Shown here in pieces: positions 1 through 64,000 of a stretch of DNA of 64,000 nt (the stretch's first letter is position 1; every line of letters starts with the position of its first letter). The stretch spans positions 62,001 to 126,000 of the forward strand of contig CAUDNR010004223.1 in NCBI GenBank assembly GCA_958430865.1. The letters are read 5' to 3'. The notes beneath the pieces were generated by a model. That model was not told the origin of the DNA, did no database searches, and was given only the letters and a program-made list of their open reading frames with translations. A program made the translations under genes and the position numbers. The stretch comes from Entrophospora sp. SA101 (taxonomy: Eukaryota; Glomeromycota; Glomeromycetes; Entrophosporales; Entrophosporaceae).

Positions 1-1120
1 AACATGACTTAACAATTTAAACATTTCCTTGTATGTGAATACCTCCATACATCAAATATTCTGATGGTCATGATTATTATTCAATACATTTGACATCATC
101 ATTGATATAACAAACAATTACATCACCCAAGCGGTAATGATACCAAGGCCATGCATAAACAAAACTTTAAATAATGCCTGTCTACCCAGATCTCTGGGGT
201 TCACAATAATAAATTACTTTTCCTGATTATCAATTATGGTTGCTTGTGAATAATAAATTTGATGTTGATCACAGGTGTAATTAAAACTTTCCTGTCACCA
301 CCATGCAATGCAATCAATGCAATGCTATTGACACGACTCATAACTATGGAATTTTTTTTCCACAGGGAGGTTTCGCACATGTTGGAAGGCTTTGGACAAA
401 ACTACCAGGCTGGATGCCACCATACACACTATGCAAAGTTTGCGCACTTAAACATACTTATTTCATGTCCAAAACACACTTAATTTAAGTAGAAATTAAT
501 TAATGTTTTGAGCATGAAATTATAGTTGCCACCATAATTCCGTAATAATTACAGGATTACAATTCTAAAAATCTGTAATTAATTACAACAAGAAAGTATA
601 AAACCCGTAATTTGTAAATAATTTCAGCTCCATAAATAATTTTGGTCAACATAATTCTGTAATAGTAATTGGCTGCCATTATTATTATATTAATACAGCA
701 ATTTTGACTACTGTAAATAATTTTGGTCGTGAGATTTAATATTGTAACACAGAAATTATTTAACTTTCAAATTTAAAAAATCTATGAAAAGAAAATCTGA
801 GACAAAATTTTTTTTTAAAGATTGATAGACTCCTTTTTTAAAGCTGAATTGAACGATGGTGGTTTTTAAAAATCCAATGTGTGGATCACATAATATTTTA
901 ATTTTTGAGTATAGATGATCCGCACTGTATCACACTATTTAACTCTTTTATCAGATGTAACTTTAATTGACACATAAATCTTTTCAAATTATAATAAACA
1001 CTTATTGTGTATGAACTGTTTTATTTATGTTTGCTTCCTATGTTATAATATATAGTTTGCATGAATCTTAAAGCAATGTAAAAATTATAACTAACAATAA
1101 AAAATAAAGATAAATATAAT
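1..1120. other. AT-rich intergenic stretch, no gene recognised
   Basis: No convincing coding exon. Positions 520-760 contain loosely repeated GTAATAATTACA/CTGTAATTAATTAC motifs. Positions 355-480 are somewhat richer in GC and open in two overlapping frames of 61-74 codons, but neither resembles a family I know. It lies downstream of the minus-strand microexon gene and may include its 3' UTR. Confidence 0.5.
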
Positions 1121-1345
1121 ATGAAAGTAAAAAAAGTTAAAGAGATAAAGGAAGTTATCAAAGAGCCAAAGAGCTATTTTCTATTTAAAACAAAATGAAA
1201 GTTAATATTTTTTTCAAAACAATTGACTGTAATAATGGTAAATGATGAGAATACTTGCTATTTATTATTTAAAATAAATTGAAAATCAAACAGTTAATAT
1301 TTTTCAAGCTGTAATAATAGTAAAAAATAAAAATACTTGCCCTAT
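1120..1345 (-). repeat. Second copy of the array's terminal module
   Basis: Beyond the proposed stop at 1381 the minus strand has another 5-nt slot (1341-1337, ggcaa) and a 3-nt slot (1257-1255, caa). Then follows acceptor AAATAG at 1186-1181 and a sequence starting KIALWLFDNF, clearly related to the terminal exon KIAIWLIDNF at 1416-1387. This looks like a duplicated intron-terminal-exon module that could serve as an alternative 3' end. With 5+3 nt the frame would not be the same as in the first module, so it may be unused. Confidence 0.5.
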
Positions 1346-3400
1346 TTATTACATAAAATGAAATGAAAATAAATCAACAGTTAAATGAAGTTATCAATGA
1401 GCCAAATTGCTATCTTCTATTTAAAATAATAGAATGAAAATCAAACAACAGTTAGTATCTTTTTCAAAACAATTAACTGTAATAATGATAAATGATGAGA
1501 ATACTTGCCTATTTATTTATTTAAAATAAATTGAAAATCAAACAGTTAATATTTTTCAAGCTGTAATAATAGTAAAAAATAAAAATACTTGCCCTATTTA
1601 TTACATAAAATAAAACAAAAAACAACAGTTAATATTTTCAAAAAAAAACAATGATATTGACTGTAATAATAGTGGAATGATAAAAATACTCACACACTAT
1701 TTATTATTTAAGATAAAACGAAATCAACAGTTAGTATGTTTTCAAAAACAATGATATTGACTGTAATAATAGCGAAATGATAAAAATACTCACACACTAT
1801 TTATTATTTAAGATAAAACAAAAATCAACAGTTAATATGTTTTCAAAAACAATGATATTAATTGTAATAATAGTGAAATGATGAGAATACTTACTTCCTA
1901 TAATTATTATTTAAGGTAAAATGAAAATCAATAGTTAGTATTTTCATGATATTGACTGTAACAATAGTGAAATGATGAGAATACTTACAATCTATATTTA
2001 TTATTTAAAATAAAATGAAATCAACAGTTAGTATGTTTTCAAAAAGACAATGATATTTACTGTAATAATATTGAAATTATGAGAATACTTACACACTATT
2101 TATTATTTAAGGTAAAACAAAATTAACAGTTAGTATGTTTTCAAAAAAACAATGATATTAATTGTAATAATAGTAAAATGATGAGAATACTTACTCCCTA
2201 TATTTATTATTTAAGGTAAAACGAAATCAATAGTTAATATTTCAAAAAAACAATGATATTGACTGTAATAATAGTGAAATGATGAGAATACTTACTTGCT
2301 ATATTTATTATTTAAGGTAAAATGAAAATCAATAGTTAATATTTTCAAAAAAACAATGATATTGACTGTAATAATAGTGAAATGATAAAAATACTCACAC
2401 ACTATTTATTATTTAAGATAAAACAAAATCAATAGTTAATATTTTCAAAAAAAACAATGATATTGACTGTAATAATAGTGAAATGATGAGAATACTTACA
2501 GGCTATTTATTACATAAAATAAAACAAAAATCAACAGTTAATATGTTTCAAAACAATGATATTGACTGTAACAATAGTGAAATGATGAGAATACTTACAT
2601 CCTATATTTATTATTTAAAGATAAAATGAAATCAATAGTTAATATTTTCAAAAAAAAACAATGATATTGATTGTAACAATCGTGGAATAATGAGAATACT
2701 TACTTCCTATATTTATTATTTAAAATAAAATGAAAATCAACAGTTAATATTTTCAAAAACAATGATATTGACTGTAATAATAGTGAAATGATGAGAATAC
2801 TTACACACTATTTATTATTTAAGGTAAAACGAAATCAACAGTTAATATTTCAAAAAAAAAAATGATATTAATTGTGATAATAGTGAAATGATGAGAATAC
2901 TTACTTCCTATATTTATTATTTAAGGTAAAACGAAATCAATAGTTAATATTTCAAAAAAAAAAATGATATTAATTGTAATAATAGTGAAATGATGAGAAT
3001 ACTTACATCCTATATTTATTATTTAAGATAAAATGAAAATCAATAGTTAATATTTTCAAAAAAAAACAATGATATTGACTGTAATAATAGTGAAATGATG
3101 AGAATACTTACAGGCTATTTATTATTTAAGATAAAACAAAAATCAACATTTAATATGTTTTCAAAAAAACAATGATATTGACTGTAACAATAGTACAAAA
3201 TACTTACTTGACTATTTATTATTTAGAATAAAAATGAAAACCTATAATTAATATTTTTTCAAAAGCAATGATATTGACTGTAATAATAGTACAAAAATAC
3301 TTACAGGCCTATTTATTATTTAAAATAAAATGAAAGCCAACAATTAGTATTTTTTCAAAAATAATGATATTTATTGTAATAGTAAATATAATAATAAATG
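1200..3400 (-). repeat. About 100-bp tandem array; each unit is an intron plus a tiny exon
   Basis: About 21 degenerate units, successive slots spaced 84-105 bp. On the minus strand each unit reads: donor GTAAGTATT (or GTGAGTATT), TTATTACAGTCAATATCATTG, an A-rich stretch, a branch-point-like ACTAACTG or ATTAACTG about 35 nt before the acceptor, a T-rich stretch, and acceptor AAATAG or AAATATAG. The short stretch between acceptor and next donor is 3 nt in fifteen consecutive units and is the most variable part of the unit, while the splice signals are nearly invariant. Read as a satellite alone, the variable triplet exactly between AG and GTAAG would be unexplained. See the gene entry at 1381-3497. 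Confidence 0.9.
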
Positions 3401-3497
3401 AAGTACCTCGCATCGCCAAATTATTGTAATGCATTGGGCTTGCTGAAGCCATGATAGCAAAGATAATCAAAAAGAGAAGAGAAATATTGAATTGCAT
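1381..3497 (-). CDS. Secreted Cys-rich small protein built from single-codon microexons (predicted)
   Basis: Unknown family. Exon 1 (3497-3407) encodes a signal peptide: MQF, a hydrophobic core at about residues 5-16, then small residues ASAS at 17-20 before about ten polar residues. It ends in phase 1 at donor GTACTT. Then come 4-nt exons at 3308-3305 (gcct) and 3211-3208 (tcaa), which restore phase 0. Fifteen 3-nt exons follow, with left ends at 3112, 3007, 2905, 2805, 2704, 2599, 2500, 2399, 2296, 2195, 2093, 1989, 1895, 1794 and 1694. A 5-nt exon (1593-1589, ggcaa) and a 4-nt exon (1508-1505, gcaa) together add nine bases, and the terminal exon 1416-1381 encodes KIAIWLIDNFI and stop. Total 189 nt, 62 aa; the small exons spell GLQPDECEDPCQGCIECC. 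Frame closure through 21 exons and repeated donor, branch-point and acceptor signals are seen; splicing is inferred. It may be an effector-like secreted peptide. The exact 3' end is uncertain because GC donors offer alternatives at 1593 and 1508. Confidence 0.6.
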
Positions 3498-3550
3498 TTC
3501 GATTTATTCAGATAATTTTTTGTCAAGTTTTCACTGCTTCTTGATTTTCA

Positions 3551-3559
3551 AATTATATA
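3551..3559 (-). promoter_or_regulatory. TATA-like element of the microexon gene
   Basis: On the minus strand the sequence reads TATATAATT about 55-60 nt before the start codon at 3497. Position and composition fit a fungal TATA element, although AT-rich DNA makes such matches common. Confidence 0.35.
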
Positions 3560-3730
3560 GGATTACTGTAAGAGTATTTATAAAAAAATGAAAGTGATTT
3601 TTTTTTTTCAAATTAGGATTACTGTAAGAATATTTATAAAAAAATGAAAGGGAATTTATTTTTTCAAATTGGGATTACTGTAAGAGTATTTATAAAAAAA
3701 TGAACGCGAATTTTTTTTTCAAATTAGGAT
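3560..3730. repeat. Three tandem copies of an about 56-bp unit
   Basis: The unit begins GGATTACTGTAAGAGTATTT and ends with a T-run and CAAATTA/G, starting near 3560, 3616 and 3672 with a partial fourth start at 3727. It lies directly upstream of the microexon gene. On the minus strand it contains CTTACAG, an acceptor-like string, so it might belong to a 5' UTR intron or the promoter. Confidence 0.75.
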
Positions 3731-3821
3731 TAACACTGATTTGTTGGTCGAATCAAATTTTTTTATTTCTATTTACTTTATTTATACATCTGTTGTATGT
3801 GAAATTCAGGAGTATAGTGAC

Positions 3822-3996
3822 ATTCAGTATGGTATAACTCTTGCAGAATGTATGGTATGGTATTGTATAAGTGTTGTATACCAATCTAACATGCTTCCCT
3901 TCATACCCGCCAAGAATAAAATTTTGATGGAAAAATATGGGCTATACCATACCATACCATACGTTCTGCAAGGTTTATACCATACTAATACTGAAT
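3822..3996. mobile_element. Foldback (MITE-like) inverted repeat
   Basis: ATTCAGTATGGTATAA, then CTTGCAGAA and GTATGGTATGGTAT on the left are matched in reverse complement on the right by ATACCATACCATAC, TTCTGCAAG and TTATACCATACTAATACTGAAT. The arms of about 50 nt surround a loop of about 70 nt. No transposase lies inside. Open frames on both strands here are by-products of the palindrome. Confidence 0.7.
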
Positions 3997-6900
3997 CTCT
4001 CCCTACCGGAAATTCAGTGTATAAATTTCGCACATTGAATTTTATACACTGGTGAAATTGAAATCGTGAAATTGAAATATTATGGAATGGGTGAAATTCT
4101 GATTGGCTGATTTGAATTTCACGTAAATTTGAATTTCACATACATAAATTTGAATTCCACATATGTGAATTGCGAATTCACATAATTTCATTTTCACGTA
4201 CAACATCTCTATTTATTTAGTTTAATATTTGTTTCGGAGATAAAAATACTTTATTAGCAATGGTTGGGCATTCGAAATGTTACACTAATTGGCTGCCAAG
4301 AATAGGGCAATTTGAATATTCATAAATCCAAAATTTCGAATTTCGAATATTATTTCGGATACTCGTAATTATTTTGGATACTTGTAATTATTTCGGATAT
4401 TCGTAATTATTTCGGGTGCTTGTAATTATTTTGAATGCTCATCATTTCAGATATTTGTATAAATTCTAACAAACTATTATTAATTTTTTCTTGTTCTTTA
4501 ATTGATAAAGTTTCTTTTTTAGACATCATCAATTTGATTGTTTATTTCAAGCTATATCAAAAAATTATTAATAAATTATATCATCATACAAATCAAAAAA
4601 ATTACCATCATTTTTTACCAGGTGTAAAAATATTATGACATTTTAAAAATGATTTATACAATTGAAGTATTAGGAAAATTTTTCTGCAAATTCCCTATCT
4701 TTATTATCTTTGAAAAAATGTTTGTTATATAGTAGGATAAGTTATAAATAAGTTAATACTTTTGGTTATCAATCGATAATCATTCATAGCAAATGATTAT
4801 ATTCAAAATAACAAAATAATTACGAAATAAATTATATATATTCAAATATCCTTGATAAACGTGTAATAGAATTTGGTGACAGTGAAAATTAATGATGTGC
4901 ACCTTCACTTAATTTGCATCAACTTCAAACTAAACAAGATTTTAGGTTAAACATCGCAGTGAGTGAGTGGAGTGAATGATGATGATGATGATGATAAAAT
5001 AGCGGCATATGTATGAATTTATTTGTAAATATTAATATTACTTAAACCTTTTTTTTTGGTCACAAAAAATTACAGTAGAAGTATAGTATTTAGAAAAAAA
5101 AGTGATTCATTCCACATGATAATAAAAATTATTTTTACTATTGTCACCAGAATTAGATTTGGATGCTCTTTTGGTCGAATTTAACTAATTCCGAAATTCT
5201 TCATTTTTATTATGTATTATTTTATTTTATTATTTTATCTGTATTACATCTACTTTCGTAATATGTTTTATTTTTATTTTTATAACGCCATAATTTATTT
5301 AACTTTATTAAGGAAGAATCGTCTTTCCAATATTTCAATTTTGAAATATTAGATATTAGCGCAATTTTGAAATATCGTTTCAATTTTGAAATATTATGAA
5401 ATAACTTTTGAATATTGAACGGAAATTTCAATTTGAAATATTAGAATTACTAATTAATTGAATTGTATATAAGGAGCTTGAATTCAATGTACTTGAAAAG
5501 TAACTTTATGATAAATTAATTAGTTTCGACTAAGAAAAACTAAATAAATAAAATAATAAGTATTTAAAAGTTTCATCTTCTTTAAACAAAATTATTCGCT
5601 AATAACAAAATCAATTTGTTTATAACCTATTCATTCTGATCCACACATAAACAAAAATAATTATTATCACCCATTAAAACACGTTCTCCCAAATTTAATC
5701 GGCGACACTATTATTAGTCAGACAACATTTCACGCAATCAACATATCTGTCTACTGTAGAAAGTATTCTTACCATATATTAAAACCAAAGGACCGTCACT
5801 AGTACACTCGCATGAATTTTTAACCAGAAACGTGATACCGTGTACACGCACGCATTCTTCGAGAATTATTTTATCTCCTTGCAAAATTTTAGCTATGGTT
5901 TACTAATAAAATGGAAAAGAATTACACATTGAAAGTTATGCCTTCAATTCTTGTCACGACAAATTATTCTGAACTTGTAATTTTAATAAAACACAAACAA
6001 GAAACCACCATTTGGTTTTAGAAATAACATTACATCATCAGGTTGGTGAGAAATTAAAGGAGGCGTGAACAATGGAAACAAGATCTACACCCCAAATGTA
6101 TAATTCCTTAGTAAATGATATAATTATTTAATAAATATCTTTTTAATTCAACTAAAATAGTGAGTTTTGGATTAACTGTTACCACCACCATAAAATCAGC
6201 CTTATGGATGGATATATTTATGTCTAAGAAAGCTAAAGGTAATAATAATAATGATGATGATTTAATGGGTTAAAAGGATTCAAAATCAAATTTACATAAT
6301 AAGCATTTTTAAATGGTATATATGCACCACACTCGGAGTTATAAATCTACGCCAAATTTGGCGTAAATTTCTTTTAAGGGATAAATTTACGTGTAACAAA
6401 AAAAGTTTCCGTGATAAAATGAAATTATTACCAATTATGTAAAATATATTTAGTTTTGACAAAATAATTATGCCTGAAATTTTCAAGCATTTTGCTTGCT
6501 TGAAAACCGAAACTAAATTTTTAATTTGTTGAAATTTAGTAGTTTAGGCAAACTTCTATAATTCCAAAACTCCAAACTATTTAGGATGGATATTCACTTA
6601 TGCAACAGTATTTGATAATGTTCTCTTAGCATTTTCTTTTTAGAAATTAGTACTTCAATCAAATGAGTAGAAACATATCAATAGTAATGTTAATACAGGA
6701 ATTTGATCAACACACATCATTTTATATATAAAATATCAAAAACCTTCTCAATATTGACTACATACATAGCTTTCTTTTTTATTGAGTATAAATAATAAAA
6801 TACTATTTTCATGTTTGACCTTTATTATAAATAAAATTTGGTGGGTTATAAATTTTATGTCTTGCATAACCATTTCACAAACACAGTTGATTATGAATTA

Positions 6901-7061
6901 ATAAGGCTTATCTAATGGTCAGCCGGAAATTTCCCCCCATCTGGGAATAATCGTTTTGAAATATGTTATAAATAAAAGTCCAAATGGGTCTTTTCTGTGT
7001 CAAATTAATTTTTCGTTTATTTGAATTTTTTTTTTTAGAATAATTTATTTTTAGATTCCCA
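3997..7061. other. Long AT-rich intergenic region with minor repeats
   Basis: No gene recognised. Positions 4080-4200 repeat TGAATTTCACxTA-type motifs. Positions 4345-4440 hold about five copies of a roughly 22-bp unit GTAATTATTTCGGATACT. Positions 4977-4997 are a TGA microsatellite. Positions 5335-5450 repeat TTTCAATTTTGAAATATTA. Short open frames at 4435-4638, 5222-5431 and 6292-6486 show no family features. Confidence 0.6.
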
Positions 7062-7265
7062 ATGGAAAAAAACTCACTTGAAACTGTAATTGTGGAAAAT
7101 TCTGGCCTCGTTATTATTGCTGGAATCATCCTTTTTACCGAAATTACTGTTGTTATTTTAACAATAATATATGTGTCTCGTCGCTGTTGCTTATGTTATA
7201 GGAATGAAGCCAGTTGTGATCTTAAGGAAGGCAAAATTAATTTAAAACAGATTCTTGATAAATAA
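7062..7265 (+). CDS. Candidate single-pass membrane micro-protein
   Basis: A 67-codon open frame. It has a polar N-terminus, one strong hydrophobic segment at about residues 15-37, then a basic and cysteine-rich juxtamembrane motif (SRRCCLCYR), as expected for a type I/III single-pass protein or for the last exon of a multi-pass protein. An acceptor-like TTTTTAG lies just upstream at about 7054, so this may be only the 3' exon of a longer gene whose other exons I cannot find. No family recognised. Confidence 0.3.
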   Translation: MEKNSLETVIVENSGLVIIAGIILFTEITVVILTIIYVSRRCCLCYRNEASCDLKEGKINLKQILDK

Positions 7266-8198
7266 CGGTCTTTGAAATGGTAATAGCATTTTTGTATTAT
7301 TATTATTATTTTTAATCGTTCAAGCAAAAGTCTTATTTTACAAAAAATCTCCGCTGGTAGATATTTCTGAATTAGGCTATTGTTATAGTGTTTATAGGAT
7401 AAAATTACTAAAAACCAAAAAAAAAATCAAAAAATCGAAATAACTTACAAAAAAAAACTAAAAAACCCCATAAAAAAATCAAAAAAAAAAAATTTTTATA
7501 TTTTTTATTTACACTAATTCTTTACAGTTCCAACTCCTATACAACACAAAACAATTCTTTTAATGATGAAGGATAACAAAGGGAGCAACTTATTTATTTT
7601 TTCAAGCGGAAATAGCTGTAAATGCTTTAGAAAAGAAGTATTGGGTATTTATTTTATTTGAAATTTTAAACATTACAGCCAACGGACAATCGACACGAAT
7701 ATTAATATTATTTTATTAAACAGAATCACTCTCTATTATTTGGCTTCTTCGATTCAGTCACCAGCAGACCAGTTCCATTTTTTACAGTTTCAAGTCAAGT
7801 GAGGTTCATTTTTTCCATTGGGAATCGAATATCATATGTAGGGATGGGTGGTTCCAGAACTGAGTTCTAACCATTCCCCATGTGGTTTATACCTATGAGG
7901 AAATTCTGAGTTAATCTTTCCTTGAAAGGAAAGATTAATACGAATAACATGACTTATTAATATTAATATTCAAATAAATAAATTAAATTATGTAAATAAC
8001 GAATAAACGTGCAAACAATGCAATGAATGAATATGATAGGTATTAATATACAAGAAAAAGTGCATAAAACAAAACAAACATTAATAATATTAAAGGATTT
8101 TTTATTATTAATTAGTATAGAATTACAAAAAAAAAATAAAAAATAAAAGTATAAAGAAAAAAATATTTAAGTAATTTCGAGAATATTATTCTAACACT
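7266..8198. other. Low-complexity intergenic stretch
   Basis: Positions 7400-7510 are A-rich runs and 8100-8165 are A/T runs. Positions 7842-7880 form a short imperfect palindrome (GGGATGGGTGGTT...AACCATTCCCC) that could be one end of the neighbouring hAT element, but I cannot find a matching inverted repeat on the far side. No gene recognised. Confidence 0.5.
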
Positions 8199-10155
8199 CT
8201 AAACCCCTACTTTATTGATTATCCAACTCATCATACACAAACATGCTCTTGCATTTTCTGGCAATAAGCGATTTCGCACCTTACTGATTGTATTTCCAGC
8301 AACTGAGAAAGCACATTCTGATGGAACACTGGTTGCCTGTATTGTAAGATAATCCCGTGCCATTTTACTTACAATTGGGTACTCTTTTTCATGTGCTTGC
8401 CACCACAAGAGAGGATCTGCATCTTCATCTTTTTGCAATGAAAGATAACGATCCAGTTCCGATGTAGTAGATGCTGAAGATGTTTGTGGAATTGTTGTAC
8501 CTTGTTGAAGTTGTATGAAATATCGACGAGCAGCACTTGTAGTGGATGATGTTCTTGATGTTGATGTTCTTCTTGTTGATGTTTCATTGGAAAAGTTTGT
8601 TGGTATGTATTAAAAATTGTTTGAATATGCTCACGAGCACTTTGCTTTATGTCATTTGAAAAAACAGAGAGCTTGGTTCGAGGATCTAAAATTGTTGAAG
8701 TGATTGAAGAATGATCCATAATATTCCAATACACTCCAAGTTTTTGGGATATTGAGGCTGTTACCTCACATTGTTTAAAGTCTTCTTCTCCTAGACATTT
8801 TTCTAAATGGGCCTGGACACTATGAAAAATAAAACGAACATCACCCAAAGTTGGATAGGATGATGATGAAAGATATTTTGTGGCTTGTTCTAAGGGCTCA
8901 AGAAGTAAGAGAACATCCTATAAGTATGATAAGAATATCAGAAATTGATTATTAATATTTTGCCTTTGTGATCAGGTTGAATCATTTACCAATATTTAAT
9001 ATTCAATTTTACCTTAATCACTGCCAATTCATTTTCATTTGAGCGAATATCATTGATAGTGTGTTATTAGTGGCAGCAAGCAAAATTAGTGCTGGCTGAA
9101 GTTGTTCAAAACGTTTCAACATATAATATGTTGAATTCCAGCAGATATCTACATCCAGAATTGGTTTCAGGTATTTTATTTTTTTTTTGCATCACACATG
9201 ATATGAGGTTCATCACAAAATAAAGTTGAGTTTTTAATTTTGGTCATTAATTGATGTACTTTGTTAACTGAATCACTAACTATTTCTAATCCTTGCTTCA
9301 CACCCAAGTTCAAAACATGTGCTACACAACGATAATGTGCAAAATTCATTGAAGAAAATTGATCATCAAAGGATTCAGCAAGCTCTCTTCCACACACCAG
9401 CATTGCAGACTCATTGTCTGTGGTTAATGCAATAATTTTGTTAGAAATATTGAATTCACCTAAGACATGCTTAATCTCTTGTGCAATATTTACTCCAGTA
9501 TGTCTAATGCTAAAAGGAATAATGTCAAGAGGAAAATTACAGAGATGCCAACTTGAATCTACATAATGTATAGTTATTCCTAAAAAGACCTCCTGGTTTA
9601 TAGAAGTCCACATGTCAGCCATCAATGAACATCTTCCCTCAATTTGGCTAAGTCATTAATAATTTTTGTTCTTTTAGAATTAAATGCATCAATTATAGAT
9701 TCTCTTACTTGGTGCCTTTCAGGAACAGTATAATGAGGACAGAAATGATTGATAAATGTTCCGAAATAGGGGTTATAAACAACTGTAAAAGGTTGTAGAT
9801 CACATATTAACCATTGAAGAAGGTATTTGGTATGTTCTTTTTGTTCTTTTTCACCAAAAGGATCCATTCCAATCATGGTTCTATGATTTCTAGAAGGTAG
9901 TTGTAATTGGTGGCAATAACTGAGGTGTTTACGAAGAGAAGACACACCTGTTGTTAACATATACTTAAGATGGATTCCTATCAAAATACTCTCATACAGC
10001 ACTTGTCCTTGATACAGATGATGAGGTAACATCTGTTCTGATTGCTCATCACCAAATACTTGACTAATAGACTCATCAGGATTTATATTGTCAAAATCTT
10101 CATAATAGGAGTTATTCATATCTTGGTCCATAAAGATTTCAAATTGTCCATCCAT
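8199..10155 (-). pseudogene. Decayed hAT-family transposase
   Basis: Read from 10155 down. The first frame (177 codons, 10155-9622) holds the region before the catalytic core. A one-base frameshift near 9622-9640 passes into 9625-9176, which has the hAT core pattern MADMWTSINQ, then LTTDNESAM and HYRCVAHVLNLGVKQ. A further shift near 9180 and another near 8410 lead to the C-terminal dimerisation domain at 8438-8199, recognisable from WWQAHEKEYP and SVPSECAFSVAGNTISK. These are hallmarks of hAT transposases (DDE superfamily acting on the element's terminal repeats). Several frameshifts and an interruption near 8900-9100 indicate an inactive copy, although a short intron cannot be excluded near 8920-9010. 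Terminal inverted repeats and target duplications were not identified. Confidence 0.85.
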
Positions 10156-10184
10156 TTTATAAAAGTATATATAATAAATTGAAG

Positions 10185-10375
10185 GTAATTAAAAATAATT
10201 GATTTTTAAAGAGAAAAGCAATCATGTGTATATGTAGGTAATTAAAAAAAATAATTGATTTTTAAAGAGAAAAATTGCAAATAAGCAATCACGTGTATAT
10301 GTAGGTAATTAAAAATAATGGATTTTTGTAATCATGTAGGTAATTAAAAAATAATTGATTTTTAAAGAGAAAAAA
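10185..10375. repeat. Short tandem repeat next to the hAT remnant
   Basis: Three to four degenerate copies of GGTAATTAAAAATAATTGATTTTTAAAGAGAAAA (split here only by family variation), each followed by GCAATCAYGTGTATATGTA-type sequence. It lies immediately upstream of the transposase start and may be subterminal repeat DNA of the element. Confidence 0.6.
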
Positions 10376-10459
10376 AAACACAGTGAGGCTTTTTGTCAGT
10401 TTACTGATTATATTAAAGATTTTACTTTAATTGTAGTAAAGTCGGAATGGCTACCCTTT

Positions 10460-11610
10460 TTATATGTTTTTTTTTTACAATTTGCCAAAAACCATTTTTT
10501 TACAATCTGTGCCAAAAGTATTTATTAGGAAGTCTTTTTTTTTTACAATTCTCCAAAAGACCATTTTTTACAATCCAAAAAATCTTTTTACAATTCATGC
10601 CAAAAGTCTATTTTTTTATTTAAATGATCTGTTAATGGGGGGTGTTACAGTCTAATTAAATCAAAACTAAGTAATCTCATATAGTGTCGATCACTAAGTT
10701 ATTTTTTTTTAATGATCGACAACGCAAACAATAAATAAAATCTTATTTTCAAAATGCTACTAGTCAGTGAAAAAGAGAGGTATTGTTTCCAACTTTGAGT
10801 ATGGAATGTATAATCTATCTAGTTTATTGGTACAGAGAGGTCTTTGAAGGTAACAAAATACCAGTGATGAAAAAATCACAATCAACATTTGTTATATTGT
10901 GACGGGTCTTTTGGAATTTTTATTTTATTATTGTTTCCTTAGAAATTCGCCATGCAATAACATTTCAAATGTATATTAGTATTACAGCAGAGTATCTTCT
11001 GAATATAATTCTGTTTTTTTTTTTGTTTTTATTTCTTTTTTTTAAAATTGGTAAATTTTCCCTTACAGTATTCCGTGTAACATCCATAAAAAAACCGTAC
11101 ATATTAATTTATCATATTAATTAGATTTGTTGATCTACTTGTATGACACCCCCCAATCTGTTAAGATGATTTCAAAAATCTTTTTTTACAATTCGCCAAA
11201 AGACCATTTTTTACATGTCAAAAAAATCTTTTGCAATTCATGCCAAAAGTCTATTTTTTACAATTTAAATGATTTATTGATTTATTAGGATAGTGTCAAA
11301 AGTCTTTTTTTACAATTCGCCAAAAGTCCATTTTTTACAATTCATGCCAAAAGTCCATTTTTTTATTTAAATGATCTGTTAAGATAATTTCAAAAATCTT
11401 TTTTTACAATTCGCCAAAAGACCATTTTTTACATGTCAAAAAAATCTTTTGCAGTTCATGCCAAAAGTCTATTTTTTACAATTTAGATGATTTATTAGGA
11501 TAATGTCAAAAGTCTTTTTTACAATTCTCCAAAAGACCATTTTTTACAATTCAAAAAAATCTTTTGCAATTCACGCCAAAGTCTATTTTTTTATTTACAA
11601 TAAAAATCGG
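10460..11610. repeat. Minisatellite clusters with a CGCCAAAAGACC-type motif
   Basis: Two clusters (10460-10640 and 11155-11610) repeat TTTTTTACAATTCGCCAAAAG, ACCATTTTTTACA and TTCATGCCAAAAGTCTA. Between them is non-repetitive AT-rich DNA including a hairpin (GTCGATCA...TGATCGAC) at about 10687-10721. No coding features. Confidence 0.75.
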
Positions 11611-12270
11611 TTTTACTTTTGAATTTTGCCATTATGAAAATCAAGCTTCAGCAATAATCATTTATTGAGAGGGGTGTTTACTCTATGCATTAATTAATTG
11701 ATATAAATAATTATTAATTACATTTAAGCTATGACTAGACTTTGGCCATGGCTAGTAGGCTTTGGCCACAACCGCAACTAGAGTTCTTTATATAAACTAT
11801 AATTTGATTTTTTATTATATTTTGTAATCTTAGGTAACATGTTTTTCTTTATTTCTAGATAAATAGCGATATCCTTAAAAAATAAATAAACTTGACCAGA
11901 GAAATACAAACAAAAATAAAGACCATGGTTCATTAGATATAACTATAAAGACATTTTAAAAATTCAACATTTAGGAAATATTATCAGTTGACGAAAATAA
12001 ACAAATTATCGTTATTCCATGGATTAAGGCATATGATATTTGTAAGTCTAAAGATTTCCTTGATATTTTCGTCACATAGTTTTAAAAATATCTCTCGGGT
12101 GTTGTAGATCATCTATTTTCTTCCGGCCTCTTGCTAGTTGTAATTCTCGCGTTCTTTATTAGAACATTACGCCTGCGCCTCGTGGGAAATCATGACGACA
12201 ATGTAAATCTTGGTGGCACAAAAAAAGATTCATTTATTTATTTATTTATTTATTTTAATTATTTTCCTAA
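11611..12270. other. Intergenic region upstream of LAMTOR2
   Basis: No gene recognised. A TTTA microsatellite at about 12232-12256 lies immediately before the LAMTOR2 start codon. The stretch 12100-12200 is richer in GC than its surroundings (CGCGTTC, CGCCTGCGCC), as expected of a promoter or 5' UTR. Confidence 0.5.
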
Positions 12271-13007
12271 ATGTTAAAACCAAAAGCAATATCATCAGTT
12301 CTTAGACAAGCAACTACTGGCGGTGTAAAGGCGACTCTGTATGCTATTTATTATTTTTTTAATATATGTTTTTTTTTGCTTTGGGATTCATTCAACTGAA
12401 AATGAAAGGAATATTGTGTATACCATACATGCTTATTAATAATGTTAATTAATTTTCTCCTGATTATGAAAAAAGCCTTTTGAATTCAGAAGGTTCACCT
12501 CTGGCATTTGTCTCGGAATCAGACAACGAGGCAAGAGTTTATGCTGCTATAGCCTCAAGTATTTGGAGCACTATTGACAAAATTGGTAAAAGCGTAATGA
12601 AAGATGATTTAAATTTTCTGGTGATAGAATGCGAGGTAATTAATTGCATTTATATTTATGCGTTTATCACATCATATGTGATTTATTTATATGAATGTCA
12701 TCTTGTACATGTCGTATTTATTTTATATTTATTTATTACCGATTTTTCAATTCCAGGAAGGAAATGTCGCAATTGCTACTGTTAGCAACATGTTATTATG
12801 TCTTGTTGCAAAACCTGAAGTGCAACTGGGAATATTAAAAGCAAAGGTTTTTATAATTTAGAAAATTTGGAATTGTTTTTTTTTTTTTTTTTTAAGATTT
12901 AATATTTACATATATACTTCTTTTCTATAAATAATTGAAAGACTGATGCTTTAATTGACCATCTTAAAGAGCCTTTCAAAAAAATAGCAGCTTATACTCA
13001 ATCATAA
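12271..13007 (+). CDS. LAMTOR2: LAMTOR2 / p14 Ragulator subunit (roadblock domain)
   Basis: Four exons, 12271-12338, 12476-12635, 12757-12846 and 12942-13007, give 127 aa, against about 125 in animals. The protein is one roadblock/LC7 domain. The start MLKPKAISSVLRQATTGGV, the LLNSEGSPLAF segment, AAIASSIW, the EEGNVAIATVSNMLLC strand pair and the C-terminal LGILKAK helix align by eye with vertebrate LAMTOR2. In the family it forms a heterodimer with LAMTOR3 in the Ragulator (yeast EGO) complex that anchors Rag GTPases and TORC1 on the lysosome or vacuole. Introns are GT-AG. Exon 4 is required: reading through the third donor gives only a short aberrant tail. The downstream Sac gene begins 268 bp after the stop on the same strand. 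Confidence 0.92.
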
Positions 13008-13275
13008 TATTAATAAAAATAAAGGATAGATTTTACTACAAATAAAAACTGTGCGCGTGCATGTGTGATAACAAAATGGGATTCTCTCCCACTTTGTATG
13101 AGGTTATAACCACCATCATGTTATTTTAAATTGTTAGGGTAAATGAATGACTGTGTAAAATTTTATTATAAATCATATGATTCGCAATTTGTTGGTTTTT
13201 CCTAAATTGAAAATTTTTATTATATAAATATGAATATAAAAAACAAATAAACTTTATTATTTATTTATTCTCAAA

Positions 13276-16200
13276 ATGTTTCTATTAAAAAAATCTCAGT
13301 CACCTTCAAAAGTAATTCCACCAGCCCCGCCACCACCACCTCCACCGCCACTACATAAGAAGATGATACTTTGTGTTGATAAAGCTTGTTTTGTGTTAAT
13401 TGCTGGTTTGGAATTTTTACAAGTTGATTTGGAAACTGGAATCATAAAAAAAACAAGTATGTACTTTTGAATATTATATTATTATTGCATATTTTCTAAC
13501 ATTTTTTCTTCACAAAGGCGAGTATGAGGGCTCTCCTGTTGCGAGATATTATGATGTTTATGGTCTAGTTGGGTTTATTGAATTGTTGACTGGTTAGTTA
13601 TTAATTGATTAATCTCATTATCCGATAATGATCTTGCTAATTTTTTAAAACCCATTTTTACAGCAATTCATATAATTCTGATAACACATCGTAAATTAGT
13701 TGGTCAGATTCAAGGAAAAAACGCATACATGATCCAAGAAGTTATTATTTTACCTTTGGATTTTGAACGCGCAATTAAAATTCTTGACAGATATGTAATG
13801 TAAATTTTCCTATTTTCTGTTTAATCGGTCAATTGGTTATTGATATGAAAAATTAAAATACTTATTTATACATTCGTTTTGTTAATTATATTAGTCTTGG
13901 CCATCAAATAACGAAGATCAAGAATCAAATGATTCTTGTTTTACCGAAGAAAAAAATTCCGCGCGATTTAAACGCAATAATATTCCCAGTGTGATTTTTG
14001 AAGAAATCAACAACAACGACTCTTTATCAAATAAAATAGTTTCTCCTCCTACTACTTCATCATCTCCTACTTCATCATCTCCTATTTCAGAATCGCCATC
14101 AACGCTATCACTACCACTATCACTATCACAATCTCAATCTCAATCTTCATCGACATCACCACAACTACAACCACCATTGGCTGATTCATTTATTAAGAAA
14201 CAACATGTTACTTCATTAATATCAAAAATGAAATCTGCATTTGAGGATCTTAGAAAAACAAGACCACTATCCATCTCTCCGAATGGATCTGATTCGGGTG
14301 ATGATGATGATGACGATGAAAGAATAAAAGAGCACGAACCATTTGCTATTACCACTACTACAAAAACCTCAACATACAATAATTCTAATAGTAATGGTAA
14401 TAATAATAATAATAACACCAACGATGATTTGTCAAAATCAGCACAATCAACTAGTTATGTGTCAACTTCTACTATTGGATTCGCTTCAACTAGAAAATTT
14501 TCTGAAGTTTGGGAGGGTTTTATTGGTGATGCTGGTAGCCCAAAAGTTATAAATGTTAAAGATCCCATTGATAAAAGAGTTAGTTTAGTATTAATACAAT
14601 ACGTATATATATAAAAGTGTGAACCTATTAAAAAAGATTAACCTCTTTCCTTTTACTTTAGGTGATGGATGCTCGTATAACGAAAGAAATTGTGTCTTTA
14701 TTTCGTTCTAATGGATTTTTCTTCTCGTATGAAATTGGTTAGTAAATTATTATTATAGTAATTTTAAATAATTATACATACATACATACATATATATATA
14801 TTAAATAATGAATAATTTATTAGATTTAACAACATCTTTACAAAAACAAAATGAGAAACGTGCAACATCTTATAATTTACCTTTGTGGGAACAGGTATTG
14901 TCATGATTATGTGTGCCATTAAATATAAAAAATTTAATCTTCTATAGATTAAAGCTTTTATTTTTTGCTTTAGGTTGAGAAAACATTTTGGTGGAATGAA
15001 CATATGTTAAAAAATTTAATAAAAAATGAGGTAATCGTTATAATATACGGTGATGTCAACAATAACGTCATAAAAATGATTTTACTCAAGTTGTTTTTAT
15101 TTGTACGCTAGTTTCATTCATGGATATTACCAATAATGCAAGGGTTTGTTCAAGCTGAAATGTGTGAGATTGAAGGTAGAGAATTTGATTTCATTCTAAT
15201 TTCTAGGAGAAGTCGTGATAGAGCAGGTAAGCTAATAAATCAAAATAATAATATTTAGTATTATTAATATTAAATATATTTATTATTTATTGTTTATTAT
15301 ATATGTTTAACAAAATTTCAATTTTAGGTTTAAGATATCAACGTAGAGGTATTAATGAAAATGGTGATGTTGCTAATTTTGTGGAAACGGAACAAATTAT
15401 ATCAATAAAGGCATCTTATTATTTACTACTATTATTATCATTTTATTATTATTAATTTGGGATTTTAAATTCAATTAATACTATTTGTAAAAAAAACATG
15501 TTTGTTTTGTCTTATCCTATGATTTTTTTATATTAGGTAGATGAAATTCTTCATTTAGTATCATTTATACAAGTTCGTGGTTCTAGTAGGTTCAAAGTTG
15601 CCTTTTATTTATTTATCAAGTTTAACTATGATCATTATAACCATTAAAATATTATATTAACAGCATAACTTATTTTTTAATAATAGTACCAATTTTTTGG
15701 TCTCAATCGCCATACAGCCTAAAACCAAAGCCAGTTCTTGAACGATCTTTAGGAGAAAACATGGAAGCATTTAAGAAACATTTTGATCAATTAAAAAAAA
15801 AATATGGGGCTGTAGCTAATGTGAATTTAACTGAATTAAATGGACGTGAAGCGATTGTCGGAGGCGCTTACAAAGAAAAAATTTGTAAATTAAATGATAA
15901 CAAGATTGAGTATGTGTATAATTCATTGTTATTACATTACGATGGGTTTAATCTATATAAACGTGCGTGTGTTTTTAAAACAAATTTTTTTTTTAGATAT
16001 ATTGAATTTGATTTTCATAAAGAGTGTAAAGGAATGAAATATGAAAATATTTCAAAACTTGTATCATCACTTCATCGTAATTTCAATTCAATAGGGTTAG
16101 TAGCCTATTACCATTTAAAAGACTTTTATTATTTAATTTTCACTTGATATTTACATTATTGTTATTCTACAAACTTTTAGATATTATTGGCAAGCAGGTG

Positions 16201-18496
16201 ATTCTGAAATTCATTGTCGTCAAGAAGGAGTTTTTCGTACGGTTTGATATCACACATTTCTTTAATGTTGTTGTTATTATTTATCATTCTTGTAGAATTT
16301 CAATAATATTTCTAATTCAATTACCATTTCATAGAACTGTATGGATTGTTTAGATAGAACTAACGTTGTACAGGTAATCCAATTACTTGGTGTGATTGAT
16401 TATTAGTTTACTTATAAAAATATTATTCTATAAATACTTTGCCATATTTTAATATTTCTCCTCTCAAACATTAGAGTGCAATTGCAAGAGAAGTTTTAAA
16501 TTTGCAGCTTCTACGTTTAGGGGTTTCAGATTTTATAGATAATGGAATATCACATTATGAACATTTTGAAAATATATTTAATGATCGTATGTTTGTTATT
16601 AATTTTATTATTCTGTTATTTTTTCCCTAAAAAAGTCGACATTATTTGTTTTAAAAGTTAAATTTAAATATTGCTGAATGCTAAATGCTAAATCTCATTA
16701 TTTGCTTATTTATTAGTTTGGGCTAATAACGGTGATTCGATAAGTCGTGAGTACGCAGGCACAAGTGCATTAAAAGGAGATTATACAAGGTATTATTATT
16801 TATGATATATTTACATACTATATTCATATATTTTTTTTATCAATAAAATAAAGGCTAACAAAATATTTGTATGTAAATGAAATATTTTATTTTTAGGACT
16901 GGTAACTTAATTCATCAAGAATCATTACACATAATTAAAACCAATTAGTTAAATTTTAAAAAAAACCAATAATGAATTTATGATTAATATATATATATTT
17001 ATTTATATATAGGGAAAAGAAATTTACAAGGTGTTGTAAATGATGCATCAAATTCATTAGCAAGGCTATTTCAAAATACTTTAAAAGATTTTTTCAGACA
17101 AGTAAATTCAAATAAATATAAATAACCCTTTTTCATTATTACAATCATTATTTATTTTTTATTTATTTAATTTAATTAATCATTATCGTAGGCTACTATT
17201 GACTACATTCTTGGAAATCATACAATTGAAGTTTTTCAAGAAATACAACAAAAATTTGAAGCTTCACAACCGGGGGATGCTGATAGATGGGCAAAAGTTA
17301 GAGCTACTGCAAGCAAGTTTTTTAAAAACTTTTAAAAATATATAAATGTCAATGTTATTTATTTATTTATCAATTAATTCCATTGTTATTTATTTTTTTT
17401 CAGTTGAAATTAGTAGTTCGATTGTAATAATTGATAATGAAGAAAAACTAGCCGGGTGGACTTTTCTTTCACCATCTGAACCAAATACATTGTATGAATA
17501 AACATATAAATATATATTTCTTTTTGTTTGCTAATCAATAAAGAAAAAACTTTTACTAATTTACACACATGAATTTTATTTTAGGAGAGGAAAATCATAT
17601 GAAGAAAAAGTTATACTATTAACAAAAAAAGCATTATATGTCTGTACTTTTCATTATCGTCTTGAAAAAGTTATGCAATTTCAAAGAATTGGTTTGGGGG
17701 AAATAACTTGTATTGAAAAAGGCAAATACAACCAACTAATCAATTAATCTTATCATATAATATATAAAATTTATCGATTAATAATATTAATTATTATTAT
17801 TATTATTACCAAGTATTCTAATGAATATTCTGTTTTATTTAAATAAATAGGCGAGTATATATTATCGACGTTGTATCCTTCATGTGCTTCTCCAGAGGAC
17901 AATTACGGTTTTGTAGTTTATTATCAAGCATCTGGTGAAACAAGTCGTTTAAATACTGGTAGTATGCGTAATAACAACGAAAACAACAACAATAATAATG
18001 CTCAAGGAACTCAACGATTTATGGCATTCAAAGCTTTTAGAAGTAATTTAGTTGGCGAAGCTACAAAATTTGATGGTGGTAGTAGTTGTGTTGTTAGTGG
18101 TGGTGGTGGTGGTGTCGTCAGTGGAGCTGGCAATATTAATAATAATGATAGCAGTAATAGTAACGATGGTAATGGTGGTAATAGTGACACTAGACTTGGT
18201 GGTGGTCAATCAACGCATAAAAAATCGAGTCAACAAATTGTTTTTGAAGTTGTAGATGAAATTGTTAAAGCTTGTTGGGAAGTTGGTAATGCAGAAAATG
18301 TTGGTTTTATAGTGGAAAGGCCTATTATCAGGTAATTAATTAATTTTTTAGATGAAATCATTTTATGGTAGGAATATTAATTAACACGCACACACATATA
18401 TATATCTTTATACATATTAGTTTGGAAGAAGCTAGCAAAAATACTGGTATTATGACTAAAGTTGGATTTAGAGTAAAACAGGCATTATGGCTTTAA
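13276..18496 (+). CDS. Sac-domain phosphoinositide phosphatase, Sac2/INPP5F-like
   Basis: Twenty-three exons give 1041 aa in continuous frame. Exons: 13276-13456, 13518-13592, 13664-13794, 13895-14578, 14662-14737, 14824-14894, 14974-15030, 15112-15226, 15328-15410, 15537-15585, 15687-15909, 15997-16095, 16181-16241, 16335-16373, 16475-16586, 16717-16789, 16897-16901, 17013-17101, 17192-17312, 17404-17491, 17585-17721, 17851-18331, 18421-18496. The Sac domain shows FVETEQI, RGSIPIFWSQ, FDFHKECKGM and the catalytic CX5R(T/S) motif NCMDCLDRTNVVQ (Cys637, Arg643), then YAGTSALKGDYTRTG. The C-terminal region (EKVILLTKKALYV ... EDNYGFVVYY) resembles the PH-like Sac2 domain of INPP5F, so a 4-phosphatase acting on endosomal PI(4)P is the best family guess. 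Exon 4 adds a low-complexity Ser/Asn/Asp linker, exon 1 a polyproline run, and exon 22 Asn and Gly tracts. Exon 17 is 5 nt. Three donors (15411, 17313, 17722) appear to be GC. Everything from 16331 onward is duplicated in the right arm. Confidence 0.88.
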
Positions 18497-21400
18497 AAAA
18501 ACTTATCATTGTTATTATAATATGGTTCATTAATAATTTATATTTTTTAGATATTTATTTTATTTCTCATTATTTTCATTATTTTCATTCATTATTATTT
18601 ATTCATTGGTTGATATATAAAACAAAACAATCAAAAATCAAATTAAAAAAATAATCAATGAGACATTCAAAGTATCGTTTCCTTGCCAACACCACGAAGA
18701 TTTTCTATATTCTTACAATCTCATCGGATTCTGAAAGGTTGTGTGTATTTTCACAGTCCCTTGTCTTCATCAAACTTTGGCATCAGATTCTATAGTCTCG
18801 AGAAATTCTTGAGCGTGGAATTTTCAGGCATAACATTCAACACAATTTCTTACACATGTGTGTTTTTTGTACATTGGGTTATACTTTTGATAATCAAGTT
18901 CGATGATTTGTTTGTTATCCTTGCACACTTTTTGGCGGAAAGTATCTATAGAGAATAATTGCAGTTTTTACGCTATTCTATTAATCTTCTCCACTTCTTT
19001 ATCATTGCATCACGCTTAACTAACACGAGATTTTTTCTTTTTATATTCTTATTTTGCCTATATTTTTTTATTTTTGCGAGGACATTATCTAAAAAGCGGA
19101 CGTGTAGCCTTTATACGTTTTGTAGTTTTGTGTAAATTTCATGAACAATCTTTTCGTTCACAATGGATGCTCTGTTTCGTTTCCTTGACTTATAATAAGT
19201 TTGACAATAAACGCACGTTTACCATGATATATATCTTAGATACTTCACATTGTATTAATAAAAAGTTTTCTATCAAGTATATAATACCTTTGATATGTTA
19301 TCAATAAATATAGCCTAAGCAGAAATTTTGCTATAGCACAAACGCACATCTATATATACAAAAGGACAGACATGCCTTTAAACAATTTTCTAGCAAGAGA
19401 TACCACTAATAAACTAATATATGAATCTCGAGCGATTTCTGATTTCTCTGTTTTAATAACTCACTCACACCTATCTATAAGGATACTATTCTATCTCTGG
19501 TGTTTTTGCTTTCTATTATGTTATCTAAAGATGTATTAAGTCTACAATTTCACTCCAGAAATAATAATATTAATGATGTTTGAAAATAATATATATGTGA
19601 AATGCCTAGTTTTATCAAAAAAATATTCCAAACGGTTTCCCAAGCAAATAATGCAGTCTTTATGCCAAGAGATTCCTGGAAAGAATTATAGTGAACTAAA
19701 CCTTTGCCGCTTTTCTTAAAGCCGTAGTACTTTGGTATATTAAAAAAAAGCTTTTTGCATAAGCTTTGCTAAGTTTCCTGATTCCTTTTGGCTTTTTTTT
19801 TGAGAACCTTTCATGTGGGTGTTATTACTATTATCGCCTTTGCTTCGATTATCTTACACACACAATGAGCAATTTCATTTATGCCTATATCAATTTGCCT
19901 AGTGCGTCAAAATCGTAAATAATATGTTAAATAGATATAAAAGTCAAAGTATGAACATGATCTTTATATCCATCTGCTGTGTTGTGTGTAAGATATCCTT
20001 AAACTATAGAATTCACACATATTTCCACGGAAATGCTCAGTGTGCTAATATCTAATGAATTTGCTTGTAATATGTTATTTTCATCATTTTCCTGTGGTTG
20101 GAAATTGGATTCATATCAAAAATTCACCATTTAAAATGCCATACATTTCTACCAGTTTGACTCATTCATTTCTCATCGTATCAATGCGAGTGAACACCTT
20201 CCATCCATATGTATATAGGCATACGGAAATCTCTAAGATATTATCAATTATCGTCGTCAGAACTAATGACTCCTCGACTATAAGGAAAAGATAAACAGAT
20301 TGGGGTCCCTGAATACTTTTGTCGTGCGTGCATCAATCTGCTATTTTTTTTGGATAATTAAGTTCGACAATTTTTGTAACTTTTGAAAAAAGACTATAAA
20401 ACTAATGGTCTAAGGATTCCTTATCTTTAATATTTGCCAATTGAGTGTAGTGCTTGTCGTGAAGCCTCTTGTCATACAAGTAAAGTAGTTTTTATCCCTT
20501 GCTCATAATTATTGATTTCTTGACAATTCTTTATCTATGACTAAGATAGCTATCAAACAATCATGCTCTAATATTATTAGCTTATTTTCTGGCTTCCTTT
20601 TCCGGTCTTCTTTTTTTTTTGTTTCTTTTGGTACCTTTTTTTCTAAAAAAGAATAAAAGAAAATTTTTTAATTGATAAACACGTAAAACTAAAGATTCTA
20701 AAGATTCTTTATGCTATGCTAATTGAGCCTAGTGTCTATAATGAACCTTCTTGCCATATAAGTAAATTTTTATGCCTCGTTCAAAATTATTTATTTCTTC
20801 TTTATCTATAACTATAATAGCTCTCAAACAATCGTGCTCTAATATTACTTGCTCATTTTTGTTTTCTTTCTCGTTTTCGGCATTTTGAAACTAAAGGTCC
20901 TAATGATTCTTTATTCTTAAAGTAATTATGTGATACCATGCTAATTGAGCGTAGTGTCTATATTAAATCTTCTTGTCATAAAGTAATTTTTGTGCCTTAT
21001 TCAAAATTGTTCATTTCTTGACCTATAACTAGAGTAGCTTTCAAGCAAACATGCTTTAATGATATTTATTCATTTCTAGTTTCCTTGTTTTGTTTCTATA
21101 TTTTTTTAAAAACAGTATTTGATCGACAAACGCGTAAACACTATAAAACTAAAGGCTCTAAGGATTCTTTGTTTTCTAAAGTAACTATTGATGCTAACTA
21201 TCATGCTCTAATGACATTTATTCATTTCTGGCTTTTTCCTTGTTTTGTTTCCTATATTTTTTAAAGACAATATTTGATCGACAAACACGTAACACTATAA
21301 AACTAAAGGTTCTAAGGATTCTTTATTGTCTAAAGTAACTATTGATGCTTCTAATGTTACTTGCTCATTTCTACCTTTTTCCTTGTCCCTACTCTTCTTC

Positions 21401-22340
21401 TTTGTTTTTTTTTTGGCATTGTTTTTTTAAAAAAAAAAAGAGATTAGGTTTTTTGATCTAGATGGATCCGCATATTCGACTTACAAAAAAAGGATGATCC
21501 TATAGATCTTATTTAAAGCTGAGAATATCAATTGATTCATCATTACCGAAAAGTTGTGACTTAATAATTTGTTAATTAGAACTCATCTGAGGATATTTGT
21601 ATAAAAATGGCATAGAAGATCATTGATGTAGTGACCTGATTTTGCTAGAAACCCCATATTAATTAGAAAAAAATCTATTGCTTCCTAAATTATATCTATC
21701 TACATAACTAGAATGACGACGGGTTTCAGATCAATAATCACACCATTATCCTTTTTTAAAATAAATAGAAACAGCTTCAAGTCTCCCTATTTTAAAAAAA
21801 TATTCACTCAATTTGCCTTTCCTTCTGAAATGGTTTTTCGTATTTTTTTGACCTGTAATAAATGAGTTGCTTGTTATTATTTTTTTTCTTGTACAACACT
21901 ACGTGCCTGATCATATTAACGCGAACCTTGGAGGCTGATTGGTGTGATTTCTCTGTTTAGGTAATGATTTACGAAGACTAATTATACAAAAGTCACATGA
22001 ATTTTTCAAATGCACTTATCTTTAATGGCTACATTACTGATCACTAAAGCAAAAGGTCATCCCGGTTATAAAGAGAGTGCAATTGAGTTATTTTTGGTGA
22101 TGAGTTGATACAGTCTAAGCTCTATATACCGAACTCCCTGCCCTTTATTATTATATGTAATTTTTCTGCTTTTGTTCATTATATAAAGTGTTTACTAATA
22201 TGTTCGTTATGTTCGTTATACAGAGAGAAATTAATTATAAAAAATTGAATCGGGGACAAAAGAGAAGTTCGCTTTAGAGAAATATTACTTATTATTTGTT
22301 ATAAAAGGTTCAGTTTCAACATCCATTTAAGGAAACAGTA
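18497..22340. other. Intergenic region, no gene recognised (left arm)
   Basis: About 3.8 kb of AT-rich DNA with scattered frames of under 95 codons (18683-18958, 19074-19307, 20055-20294) that match no family I know. It includes the tandem repeat at 20380-21440. The composition is less extreme than other spacers, so decayed transposon DNA is possible but not shown. Confidence 0.5.
20380..21440. repeat. Degenerate tandem repeat of about 150-290 bp (left arm)
   Basis: Five units are anchored by ACTAAAGGTTCTAAGGATTC-like strings near 20398, 20688, 20890, 21150 and 21300. Most contain CTAATTGAGCxTAGTGTCTAT, AATCATGCTCTAATATTA and CTTTTTTTTxTTTTxGG motifs. The units differ by deletions, so this is an old array. 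The mirror copy is at 58891-59951. Confidence 0.7.
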
Positions 22341-22820
22341 AACAATCAGGTTCTGGTATTCCTTCTTTGAAGTCTCGAATAAAAGCAATGTTCCAATAAA
22401 GAATCAGGAATACCTTTAAAATCCTTAATCATTTTTTCAACATCAAAAATGGTGTTTCTATCAGTCATATAAAGTTCCATAATTTTATCAGTTTGCATTT
22501 CAACAAAGTCTCCTTTCTATTGTAATCATTAAAAAAAAATTCGATTTTACCAACATTGCATGTGTACATTTTTCTTCCCCTTCTATAAACAATAAAATGC
22601 ATTTCACAAGTATTTTGCACTTTTAATCCTAACTTTTCAAGAGGATTAGTATATAAAGCCTACAGTTATATTTTTTTTTCTTTTCAAAGATTTTCTTCGA
22701 TAGTAGTGTCCAATGTTACACGTGCTTCGATATGTAGAAGAGAGCCTTAACACGAATAGAAAAAACTGGAGGGAGGTTTGGCACAGGAATTAAACGCATT
22801 CTTTCTTTCGTAAAGTTCAT
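22341..22820 (-). pseudogene. Decayed coding remnant, family unknown (left arm)
   Basis: The minus strand shows short in-frame stretches broken by stops and frameshifts: RLIPVPNLPPVFSIRVKALF near 22785-22726, EKLGLKVQNTCEMHFIVYRRG near 22636-22574 and KIMELYMTDRNTIFDVEKM near 22488-22432. They run in consistent order on one strand and look like remains of one protein. I do not recognise the family, and no start or splice structure could be reconstructed. Confidence 0.4.
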
Positions 22821-25317
22821 TTTTATTGTATTAATATATATATTAATTATAAAAATAATAATTCATGAAAATCAAGGTATATACAGTATATATTATTATG
22901 GGAAAACCCCTCTTAAGTTAAAATATTAGCTTAATAAAAAAAAAATGGAGAATTTTATCCTGGTCCTGTCTTAAAGAAAATTTTTTTTACTTTTTTTTGA
23001 AAAAAAAAAAAATCAATCGAGCATTAATAAACATTAAAGATGGATGGTACAATAAACAGAGACTATTTTTTGTGTTGATGCCTTATTTTTTCAAATAAAT
23101 GTGGCTTTTTACATTATACAAGATTCTTTATCAAATGATTGGTATACATTTGGGTAATTGTTATTAATGTTAACGTCAATGATAAGAAATGCCTGGGGCG
23201 AAAAAAACAACGCAACTATTGGTGCTTAGACAATTTGAAAACATCTCGATATGCAACATTTGATCATTGGATGGAAACTTATAAATGCTAAAGTGTATTT
23301 CTTCAGGGCTCAAATATTAAAACATTACAATTACTCTCTTATTCCCCACACACATAAGGCTAATATGACCTGGGCCTCAATGATACGATGATGCAATTAA
23401 ATCGTAGCTCAGAGGTTTATCGAAATGGCAACATTGTTAAAGGAGACTTCCAAAGCCTCTCGCTTGTCCAAAGGCTTCCGACGCATCGGAGGTCTCACCC
23501 GTGAAAAAATTCCATAGATATAAAGTGTGTGAGAGTACATGACTGGATTTTTCGATGGAGAAAATTTTCGTATGATCAAGGTTGGCGTTGGACATAATTA
23601 TTATTATCCTACACCTCTAGATCCGAATCCAACAACCTTCCATTTCAATCACCAATTTAACCACTATCATCTGACTTACCATCATCAAGAACTCCAAGTC
23701 ATAATACACCTTACAACTCCAATCTTGCTGTCTATGACTTATTCATTTTACTTTTTTGGGAATGGTTTTAAGGAGGAATTCTACAATTTATAATTGGGAG
23801 AGAAATAATTTTTGAGAGAATTTTGGAATAGAATTATTATATTTATTATTTATTTATTATTTATTTATTATTTATTTATTTTGGTTCCATAAGTTTCATT
23901 TCTTACTTATTTGGATATAACATTAACACATTACATAATAATAATCAAAATTATTCACGTCTGAGGGGAAAAAAGACAAGTAATAATTTATTTATTTGGC
24001 CACTCTGGCGTAAATCTATTATTACAATTGCTAATATTGGTAGTACCACCTTCATTTTTTTTTCTTTTTCTCTATCCCTTTTATAATTCTTTTTTTGTTT
24101 TTTTTTTTTTGTAGTGAAGGCAGCAATTCCCTTTCATTCTCTATATAGCACACAATTTGTGGATTACCAAATGAAAAAAATATGGATTCAGCTAAAGAAT
24201 TGTTTGGAATCCTCCCACACCTTTTAAAATTTCCATCAAGTTTGATTATTTTATCAATCTTTTTGTTGATATCATAGAGTTGATTTTTACAGGTTTGATA
24301 AGATAGTAAGTAGAATAGTTGGTCCAATCAACAATCCACAAAAAAATAGGTTTTTTTTATAATGCTGATTTTGATTTGAGTTTTGCTTTAAAAATGTAAA
24401 ATAGCAGTAAGAATTACGACAATGATTCTTTTTAATATCATTGGTAAAAAAAAAATCATATTTCAATTTTAAATTTTACGGAATTTTCTCGCGAAAAATA
24501 AAAAATGGGCTGTAATTTCTTGTGATATCATAAATGTTCAACTTTGTCCGGCTTTTCCATTTAATCCATTTTTGTCATTATTAATAACAATGAATAGATT
24601 AGGTTTTTTTATATATTTTGAGTAAAAATTGTTACACATGTTTTCAAACATAAAGTAAATATTTCAAGCCTTTCTACTAGATCCAATTTCTTTGCCGATT
24701 ATATAATCTTTGTATTATTTATTTAAATAAAAATTTGGTAGTCCATATTAATATTTTGCATAAAGGTGCAGCACGAAATTTTTATTACACGATAATCACG
24801 TGCAAGTCACGGGCGTTCAGTGGTTTACGGGAATGAAAATTGCAGTGCAAAGTGTAGAGGATCACCACGCGCCGAACTTGGAAGGATCATTTAAACTAAC
24901 GTTAAACTATAAATTAAAGTTTTAAGAAAATAAATTAAAATTAAATTAACCAGTTGGTTACGTGCATTTACATCTTATTGTTAATTTCGCTAATATCATT
25001 TAAAAATCGTTCTCTTAATATACAATTTATTGAATATGTTTCCGCTCTTCTTCTTTTTAGTATTTTTAGCATATTTGGAACAGGGTTAGAGATTCACCTT
25101 TTCAAAGGAGATACAGTAGACATTTAACAATACAAAAGGCCCCAATATTATCAACGAGCTTAATTATCGAAACATCAAGATTACTTTGTAATATATAAAA
25201 TTTGATTTATTTATCAATTAAGAGAACATATATTTGTAAAAGATATTTATGTATTTGAAAAGTAAAAAAAAAAAAAACTAATACAATTTTTTTATTTTTA
25301 TCATTCTTACAAGGAAA
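22821..25317. other. Intergenic region downstream of metallothionein (left arm)
   Basis: No gene assigned. Positions 23400-23530 are a small GC-richer island with an intact 30-codon frame starting at 23425 on the plus strand (basic, MATLLKETSKASRLSK). The frame at 23539-23793 is His/Tyr-rich and unconvincing. Positions 23838-23880 are a TTTATTA microsatellite. A 91-codon minus frame at 24327-24052 ends in a poly-Lys run that comes from a homopolymer. Confidence 0.45.
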
Positions 25318-25645
25318 TTATTTTTTTTCGCATTCACAACTTCCAGCAGCGCAGCTACAGCCTGAAGCACAATTGCAGGTACTAAGTAGTAGTAGTAGTA
25401 GTAATAATAATAATAATAGCAAGAAGAAATTAAATTAATCTTTTAAAGAAAATAAATCTTTAGATTGATTAATCGCAATAATAAAATATTATTGTTTACC
25501 ATTCTGGTTCAGTTTCGATTTTTTGATCAACGAAAATTTTTTGTTTGTCAGCAGTTGACTTGGTATTAGTACTTCCACAAGTACAAGAGTTAGGTTCACA
25601 TTGGCAGGTATCGTTACAATTGCAATTACTACCGCAAGAAGACAT
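25318..25645 (-). CDS. Metallothionein (left-arm copy)
   Basis: Two exons, 25645-25500 and 25381-25318, encode 69 aa. Fourteen cysteines sit in two clusters of seven: residues 4, 8, 10, 14, 16, 21, 23 and 49, 51, 53, 57, 59, 64, 66. They are mostly CxC pairs, joined by a cysteine-free linker of 25 residues rich in Lys, Asp and Thr. This is the two-domain layout of metallothioneins, cytosolic thiolate-cluster proteins that bind Cu, Zn or Cd. Size and layout resemble metallothioneins described from arbuscular mycorrhizal fungi. The intron splits the codon of Cys49; reading through it stops at once, so splicing is needed for the second cluster. UreF is transcribed divergently from a start 752 bp away. 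An identical copy lies at 54686-55013. Confidence 0.9.
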
Positions 25646-25734
25646 TTTTTGATTTTATGATTTATTTATTTTTTAAATTGTTATTTATTCAGTACAAGTG
25701 TGAATTGATTAATCAAAAGGATTTTTGACAGAAC

Positions 25735-25742
25735 TATTTATA
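25735..25742 (-). promoter_or_regulatory. TATA box of metallothionein (left-arm copy)
   Basis: TATAAATA on the minus strand, about 90 nt before the start codon at 25645. This is a clear match, inside a spacer shared with the divergent UreF gene. I did not identify metal-response elements with confidence. Confidence 0.5.
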
Positions 25743-26397
25743 ATTGTTTTTTTTTGTTATTATCATCATCACGAAAAAAAGAAATTAAAGATTTACTTTG
25801 ATGATTAATTGATTTATCCAATTAATATACAAAACAGTTAAACATCAAATGTCTTTAACAAATCATTTAAATCCCTCACTCCTAATACTGATAATACTAG
25901 CGAAATTAATAGTTTTCAACTTTAATTACGACAACTGAATAAATTTAATGAATGAATGAACAAACGAATGAAAAAAAGGGATTCGGTGAGGTATTTAATT
26001 TAATATTAATTAGTTTGTCATGTTACGTGTCATGCCATGCAATAAACCTTTATTTATTCAAGATCAGTCAGTTGCTAGAATAAGCCACCTTATCGAAATT
26101 TTTTAAGGTTTTAATGTATGTAGCATGTATGTAATCTGTATGAAATTTTATTTCATTCATGTATGCACTCCATACGCAGTATGATTTCTTAGATAAGATT
26201 TATTTTCTCATGGGACATTTATTAAGAATTTCAATTATTTTATTTTTGTAGATATTTGAAAATCCCAACCTTTAAAAATATTATTAAGAACATTATCATC
26301 ATCAAAATCTAACGTCGTTATCGGCATCCAACATCGTCCTATCATCATCCATAAACTTCCTATCATCCATAATTTATTCATCATCCACAATAATAAT

Positions 26398-27335
26398 ATG
26401 AATGTTGAAAATAATCGAGAGGATTGGTTACTTTGGCAAATTTCAGATTCTGCTTTACCTACTGGTGGCTTTGTCGCATCTTCAGGTTTAGAAAGTGCTA
26501 TACAAACTGGTTATGTTCATGATATTCCCAGTTTATCGATATTTTTATCCTCCAGCATAGATAATTATGCATTTTCATCCCTACCATTTGTAACTGGTTC
26601 ATGGAACATCGGAAACACTAATAATGAGGAGGAGGAGGAAGAGGAAGAGAAGGATAAAGATGTAATATTGAGGAAAATTATGGAATTGGATGACTTGTAT
26701 GATTCCTGTACAAGCAATCATGTTGCAAAGCGTGCGTCAAAAGCTCAAGGTGTTGCAATGTTGATTTTATTTAGTAAATCGTTTAATAAAGGAGAAGGAG
26801 AAACAACAATTGTAAAAGATAAAGAAAATCAAAATAGTAATAATGATAATGACGATAATAATAATGATGATAGTAGGTTTAATGATAAAATAGTAGAAGA
26901 TTTTAAATTAAATGTTAGAAAAGAATTGGCATGCGGACATTTGCCGGTGTGTTTTGGATTGGTTACTAGATATCTCGGAATAAGCCTGGGTGATTATTTA
27001 TATCACTTTATTTGGTAATTTTAAAAATTTTTTTAGGTTTTTTTTTTTTTCACTAACCATTTGCTATTATATATTACTGTAATTTTTTAGAAAAAACGCA
27101 ACATTTATATCTTTTTCTTTTTGCAAGAGCAATTATCTCGGCAGCGGTTCGATTGAATATAATCGGACCTTATTATTCTCAAAGAATGTTAACAGAATGC
27201 TGCCAGGTATATGTAGAAAATTCGTTGAAAAAAACTTGTAATATCAAGGTTAATGATGCATCTCAAACATCACCTTTATTAGATATTTTACAAGGAAGAC
27301 ACGACAAATTATATTCCAGATTATTTAATAGTTGA
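26398..27335 (+). CDS. ureF: Urease accessory protein UreF (left-arm copy)
   Basis: Two exons, 26398-26989 and 27091-27335, give 278 aa. Family features in order: WLLWQISDSALPTGGFVAS and GLESAIQTG near the N-terminus, RASKAQG in the middle, then HLPVCFGLVTRYLGISLE, KTQHLYLFLFARAIISAAVR and LNIIGPYYSQ. These match UreF, which with UreD/UreH and UreG delivers nickel to apo-urease in the cytosol. The donor chosen (GTGATT at 26990) is the only one that joins GISL to EKTQ in frame; a later in-frame stop would otherwise truncate the protein. An acidic Glu run (about residues 78-86) and an Asn/Asp tract (about residues 148-161) are fungal low-complexity insertions. The mirror copy is at 52996-53933. 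Confidence 0.92.
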
Positions 27336-28635
27336 TTGATTAATTATAACTAACAATATTAATTTATCCATTACCATATTAATTTAAAAAAATTTTCTTT
27401 ATGTATAATTTTAGAAAATAAAAAATTTTTCAAATTCATCATAATCCTTGTTAATTAATAATAGCAGTAATCTCAAGATATGAAAGGTTCGTCAATGATG
27501 ACGATTGATTTATTACGATAATAATAATAATAATATTCTAACGTCACTATTATTGTTGTTGTAACAATTATAGATATGGTATGATACGATAATTGCAAAT
27601 TGTATGAATCAATTAATGAAATGAATGAACGTGTGTATATAAAATGAAATAGCATCGTGGTCAATCATTATTCTAAACGTTATTATTTATTGTCATAATT
27701 ACAACAATAGCAGACAATAGTGATAGTTATAGTATCAATAATGATTTAATTTGTCGATTTAGTTTTCTATCAGTAAATCATATTCGGTAGTTAGCATTAA
27801 CAAGCATTAATGTTATTATTGTAACTTGTTTCGCAACTACTTTGTTGATCAAGATTTAAATTTTCACGAGTGAAAAACCAGAAGGAAATTATATAGCGAC
27901 AAATATTTACGTTTTACTGACTTCCAAAAAAAAAATTTATAAAGTGTGTCCGGTTAACATTAATAATAGTAATAATAAATAATTAAATTTTGCTTTGCCT
28001 TTCCATACATGTAACACGTAAAACGAAAACTGGAAAAAAAAAATGCTGCACATCATGTAACTGTTGTACAGTACTTCAGCCCATACAAAAAGATCGCTTT
28101 ATTTGTATATAGAATATAGAATACAAAATGTAAAATTTAAAAATGATGATAATCTTTTTCAAAAAGAAAAAGAAAATTGTTTAATTAGAAAAAACTGCCG
28201 TATCTATCTGTTTCTATTTCTATTTTATTTAAAATATGCATGTGATAATGTAATGTTATATAGATGTGCATTTTATTTTCATAAATATTTATGTTTTATT
28301 TTATATTATTTATAAAATCTTTTAAAATCAGCCTTATAAAACCAAATTATTCGTAAAAATTCCCCTTTTTTATTTAATTATAAATTATTATTCTTTGTAA
28401 ATAATTTTTAATTCAATTACCTTCAAAAAAAAGTCTTATTAAAAAAAATTTTTTTTTTTAAAAATCTCAATTTCATCTTGCATATACAATAATTATAGAT
28501 AGAATCATTCATCATTATTAAACAACTTTTCGAAAGTTTTAAACACACCACACACACATTATATCCTAAAATTGATTATAATTATCTAAAATTAAAATAA
28601 ACAATTTAAATAATCAATAAAATAATCCCAAAACA
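27336..28635. other. Intergenic region (left arm), nothing recognised
   Basis: 1.3 kb of AT-rich DNA between UreF and the Ivy1-like gene, both on the plus strand. Frames at 27473-27664 and 28064-28315 are composition-driven. The last 120 bases before 28636 have an A/C-rich, T-poor leader typical of a fungal 5' UTR. Confidence 0.5.
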
Positions 28636-30656
28636 ATGTACAATTACGCAGGCATACCAATTTCACCAACACCATCAATTAGAACCATAACCTCAATATC
28701 GTCATTTTCATCGATTAGAACTGCAGAGCCGGTTTCTGCTGATTCGTTTGTAATGATTTCCAAGGCTGACACACGTTCAACCTTTGAAACCTATGAATCT
28801 CTATTAAGCGCCTCAAAAAACTACAGAAATCAAATGATTGCCCTTTCACAAGCTGCTGCTAGTTTTGGTCAAGCATTAGAAAGAACCGCTCGTTGTAAAG
28901 GCGCAGATGAAGCTGGTTAGTGGGAGATGATTTTGGAAGAAATAATTAATTATTAGCTGGCTGGTTGACTAGCTGACTGACTTTACTTACTGATGATTGA
29001 TTTTCATTGTGTTTAGGTCCTGGGTTACAAGCTGCCGCCGGTTTACATTACCTAATGTCAAATCATCAACAACTTTTGGTACTTGCCATTATTATTATTA
29101 TCTAAATAAATGGCTTTGCATGTTTACATGCTCACATGCTTACATAAAATGCTTACATACATTGTTTTTTTCTTTTACCAGAGCGATACGTTCTATAAAC
29201 AATTTGAAATTCCATTACTAGAAAATTTTGACGAACACAAATCAGTGATCATTGGTAATGAAGAAACTTACGAGAAATTGATGAGTGAAATGAGCAAAAA
29301 AATCAAGGAAACCGAAGCTCGAAATTTAAAAAATGGTCGCAAACGCCAAAGAGGTAAACATTGATTGATAGAATGATATGTGTATATTACGTATGCATAT
29401 TATATACTATTTACTAATATAGTAATTTTTACCAAAATAATTATTTGTGTCTGTAGATCTTGGACAATTTCGTAAGGTATTTAAAAATTTTTTGTTCACC
29501 AAATTCTAAAAAAAGAATTGATTGAATCCTAATTTTTTTTTTCTAACATCATCTAATCTTTTCTATTAAAGGCTTTAAAAGATTTAACAAAACAAGTAGA
29601 GGAGCTTGAAAAATTGAAAAACGAACATTATAAACAAACTTTAGAAAATGAACAAAGGAATTTAAATTTTATTCTTTCAAAAGTTTCTTCGGTTGTAAAA
29701 ACAGAAGTTAATATCTTTGAAAGAATATGTAATAAAGGAAAAGCTGATCCTTTATTAGAACAGGTAAACAACAACAGCAAATAATATGTGTATTTATGAT
29801 ATGTGTTTATGGCGTGTACTCACACTCATACACATTATAATTTATTCATTTGTAGATGATAACAGAAGGAAATGATCCATTTAGTTCAGGTCAAACAAAA
29901 GATCAATCTTCACTATCTCCTTCATCAATTTACAACAACAACATAACAAATGGACATTCGAGAAACAACAGCAACAATAATAGTAATGAGATTCCTTGTT
30001 GCTCACCGACATTAACAAATTTTTCATCCGAGAATCTTGGAATGTATAACTCACCAAGTAAACTTCCCCGTACAAGTCTCTTTTCTAAAGATTATAATAG
30101 ATCATCTGCAAGTTCTTTATATCAAGATGGTGATGATGATGAAGATACCAATGAATTTTACTTTTATCATAACGATAATAACAGTAATAATTTCCTATCT
30201 TATAATGGTAGTGAAAACCGTTCATCACCACTAAAAATAAATAGACCAAACTTTGTTTCAAACATTAGTGATCTTGCATCGCTTTCACCAAATTCTGGCA
30301 ATCCTTCCGACAACGAAGATGATGGTACCACTGTAAACAATCATCATTTTTTAAATATTTCTGGTGATTCTGATTTATTCGTTAGTAAAAGTTTTAATTT
30401 CGATTCAGAGGAAAATGGTAGTTTGGCCAACAGTTTTCACGATGTCGTAGATGGAAATATGGAAGATAAGGATTGTGATGAGAATGATAATACACCAAAT
30501 CAAGCTTTCTTATGTGTTAATAACAACAAGGTTGTTGTTGATAAAGAAGAAAAATCATCACAACAATCATTTTTATCAAATACAGACACTAAACCATTAT
30601 TTGGGTCAAATTCTCCTTTTATAACAAGAAGTCGTTCTTCTACAATATTTGCTTAA
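28636..30656 (+). CDS. Ivy1-like BAR/IMD-domain membrane-binding protein (left-arm copy)
   Basis: Six exons, 28636-28915, 29017-29078, 29182-29353, 29457-29476, 29572-29763 and 29856-30656, give 508 aa in one frame. After a Ser/Thr/Pro-rich N-terminus come ISKADTRSTFETYESLLSAS, LSQAAASFGQALE, GLQAAAGLHYLMSNHQQLL, FEIPLLENFDEHK and a long helical coiled coil through KKIKETEARNLKN, LKDLTKQVEELEKLKNEHY and DPFSS. This order fits fungal Ivy1-type I-BAR proteins, which in yeast bind phospholipids and Ypt7 at the vacuole. The C-terminal half (about residues 250-508) is a disordered Ser/Asn/Asp-rich tail. Exon 4 is only 20 nt. The family call is from memory of the conserved order; function here is inferred. 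The mirror copy is at 49675-51695. Confidence 0.8.
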
Positions 30657-31616
30657 TTTTTATTAATTAGCATTAATTTATTATTTATATATTTATATTC
30701 ATTTATGTAAATTTTCAATTTATTAATATTGTTTGTAATCGCTTTTATTTTTTTCTTTCACACCTCTCTTCTATTATATATATAGATTGTACAAAAAATC
30801 CGCATTCCATCAATACAATAATACATTAATATATGATATGCTATTTATAATTCTCCTTTTTGATTTTTTTTTTCTTTTTTTTTTAAAAAAAAATTTTTAT
30901 TAAGTTTAATTTATAAAAAAAAAAAATATATATTTATAATATATATACACATCACAGTTTAAAAAAAATATATATAAAATAAAAAATAAATCTAGATTTA
31001 GACGACAAAAATTGAAATTATTTTTGGGAAAAAAGTAATTGCGGTAATAATTAATATAAAATAATATCAATGGAATTTTTAAACAGTTCAAACATAATCA
31101 TTTTCGGCGTTTCAGAAAGATGGAAAACACCTATGATCACCACTATGCTTTATTATTATTATGTACGTCATGTAAATAAACTTTGCCATTTGATTACGTG
31201 GACATAAAGGAATTAGTAATTCATTTACTATTTGTTAACAAATAAAAAAAAAATAATTCCAAACTCCAAAGGTTGTGCAAACTGCATAAATTTTTAAATA
31301 GTAACCCTGCAGGGCTGTCACATTATTATATAATACAAAACTGTTTTCTCCCATTTGTAATCAATCCTTTCACAAATCACCATCCCACAAAAAAAAAAGG
31401 ATTAAGCCGTGGATTAATTTGAATAAGTTTTTTGATTATTATAAAATTTTCAAATATTAGTGAATTTTCTTATTTTGAAAAAAATTAGTAATTATTATTA
31501 TTATATATTATTATTGTTATTATTATACATTGAATACAGTTGGTTATCTGCTATATTAATTTAATAAACATAATAAATAATTATTTAATGATAATATACT
31601 AATTAGAAAATTAAAA
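30657..31616. other. Convergent intergenic region (left arm)
   Basis: It lies between two genes converging on it, so it should contain both 3' ends. It is dominated by T/A homopolymers (30860-31020) and TTA microsatellites near 31490-31560. No gene recognised. Confidence 0.5.
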
Positions 31617-32310
31617 TTAAGAGGACACTTCATTAACTGCATATTGTTGACCAAGCGATTTAACTTTTTCAATTAATGCTTTGAACGCGGCCTTTTGTTC
31701 TGCAGTTGGTTTAACTTCTGATATTGATTGTATACATCCTTCTGCACATCCTATTTATCAAAAAGGAATTTTTGTTATTATATATAAATAGTTATAATAG
31801 CAGTTGTAGTAATTTAATTAATTAATAAATACCATTACGCCATTCAAAATCTTCGGATTGAAAAGTAATAGATGTATCAAATCCATAAATATCTTCGCTA
31901 GCCTGATCACTCTCAGTAGGTAACTTTGAAAGATTTTCACGAACATCATTGGAAAATTCTTTAACTTGATTACTAAAAAAAAATATATCAACCAATTTAA
32001 TTGTTTGTAATTATAATAAATAATTGAAAAATATTATTATTATTACCTGGTGACTACACCTTGTTTAGATTTAAGTTCTCTATTCACAAGAGCTGAATCG
32101 TTAACTACGCCACCATTTTCATCACCATTTATTTCTATACGTCGTCTTATCAAAAAATTATCATCACCATTATTAATGGATTCCTTATTATTTAATATAT
32201 ATATATATATATATATTTACACATAAGATGGATTATTATAATCACCTGACAGTTGGTGGTTTAAAACCTCCCCTAATTCCTTCGACCAACACTATACGAA
32301 AAGAACTCAT
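31617..32310 (-). CDS. Conserved-looking protein of unknown function, 145 aa (left-arm copy)
   Basis: Four exons on the minus strand, 32310-32246, 32145-32047, 31972-31833 and 31750-31617, total 438 nt in frame. The protein starts MSSFRIVLVEGIRGGFKPP, continues TVRRRIEINGDENGG after the first splice, has an acidic middle with ITFQSEDFEWRNG, then CAEGCIQSISE and a helical C-terminal AEQKAAFKALIEKVKSLGQQ. There is no signal peptide or membrane segment. The CxxxC pair and final helix are the only notable features; I do not recognise the family. The acceptor at 32146 was preferred because the earlier AG would break the frame. The mirror copy is at 48021-48714. Confidence 0.7.
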
Positions 32311-33669
32311 TATACAGAAAGAAGAAAACTTTTTTAAATAAAAATATAAATTATAGAAAATTTAAATTCAAGCCGAGAGAATATTTTTCAACTTGCGCAT
32401 CAAAAAAGTTTAAAATGCTCAATTTTAACCTTATTCGTACAAGTTCATTGATCATACGGAAATCTGTGTATGAAATCATGCATATCCTTGATGTCATGAA
32501 TTTGCTTTTTAAGTTAAATTGATTAAATCTAGAACAAAATTTAATTAAATTTTTCAACTTCTTTTTTTTATGATCATTTCTTTTTCTAATCAATTTGATT
32601 GTTCGTTGATTGGCTGATTGTTTGGCGAGTGCATTTAATGATATATATATATCTAGTAAGTATAATTTTTTGAACCGAAATAGATCCAAAATTGGTTAAA
32701 AGGACTAGGATTGTCTAAATTAGGAATTTGGATGTTTTACAAAAACAAATTGCCGGCATTATAACAATAATAATTTATTGTTTTGGCCAAAAAATAACAC
32801 TAACTGCTTTCTATTATATAAATTTTTGAAACAGGTGATTTCAAAAATGACATTACTAATCACCTGATTTTTAAAAATATGTTCTTTAAAAAATTGTTCG
32901 TTGTTAGTTATTATCAGTTGGGAATTTTAATTAATAAACAATAATAACCAAGACAACAATTTCCTCTCCAGAATGCATTCATTTGCTCCAACTGTTCATA
33001 TGACCCAGGGCCCAGGGTTATGTTGATGAGTATATATGCGCGCGATCGGACGAATTGCTTTGCTGGATAAATTACGCATTCTAAATTCCGACTATTCCCA
33101 ATTGAGTATCTCCAAAGCAAGCTTTATAAGAAGATAAAAGATTAGAAGTTATAAATTGTAATGTACTGCAGAGCTTGAGACAACCATTATAAAACTATAT
33201 AAACCGATCACTTGTTCCATGATACTCGGGAATATGTATACTAAATATCTATTAAATTTTGTGTAACAAGTAATATAAAAACAATGGTGAATTAAATTTT
33301 TTTTGTATACCTAATTTGGTAACTCACGACTCGCATCAAACTGTTCCTCCTTTAAACTTTGTCGTCTTATCCAATATTATCAAGGCTTTTTACACTATTT
33401 ATCAAGTGACGTTATAACCTTTATATATATATATCCATTCATTCCAGCCATAAAAAACCTGGTTTTTTTTTTTTTAATAATTATTGATTTACACGTGAAT
33501 GAATGTTAATAAATTGATTAATATATTTGTCACACGAATTAATTTCACAAAATGTTCTATATATATTAATTTATTTTTTTTCAAGTGAGAAAATATTTAT
33601 TGCAACGTAAAAAACAAAATCGCTTTTTAATTAAAGAGGTGAAAATAAAAGAGAAAAGAGAAAGAGAAA
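32311..33669. other. Divergent promoter region (left arm)
   Basis: 1.36 kb between divergent genes. Minus-strand frames at 32351-32689 (Lys/Leu-rich) and 32914-33120 lack family features. A GC-rich patch with GGGCCCAGGG and GCGCGCGATCG lies at 33005-33055. The stretch before 33670 is A/G-rich (AAAAGAGAAAAGAG), like a 5' UTR. Confidence 0.45.
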
Positions 33670-35227
33670 ATGATAAAAAAAAGTCACAAAGTTAGTTCGT
33701 CTGATTCAAAATTAATCACATTAAAACTTGAAGAGAAATGTAGACTTGAAAACCAAAATAATAATAATAATATTAACAAACATGAAGGTGTGGAGGGAAC
33801 AAAGGTTTGTTGTACTGGTGGTAGTTGTAGTAGTAGTAGTAGTGAAAAATTTAAAGGCAATGAGAAAGTGATTGAGAAGAGATAATAACAGAGATAATTC
33901 TATTTTTTTTTTTCGAAAATTAGGTTCGTAAAGAAGGATCAATAAAACATTTAGGAATAACATTGACAGCGTCACCTACTATACAACATACAGATTTATT
34001 GCATTACATAGCGAAAAAAGAACGCAAAGTGCTTGAATTAAGAGAAGAGTTAAAGAGAAACGAAGAGGAATTGAGTTTATTGAAGAAAAAATGGGAAACC
34101 ATTTTCACAAATCAAATCATTAATAGCCCAGAGAGTCCAATAAATAACAATAAGGATAATGAAAATAATAATAATAATAACAACAATAATAATAATGCTA
34201 TCACTGCTACTAATGGTGATCGTAATAAACAAGATGGAAACGGAAAAGAAAAGGAGAATGTGAATGGTGTTGGAATTGGAGAAAATGATGATGATGATCA
34301 ATCAGATGACGTTGAAGTTATAAAGTTAATGAATGGATTAAGTAAGGGAATAGTGGGAGTAGTTAATGGCATAAAGAATGTAGCAGAAAGTGAAGTGTAA
34401 GTGATTAAATTAAAAAAAAAAAATGACGACGATGATTATTATTTCTTACAAGTTGTTTCTAATCTAATTTACCCACTCGTACTTTTTTTTTTTAGAACTC
34501 ATGAAAAATTATTAAAGATTAGAACAGTGGTTGCAGATGTTGCAAATTATGAGCCGTAAGTTATAATATTATTATCAATTATATATAATCAATCATAATC
34601 AATCATTCAATTAATATAAATTATATATGTATAGTGTTAAACAAACAAAAAAAATGACTTTTGATTTTACATCACAAGCTTTTGACAATATCACTAAAGG
34701 ATTTTCTTCAATAGCACAATCTGAAACGTAATTACTTTTATTGTTTATTTTTTTGATGGGTAAATTTGTATTGTCATCTTCCAAATAAATAACAAATTAT
34801 CATTATTAGAATTAGGAATGCAAGAAGAAAGACATTGGAAACTGTTTATCAATTGAATGAAGTATTGGCTCCAACTTCTCCTCCTCCTCCTCCTATCACA
34901 TCCAACAATTCCATCTATGCATCCTCGCCCATTTCTACATCACCACCACCACTACCATCTACATCCACATTTTCATCATCATCATCATCGTCATCAACAT
35001 TTTCTTCTTCCTCTTCACCTTCATCTACCACTTCAACAAATCCTAATTCTCCAAAAACTCCAATACAACAAACTTGGTCACCAACAAGCCAAACTTTCGG
35101 TGTTTTCACTATACAGAATTCAAAACAATCAGATGAAATAATATCAACAACAACAACAACAAAAAGTGAAGAAAATAATGATGGTTATAATGAAGAATCA
35201 TTATACATATTTAATGAATTATTTTGA
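33670..35227 (+). CDS. Coiled-coil protein with low-complexity tracts (intact copy)
   Basis: Five exons, 33670-33804, 33924-34396, 34496-34555, 34635-34727 and 34810-35227, give 392 aa in frame. After a basic N-terminus comes a heptad-like helix at about residues 63-103 (LLHYIAKKERKVLELREEL, then KRNEEELSLLKKKW). A poly-Asn/Asp tract follows, then VEVIKLMNGLSKGIVGVVNG, THEKLLKIRTVVADVANYEP, FDFTSQAFDNITKGFSSIA, ARRKTLETVYQLNEVLAP and a Pro/Ser-rich tail. It may correspond to a fungal coiled-coil domain of unknown function, but I do not recognise it securely. The repeat boundary falls at 35144, inside the last exon, 83 bases before its end, so only this copy keeps the native C-terminus. Confidence 0.75.
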
Positions 35228-35650
35228 TTATAAATACAATTACTATAAATATTAATTTAATTTATCATTTTTTATTATTATTTATCATCCTTGATTTATT
35301 TACAATGAACAATTTAAAGAAATTTTTACTATTAGTATTCTCTAATTCAAATTTCTCTTACTGCATTTTAAGTTTTCCTTTTACATATATAAAAATATAA
35401 TATTTCACGAGAAAGCGATTTTCATATCGTGTAACAAAAACCAACCACCAATCAAAATTCGAAAACTTAGTCGTGTGAGAGTAATTTATCACGCGAACTT
35501 AGGAGGCGCAGTAGCAATTCATGTGTATATAAATAAATGTTTTCCCCCCAAAAAAAAAAAGTACACGTTAATAAAATAGTGTTAATAATAAATATTTAAG
35601 GAAAATAATAATAATTATCTTTGTTATTTATATTCTCTTTTCAAATCAAA
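35228..35650. promoter_or_regulatory. Intergenic/promoter region of RPA1
   Basis: 423 bases between the end of the coiled-coil gene and the RPA1 start. It contains ACGCG-like strings (ATCACGCGAAC near 35490), which resemble the MluI-type cell-cycle box upstream of yeast DNA-replication genes. That match is short and suggestive only. Confidence 0.3.
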
Positions 35651-38600
35651 ATGACTTCTGACGATAAACCAAGTTTGCCAAATCTCCGGTTACAGATCAC
35701 AAAAGTAAGCCCAGAAATAAAATCAAACAAATATATTAAGCAAGTATTTTTATATGTTTTTACATTTTTTATATTTTTACCGCGTGTTTTCCTTTGACTT
35801 CATGGTTTTTATGCTCCATACATAGTCTATGCAACGATACATACATAGAATATTTTACTTTGACTAATAAATATTATACATATTTCATATAACTATTAGA
35901 CATTTATCTACAGATGGCGTCTCCATATTCATATGTAATTATTTATTATTTTCTTGAATGTTGAAATTCAGATTATCATGTTTACATGACGAAATGAATA
36001 TATCTGTTTTTTATTTAGGCTATATTTTAGCAGATATGATAAAATCACGAAAGAAAAAAATGTATCTTGAAACAGGAGACATCATCCTTGTGATCAACTA
36101 TACATATCGTCAAGATGATTCAAAAAAGTAAAAGTTTAATATTCATTACTAGGTTTACTGGCAAATACATTATTAATTAACTAACTAATTATTCATTATA
36201 ATTATAATTTACAATGGTAACGATATTATCAAATATTAGTACTATTATAGTTAATGAGTTCAATTTGATAAGTCACACAAATTCACCTTTTTCTGACGAA
36301 CAAAACTTACCATTAACAGTAACAGAAGAAACCGATAATAATAATAATGGCAACAACAATGACGATAATGGCAATAATGACAACAATAACAATGTAAATG
36401 ATAACAACAATTGCAGCACCAATAATACAATATATCAAAGATCAAACCAGCAACAACCAAGACCACCTCAACCATCTCAACAACAATCCAGAATCTTTAA
36501 TCAGCCTCTTCCTCAAATGTCTCAATCATCACAAATGATGCAACAACCACCAATAAATCAACAGTCCAGGATTTTTAATCAACCTCCTCAATCATCTTTG
36601 CCTCCACAATTGATCCAACAACAACAACAACAACAGTCCAGGATTTTTAATCAATCTACTCCTTATCCTCAAGCATCACAAAAACAGCAATATCACCAAC
36701 AACAACCTCAAAATTTGCCTCCAAGAAATCAACAATCTCAAAATTTCCCACAACAACAGCAGCAGCGACCACAACAACAGCATCAACCACAACAGCAACA
36801 GCGACAGTATAATCAACAAGCACAAGGTTTACCTCACCAACTATACTCTCAAATGTTGCCTCCTCAACAATACTCACAAGCTTTACCTCCCCAGCAACTA
36901 CAACAAAACTATGCACCACAAACATCCCAATTCTCTCAAAACATGGCACCACGACCATTTCAATCACAGATACCACAACAGAACCCACCACATCCTTATA
37001 ACTTTCCTGCCAACCCTTCCTTCCAAGGCCAATCTAATAATAATAATAATAATAATAATAACAATAATAATAATAATAATAATAATAATAGGTATTGATC
37101 AATAAATTTTGGTATAATAATTTTTTTTTTGCTTAAAATTTTTTTAAAATTAAAAGTGATTTTAGTAGACCAGTGCCTTCTTCAGCTATATTAGAAATCA
37201 AACAAATTAATCCCTTTAATACTCAGTATGTATATTAAATTATTTTTTTGAAAACATTAATTTTATGGCTTCATTAAAATTATATATTTTTATTATTTAT
37301 TATTTGTTCAGTTTCACTATTAAAGCATTCGTAGTATATAAATCAGAGATTAAACAGTGGTCTAACAATCGTGGACAAGGAAGACTTTTCAACGTTACTT
37401 TAATGGATAAATCAGTATGAGCTATAATTTTAATTCAATTATTCATCAGGATATTAGAAACTCATTTATTATTACCATCGTTTCTTTCCAAATATATTGT
37501 AATTACTAACAATTAATCTAATTAGGGAGAGATCAGAGCCACAGCATTTACATTTTGTGTGGATAAATTTTATGAACTACTCAAGGAGAACAAAGTATAA
37601 ATTTTCATTCAATTACCCTTTTTATTAATAATACATATCAATTATTAATTATTTAATTTCAAATAGGCGTATTATATGACCAAGTTGAAAGTAGTTCTAA
37701 ACAAAAATCCAATTTATCAAGGTCATAAATATGAATTACATTTTGAAAATAGCAGTGAAGTTAGACTGGTATGTAAACATAGGTTTTACACCCCATAACA
37801 TTAATTTTTTAAAAAAATCTTTTTTCCTTTTTCTTTTATAGTGCACTGATAATGATTCCTTGGCTAGTGAATTGAGCTTCGAATTTGTGACATTTGAAAA
37901 ACTACTTAACATTGATAAAGACACTCATATTGGTAATTGTGATTTCTAATAATGTATTTTTAATTTTTAATTTTATTATTATTAATATTATGCATATTAT
38001 TTTAATAGATGTTATTGGTGTTGTTAAATATATTCATGAAATCCTTGATATTTTGACAAAAAATGGTCAAAAAACAGTATTTATCTTTTAATATATATAT
38101 ATATATATATTTCGTTAAAAAGTTTCTTTTGTTAATCTTTGAAAGTTCATCAATTGATTTATTTTCTTTTATTTTGATGTTAAATTATTTGTAGCTTCGA
38201 AAACGAGAAATCGATATAGTTGATAAAAGTGGTTACGAGGTTACGGCGACAATATGGGGAAATCTCATTGATAGTTTGGAATGCACTATTGGTTCAGTAA
38301 TTATTATTAAATCTGCTCGTGTTAGTGATTTTAGAGGTTCAAAAACTTTAATAATATTTTATGCATGTACCATATGTTTATTTATTTGCAAGTGATTAAT
38401 TATTTTTATCTCCTCAGGTAAAAGTTTATCAACAACAAACAGCACTGTTCTGATTACAGATCCTTCATTACCAGAAGCAACTGAGTTATCAGAATGGTAT
38501 TACTGATTATTAATTTATTGATTGGCTAATGAATTGATTGATTATATATAATAATTTTTAAATTAATTAAAAATGTGTTCATATTATTGTTTTTAGGTAT

Positions 38601-39538
38601 AGTACAGGTGGATCTCAGTTAGAATTCAATTCATTAAGTCGATCAATCAACATAAAAGAGGCTCAAAAGTCATTAGAAGAAATTAAATCTGATAAAACTT
38701 TAGGACGTAAAGAAAAAGTAATAGTTTTACATGAATTTATATATGTGTTTGTGTGTTTTTATGCATCTAGCTTTAACTTCATCTATATATTTATTTCCCA
38801 GCCTGACTATTTCACTGTCAGGGCTACTGTTGCTTACATACATAATAAAGGCAAAGAACTTATTTATCCTTCGTGCAGTACTTGCAAAAAGAAAGTATTT
38901 GGAAGTGACAATAATTGGAGTTGTGATAGATGTTCGAAATCATTTGAAACTCCAACCTACAGGTATAATGTTACTTGCTAATTTAAAATTTTTTTTAAAT
39001 ATTAATATTTATTGATGTTGTTTGTTTCGTTTGTTTGTTATAGATATATTTTACCAATTCGTATAACTGATCATTCAGATAGTGCATGGATGAATTGTTT
39101 TGATGAAACAGCTGCATTAATTCTGGGCATGCCTGCTGATGATTTCCGTAAACTTAGAGTAATTGTTTATTTATATCATATTTTTTTTCTATTAGTTAAT
39201 TAATATTTTTAATTTTCTAATATATATATAATATATACGTACACATTTTTATTAGGATGTTGATCCTTATGGTTATGAAAATCATATAAAAAATCGATTG
39301 TGGGAGTCTTACATATTTAAAGTTCGTACTCAGCTAAAAACTTTTAATGTAAGTATTAAATACTATAGCAATTATCATAATAATTATATAAATAAATAAA
39401 TATAAATATAAATGGGATCATTCTATTTTGTAGGAGAAGACTATTGTAAACAATAACTTGGTGGCTATTTCAGAAATTGATTATGTAGCTGAGACTAGCC
39501 ATTTATGTGAAAAAATAAATGAATTAGAAAAATTGTAG
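35651..39538 (+). CDS. RFA1: Replication protein A large subunit (RPA70)
   Basis: Seventeen exons give 800 aa: 35651-35739, 35900-35934, 36019-36127, 36240-37091, 37157-37225, 37312-37414, 37526-37594, 37667-37768, 37842-37932, 38009-38076, 38195-38336, 38418-38496, 38597-38717, 38802-38962, 39044-39158, 39256-39348, 39434-39538. The order is an N-terminal OB fold (residues 1-90), a very long Asn/Gln-rich linker (about residues 100-362), then DNA-binding domains: [18 protein letters not shown] with [20 protein letters not shown] (DBD-A), [10 protein letters not shown] (DBD-B) and a C-terminal domain with a zinc ribbon CSTCKK...CDRC (Cys668, 671, 684, 687). RPA binds single-stranded DNA in replication, repair and recombination in the nucleus. 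Relatives are about 600-650 aa; the excess is the linker. Intron 1 appears to use a GC donor (GCAAGT at 35740). The N-terminal exons are less certain than the rest. Confidence 0.93.
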
Positions 39539-40635
39539 TTTTCTTTTTATATGTTGTTGATGGGTGTTTTTTACTTTATGGATTTAATTTTTTAATTCGA
39601 AATAAAATTTATTATTGCTAATTTTAATACGTATAATCATTTAAGTGATTAATGTACGTGAGTGATTAACAACGTTTTTCAATTAAATATTATACGCAAT
39701 CGAAAGTATTACCTCTTTTCCCCCTCTTGTGAGATTTAATCTAAATAAATCATAAATAATAAATCATTTTTAATTATAAATTCATTATAGTCTTCATATC
39801 CAATGTTAATTATTATTCTATATTATTCTAACAAAGCAGTAAATTCCATTTCATAAGGTTCAATATCACCGAAATCTACTTGCTCTATTTATAATATTTT
39901 CAGTGACAATCAATGATTAAATTTCTCTAATGCATTATTATTAGGATCTTGTGAATCCTAATACTTTAAATGAAGATTGCAAATCATTAACAAAAGATAA
40001 TAACAAAGTTTTTTTTTGTCAATTTATGAAACTTTAAATTCCCCAAAATCCAAATGAAACTCTTCGAAATCACCACCTTCTATACAGATACGCCCCAAAA
40101 TTTGATATTTCTCTAGCAACAGTGATAGGAATTTTCAAAGAATGTAAATGTCTTAAAAGATTAGTAGGTTTCTTCAATTGCGAGGAAAGACATTCCAAAA
40201 TATTTCATTTGGCAGCAAAAGGAAACTTGCCAAAATTGGAGGTGTTGGCGATTGCTTTTTATGATAAGTTTTCATCTGACGTTATAAATAGGAATGATTA
40301 AAACTCGCACACACAACACTTTGAAAAGGGTTTCTTTGCATATGACAACTCCAGATAATGGCATTATTCATGTTAAATCCATCCATTTTTACTTCTGTGT
40401 AAACAAACAACTTTATAATTTTCCAGCAATATTATAATTAGTATTAGGAAAATATTAATATTAAGCAAAATTGAAATCTTATTATTATTATTATTATTAT
40501 CATCATCATCAGTTATTTTTTTACCTAATCTGGAGTCTTCTGGGAACGTACACTTAATTTTAAATTAATGCACGAATTTATTTTTTTACCCTTACATTTT
40601 TCATTAAAAAACTTTCAATCAATTCTTTTATAAAA
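39539..40635. other. Intergenic stretch, nothing recognised
   Basis: AT-rich, with an ATT microsatellite near 40480-40512. The stretch 40045-40250 is somewhat less AT-rich and may be decayed coding sequence, but no frame stays open or looks familiar. Confidence 0.45.
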
Positions 40636-43352
40636 ATGGAAGAAGAAAACGATAACGATGATTGTATAAAAGTAGTGACAGTTAAAGATGAAATATCAGA
40701 AAATAATATTAAAAACCAACTACAAATTATATGGATGTTGTTGATGCTATCGGACAACAAATTATAGTTAATGCACATAATAGATGTCCCATCGATGAAA
40801 TAAAGTATAGTCCTAATCATAAATTTTTAGTAAACCATAGTAAAAAAGATGAATCTATTACTGGATGGACAGTTAACCTTGACCAAGGAACAATTCAACG
40901 AGATAGCCAAGATAACTATTTTAAAACTAGGTCATGTATAATAGATGTTTCAGATGATAAATATATGCTTCTTCTTGTATGAAGTAGTTATTATAGTAAG
41001 TAAATATGATTATTTATTATGAATATCATATTTATAAGCAATAATAATAATATAATTTGTATCATTTAAAACTAATTTTATAGAATTACAATTATTTGAC
41101 TTTTCAAAAAAAAAATTTATTATTATTATCCATTTGATAGTAAATTTGGAGGTTTCATTACAAATGATGATTTAAGAAGAGATTGTATTGTTTATACCAT
41201 ATTCAGATATAAGTAATGTTAATAATGAAAATGATAAGTTAAGATGGTTCATAAATCAACATATTGCATTTACAATTACAGTTATTATAATTATTATAAC
41301 TCACACACAGATTATTTTGTAAATTTGATTATCTTCTATTAATTGATAAGTTTTCGTTATTATCACTATGGAATCTAACAACTATATCATATCAATATAG
41401 TTGTTATTTAATATGTAGAAAGGATCATAATGATATAGTATTTAATCAAGACAAAACAATAATGGTATTATATAATGTAAGTATTATTTAGCCTCCTTTT
41501 TTTTTTATTATTATTTGTTTATTTATTTATATACTATGTATATTTCTTTCTTTTTTATCTTACAGTTGGATTGGAAAAAAATACCACTGTTAAAAATTAG
41601 ATTTTGTGGTTATAAAAAGTCAATTAGAATGTTTATTATATGATATAAATACAAATAATTACATTTATAAATTAATGGATCCTTATGATTTAGGTAGAAA
41701 ATACATATGAAGATAAAAATGATATCATATTTGGACCAATCATATCAGATAATGAAATAGTCATGGCTATTAACAATCAAATTTACATTAAAGAAATTAT
41801 TAACAAAGAAAAATTAGACACTGTTCAACAAATATGTATAAAAAATAGGTATCATTTATATTTACATATAGGACAAACATTATCTGAAATACATGAAATA
41901 CTTGAGGATTATGAAAAAAGAGAAATTGGTTTTAAAACAGGAAAAACTATATATTAAATGGTCAGTAGAGTATGATCATGCTTTACAAAATACCAATATA
42001 AAAGCTCAAAAATTGATAATGAAATAAAAGAGGAACCTCTAATAATTGGTGAATATTGTCTCAAGACTTCAGAAAGATTTAAATATTGTAAATTACTAAA
42101 TAATGATGATTTAATTTTAATAACAAGCACATATATATATATTTTGTCATTTAATAATCAACATTATAAAATAGTTATAAAGTATATTATTAAAGAAGAA
42201 TATAGTTACATAGGAGGACTTTGTATTAACATGATTTACAATGAAAAAGAAATATCAAGAAAAATTAAAGCAGCTATAGAAAATAATAATATTGAAGACT
42301 ATTTATTTAATTTTAATGATGCTACTCAATATGATTATTCCAGGCAACCTTATAAAGAAATGATTTTATATATGTTGGATGATTTATATAATTTCAAATA
42401 TGGAGAAAGATTTTTAGGATTAGCATTAAATGTAAATGATAGCATTGTTTAGAAAAATTATTTGATTCCTGTTTTAAATATTTTAAAAAGGATGCTGCAA
42501 CAAATATGAGCTTATTAAAAATAATTATATCAGAATCACCAAGATTATAAAAAAATTATCAAAAATTATCAAAATTATTTAATCAAACTTCAATGATTAT
42601 TTTCCACTTAATGATGGCATTTATCACGAAGAAATTTTTTATAATGCAATGGTTAATGAAAATTTTATTTATAAGATAAAAGGCTTTTGGGATTTTTTAA
42701 GTTCAAAAAATTTAGGATATTTGGAAATTTTAGGTTTTTACACAAAAATCATAATAAAGATAATACTAAACATTGTGTAAAATTGATGATTTCATATCCT
42801 AGATTACTTACATACAAACCCAAATATTCACTATTACTATTGAAAGAATTACTATATAAGCCAGATAATATATATTTGTTGAATTAGTTGAATTGGATAC
42901 TTTAGAATTATACAAGCATTTGAATAGTGAACTAATTTTGGAATACTTTTGGATTTGGATATGATATTGGAATATTGATTTTTTACATAGTATTTTTATC
43001 AAGCTTTGTTATTGCAACTTCCACTTCACCAAATCAATTATCTTATAATAATAGGAATTTATTATTAACCACAACAATTGTCCTTGGGGAAATTCATCTC
43101 ACAATAGAAGCCAAACAATTTATCTGGAAACTATTAAAATATATCACAAATTTCTGGAATTACTTTGGTATGATGTTACTTTATCATTATCATTTTATTA
43201 TTTGTTAATTAATTAATTATTGTTTATTTAATTAATAGACCTAGGTGCCTGTTCCTTAGCAATTATTACTTCAATTCTATGGTTACATTATAATATTCCA
43301 CCACCACAAAGTACTTTTATAAGATTTCTAAATTTTTTGTAATTACCAGGTT
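40636..43352 (+). pseudogene. Decayed channel-like (ion-transport-type) membrane protein gene
   Basis: Plus-strand fragments in a constant order, broken by frameshifts and stops: an acidic start at 40636, then IDEIKYSPNHKFLVNHSKKD, ITGWTVNLDQ (40780-40890, a WD40/beta-propeller-like repeat), GPIISDNEIVMAINNQIYIK at about 41730, LKTSERFKYCKLLNNDDLIL at 42060-42115, YSRQPYKEMILYMLDDLYNF at about 42338, FWDFLSSKNLGYLEILGFY at about 42690, and finally FIWKLLKYITNFWNYF ... LGACSLAIITSILWLHYN at 43120-43300. The last two are membrane-type segments. Propeller-like N-termini joined to ion-transport-type membrane regions form a large family in these fungi, as I recall. At least eight disruptions make this copy non-functional. 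Confidence 0.65.
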
Positions 43353-44413
43353 ATGTTACAATAATTATTGAAATTATGGAATTATATACAATTATTTATA
43401 TACAATATATGTATATTTAAATAATTTGCTTTTCTCCAAGATAACGTGATTTTATCATTAATAGAATAAAAAAACAGCATTTATGCTTTAGATTTGAGGC
43501 ATCTGATAATTTTTGACAATTGAATTTTATTTAACTAAGTTACATTTTTAATTTTTAAAAAGTTGTTGGAAAGTTTTAGCTGCCTTTGCTATTCCTGAAA
43601 AAAGTCGATTGTCAGTAATTGCCTTAACAGTGTATGCAAGATTTAAAACTTCTTCACTGGTTCTTTTTTGATTTTAGGAAAGGATAAAGTCGCAGGAAGA
43701 TGGCGAAATTCAAAAATTTACTCAAGTTGTCAAAATCGAAAGGTCTAGCGAAATTTGAAACTAAAATCAAAATCAAAAATCGGAACTGAAATTGAAATTA
43801 ATTTATTAATTTACATGAAATCAAATGATTTTATTATTAAATCATATTGAATAAAAGTTATTATATATGTATCTTCAAATCATAATCCATTGTTTCAATT
43901 CTTCTTTCTGAAGTACTTTCATTAATGACAGTATTTTTCATTTGTACCAAAAATTGGATCTTTAAATTTTTGTTAAAGATAAATTATAATCAGTGTTTGA
44001 CTATTTTTACTTTTGCAATTTTCAATAAAAACTTACAAAGTGAACATAAAATTATATATATATAGGGATAACTGATAACCATTATGTTTATGACCATTGT
44101 ATTTGTTATTTTTTAAAAATTCAAAGTTAAAAAACCAATATAGATTTCTTTTATCACGAATTTTTATAGATGTGGCTCACATGTGCATAATTAGATATCC
44201 ACCCCTCCCAGTTTCCGCAGAGACATAACAAAAACTAAAGCTCTAATCTCCATAAATCCCAATACATACTGGAATCAGAATCGTCTATTTTTGCCAATGT
44301 TGCATCCAGCCAAATCTCTGATATTACCAATATTAATATAATGCCTTTTTCTTGTGAAACATAAAAATTTATAAATAGGGCAAAAAAAAAAAAAAATTTC
44401 AAATAAAATCAAA
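43353..44413. other. Intergenic stretch, nothing recognised
   Basis: AT-rich. A short minus-strand frame at 44475-44275 overlaps the MED9-like first exon and is not supported. Positions 43680-43810 are A-rich with GAAATTGAAA motifs. Confidence 0.45.
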
Positions 44414-44881
44414 ATGTTGATAGCTGAAAAATTTAAACGTGATGAATTTTCTTTTTTACAACAAGTCGTACACATTTTAGATAAAGTTGAATCTAGTCAA
44501 GATCCTCAAGAAGTTAAAATTATTGTATAATATTATTATTATTATTAATTTCATAAAATTGTTTTTTAAAAAAGCTATTAACAAAATTGTCTCTACCATG
44601 ACAAAAAAATATTAAAAGGTGAATAAACTTAATGATAGATTTAAAAGATGTCATAGAATACTAGATGAATTACCCGGTTCAGATTTATCAAGAGAAGAAC
44701 AAGAGCAATTACTTAAAGAAGAAAAGGCAATTTTAGAAGAAAGAAAGTAATTCATTTATTTTTATTAAATTTTTATTTTGAATTATCTATTCTTTTTATA
44801 ACATTTATATTTATTTATTAAAATAAATAAAGAGCAGCAAGACATAGATATGAAAATCTTGAATTTTTAAAATCACCATAA
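44414..44881 (+). CDS. MED9-like Mediator subunit (tentative)
   Basis: Three exons, 44414-44524, 44619-44746 and 44833-44881, give 95 aa. The protein is all-helical: FLQQVVHILDKVESSQDP, then VNKLNDRFKRCHRILDELPG followed by SDLSREEQEQLLKEEKAIL and a basic end. The LNDRFKRCHRILDELPG pattern followed by a charged helix resembles Mediator subunit 9 (Cse2), a small middle-module protein of about this size in other fungi. The match is by pattern only; another small coiled-coil protein is possible. It ends 304 bp before the right arm. Confidence 0.55.
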
Positions 44882-45184
44882 TGAATTTTTAGTGTAAAAA
44901 TATTTAATAGAAAAATAAACCTCTTTTTGCACTTGAGCTTTTCCCAATAAAATTATTGACTTAATAATTTAGTAGTTTCACAAGAGTGCACGCCCGGACG
45001 TATATATCAATTTCAAACTATACTAAAAAATTGCTTATAGAATTATTGCATCTTTACAGTAATAAGAATTGGGTAAGTTTTATTTTTTTAATGTTGTTGT
45101 TTTACCTTAACCGATTGTGAATGCTACCTTTTGAGAGCACATTTGCAATTTCTTTTTTTTTTTTTGAATCAAGATTTTAAAACA
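44882..45184. other. Stretch between MED9-like gene and right arm
   Basis: No gene. A poly-T run at about 45152-45165 lies just before the repeat junction, which may have helped rearrangement or assembly joining. Confidence 0.4.
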
Positions 45185-46661
45185 TTATATTATTTCATCT
45201 GATTGTTTTGAATTCTGTATAGTGAAAACACCGAAAGTTTGGCTTGTTGGTGACCAAGTTTGTTGTATTGGAGTTTTTGGAGAATTAGGATTTGTTGAAG
45301 TGGTAGATGAAGGTGAAGAGGAAGAAGAAAATGTTGATGACGATGATGATGATGATGAAAATGTGGATGTAGATGGTAGTGGTGGTGGTGATGTAGAAAT
45401 GGGCGAGGATGCATAGATGGAATTGTTGGATGTGATAGGAGGAGGAGGAGGAGAAGTTGGAGCCAATACTTCATTCAATTGATAAACAGTTTCCAATGTC
45501 TTTCTTCTTGCATTCCTAATTCTAATAATGATAATTTGTTATTTATTTGGAAGATGACAATACAAATTTACCCATCAAAAAAATAAACAATAAAAGTAAT
45601 TACGTTTCAGATTGTGCTATTGAAGAAAATCCTTTAGTGATATTGTCAAAAGCTTGTGATGTAAAATCAAAAGTCATTTTTTTTGTTTGTTTAACACTAT
45701 ACATATATAATTTATATTAATTGAATGATTGATTATGATTGATTATATATAATTGATAATAATATTATAACTTACGGCTCATAATTTGCAACATCTGCAA
45801 CCACTGTTCTAATCTTTAATAATTTTTCATGAGTTCTAAAAAAAAAAAGTACGAGTGGGTAAATTAGATTAGAAACAACTTGTAAGAAATAATAATCATC
45901 GTCGTCATTTTTTTTTTTTAATTTAATCACTTACACTTCACTTTCTGCTACATTCTTTATGCCATTAACTACTCCCACTATTCCCTTACTTAATCCATTC
46001 ATTAACTTTATAACTTCAACGTCATCTGATTGATCATCATCATCATTTTCTCCAATTCCAACACCATTCACATTCTCCTTTTCTTTTCCGTTTCCATCTT
46101 GTTTATTACGATCACCATTAGTAGCAGTGATAGCATTATTATTATTGTTGTTATTATTATTATTATTTTCATTATCCTTATTGTTATTTATTGGACTCTC
46201 TGGGCTATTAATGATTTGATTTGTGAAAATGGTTTCCCATTTTTTCTTCAATAAACTCAATTCCTCTTCGTTTCTCTTTAACTCTTCTCTTAATTCAAGC
46301 ACTTTGCGTTCTTTTTTCGCTATGTAATGCAATAAATCTGTATGTTGTATAGTAGGTGACGCTGTCAATGTTATTCCTAAATGTTTTATTGATCCTTCTT
46401 TACGAACCTAATTTTCGAAAAAAAAAAATAGAATTATCTCTGTTATTATCTCTTCTCAATCACTTTCTCATTGCCTTTAAATTTTTCACTACTACTACTA
46501 CTACAACTACCACCAGTACAACAAACCTTTGTTCCCTCCACACCTTCATGTTTGTTAATATTATTATTATTATTTTGGTTTTCAAGTCTACATTTCTCTT
46601 CAAGTTTTAATGTGATTAATTTTGAATCAGACGAACTAACTTTGTGACTTTTTTTTATCAT
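45185..46661 (-). CDS. Coiled-coil protein, C-terminally truncated copy
   Basis: Exons 46661-46527, 46407-45935, 45835-45776, 45696-45604 and 45521-45185. It is identical to the copy at 33670-35227 until the arm ends at 45187. The first codon formed with spacer DNA is TAA, so the product stops right after SDEII with 365 aa instead of 392. The 27 residues lost are Thr-, Glu- and Asn-rich. Because the left copy has the longer natural end, the left locus looks ancestral and this one derived, or falsely joined. The native 3' UTR is also missing. Confidence 0.75.
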
Positions 46662-48020
46662 TTTCTCTTTCTCTTTTCTCTTTTATTTTCACCTCTTTAA
46701 TTAAAAAGCGATTTTGTTTTTTACGTTGCAATAAATATTTTCTCACTTGAAAAAAAATAAATTAATATATATAGAACATTTTGTGAAATTAATTCGTGTG
46801 ACAAATATATTAATCAATTTATTAACATTCATTCACGTGTAAATCAATAATTATTAAAAAAAAAAAAACCAGGTTTTTTATGGCTGGAATGAATGGATAT
46901 ATATATATAAAGGTTATAACGTCACTTGATAAATAGTGTAAAAAGCCTTGATAATATTGGATAAGACGACAAAGTTTAAAGGAGGAACAGTTTGATGCGA
47001 GTCGTGAGTTACCAAATTAGGTATACAAAAAAAATTTAATTCACCATTGTTTTTATATTACTTGTTACACAAAATTTAATAGATATTTAGTATACATATT
47101 CCCGAGTATCATGGAACAAGTGATCGGTTTATATAGTTTTATAATGGTTGTCTCAAGCTCTGCAGTACATTACAATTTATAACTTCTAATCTTTTATCTT
47201 CTTATAAAGCTTGCTTTGGAGATACTCAATTGGGAATAGTCGGAATTTAGAATGCGTAATTTATCCAGCAAAGCAATTCGTCCGATCGCGCGCATATATA
47301 CTCATCAACATAACCCTGGGCCCTGGGTCATATGAACAGTTGGAGCAAATGAATGCATTCTGGAGAGGAAATTGTTGTCTTGGTTATTATTGTTTATTAA
47401 TTAAAATTCCCAACTGATAATAACTAACAACGAACAATTTTTTAAAGAACATATTTTTAAAAATCAGGTGATTAGTAATGTCATTTTTGAAATCACCTGT
47501 TTCAAAAATTTATATAATAGAAAGCAGTTAGTGTTATTTTTTGGCCAAAACAATAAATTATTATTGTTATAATGCCGGCAATTTGTTTTTGTAAAACATC
47601 CAAATTCCTAATTTAGACAATCCTAGTCCTTTTAACCAATTTTGGATCTATTTCGGTTCAAAAAATTATACTTACTAGATATATATATATCATTAAATGC
47701 ACTCGCCAAACAATCAGCCAATCAACGAACAATCAAATTGATTAGAAAAAGAAATGATCATAAAAAAAAGAAGTTGAAAAATTTAATTAAATTTTGTTCT
47801 AGATTTAATCAATTTAACTTAAAAAGCAAATTCATGACATCAAGGATATGCATGATTTCATACACAGATTTCCGTATGATCAATGAACTTGTACGAATAA
47901 GGTTAAAATTGAGCATTTTAAACTTTTTTGATGCGCAAGTTGAAAAATATTCTCTCGGCTTGAATTTAAATTTTCTATAATTTATATTTTTATTTAAAAA
48001 AGTTTTCTTCTTTCTGTATA
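46662..48020. other. Divergent promoter region (right arm)
   Basis: Mirror of 32311-33669 with the same GC-rich patch, here at 47276-47326. Nothing additional. Confidence 0.45.
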
Positions 48021-48714
48021 ATGAGTTCTTTTCGTATAGTGTTGGTCGAAGGAATTAGGGGAGGTTTTAAACCACCAACTGTCAGGTGATTATAATAATC
48101 CATCTTATGTGTAAATATATATATATATATATATATTAAATAATAAGGAATCCATTAATAATGGTGATGATAATTTTTTGATAAGACGACGTATAGAAAT
48201 AAATGGTGATGAAAATGGTGGCGTAGTTAACGATTCAGCTCTTGTGAATAGAGAACTTAAATCTAAACAAGGTGTAGTCACCAGGTAATAATAATAATAT
48301 TTTTCAATTATTTATTATAATTACAAACAATTAAATTGGTTGATATATTTTTTTTTAGTAATCAAGTTAAAGAATTTTCCAATGATGTTCGTGAAAATCT
48401 TTCAAAGTTACCTACTGAGAGTGATCAGGCTAGCGAAGATATTTATGGATTTGATACATCTATTACTTTTCAATCCGAAGATTTTGAATGGCGTAATGGT
48501 ATTTATTAATTAATTAAATTACTACAACTGCTATTATAACTATTTATATATAATAACAAAAATTCCTTTTTGATAAATAGGATGTGCAGAAGGATGTATA
48601 CAATCAATATCAGAAGTTAAACCAACTGCAGAACAAAAGGCCGCGTTCAAAGCATTAATTGAAAAAGTTAAATCGCTTGGTCAACAATATGCAGTTAATG
48701 AAGTGTCCTCTTAA
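48021..48714 (+). CDS. Unknown 145-aa protein (right-arm copy)
   Basis: Exons 48021-48085, 48186-48284, 48359-48498 and 48581-48714. Identical to the minus-strand copy at 31617-32310; see there for the description. It keeps its full length and its complete upstream region, so it should be expressible if the duplication is real. Confidence 0.7.
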
Positions 48715-49674
48715 TTTTAATTTTCTAATTAGTATATTATCATTAAATAATTATTTATTATGTTTATTAAATTAATATAGCAGATAACCAACTGTATTCA
48801 ATGTATAATAATAACAATAATAATATATAATAATAATAATTACTAATTTTTTTCAAAATAAGAAAATTCACTAATATTTGAAAATTTTATAATAATCAAA
48901 AAACTTATTCAAATTAATCCACGGCTTAATCCTTTTTTTTTTGTGGGATGGTGATTTGTGAAAGGATTGATTACAAATGGGAGAAAACAGTTTTGTATTA
49001 TATAATAATGTGACAGCCCTGCAGGGTTACTATTTAAAAATTTATGCAGTTTGCACAACCTTTGGAGTTTGGAATTATTTTTTTTTTATTTGTTAACAAA
49101 TAGTAAATGAATTACTAATTCCTTTATGTCCACGTAATCAAATGGCAAAGTTTATTTACATGACGTACATAATAATAATAAAGCATAGTGGTGATCATAG
49201 GTGTTTTCCATCTTTCTGAAACGCCGAAAATGATTATGTTTGAACTGTTTAAAAATTCCATTGATATTATTTTATATTAATTATTACCGCAATTACTTTT
49301 TTCCCAAAAATAATTTCAATTTTTGTCGTCTAAATCTAGATTTATTTTTTATTTTATATATATTTTTTTTAAACTGTGATGTGTATATATATTATAAATA
49401 TATATTTTTTTTTTTTATAAATTAAACTTAATAAAAATTTTTTTTTAAAAAAAAAAGAAAAAAAAAATCAAAAAGGAGAATTATAAATAGCATATCATAT
49501 ATTAATGTATTATTGTATTGATGGAATGCGGATTTTTTGTACAATCTATATATATAATAGAAGAGAGGTGTGAAAGAAAAAAATAAAAGCGATTACAAAC
49601 AATATTAATAAATTGAAAATTTACATAAATGAATATAAATATATAAATAATAAATTAATGCTAATTAATAAAAA
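48715..49674. other. Convergent intergenic region (right arm)
   Basis: Mirror of 30657-31616, with homopolymers and TTA/TAA microsatellites only. Confidence 0.45.
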
Positions 49675-51695
49675 TTAAGCAAATATTGTAGAAGAACGAC
49701 TTCTTGTTATAAAAGGAGAATTTGACCCAAATAATGGTTTAGTGTCTGTATTTGATAAAAATGATTGTTGTGATGATTTTTCTTCTTTATCAACAACAAC
49801 CTTGTTGTTATTAACACATAAGAAAGCTTGATTTGGTGTATTATCATTCTCATCACAATCCTTATCTTCCATATTTCCATCTACGACATCGTGAAAACTG
49901 TTGGCCAAACTACCATTTTCCTCTGAATCGAAATTAAAACTTTTACTAACGAATAAATCAGAATCACCAGAAATATTTAAAAAATGATGATTGTTTACAG
50001 TGGTACCATCATCTTCGTTGTCGGAAGGATTGCCAGAATTTGGTGAAAGCGATGCAAGATCACTAATGTTTGAAACAAAGTTTGGTCTATTTATTTTTAG
50101 TGGTGATGAACGGTTTTCACTACCATTATAAGATAGGAAATTATTACTGTTATTATCGTTATGATAAAAGTAAAATTCATTGGTATCTTCATCATCATCA
50201 CCATCTTGATATAAAGAACTTGCAGATGATCTATTATAATCTTTAGAAAAGAGACTTGTACGGGGAAGTTTACTTGGTGAGTTATACATTCCAAGATTCT
50301 CGGATGAAAAATTTGTTAATGTCGGTGAGCAACAAGGAATCTCATTACTATTATTGTTGCTGTTGTTTCTCGAATGTCCATTTGTTATGTTGTTGTTGTA
50401 AATTGATGAAGGAGATAGTGAAGATTGATCTTTTGTTTGACCTGAACTAAATGGATCATTTCCTTCTGTTATCATCTACAAATGAATAAATTATAATGTG
50501 TATGAGTGTGAGTACACGCCATAAACACATATCATAAATACACATATTATTTGCTGTTGTTGTTTACCTGTTCTAATAAAGGATCAGCTTTTCCTTTATT
50601 ACATATTCTTTCAAAGATATTAACTTCTGTTTTTACAACCGAAGAAACTTTTGAAAGAATAAAATTTAAATTCCTTTGTTCATTTTCTAAAGTTTGTTTA
50701 TAATGTTCGTTTTTCAATTTTTCAAGCTCCTCTACTTGTTTTGTTAAATCTTTTAAAGCCTTTAATAGAAAAGATTAGATGATGTTAGAAAAAAAAAATT
50801 AGGATTCAATCAATTCTTTTTTTAGAATTTGGTGAACAAAAAATTTTTAAATACCTTACGAAATTGTCCAAGATCTACAGACACAAATAATTATTTTGGT
50901 AAAAATTACTATATTAGTAAATAGTATATAATATGCATACGTAATATACACATATCATTCTATCAATCAATGTTTACCTCTTTGGCGTTTGCGACCATTT
51001 TTTAAATTTCGAGCTTCGGTTTCCTTGATTTTTTTGCTCATTTCACTCATCAATTTCTCGTAAGTTTCTTCATTACCAATGATCACTGATTTGTGTTCGT
51101 CAAAATTTTCTAGTAATGGAATTTCAAATTGTTTATAGAACGTATCGCTCTGGTAAAAGAAAAAAACAATGTATGTAAGCATTTTATGTAAGCATGTGAG
51201 CATGTAAACATGCAAAGCCATTTATTTAGATAATAATAATAATGGCAAGTACCAAAAGTTGTTGATGATTTGACATTAGGTAATGTAAACCGGCGGCAGC
51301 TTGTAACCCAGGACCTAAACACAATGAAAATCAATCATCAGTAAGTAAAGTCAGTCAGCTAGTCAACCAGCCAGCTAATAATTAATTATTTCTTCCAAAA
51401 TCATCTCCCACTAACCAGCTTCATCTGCGCCTTTACAACGAGCGGTTCTTTCTAATGCTTGACCAAAACTAGCAGCAGCTTGTGAAAGGGCAATCATTTG
51501 ATTTCTGTAGTTTTTTGAGGCGCTTAATAGAGATTCATAGGTTTCAAAGGTTGAACGTGTGTCAGCCTTGGAAATCATTACAAACGAATCAGCAGAAACC
51601 GGCTCTGCAGTTCTAATCGATGAAAATGACGATATTGAGGTTATGGTTCTAATTGATGGTGTTGGTGAAATTGGTATGCCTGCGTAATTGTACAT
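49675..51695 (-). CDS. Ivy1-like BAR/IMD-domain protein (right-arm copy)
   Basis: Exons 51695-51416, 51314-51253, 51149-50978, 50874-50855, 50759-50568 and 50475-49675. Same 508-aa product as 28636-30656, with no difference seen in any open frame. Even the low-complexity C-terminal codons agree in number. Confidence 0.8.
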
Positions 51696-52995
51696 TGTTT
51701 TGGGATTATTTTATTGATTATTTAAATTGTTTATTTTAATTTTAGATAATTATAATCAATTTTAGGATATAATGTGTGTGTGGTGTGTTTAAAACTTTCG
51801 AAAAGTTGTTTAATAATGATGAATGATTCTATCTATAATTATTGTATATGCAAGATGAAATTGAGATTTTTAAAAAAAAAAATTTTTTTTAATAAGACTT
51901 TTTTTTGAAGGTAATTGAATTAAAAATTATTTACAAAGAATAATAATTTATAATTAAATAAAAAAGGGGAATTTTTACGAATAATTTGGTTTTATAAGGC
52001 TGATTTTAAAAGATTTTATAAATAATATAAAATAAAACATAAATATTTATGAAAATAAAATGCACATCTATATAACATTACATTATCACATGCATATTTT
52101 AAATAAAATAGAAATAGAAACAGATAGATACGGCAGTTTTTTCTAATTAAACAATTTTCTTTTTCTTTTTGAAAAAGATTATCATCATTTTTAAATTTTA
52201 CATTTTGTATTCTATATTCTATATACAAATAAAGCGATCTTTTTGTATGGGCTGAAGTACTGTACAACAGTTACATGATGTGCAGCATTTTTTTTTTCCA
52301 GTTTTCGTTTTACGTGTTACATGTATGGAAAGGCAAAGCAAAATTTAATTATTTATTATTACTATTATTAATGTTAACCGGACACACTTTATAAATTTTT
52401 TTTTTGGAAGTCAGTAAAACGTAAATATTTGTCGCTATATAATTTCCTTCTGGTTTTTCACTCGTGAAAATTTAAATCTTGATCAACAAAGTAGTTGCGA
52501 AACAAGTTACAATAATAACATTAATGCTTGTTAATGCTAACTACCGAATATGATTTACTGATAGAAAACTAAATCGACAAATTAAATCATTATTGATACT
52601 ATAACTATCACTATTGTCTGCTATTGTTGTAATTATGACAATAAATAATAACGTTTAGAATAATGATTGACCACGATGCTATTTCATTTTATATACACAC
52701 GTTCATTCATTTCATTAATTGATTCATACAATTTGCAATTATCGTATCATACCATATCTATAATTGTTACAACAACAATAATAGTGACGTTAGAATATTA
52801 TTATTATTATTATCGTAATAAATCAATCGTCATCATTGACGAACCTTTCATATCTTGAGATTACTGCTATTATTAATTAACAAGGATTATGATGAATTTG
52901 AAAAATTTTTTATTTTCTAAAATTATACATAAAGAAAATTTTTTTAAATTAATATGGTAATGGATAAATTAATATTGTTAGTTATAATTAATCAA
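51696..52995. other. Intergenic region (right arm), nothing recognised
   Basis: Mirror of 27336-28635. Confidence 0.45.
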
Positions 52996-53933
52996 TCAAC
53001 TATTAAATAATCTGGAATATAATTTGTCGTGTCTTCCTTGTAAAATATCTAATAAAGGTGATGTTTGAGATGCATCATTAACCTTGATATTACAAGTTTT
53101 TTTCAACGAATTTTCTACATATACCTGGCAGCATTCTGTTAACATTCTTTGAGAATAATAAGGTCCGATTATATTCAATCGAACCGCTGCCGAGATAATT
53201 GCTCTTGCAAAAAGAAAAAGATATAAATGTTGCGTTTTTTCTAAAAAATTACAGTAATATATAATAGCAAATGGTTAGTGAAAAAAAAAAAAACCTAAAA
53301 AAATTTTTAAAATTACCAAATAAAGTGATATAAATAATCACCCAGGCTTATTCCGAGATATCTAGTAACCAATCCAAAACACACCGGCAAATGTCCGCAT
53401 GCCAATTCTTTTCTAACATTTAATTTAAAATCTTCTACTATTTTATCATTAAACCTACTATCATCATTATTATTATCGTCATTATCATTATTACTATTTT
53501 GATTTTCTTTATCTTTTACAATTGTTGTTTCTCCTTCTCCTTTATTAAACGATTTACTAAATAAAATCAACATTGCAACACCTTGAGCTTTTGACGCACG
53601 CTTTGCAACATGATTGCTTGTACAGGAATCATACAAGTCATCCAATTCCATAATTTTCCTCAATATTACATCTTTATCCTTCTCTTCCTCTTCCTCCTCC
53701 TCCTCATTATTAGTGTTTCCGATGTTCCATGAACCAGTTACAAATGGTAGGGATGAAAATGCATAATTATCTATGCTGGAGGATAAAAATATCGATAAAC
53801 TGGGAATATCATGAACATAACCAGTTTGTATAGCACTTTCTAAACCTGAAGATGCGACAAAGCCACCAGTAGGTAAAGCAGAATCTGAAATTTGCCAAAG
53901 TAACCAATCCTCTCGATTATTTTCAACATTCAT
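52996..53933 (-). CDS. ureF: Urease accessory protein UreF (right-arm copy)
   Basis: Exons 53933-53342 and 53240-52996. Encodes the same 278 aa as 26398-27335, including identical lengths of the Glu and Asn/Asp runs, which normally vary quickly between duplicated genes. Confidence 0.92.
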
Positions 53934-54588
53934 ATTATTATTGTGGATGATGAATAAATTATGGATGATAGGAAGTTTATGGATGATGATAGGACGATGT
54001 TGGATGCCGATAACGACGTTAGATTTTGATGATGATAATGTTCTTAATAATATTTTTAAAGGTTGGGATTTTCAAATATCTACAAAAATAAAATAATTGA
54101 AATTCTTAATAAATGTCCCATGAGAAAATAAATCTTATCTAAGAAATCATACTGCGTATGGAGTGCATACATGAATGAAATAAAATTTCATACAGATTAC
54201 ATACATGCTACATACATTAAAACCTTAAAAAATTTCGATAAGGTGGCTTATTCTAGCAACTGACTGATCTTGAATAAATAAAGGTTTATTGCATGGCATG
54301 ACACGTAACATGACAAACTAATTAATATTAAATTAAATACCTCACCGAATCCCTTTTTTTCATTCGTTTGTTCATTCATTCATTAAATTTATTCAGTTGT
54401 CGTAATTAAAGTTGAAAACTATTAATTTCGCTAGTATTATCAGTATTAGGAGTGAGGGATTTAAATGATTTGTTAAAGACATTTGATGTTTAACTGTTTT
54501 GTATATTAATTGGATAAATCAATTAATCATCAAAGTAAATCTTTAATTTCTTTTTTTCGTGATGATGATAATAACAAAAAAAAACAAT

Positions 54589-54596
54589 TATAAATA
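54589..54596 (+). promoter_or_regulatory. TATA box of metallothionein (right-arm copy)
   Basis: TATAAATA about 90 nt before the start codon at 54686. Mirror of 25735-25742. Confidence 0.5.
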
Positions 54597-54685
54597 GTTC
54601 TGTCAAAAATCCTTTTGATTAATCAATTCACACTTGTACTGAATAAATAACAATTTAAAAAATAAATAAATCATAAAATCAAAAA

Positions 54686-55013
54686 ATGTCTTCTTGCGGT
54701 AGTAATTGCAATTGTAACGATACCTGCCAATGTGAACCTAACTCTTGTACTTGTGGAAGTACTAATACCAAGTCAACTGCTGACAAACAAAAAATTTTCG
54801 TTGATCAAAAAATCGAAACTGAACCAGAATGGTAAACAATAATATTTTATTATTGCGATTAATCAATCTAAAGATTTATTTTCTTTAAAAGATTAATTTA
54901 ATTTCTTCTTGCTATTATTATTATTATTACTACTACTACTACTACTTAGTACCTGCAATTGTGCTTCAGGCTGTAGCTGCGCTGCTGGAAGTTGTGAATG
55001 CGAAAAAAAATAA
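54686..55013 (+). CDS. Metallothionein (right-arm copy)
   Basis: Exons 54686-54831 and 54950-55013. Same 69-aa, 14-cysteine protein as the left copy, easiest to read here on the plus strand. The first exon ends TG and the second begins T, rebuilding Cys49. The start codon is preceded by CAAAAA in an A-rich leader. The intron carries ATT and ACT microsatellites immediately before its TAG acceptor. Confidence 0.9.
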
Positions 55014-57510
55014 TTTCCTTGTAAGAATGATAAAAATAAAAAAATTGTATTAGTTTTTTTTTTTTTTACTTTTCAAATACATAAATATCTTTTACAAATA
55101 TATGTTCTCTTAATTGATAAATAAATCAAATTTTATATATTACAAAGTAATCTTGATGTTTCGATAATTAAGCTCGTTGATAATATTGGGGCCTTTTGTA
55201 TTGTTAAATGTCTACTGTATCTCCTTTGAAAAGGTGAATCTCTAACCCTGTTCCAAATATGCTAAAAATACTAAAAAGAAGAAGAGCGGAAACATATTCA
55301 ATAAATTGTATATTAAGAGAACGATTTTTAAATGATATTAGCGAAATTAACAATAAGATGTAAATGCACGTAACCAACTGGTTAATTTAATTTTAATTTA
55401 TTTTCTTAAAACTTTAATTTATAGTTTAACGTTAGTTTAAATGATCCTTCCAAGTTCGGCGCGTGGTGATCCTCTACACTTTGCACTGCAATTTTCATTC
55501 CCGTAAACCACTGAACGCCCGTGACTTGCACGTGATTATCGTGTAATAAAAATTTCGTGCTGCACCTTTATGCAAAATATTAATATGGACTACCAAATTT
55601 TTATTTAAATAAATAATACAAAGATTATATAATCGGCAAAGAAATTGGATCTAGTAGAAAGGCTTGAAATATTTACTTTATGTTTGAAAACATGTGTAAC
55701 AATTTTTACTCAAAATATATAAAAAAACCTAATCTATTCATTGTTATTAATAATGACAAAAATGGATTAAATGGAAAAGCCGGACAAAGTTGAACATTTA
55801 TGATATCACAAGAAATTACAGCCCATTTTTTATTTTTCGCGAGAAAATTCCGTAAAATTTAAAATTGAAATATGATTTTTTTTTTACCAATGATATTAAA
55901 AAGAATCATTGTCGTAATTCTTACTGCTATTTTACATTTTTAAAGCAAAACTCAAATCAAAATCAGCATTATAAAAAAAACCTATTTTTTTGTGGATTGT
56001 TGATTGGACCAACTATTCTACTTACTATCTTATCAAACCTGTAAAAATCAACTCTATGATATCAACAAAAAGATTGATAAAATAATCAAACTTGATGGAA
56101 ATTTTAAAAGGTGTGGGAGGATTCCAAACAATTCTTTAGCTGAATCCATATTTTTTTCATTTGGTAATCCACAAATTGTGTGCTATATAGAGAATGAAAG
56201 GGAATTGCTGCCTTCACTACAAAAAAAAAAAAACAAAAAAAGAATTATAAAAGGGATAGAGAAAAAGAAAAAAAAATGAAGGTGGTACTACCAATATTAG
56301 CAATTGTAATAATAGATTTACGCCAGAGTGGCCAAATAAATAAATTATTACTTGTCTTTTTTCCCCTCAGACGTGAATAATTTTGATTATTATTATGTAA
56401 TGTGTTAATGTTATATCCAAATAAGTAAGAAATGAAACTTATGGAACCAAAATAAATAAATAATAAATAAATAATAAATAAATAATAAATATAATAATTC
56501 TATTCCAAAATTCTCTCAAAAATTATTTCTCTCCCAATTATAAATTGTAGAATTCCTCCTTAAAACCATTCCCAAAAAAGTAAAATGAATAAGTCATAGA
56601 CAGCAAGATTGGAGTTGTAAGGTGTATTATGACTTGGAGTTCTTGATGATGGTAAGTCAGATGATAGTGGTTAAATTGGTGATTGAAATGGAAGGTTGTT
56701 GGATTCGGATCTAGAGGTGTAGGATAATAATAATTATGTCCAACGCCAACCTTGATCATACGAAAATTTTCTCCATCGAAAAATCCAGTCATGTACTCTC
56801 ACACACTTTATATCTATGGAATTTTTTCACGGGTGAGACCTCCGATGCGTCGGAAGCCTTTGGACAAGCGAGAGGCTTTGGAAGTCTCCTTTAACAATGT
56901 TGCCATTTCGATAAACCTCTGAGCTACGATTTAATTGCATCATCGTATCATTGAGGCCCAGGTCATATTAGCCTTATGTGTGTGGGGAATAAGAGAGTAA
57001 TTGTAATGTTTTAATATTTGAGCCCTGAAGAAATACACTTTAGCATTTATAAGTTTCCATCCAATGATCAAATGTTGCATATCGAGATGTTTTCAAATTG
57101 TCTAAGCACCAATAGTTGCGTTGTTTTTTTCGCCCCAGGCATTTCTTATCATTGACGTTAACATTAATAACAATTACCCAAATGTATACCAATCATTTGA
57201 TAAAGAATCTTGTATAATGTAAAAAGCCACATTTATTTGAAAAAATAAGGCATCAACACAAAAAATAGTCTCTGTTTATTGTACCATCCATCTTTAATGT
57301 TTATTAATGCTCGATTGATTTTTTTTTTTTTCAAAAAAAAGTAAAAAAAATTTTCTTTAAGACAGGACCAGGATAAAATTCTCCATTTTTTTTTTATTAA
57401 GCTAATATTTTAACTTAAGAGGGGTTTTCCCATAATAATATATACTGTATATACCTTGATTTTCATGAATTATTATTTTTATAATTAATATATATATTAA
57501 TACAATAAAA
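55014..57510. other. Intergenic region (right arm)
   Basis: Mirror of 22821-25317. Contains the 91-codon Lys-ending frame at 56004-56279 and the GC-richer island at about 56800-56930. No gene assigned. Confidence 0.45.
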
Positions 57511-57990
57511 ATGAACTTTACGAAAGAAAGAATGCGTTTAATTCCTGTGCCAAACCTCCCTCCAGTTTTTTCTATTCGTGTTAAGGCTCTCTTCTACATA
57601 TCGAAGCACGTGTAACATTGGACACTACTATCGAAGAAAATCTTTGAAAAGAAAAAAAAATATAACTGTAGGCTTTATATACTAATCCTCTTGAAAAGTT
57701 AGGATTAAAAGTGCAAAATACTTGTGAAATGCATTTTATTGTTTATAGAAGGGGAAGAAAAATGTACACATGCAATGTTGGTAAAATCGAATTTTTTTTT
57801 AATGATTACAATAGAAAGGAGACTTTGTTGAAATGCAAACTGATAAAATTATGGAACTTTATATGACTGATAGAAACACCATTTTTGATGTTGAAAAAAT
57901 GATTAAGGATTTTAAAGGTATTCCTGATTCTTTATTGGAACATTGCTTTTATTCGAGACTTCAAAGAAGGAATACCAGAACCTGATTGTT
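57511..57990 (+). pseudogene. Decayed coding remnant, family unknown (right arm)
   Basis: Mirror of 22341-22820. Reading plus, the best-preserved stretch runs from about 57833 (EMQTDKIMELYMTDRNTIF) to 57985 and ends RRNTRT-stop. Confidence 0.4.
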
Positions 57991-60900
57991 TACTGTTTCC
58001 TTAAATGGATGTTGAAACTGAACCTTTTATAACAAATAATAAGTAATATTTCTCTAAAGCGAACTTCTCTTTTGTCCCCGATTCAATTTTTTATAATTAA
58101 TTTCTCTCTGTATAACGAACATAACGAACATATTAGTAAACACTTTATATAATGAACAAAAGCAGAAAAATTACATATAATAATAAAGGGCAGGGAGTTC
58201 GGTATATAGAGCTTAGACTGTATCAACTCATCACCAAAAATAACTCAATTGCACTCTCTTTATAACCGGGATGACCTTTTGCTTTAGTGATCAGTAATGT
58301 AGCCATTAAAGATAAGTGCATTTGAAAAATTCATGTGACTTTTGTATAATTAGTCTTCGTAAATCATTACCTAAACAGAGAAATCACACCAATCAGCCTC
58401 CAAGGTTCGCGTTAATATGATCAGGCACGTAGTGTTGTACAAGAAAAAAAATAATAACAAGCAACTCATTTATTACAGGTCAAAAAAATACGAAAAACCA
58501 TTTCAGAAGGAAAGGCAAATTGAGTGAATATTTTTTTAAAATAGGGAGACTTGAAGCTGTTTCTATTTATTTTAAAAAAGGATAATGGTGTGATTATTGA
58601 TCTGAAACCCGTCGTCATTCTAGTTATGTAGATAGATATAATTTAGGAAGCAATAGATTTTTTTCTAATTAATATGGGGTTTCTAGCAAAATCAGGTCAC
58701 TACATCAATGATCTTCTATGCCATTTTTATACAAATATCCTCAGATGAGTTCTAATTAACAAATTATTAAGTCACAACTTTTCGGTAATGATGAATCAAT
58801 TGATATTCTCAGCTTTAAATAAGATCTATAGGATCATCCTTTTTTTGTAAGTCGAATATGCGGATCCATCTAGATCAAAAAACCTAATCTCTTTTTTTTT
58901 TTAAAAAAACAATGCCAAAAAAAAAACAAAGAAGAAGAGTAGGGACAAGGAAAAAGGTAGAAATGAGCAAGTAACATTAGAAGCATCAATAGTTACTTTA
59001 GACAATAAAGAATCCTTAGAACCTTTAGTTTTATAGTGTTACGTGTTTGTCGATCAAATATTGTCTTTAAAAAATATAGGAAACAAAACAAGGAAAAAGC
59101 CAGAAATGAATAAATGTCATTAGAGCATGATAGTTAGCATCAATAGTTACTTTAGAAAACAAAGAATCCTTAGAGCCTTTAGTTTTATAGTGTTTACGCG
59201 TTTGTCGATCAAATACTGTTTTTAAAAAAATATAGAAACAAAACAAGGAAACTAGAAATGAATAAATATCATTAAAGCATGTTTGCTTGAAAGCTACTCT
59301 AGTTATAGGTCAAGAAATGAACAATTTTGAATAAGGCACAAAAATTACTTTATGACAAGAAGATTTAATATAGACACTACGCTCAATTAGCATGGTATCA
59401 CATAATTACTTTAAGAATAAAGAATCATTAGGACCTTTAGTTTCAAAATGCCGAAAACGAGAAAGAAAACAAAAATGAGCAAGTAATATTAGAGCACGAT
59501 TGTTTGAGAGCTATTATAGTTATAGATAAAGAAGAAATAAATAATTTTGAACGAGGCATAAAAATTTACTTATATGGCAAGAAGGTTCATTATAGACACT
59601 AGGCTCAATTAGCATAGCATAAAGAATCTTTAGAATCTTTAGTTTTACGTGTTTATCAATTAAAAAATTTTCTTTTATTCTTTTTTAGAAAAAAAGGTAC
59701 CAAAAGAAACAAAAAAAAAAGAAGACCGGAAAAGGAAGCCAGAAAATAAGCTAATAATATTAGAGCATGATTGTTTGATAGCTATCTTAGTCATAGATAA
59801 AGAATTGTCAAGAAATCAATAATTATGAGCAAGGGATAAAAACTACTTTACTTGTATGACAAGAGGCTTCACGACAAGCACTACACTCAATTGGCAAATA
59901 TTAAAGATAAGGAATCCTTAGACCATTAGTTTTATAGTCTTTTTTCAAAAGTTACAAAAATTGTCGAACTTAATTATCCAAAAAAAATAGCAGATTGATG
60001 CACGCACGACAAAAGTATTCAGGGACCCCAATCTGTTTATCTTTTCCTTATAGTCGAGGAGTCATTAGTTCTGACGACGATAATTGATAATATCTTAGAG
60101 ATTTCCGTATGCCTATATACATATGGATGGAAGGTGTTCACTCGCATTGATACGATGAGAAATGAATGAGTCAAACTGGTAGAAATGTATGGCATTTTAA
60201 ATGGTGAATTTTTGATATGAATCCAATTTCCAACCACAGGAAAATGATGAAAATAACATATTACAAGCAAATTCATTAGATATTAGCACACTGAGCATTT
60301 CCGTGGAAATATGTGTGAATTCTATAGTTTAAGGATATCTTACACACAACACAGCAGATGGATATAAAGATCATGTTCATACTTTGACTTTTATATCTAT
60401 TTAACATATTATTTACGATTTTGACGCACTAGGCAAATTGATATAGGCATAAATGAAATTGCTCATTGTGTGTGTAAGATAATCGAAGCAAAGGCGATAA
60501 TAGTAATAACACCCACATGAAAGGTTCTCAAAAAAAAAGCCAAAAGGAATCAGGAAACTTAGCAAAGCTTATGCAAAAAGCTTTTTTTTAATATACCAAA
60601 GTACTACGGCTTTAAGAAAAGCGGCAAAGGTTTAGTTCACTATAATTCTTTCCAGGAATCTCTTGGCATAAAGACTGCATTATTTGCTTGGGAAACCGTT
60701 TGGAATATTTTTTTGATAAAACTAGGCATTTCACATATATATTATTTTCAAACATCATTAATATTATTATTTCTGGAGTGAAATTGTAGACTTAATACAT
60801 CTTTAGATAACATAATAGAAAGCAAAAACACCAGAGATAGAATAGTATCCTTATAGATAGGTGTGAGTGAGTTATTAAAACAGAGAAATCAGAAATCGCT

Positions 60901-61834
60901 CGAGATTCATATATTAGTTTATTAGTGGTATCTCTTGCTAGAAAATTGTTTAAAGGCATGTCTGTCCTTTTGTATATATAGATGTGCGTTTGTGCTATAG
61001 CAAAATTTCTGCTTAGGCTATATTTATTGATAACATATCAAAGGTATTATATACTTGATAGAAAACTTTTTATTAATACAATGTGAAGTATCTAAGATAT
61101 ATATCATGGTAAACGTGCGTTTATTGTCAAACTTATTATAAGTCAAGGAAACGAAACAGAGCATCCATTGTGAACGAAAAGATTGTTCATGAAATTTACA
61201 CAAAACTACAAAACGTATAAAGGCTACACGTCCGCTTTTTAGATAATGTCCTCGCAAAAATAAAAAAATATAGGCAAAATAAGAATATAAAAAGAAAAAA
61301 TCTCGTGTTAGTTAAGCGTGATGCAATGATAAAGAAGTGGAGAAGATTAATAGAATAGCGTAAAAACTGCAATTATTCTCTATAGATACTTTCCGCCAAA
61401 AAGTGTGCAAGGATAACAAACAAATCATCGAACTTGATTATCAAAAGTATAACCCAATGTACAAAAAACACACATGTGTAAGAAATTGTGTTGAATGTTA
61501 TGCCTGAAAATTCCACGCTCAAGAATTTCTCGAGACTATAGAATCTGATGCCAAAGTTTGATGAAGACAAGGGACTGTGAAAATACACACAACCTTTCAG
61601 AATCCGATGAGATTGTAAGAATATAGAAAATCTTCGTGGTGTTGGCAAGGAAACGATACTTTGAATGTCTCATTGATTATTTTTTTAATTTGATTTTTGA
61701 TTGTTTTGTTTTATATATCAACCAATGAATAAATAATAATGAATGAAAATAATGAAAATAATGAGAAATAAAATAAATATCTAAAAAATATAAATTATTA
61801 ATGAACCATATTATAATAACAATGATAAGTTTTT
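57991..61834. other. Intergenic region with old tandem repeat (right arm)
   Basis: Mirror of 18497-22340. The degenerate tandem array is at 58891-59951. No gene recognised. Confidence 0.5.
58891..59951. repeat. Degenerate tandem repeat (right arm)
   Basis: Reverse complement of 20380-21440, with five units anchored by GAATCCTTAGAACCTTTAGT-like strings. Confidence 0.7.
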
Positions 61835-64000
61835 TTAAAGCCATAATGCCTGTTTTACTCTAAATCCAACTTTAGTCATAATACCAGTATTTTTGCTAGC
61901 TTCTTCCAAACTAATATGTATAAAGATATATATATGTGTGTGCGTGTTAATTAATATTCCTACCATAAAATGATTTCATCTAAAAAATTAATTAATTACC
62001 TGATAATAGGCCTTTCCACTATAAAACCAACATTTTCTGCATTACCAACTTCCCAACAAGCTTTAACAATTTCATCTACAACTTCAAAAACAATTTGTTG
62101 ACTCGATTTTTTATGCGTTGATTGACCACCACCAAGTCTAGTGTCACTATTACCACCATTACCATCGTTACTATTACTGCTATCATTATTATTAATATTG
62201 CCAGCTCCACTGACGACACCACCACCACCACCACTAACAACACAACTACTACCACCATCAAATTTTGTAGCTTCGCCAACTAAATTACTTCTAAAAGCTT
62301 TGAATGCCATAAATCGTTGAGTTCCTTGAGCATTATTATTGTTGTTGTTTTCGTTGTTATTACGCATACTACCAGTATTTAAACGACTTGTTTCACCAGA
62401 TGCTTGATAATAAACTACAAAACCGTAATTGTCCTCTGGAGAAGCACATGAAGGATACAACGTCGATAATATATACTCGCCTATTTATTTAAATAAAACA
62501 GAATATTCATTAGAATACTTGGTAATAATAATAATAATAATTAATATTATTAATCGATAAATTTTATATATTATATGATAAGATTAATTGATTAGTTGGT
62601 TGTATTTGCCTTTTTCAATACAAGTTATTTCCCCCAAACCAATTCTTTGAAATTGCATAACTTTTTCAAGACGATAATGAAAAGTACAGACATATAATGC
62701 TTTTTTTGTTAATAGTATAACTTTTTCTTCATATGATTTTCCTCTCCTAAAATAAAATTCATGTGTGTAAATTAGTAAAAGTTTTTTCTTTATTGATTAG
62801 CAAACAAAAAGAAATATATATTTATATGTTTATTCATACAATGTATTTGGTTCAGATGGTGAAAGAAAAGTCCACCCGGCTAGTTTTTCTTCATTATCAA
62901 TTATTACAATCGAACTACTAATTTCAACTGAAAAAAAATAAATAACAATGGAATTAATTGATAAATAAATAAATAACATTGACATTTATATATTTTTAAA
63001 AGTTTTTAAAAAACTTGCTTGCAGTAGCTCTAACTTTTGCCCATCTATCAGCATCCCCCGGTTGTGAAGCTTCAAATTTTTGTTGTATTTCTTGAAAAAC
63101 TTCAATTGTATGATTTCCAAGAATGTAGTCAATAGTAGCCTACGATAATGATTAATTAAATTAAATAAATAAAAAATAAATAATGATTGTAATAATGAAA
63201 AAGGGTTATTTATATTTATTTGAATTTACTTGTCTGAAAAAATCTTTTAAAGTATTTTGAAATAGCCTTGCTAATGAATTTGATGCATCATTTACAACAC
63301 CTTGTAAATTTCTTTTCCCTATATATAAATAAATATATATATATTAATCATAAATTCATTATTGGTTTTTTTTAAAATTTAACTAATTGGTTTTAATTAT
63401 GTGTAATGATTCTTGATGAATTAAGTTACCAGTCCTAAAAATAAAATATTTCATTTACATACAAATATTTTGTTAGCCTTTATTTTATTGATAAAAAAAA
63501 TATATGAATATAGTATGTAAATATATCATAAATAATAATACCTTGTATAATCTCCTTTTAATGCACTTGTGCCTGCGTACTCACGACTTATCGAATCACC
63601 GTTATTAGCCCAAACTAATAAATAAGCAAATAATGAGATTTAGCATTTAGCATTCAGCAATATTTAAATTTAACTTTTAAAACAAATAATGTCGACTTTT
63701 TTAGGGAAAAAATAACAGAATAATAAAATTAATAACAAACATACGATCATTAAATATATTTTCAAAATGTTCATAATGTGATATTCCATTATCTATAAAA
63801 TCTGAAACCCCTAAACGTAGAAGCTGCAAATTTAAAACTTCTCTTGCAATTGCACTCTAATGTTTGAGAGGAGAAATATTAAAATATGGCAAAGTATTTA
63901 TAGAATAATATTTTTATAAGTAAACTAATAATCAATCACACCAAGTAATTGGATTACCTGTACAACGTTAGTTCTATCTAAACAATCCATACAGTTCTAT
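61835..64000 (-). CDS. Sac-domain phosphatase, 3' portion (right-arm copy, runs off window)
   Basis: Exons 14-23 of the Sac gene in mirror order: 63996-63958 (catalytic exon), 63856-63745, 63614-63542, 63434-63430 (5-nt exon), 63318-63230, 63139-63019, 62927-62840, 62746-62610, 62480-62000 and 61910-61835. The window stops four bases upstream of the exon carrying CMDCLDRT, so whether the N-terminal exons are also duplicated cannot be told. All visible exons are intact. Confidence 0.85.

Follow-up and report, generated by a model that had tools for sequence, protein, structure and literature searches.

The array gene of the window

The window, by which we mean the whole stretch of 64,000 nucleotides of DNA analysed here, carries on its minus strand a gene that opens with a signal-peptide exon and continues as a tandem array of very small predicted exons (Table 1). 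The original prediction had read the region as a signal-peptide exon followed by two slots of 4 nt and fifteen slots of 3 nt, and this layout was confirmed base for base. The Cys-, Asp-, Glu- and Pro-rich string claimed for the slots was likewise recovered: joined in frame, they spell GLQPDECEDPCQGCIECC. All acceptors of the gene end in TAG, and the donors of exons 2–18 are GTAAGTATT in fourteen cases and GTGAGTATT in three. The motif TAGNNNGTRAGTATT has 15 occurrences in the window, every one of them inside the array, with 0.03 expected. The 56-bp repeat directly upstream of exon 1 is possibly the promoter region.

Table 1. Features of the array gene and its flanks, with positions counted along the window
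Feature	Position	Strand	Details
56-bp repeat, directly upstream of exon 1	3558..3732	minus	3.1 copies; TTTATAAATA in units
Exon 1 (signal peptide plus a short pro-region)	3407..3497	minus	MQFNISLLFLIIFAIMASASPMHYNNLAMR plus 1 nt, phase 1; donor GTACTTCAT; 91 nt
Array as tandem repeat	1561..3381	minus	period 101, 18.1 copies, 82% matches
Exon 2, GCCT, 4 nt	3305..3308	minus	4 or 1 nt in 22/22 readable type-A loci
Exon 3, TCAA, 4 nt	3208..3211	minus	4 or 1 nt in 22/22 readable type-A loci
Exons 4-18, fifteen 3-nt exons	1694..3114	minus	introns 91-102 nt
Exons 4-8		minus	CCT 3114-3112, GAT 3009-3007, GAA 2907-2905, TGT 2807-2805, GAA 2706-2704
Exons 9-13		minus	GAT 2601-2599, CCT 2502-2500, TGT 2401-2399, CAA 2298-2296, GGA 2197-2195
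Exons 14-18		minus	TGT 2095-2093, ATT 1991-1989, GAA 1897-1895, TGT 1796-1794, TGT 1696-1694
Site TAG|G|GCAAGTATT	1584..1593	minus	either a 1-nt exon (GC donor) or a 5-nt exon, GGCAA (donor GTATTT)
Site TAG|GCAAGTATT	1500..1508	minus	either a 0-nt, ratchet-like site (GC donor) or a 4-nt exon, GCAA
Terminal exon (assignment uncertain)	1381..1416	minus	start 1416 (acceptor AAATAG) or 1409 (acceptor GATAG); stop TAA 1383-1381
Partial second copy of 3' end	1150..1341	minus	G|GCAAGTATT site, AAATAGCAAGTATT site, terminal motif GCTCTTTGGCTCTTTGATAACTTCC at 1174-1150

Related genes and their coding frame

A search of the whole genome (101.3 Mb in 2123 contigs) for the periodicity of AAATAG, a triplet and a donor, which had been proposed together with the original prediction, identified the gene as one of a family. 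Sites of the form AAATAG-N{k}-GTAAGTATT number 16, 0, 323, 48, 4 and 1 for k from 1 to 6, against 4, 1, 2, 0, 3 and 5 for reversed-pattern controls in the same genome, and 46 of the 48 matches with k=4 and 15 of the 16 with k=1 lie on contigs that also bear a match to the signal exon. The signal exon itself has 55 matches in the genome, some of them duplicated; the number of distinct genes must be lower than 55, because the assembly holds duplicates, for example L049 and L050 with their identical slots. An inverted repeat in the window points likewise to duplicates. Longer stretches were taken for 31 loci (L039–L069, the window gene being L039), of which 29 were modelled, and the 23 curated loci yield 22 different peptides.

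All 29 modelled loci have an exon 1 that ends in phase 1, and in 23 of them it closes with the residues KR (in three, the next exon supplies the rest of the R codon). The other ends are MR in the window gene, RR in L047 and L048, ER in L062 and EHR in L065, with none in L066. Since exons 2 and 3 each measure 1 or 4 nt in every type-A locus where both are readable (L046, L057 and L061 are without a readable exon 2 or 3), the array begins in phase 0. Exon 3 alone, or exon 2 as well as exon 3, measures a single nucleotide in 9 of the 22 loci, with a consecutive pair of 1-nt exons in L045 and L056, and the codons split over exons 2–3 spell common starts such as IPA, IPV and VPV. The introns between the 3-nt exons are near-identical and about 98 nt long. 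The longest unbroken run of 3-nt exons comprises 30 (L040, L047), and L058 would have 45 if two cassettes (TGTGAGAGTG) without a recognisable slot donor are skipped over. The array codons are often Cys-rich and free of stops once joined; the predicted peptides include SLTCDLLGSCYCYPGCDELCPQASNCNEYCDLLGSCYCYPGCVELCS (L058), IPAWPWWLPKDPCDGENWKCKK (L052) and VPVPKAPAPKNPRHTGKEK (L062).

A second architecture is found in L059 and L065, where exon 1 ends in ...C|GT and is followed by a single exon of 4 or 7 nt and by a phase-2 array with an open frame; the phase of L065 is not settled, because a 3-nt reading of its first small exon is also possible. Several members seem to be broken: exon 1 of L064 contains a stop, sites are missing from L046, L057 and L061, and a slot of 4 nt lies in the middle of the array in L066 and L068. 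The array of L044 is interrupted by a stretch of 2.6 kb.

When the slots were joined by a strict rule with no hand choices (22 loci, 311 3-nt exons), the frame set by exon 1 contained no stop in 366 codons and the two other frames contained 15/344 and 79/344, all of these counts coming from slots and loci that are related by descent and thus not independent. Curated models of 23 loci, in which hand choices were allowed, gave 0/490 in frame and 17/469 and 99/469 in the other frames. The phase-0 slots taken alone hold no stop among 389, three of which lie behind the array end. With near-duplicates removed there were no stops in 188 slots, whereas the composition of the slots themselves, position by position, predicts 8.3 (P about 2e-4 under independence) and intron composition would give 7.1% per slot. 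Genome-wide, the T-initial slots (100 listed of 104) include no TAA, no TAG and nine TGA among those listed; these nine are confined to the contigs C65, C200, C1117 and C1987, and in the phase-2 reading of L059 and L065, whose arrays lie on C65 and C200, TGA is not a codon.

The slots have diverged far more than the sequence around them. In the most alike bin of pairs (6386 pairs, 3.8% flank divergence) they differ at 65% per site, which is the level of random pairs, with values of 0.73, 0.72 and 0.53 for the three positions. In a test for purifying selection on syntenic slots, identical slots made up 16.6% of the syntenic pairs in this bin vs 8.9% of the other pairs, a poor separation; the pairs of this test share units and are not independent, and the test serves here for saturation only. 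Paralogs differ from each other by blocks of codons: L051 reads IPAWP----KDPCDGEN---KK where L052 has its full peptide given above and L053 has IPAWPWWLPKDPCDGEN---KK, and L048 is without a block that is present in L044, and L058 carries an internal duplication. This supports the claim that the array changes cassette by cassette, and the block differences together with the slot divergence would fit unequal exchange between near-identical introns combined with strong diversification of the codons. The introns may also be under constraint, which would sharpen the contrast between slots and flanks.

Splice signals, the 3' end and the proposed mechanism

The donor positions +1 to +9 carry 1.66–2.0 bits of information and the three slot positions 0.04, 0.10 and 0.52 bits; the search pattern largely fixes the AG and donor letters +1 to +6 and leaves positions +7 to +9 free. 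Among the 389 phase-0 slots the donors are GTAAGT in 333 cases, GTGAGT in 32, GTGGGT in 9, GTAAAT in 6, GCAAGT in 5 (two of these sites lie behind the array) and others in 4. The slots have a GC content of 38%, vs 19% for their flanks. The array donor GTAAGTAT can pair along its whole length with ATACTTAC, the 5' end of the U1 RNA that this genome encodes (the 5' end reads ATACTTACCTG in the two copies examined, of six found), and this full complementarity can compensate for the absent pairing on the exon side. A branch-point scan mostly picked TTGAT, a few bases downstream of TTAAC. The ordinary introns compared by eye form a small control: a tubulin intron of 124 nt running from AAAG|GTAAAT to GATAG| and one intron of a UreF-like gene.

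Slots of the form NAG are absent among the 188 non-redundant slots, where 7.1 would be expected, and genome-wide the 80 C-slots include no CAG, the 59 G-slots no GAG and the 100 listed T-slots no TAG, whereas seven open reading frames of the window do use GAG (21/72), AAG (13/63) and CAG (19/128). An AG adjoining the donor would be a competing acceptor, which would explain the absence of such slots, and this absence seems to reflect genuine use of the 3' splice sites.

At the 3' end of the window gene the original prediction closed the array with slots of 5 and 4 nt. The frame does close in this way; 1-nt and 0-nt sites with GC donors fit as well, and the paralogs point to these. The two possible starts of the terminal exon pair with the two readings of the preceding GC sites, and both readings lead, in one frame, to ATT TGG CTC ATT GAT AAC TTC ATT TAA (1381). 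Part of the 3' end is repeated farther downstream, so that the gene end is not fixed at 1381, and the assignment of the last two small exons and of the terminal exon is uncertain in this gene.

The 3' ends of 13 loci of the family were compared. Sites of the form TAG|GCAAGTATT stand ahead of the shared terminal region, zero to three per locus, and AAAG|GTAAGT is found among the 3'-end sites of 9 of the 13; 0-nt TAG|GCAAGTATT sites are also present at the 3' end of L040, L042, L043, L051, L056 and L058. If such sites leave nothing behind, the loci that arrive in phase 0 share a single reading frame in the terminal exon. Were each of them to leave GCAA, the terminal frame of L040 (three sites) would differ from that of L042, L043, L051 and L058 (two sites). 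This variation, and the identity of GCAAGTATT with the array donor everywhere except at +2, make it doubtful that the two sites of the window gene are exons of 5 and 4 nt, a reading that needs the donors GTATTT and GTATTC and that draws on the closing frame and on the greater frequency of GT over GC donors. The last two slots may thus be 1 and 0 nt long rather than 5 and 4. Frame-changing exons occur only near the end in the 23 curated loci (L066 and L068, with their mid-array 4-nt slot, stand outside that set), and in L045, L055 and L056 an exon of 7 or 10 nt together with the next 3-nt exon forms a stop across the junction.

Taken together, the data make it very probable that these loci form a family of genes encoding small secreted peptides, in which the mature part is divided into exons of one codon each and assembled through serial splicing. 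That the slots are coding single-codon exons, as had been claimed, agrees with the frame test in the paralogs, the discrete slot length, the phase rule for exons 2 and 3 and the existence of a database protein that is contiguous, as expected after splicing. In the mechanism that we propose, each intron would be recognised singly by its donor, a branch region resembling TTAAC or CTAAC and an A/T-rich acceptor ending in TAG. The introns would be removed serially, the grown exon 1 meeting the next donor and gaining one codon per step; the process would amount to recursive splicing with 3 nt left at each stop, the order of removal being our inference, and at the 3' end the 0-nt sites, AG|GT or AG|GC, would serve as plain ratchet points. 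A KEX2-type protease would probably cut after KR and free the peptide. The tandem arrangement of the introns allows unequal exchange to add or remove whole codons without a break of the frame, and the codons themselves would be under strong pressure to change.

Exons of this size are hard for the spliceosome to handle, and skipping could be common. In its extreme form, exon 1 would be joined directly to the terminal exon, with the whole array as one long intron that keeps old splice signals. The 3-nt exons are all frame-neutral and the frame stays open after such skipping, but unused slots would gather stops and there are none in the 366 in-frame codons; the slot alone is variable and higher in G+C than its flanks, and the database protein P0001 (see below) bears 25 residues after KR, all of which makes this reading very improbable. 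A milder form, in which the frame-neutral single-codon exons are variably included or skipped so that each gene gives many peptides, gains from the symmetry of every phase-0 slot and from the varying donor strength; we consider it rather unlikely, since the donors are overall near perfect and uniform, which favours constitutive use, and the order of codon blocks is kept between paralogs (L052/L053, L044/L048). That the locus is a plain minisatellite or a non-coding RNA array in which splice-like motifs arose by chance is scarcely credible: the array is indeed a tandem repeat with a period of 101, but a signal-peptide exon stands upstream of it, exons 2 and 3 obey the phase rule in 22/22 readable loci, and the frame and slot-length tests speak against chance.

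Beyond one-codon-per-exon splicing itself, the family might work as a codon-cassette system in which the peptides are edited residue by residue through gain, loss and exchange of cassettes, the transcript is spliced recursively codon by codon and selective skipping yields a set of related peptides per gene. We put this wider proposal forward tentatively, as possible though on balance not probable.

The predicted peptides and known systems

The secreted nature of the product had also been part of the original prediction, and it is consistent with the signal-like N-terminus in exon 1, judged by eye, and with the KR that precedes the array in 23 of the 29 loci. The window gene, with MR in place of KR and with GC donors close to its 3' terminus, may be poorly processed. 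Its peptide alone gave no candidate in a search of 5.8 billion proteins. A protein search with 16 predicted precursors gave two relatives, P0001 and P0002, and the two alignment searches made yielded nothing beyond these. P0001 (a public protein of 56 aa, from a JGI record of 1024 nt) shares the leader of the family, ending ...ASPTHNNNLAKR, which is followed by RLPTVWCWDEQWAQWYDCRDPYVSE, without translation of an intron; the part after KR, 25 residues long, resembles some array peptides in having Pro near the start, a Trp and two Cys. In P0002 (record of 654 nt) the leader runs directly into intron 1, like the translated DNA of L060. The simplest origin of P0001 would be a spliced transcript from a related organism; an intron-less gene could also explain it. 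Against Pfam, the best match of the 16 precursors was to the defensin-like family AtDEF-like, below threshold at 21.6 bits vs a cut-off of 25 (E 2.7e-4, 1 of 16 members); the other families all gave E-values of 0.028 or worse, MF_alpha_N reaching an E of 0.038 at best (3 of 16 members).

If the proposed reading is true, these genes represent the extreme limit of split genes, with one exon per residue, tens of them in a row and a whole family built in this way. The arrays would provide a test of how the spliceosome handles serial exons of 1, 3 and 0 nt, and their design would be an evolvable one, where codons can be altered, gained or lost with no damage to the frame. They would also bring to light a group of secreted peptides likely to be missed by ordinary gene prediction and, if the organism is a root symbiont, the predicted peptides would be candidates for signalling to the host.

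Precursors of KEX2-processed peptides and mating factors consist of a signal peptide, a short pro-part, a dibasic KR and the mature peptide, and are encoded in ordinary exons. The array family resembles them in the dibasic KR directly ahead of the predicted mature peptide in 23/29 loci. At the ratchet points of Drosophila genes an acceptor adjoins a donor, a long region is removed stepwise and 0 nt are kept in the mRNA. The array sites are like those of recursive splicing in bringing acceptor and donor together, and unlike them in that 3 nt are kept at nearly every site; juxtaposed AG|GT leaving 0 nt is absent from the array sites and present only at the 3'-end sites.

Two groups of genes from arbuscular mycorrhizal fungi and their relatives invite comparison. 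The SP7-like effectors of arbuscular mycorrhizal fungi are, in the available part of their description, secreted proteins of modular build in which a conserved intron directly precedes the repeats (PMC11333574), a plan that the array family shares in being predicted to be secreted, in being modular and in having an intron at that place. Unlike the array family, they consist of hydrophilic imperfect repeats, several have a nuclear-localisation domain, and the available part of that source does not describe tiny exons (PMC11333574). No hydrophilic tandem repeats were seen by eye in the predicted array peptides (7 to 47 residues), save the internal duplication of L058. The AGL genes of Glomeromycotina, which encode variable cell-surface proteins, are described in the accessible text as having one or two introns, a long second exon and P-/G-/A-rich products, many with a GPI signal (PMC8786786). 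They have in common with the array family a short signal-sequence first exon, an intron directly behind it and introns that are more conserved than the mature coding part (PMC8786786, in the same text).

Exons of a single nucleotide have precedents. The 1-nt exon of Arabidopsis APC11 is included by the spliceosome according to the part of the report at hand (PMC4674806), and that of Fusarium CYP621A is presented in the corresponding part of its own report as the second case of its kind and the first from a gene of a fungus (PMC12940212). Both are, as those portions describe them, single exceptional exons in ordinary genes (PMC4674806, PMC12940212), whereas 1-nt exons recur family-wide here. 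In the open-licence literature, with preprints outside the scope, we found no array of single-codon exons in fungi, and a micro-exon gene design taken to such a limit appears to be undescribed in the open-licence literature searched.

By gene design, the nearest kind would be the micro-exon genes of schistosomes, although we do not claim membership. As given in the accessible portion of the source, their exons measure 3–81 bp (6–81 bp is also given), the vast majority 15 bp, and their introns range from 100 to almost 5000 bp (PMC10526429). The array family would share with them, as far as that portion goes, the encoding of secreted proteins (predicted in our case), consecutive tiny and mostly frame-neutral exons and a resistance to annotation (PMC10526429). 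It differs from the genes described there in array exons of exactly 3 nt, in near-identical introns of about 98 nt that form tandem repeats (PMC10526429, same portion) and, as we infer, in belonging to another kind of organism.

Longest array and second architecture

Among the arrays that we read, the longest belongs to locus L058, in which 45 single-codon exons are counted if two cassettes that lack a donor are passed over, and in which a large block of the array is duplicated internally. This locus also gave a weak defensin-like Pfam match, below the cut-off. Loci L059 and L065 (contigs C65 and C200) represent a second architecture of the family, with arrays in phase 2; their TGA slots do no harm in this phase. 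Several arrays of this kind lie on contig C65.

Irregular members of the family

L064, L046, L057, L061, L066 and L068 are possibly decaying copies; they show an exon 1 with a stop, sites that are missing, 4-nt slots in mid-array or unclear models. The L044 array is interrupted between two cassettes by 2.6 kb of unrelated-looking DNA.

Surroundings of the window gene

The window contains a perfect inverted repeat. Its arms, each 18,814 nt long, are 100% complementary with 10,042 nt between them, and the second one extends to the window end. The repeat may be an artefact of the assembly or may stem from a palindromic duplication that took place recently. On contigs C783, C1691, C200 and C65, too, some of the signal-exon matches are found in opposite orientation. 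The putative UreF-like gene, read by eye, has a single short intron.

Coordinates of the features discussed (window positions unless a contig is named)
Feature	Position	Strand	Remark
56-bp repeat, units with TTTATAAATA	3558-3732		directly upstream of exon 1
Inverted repeat, first arm	16331-35144		
Putative UreF-like urease accessory gene	26398-27330	+	read by eye
Inverted repeat, second arm	45187-64000		
Inverted copy of UreF-like gene	ORF 53933-53313		by eye
L058	C1325:37800-44300		
L044	C1772:146100-152600
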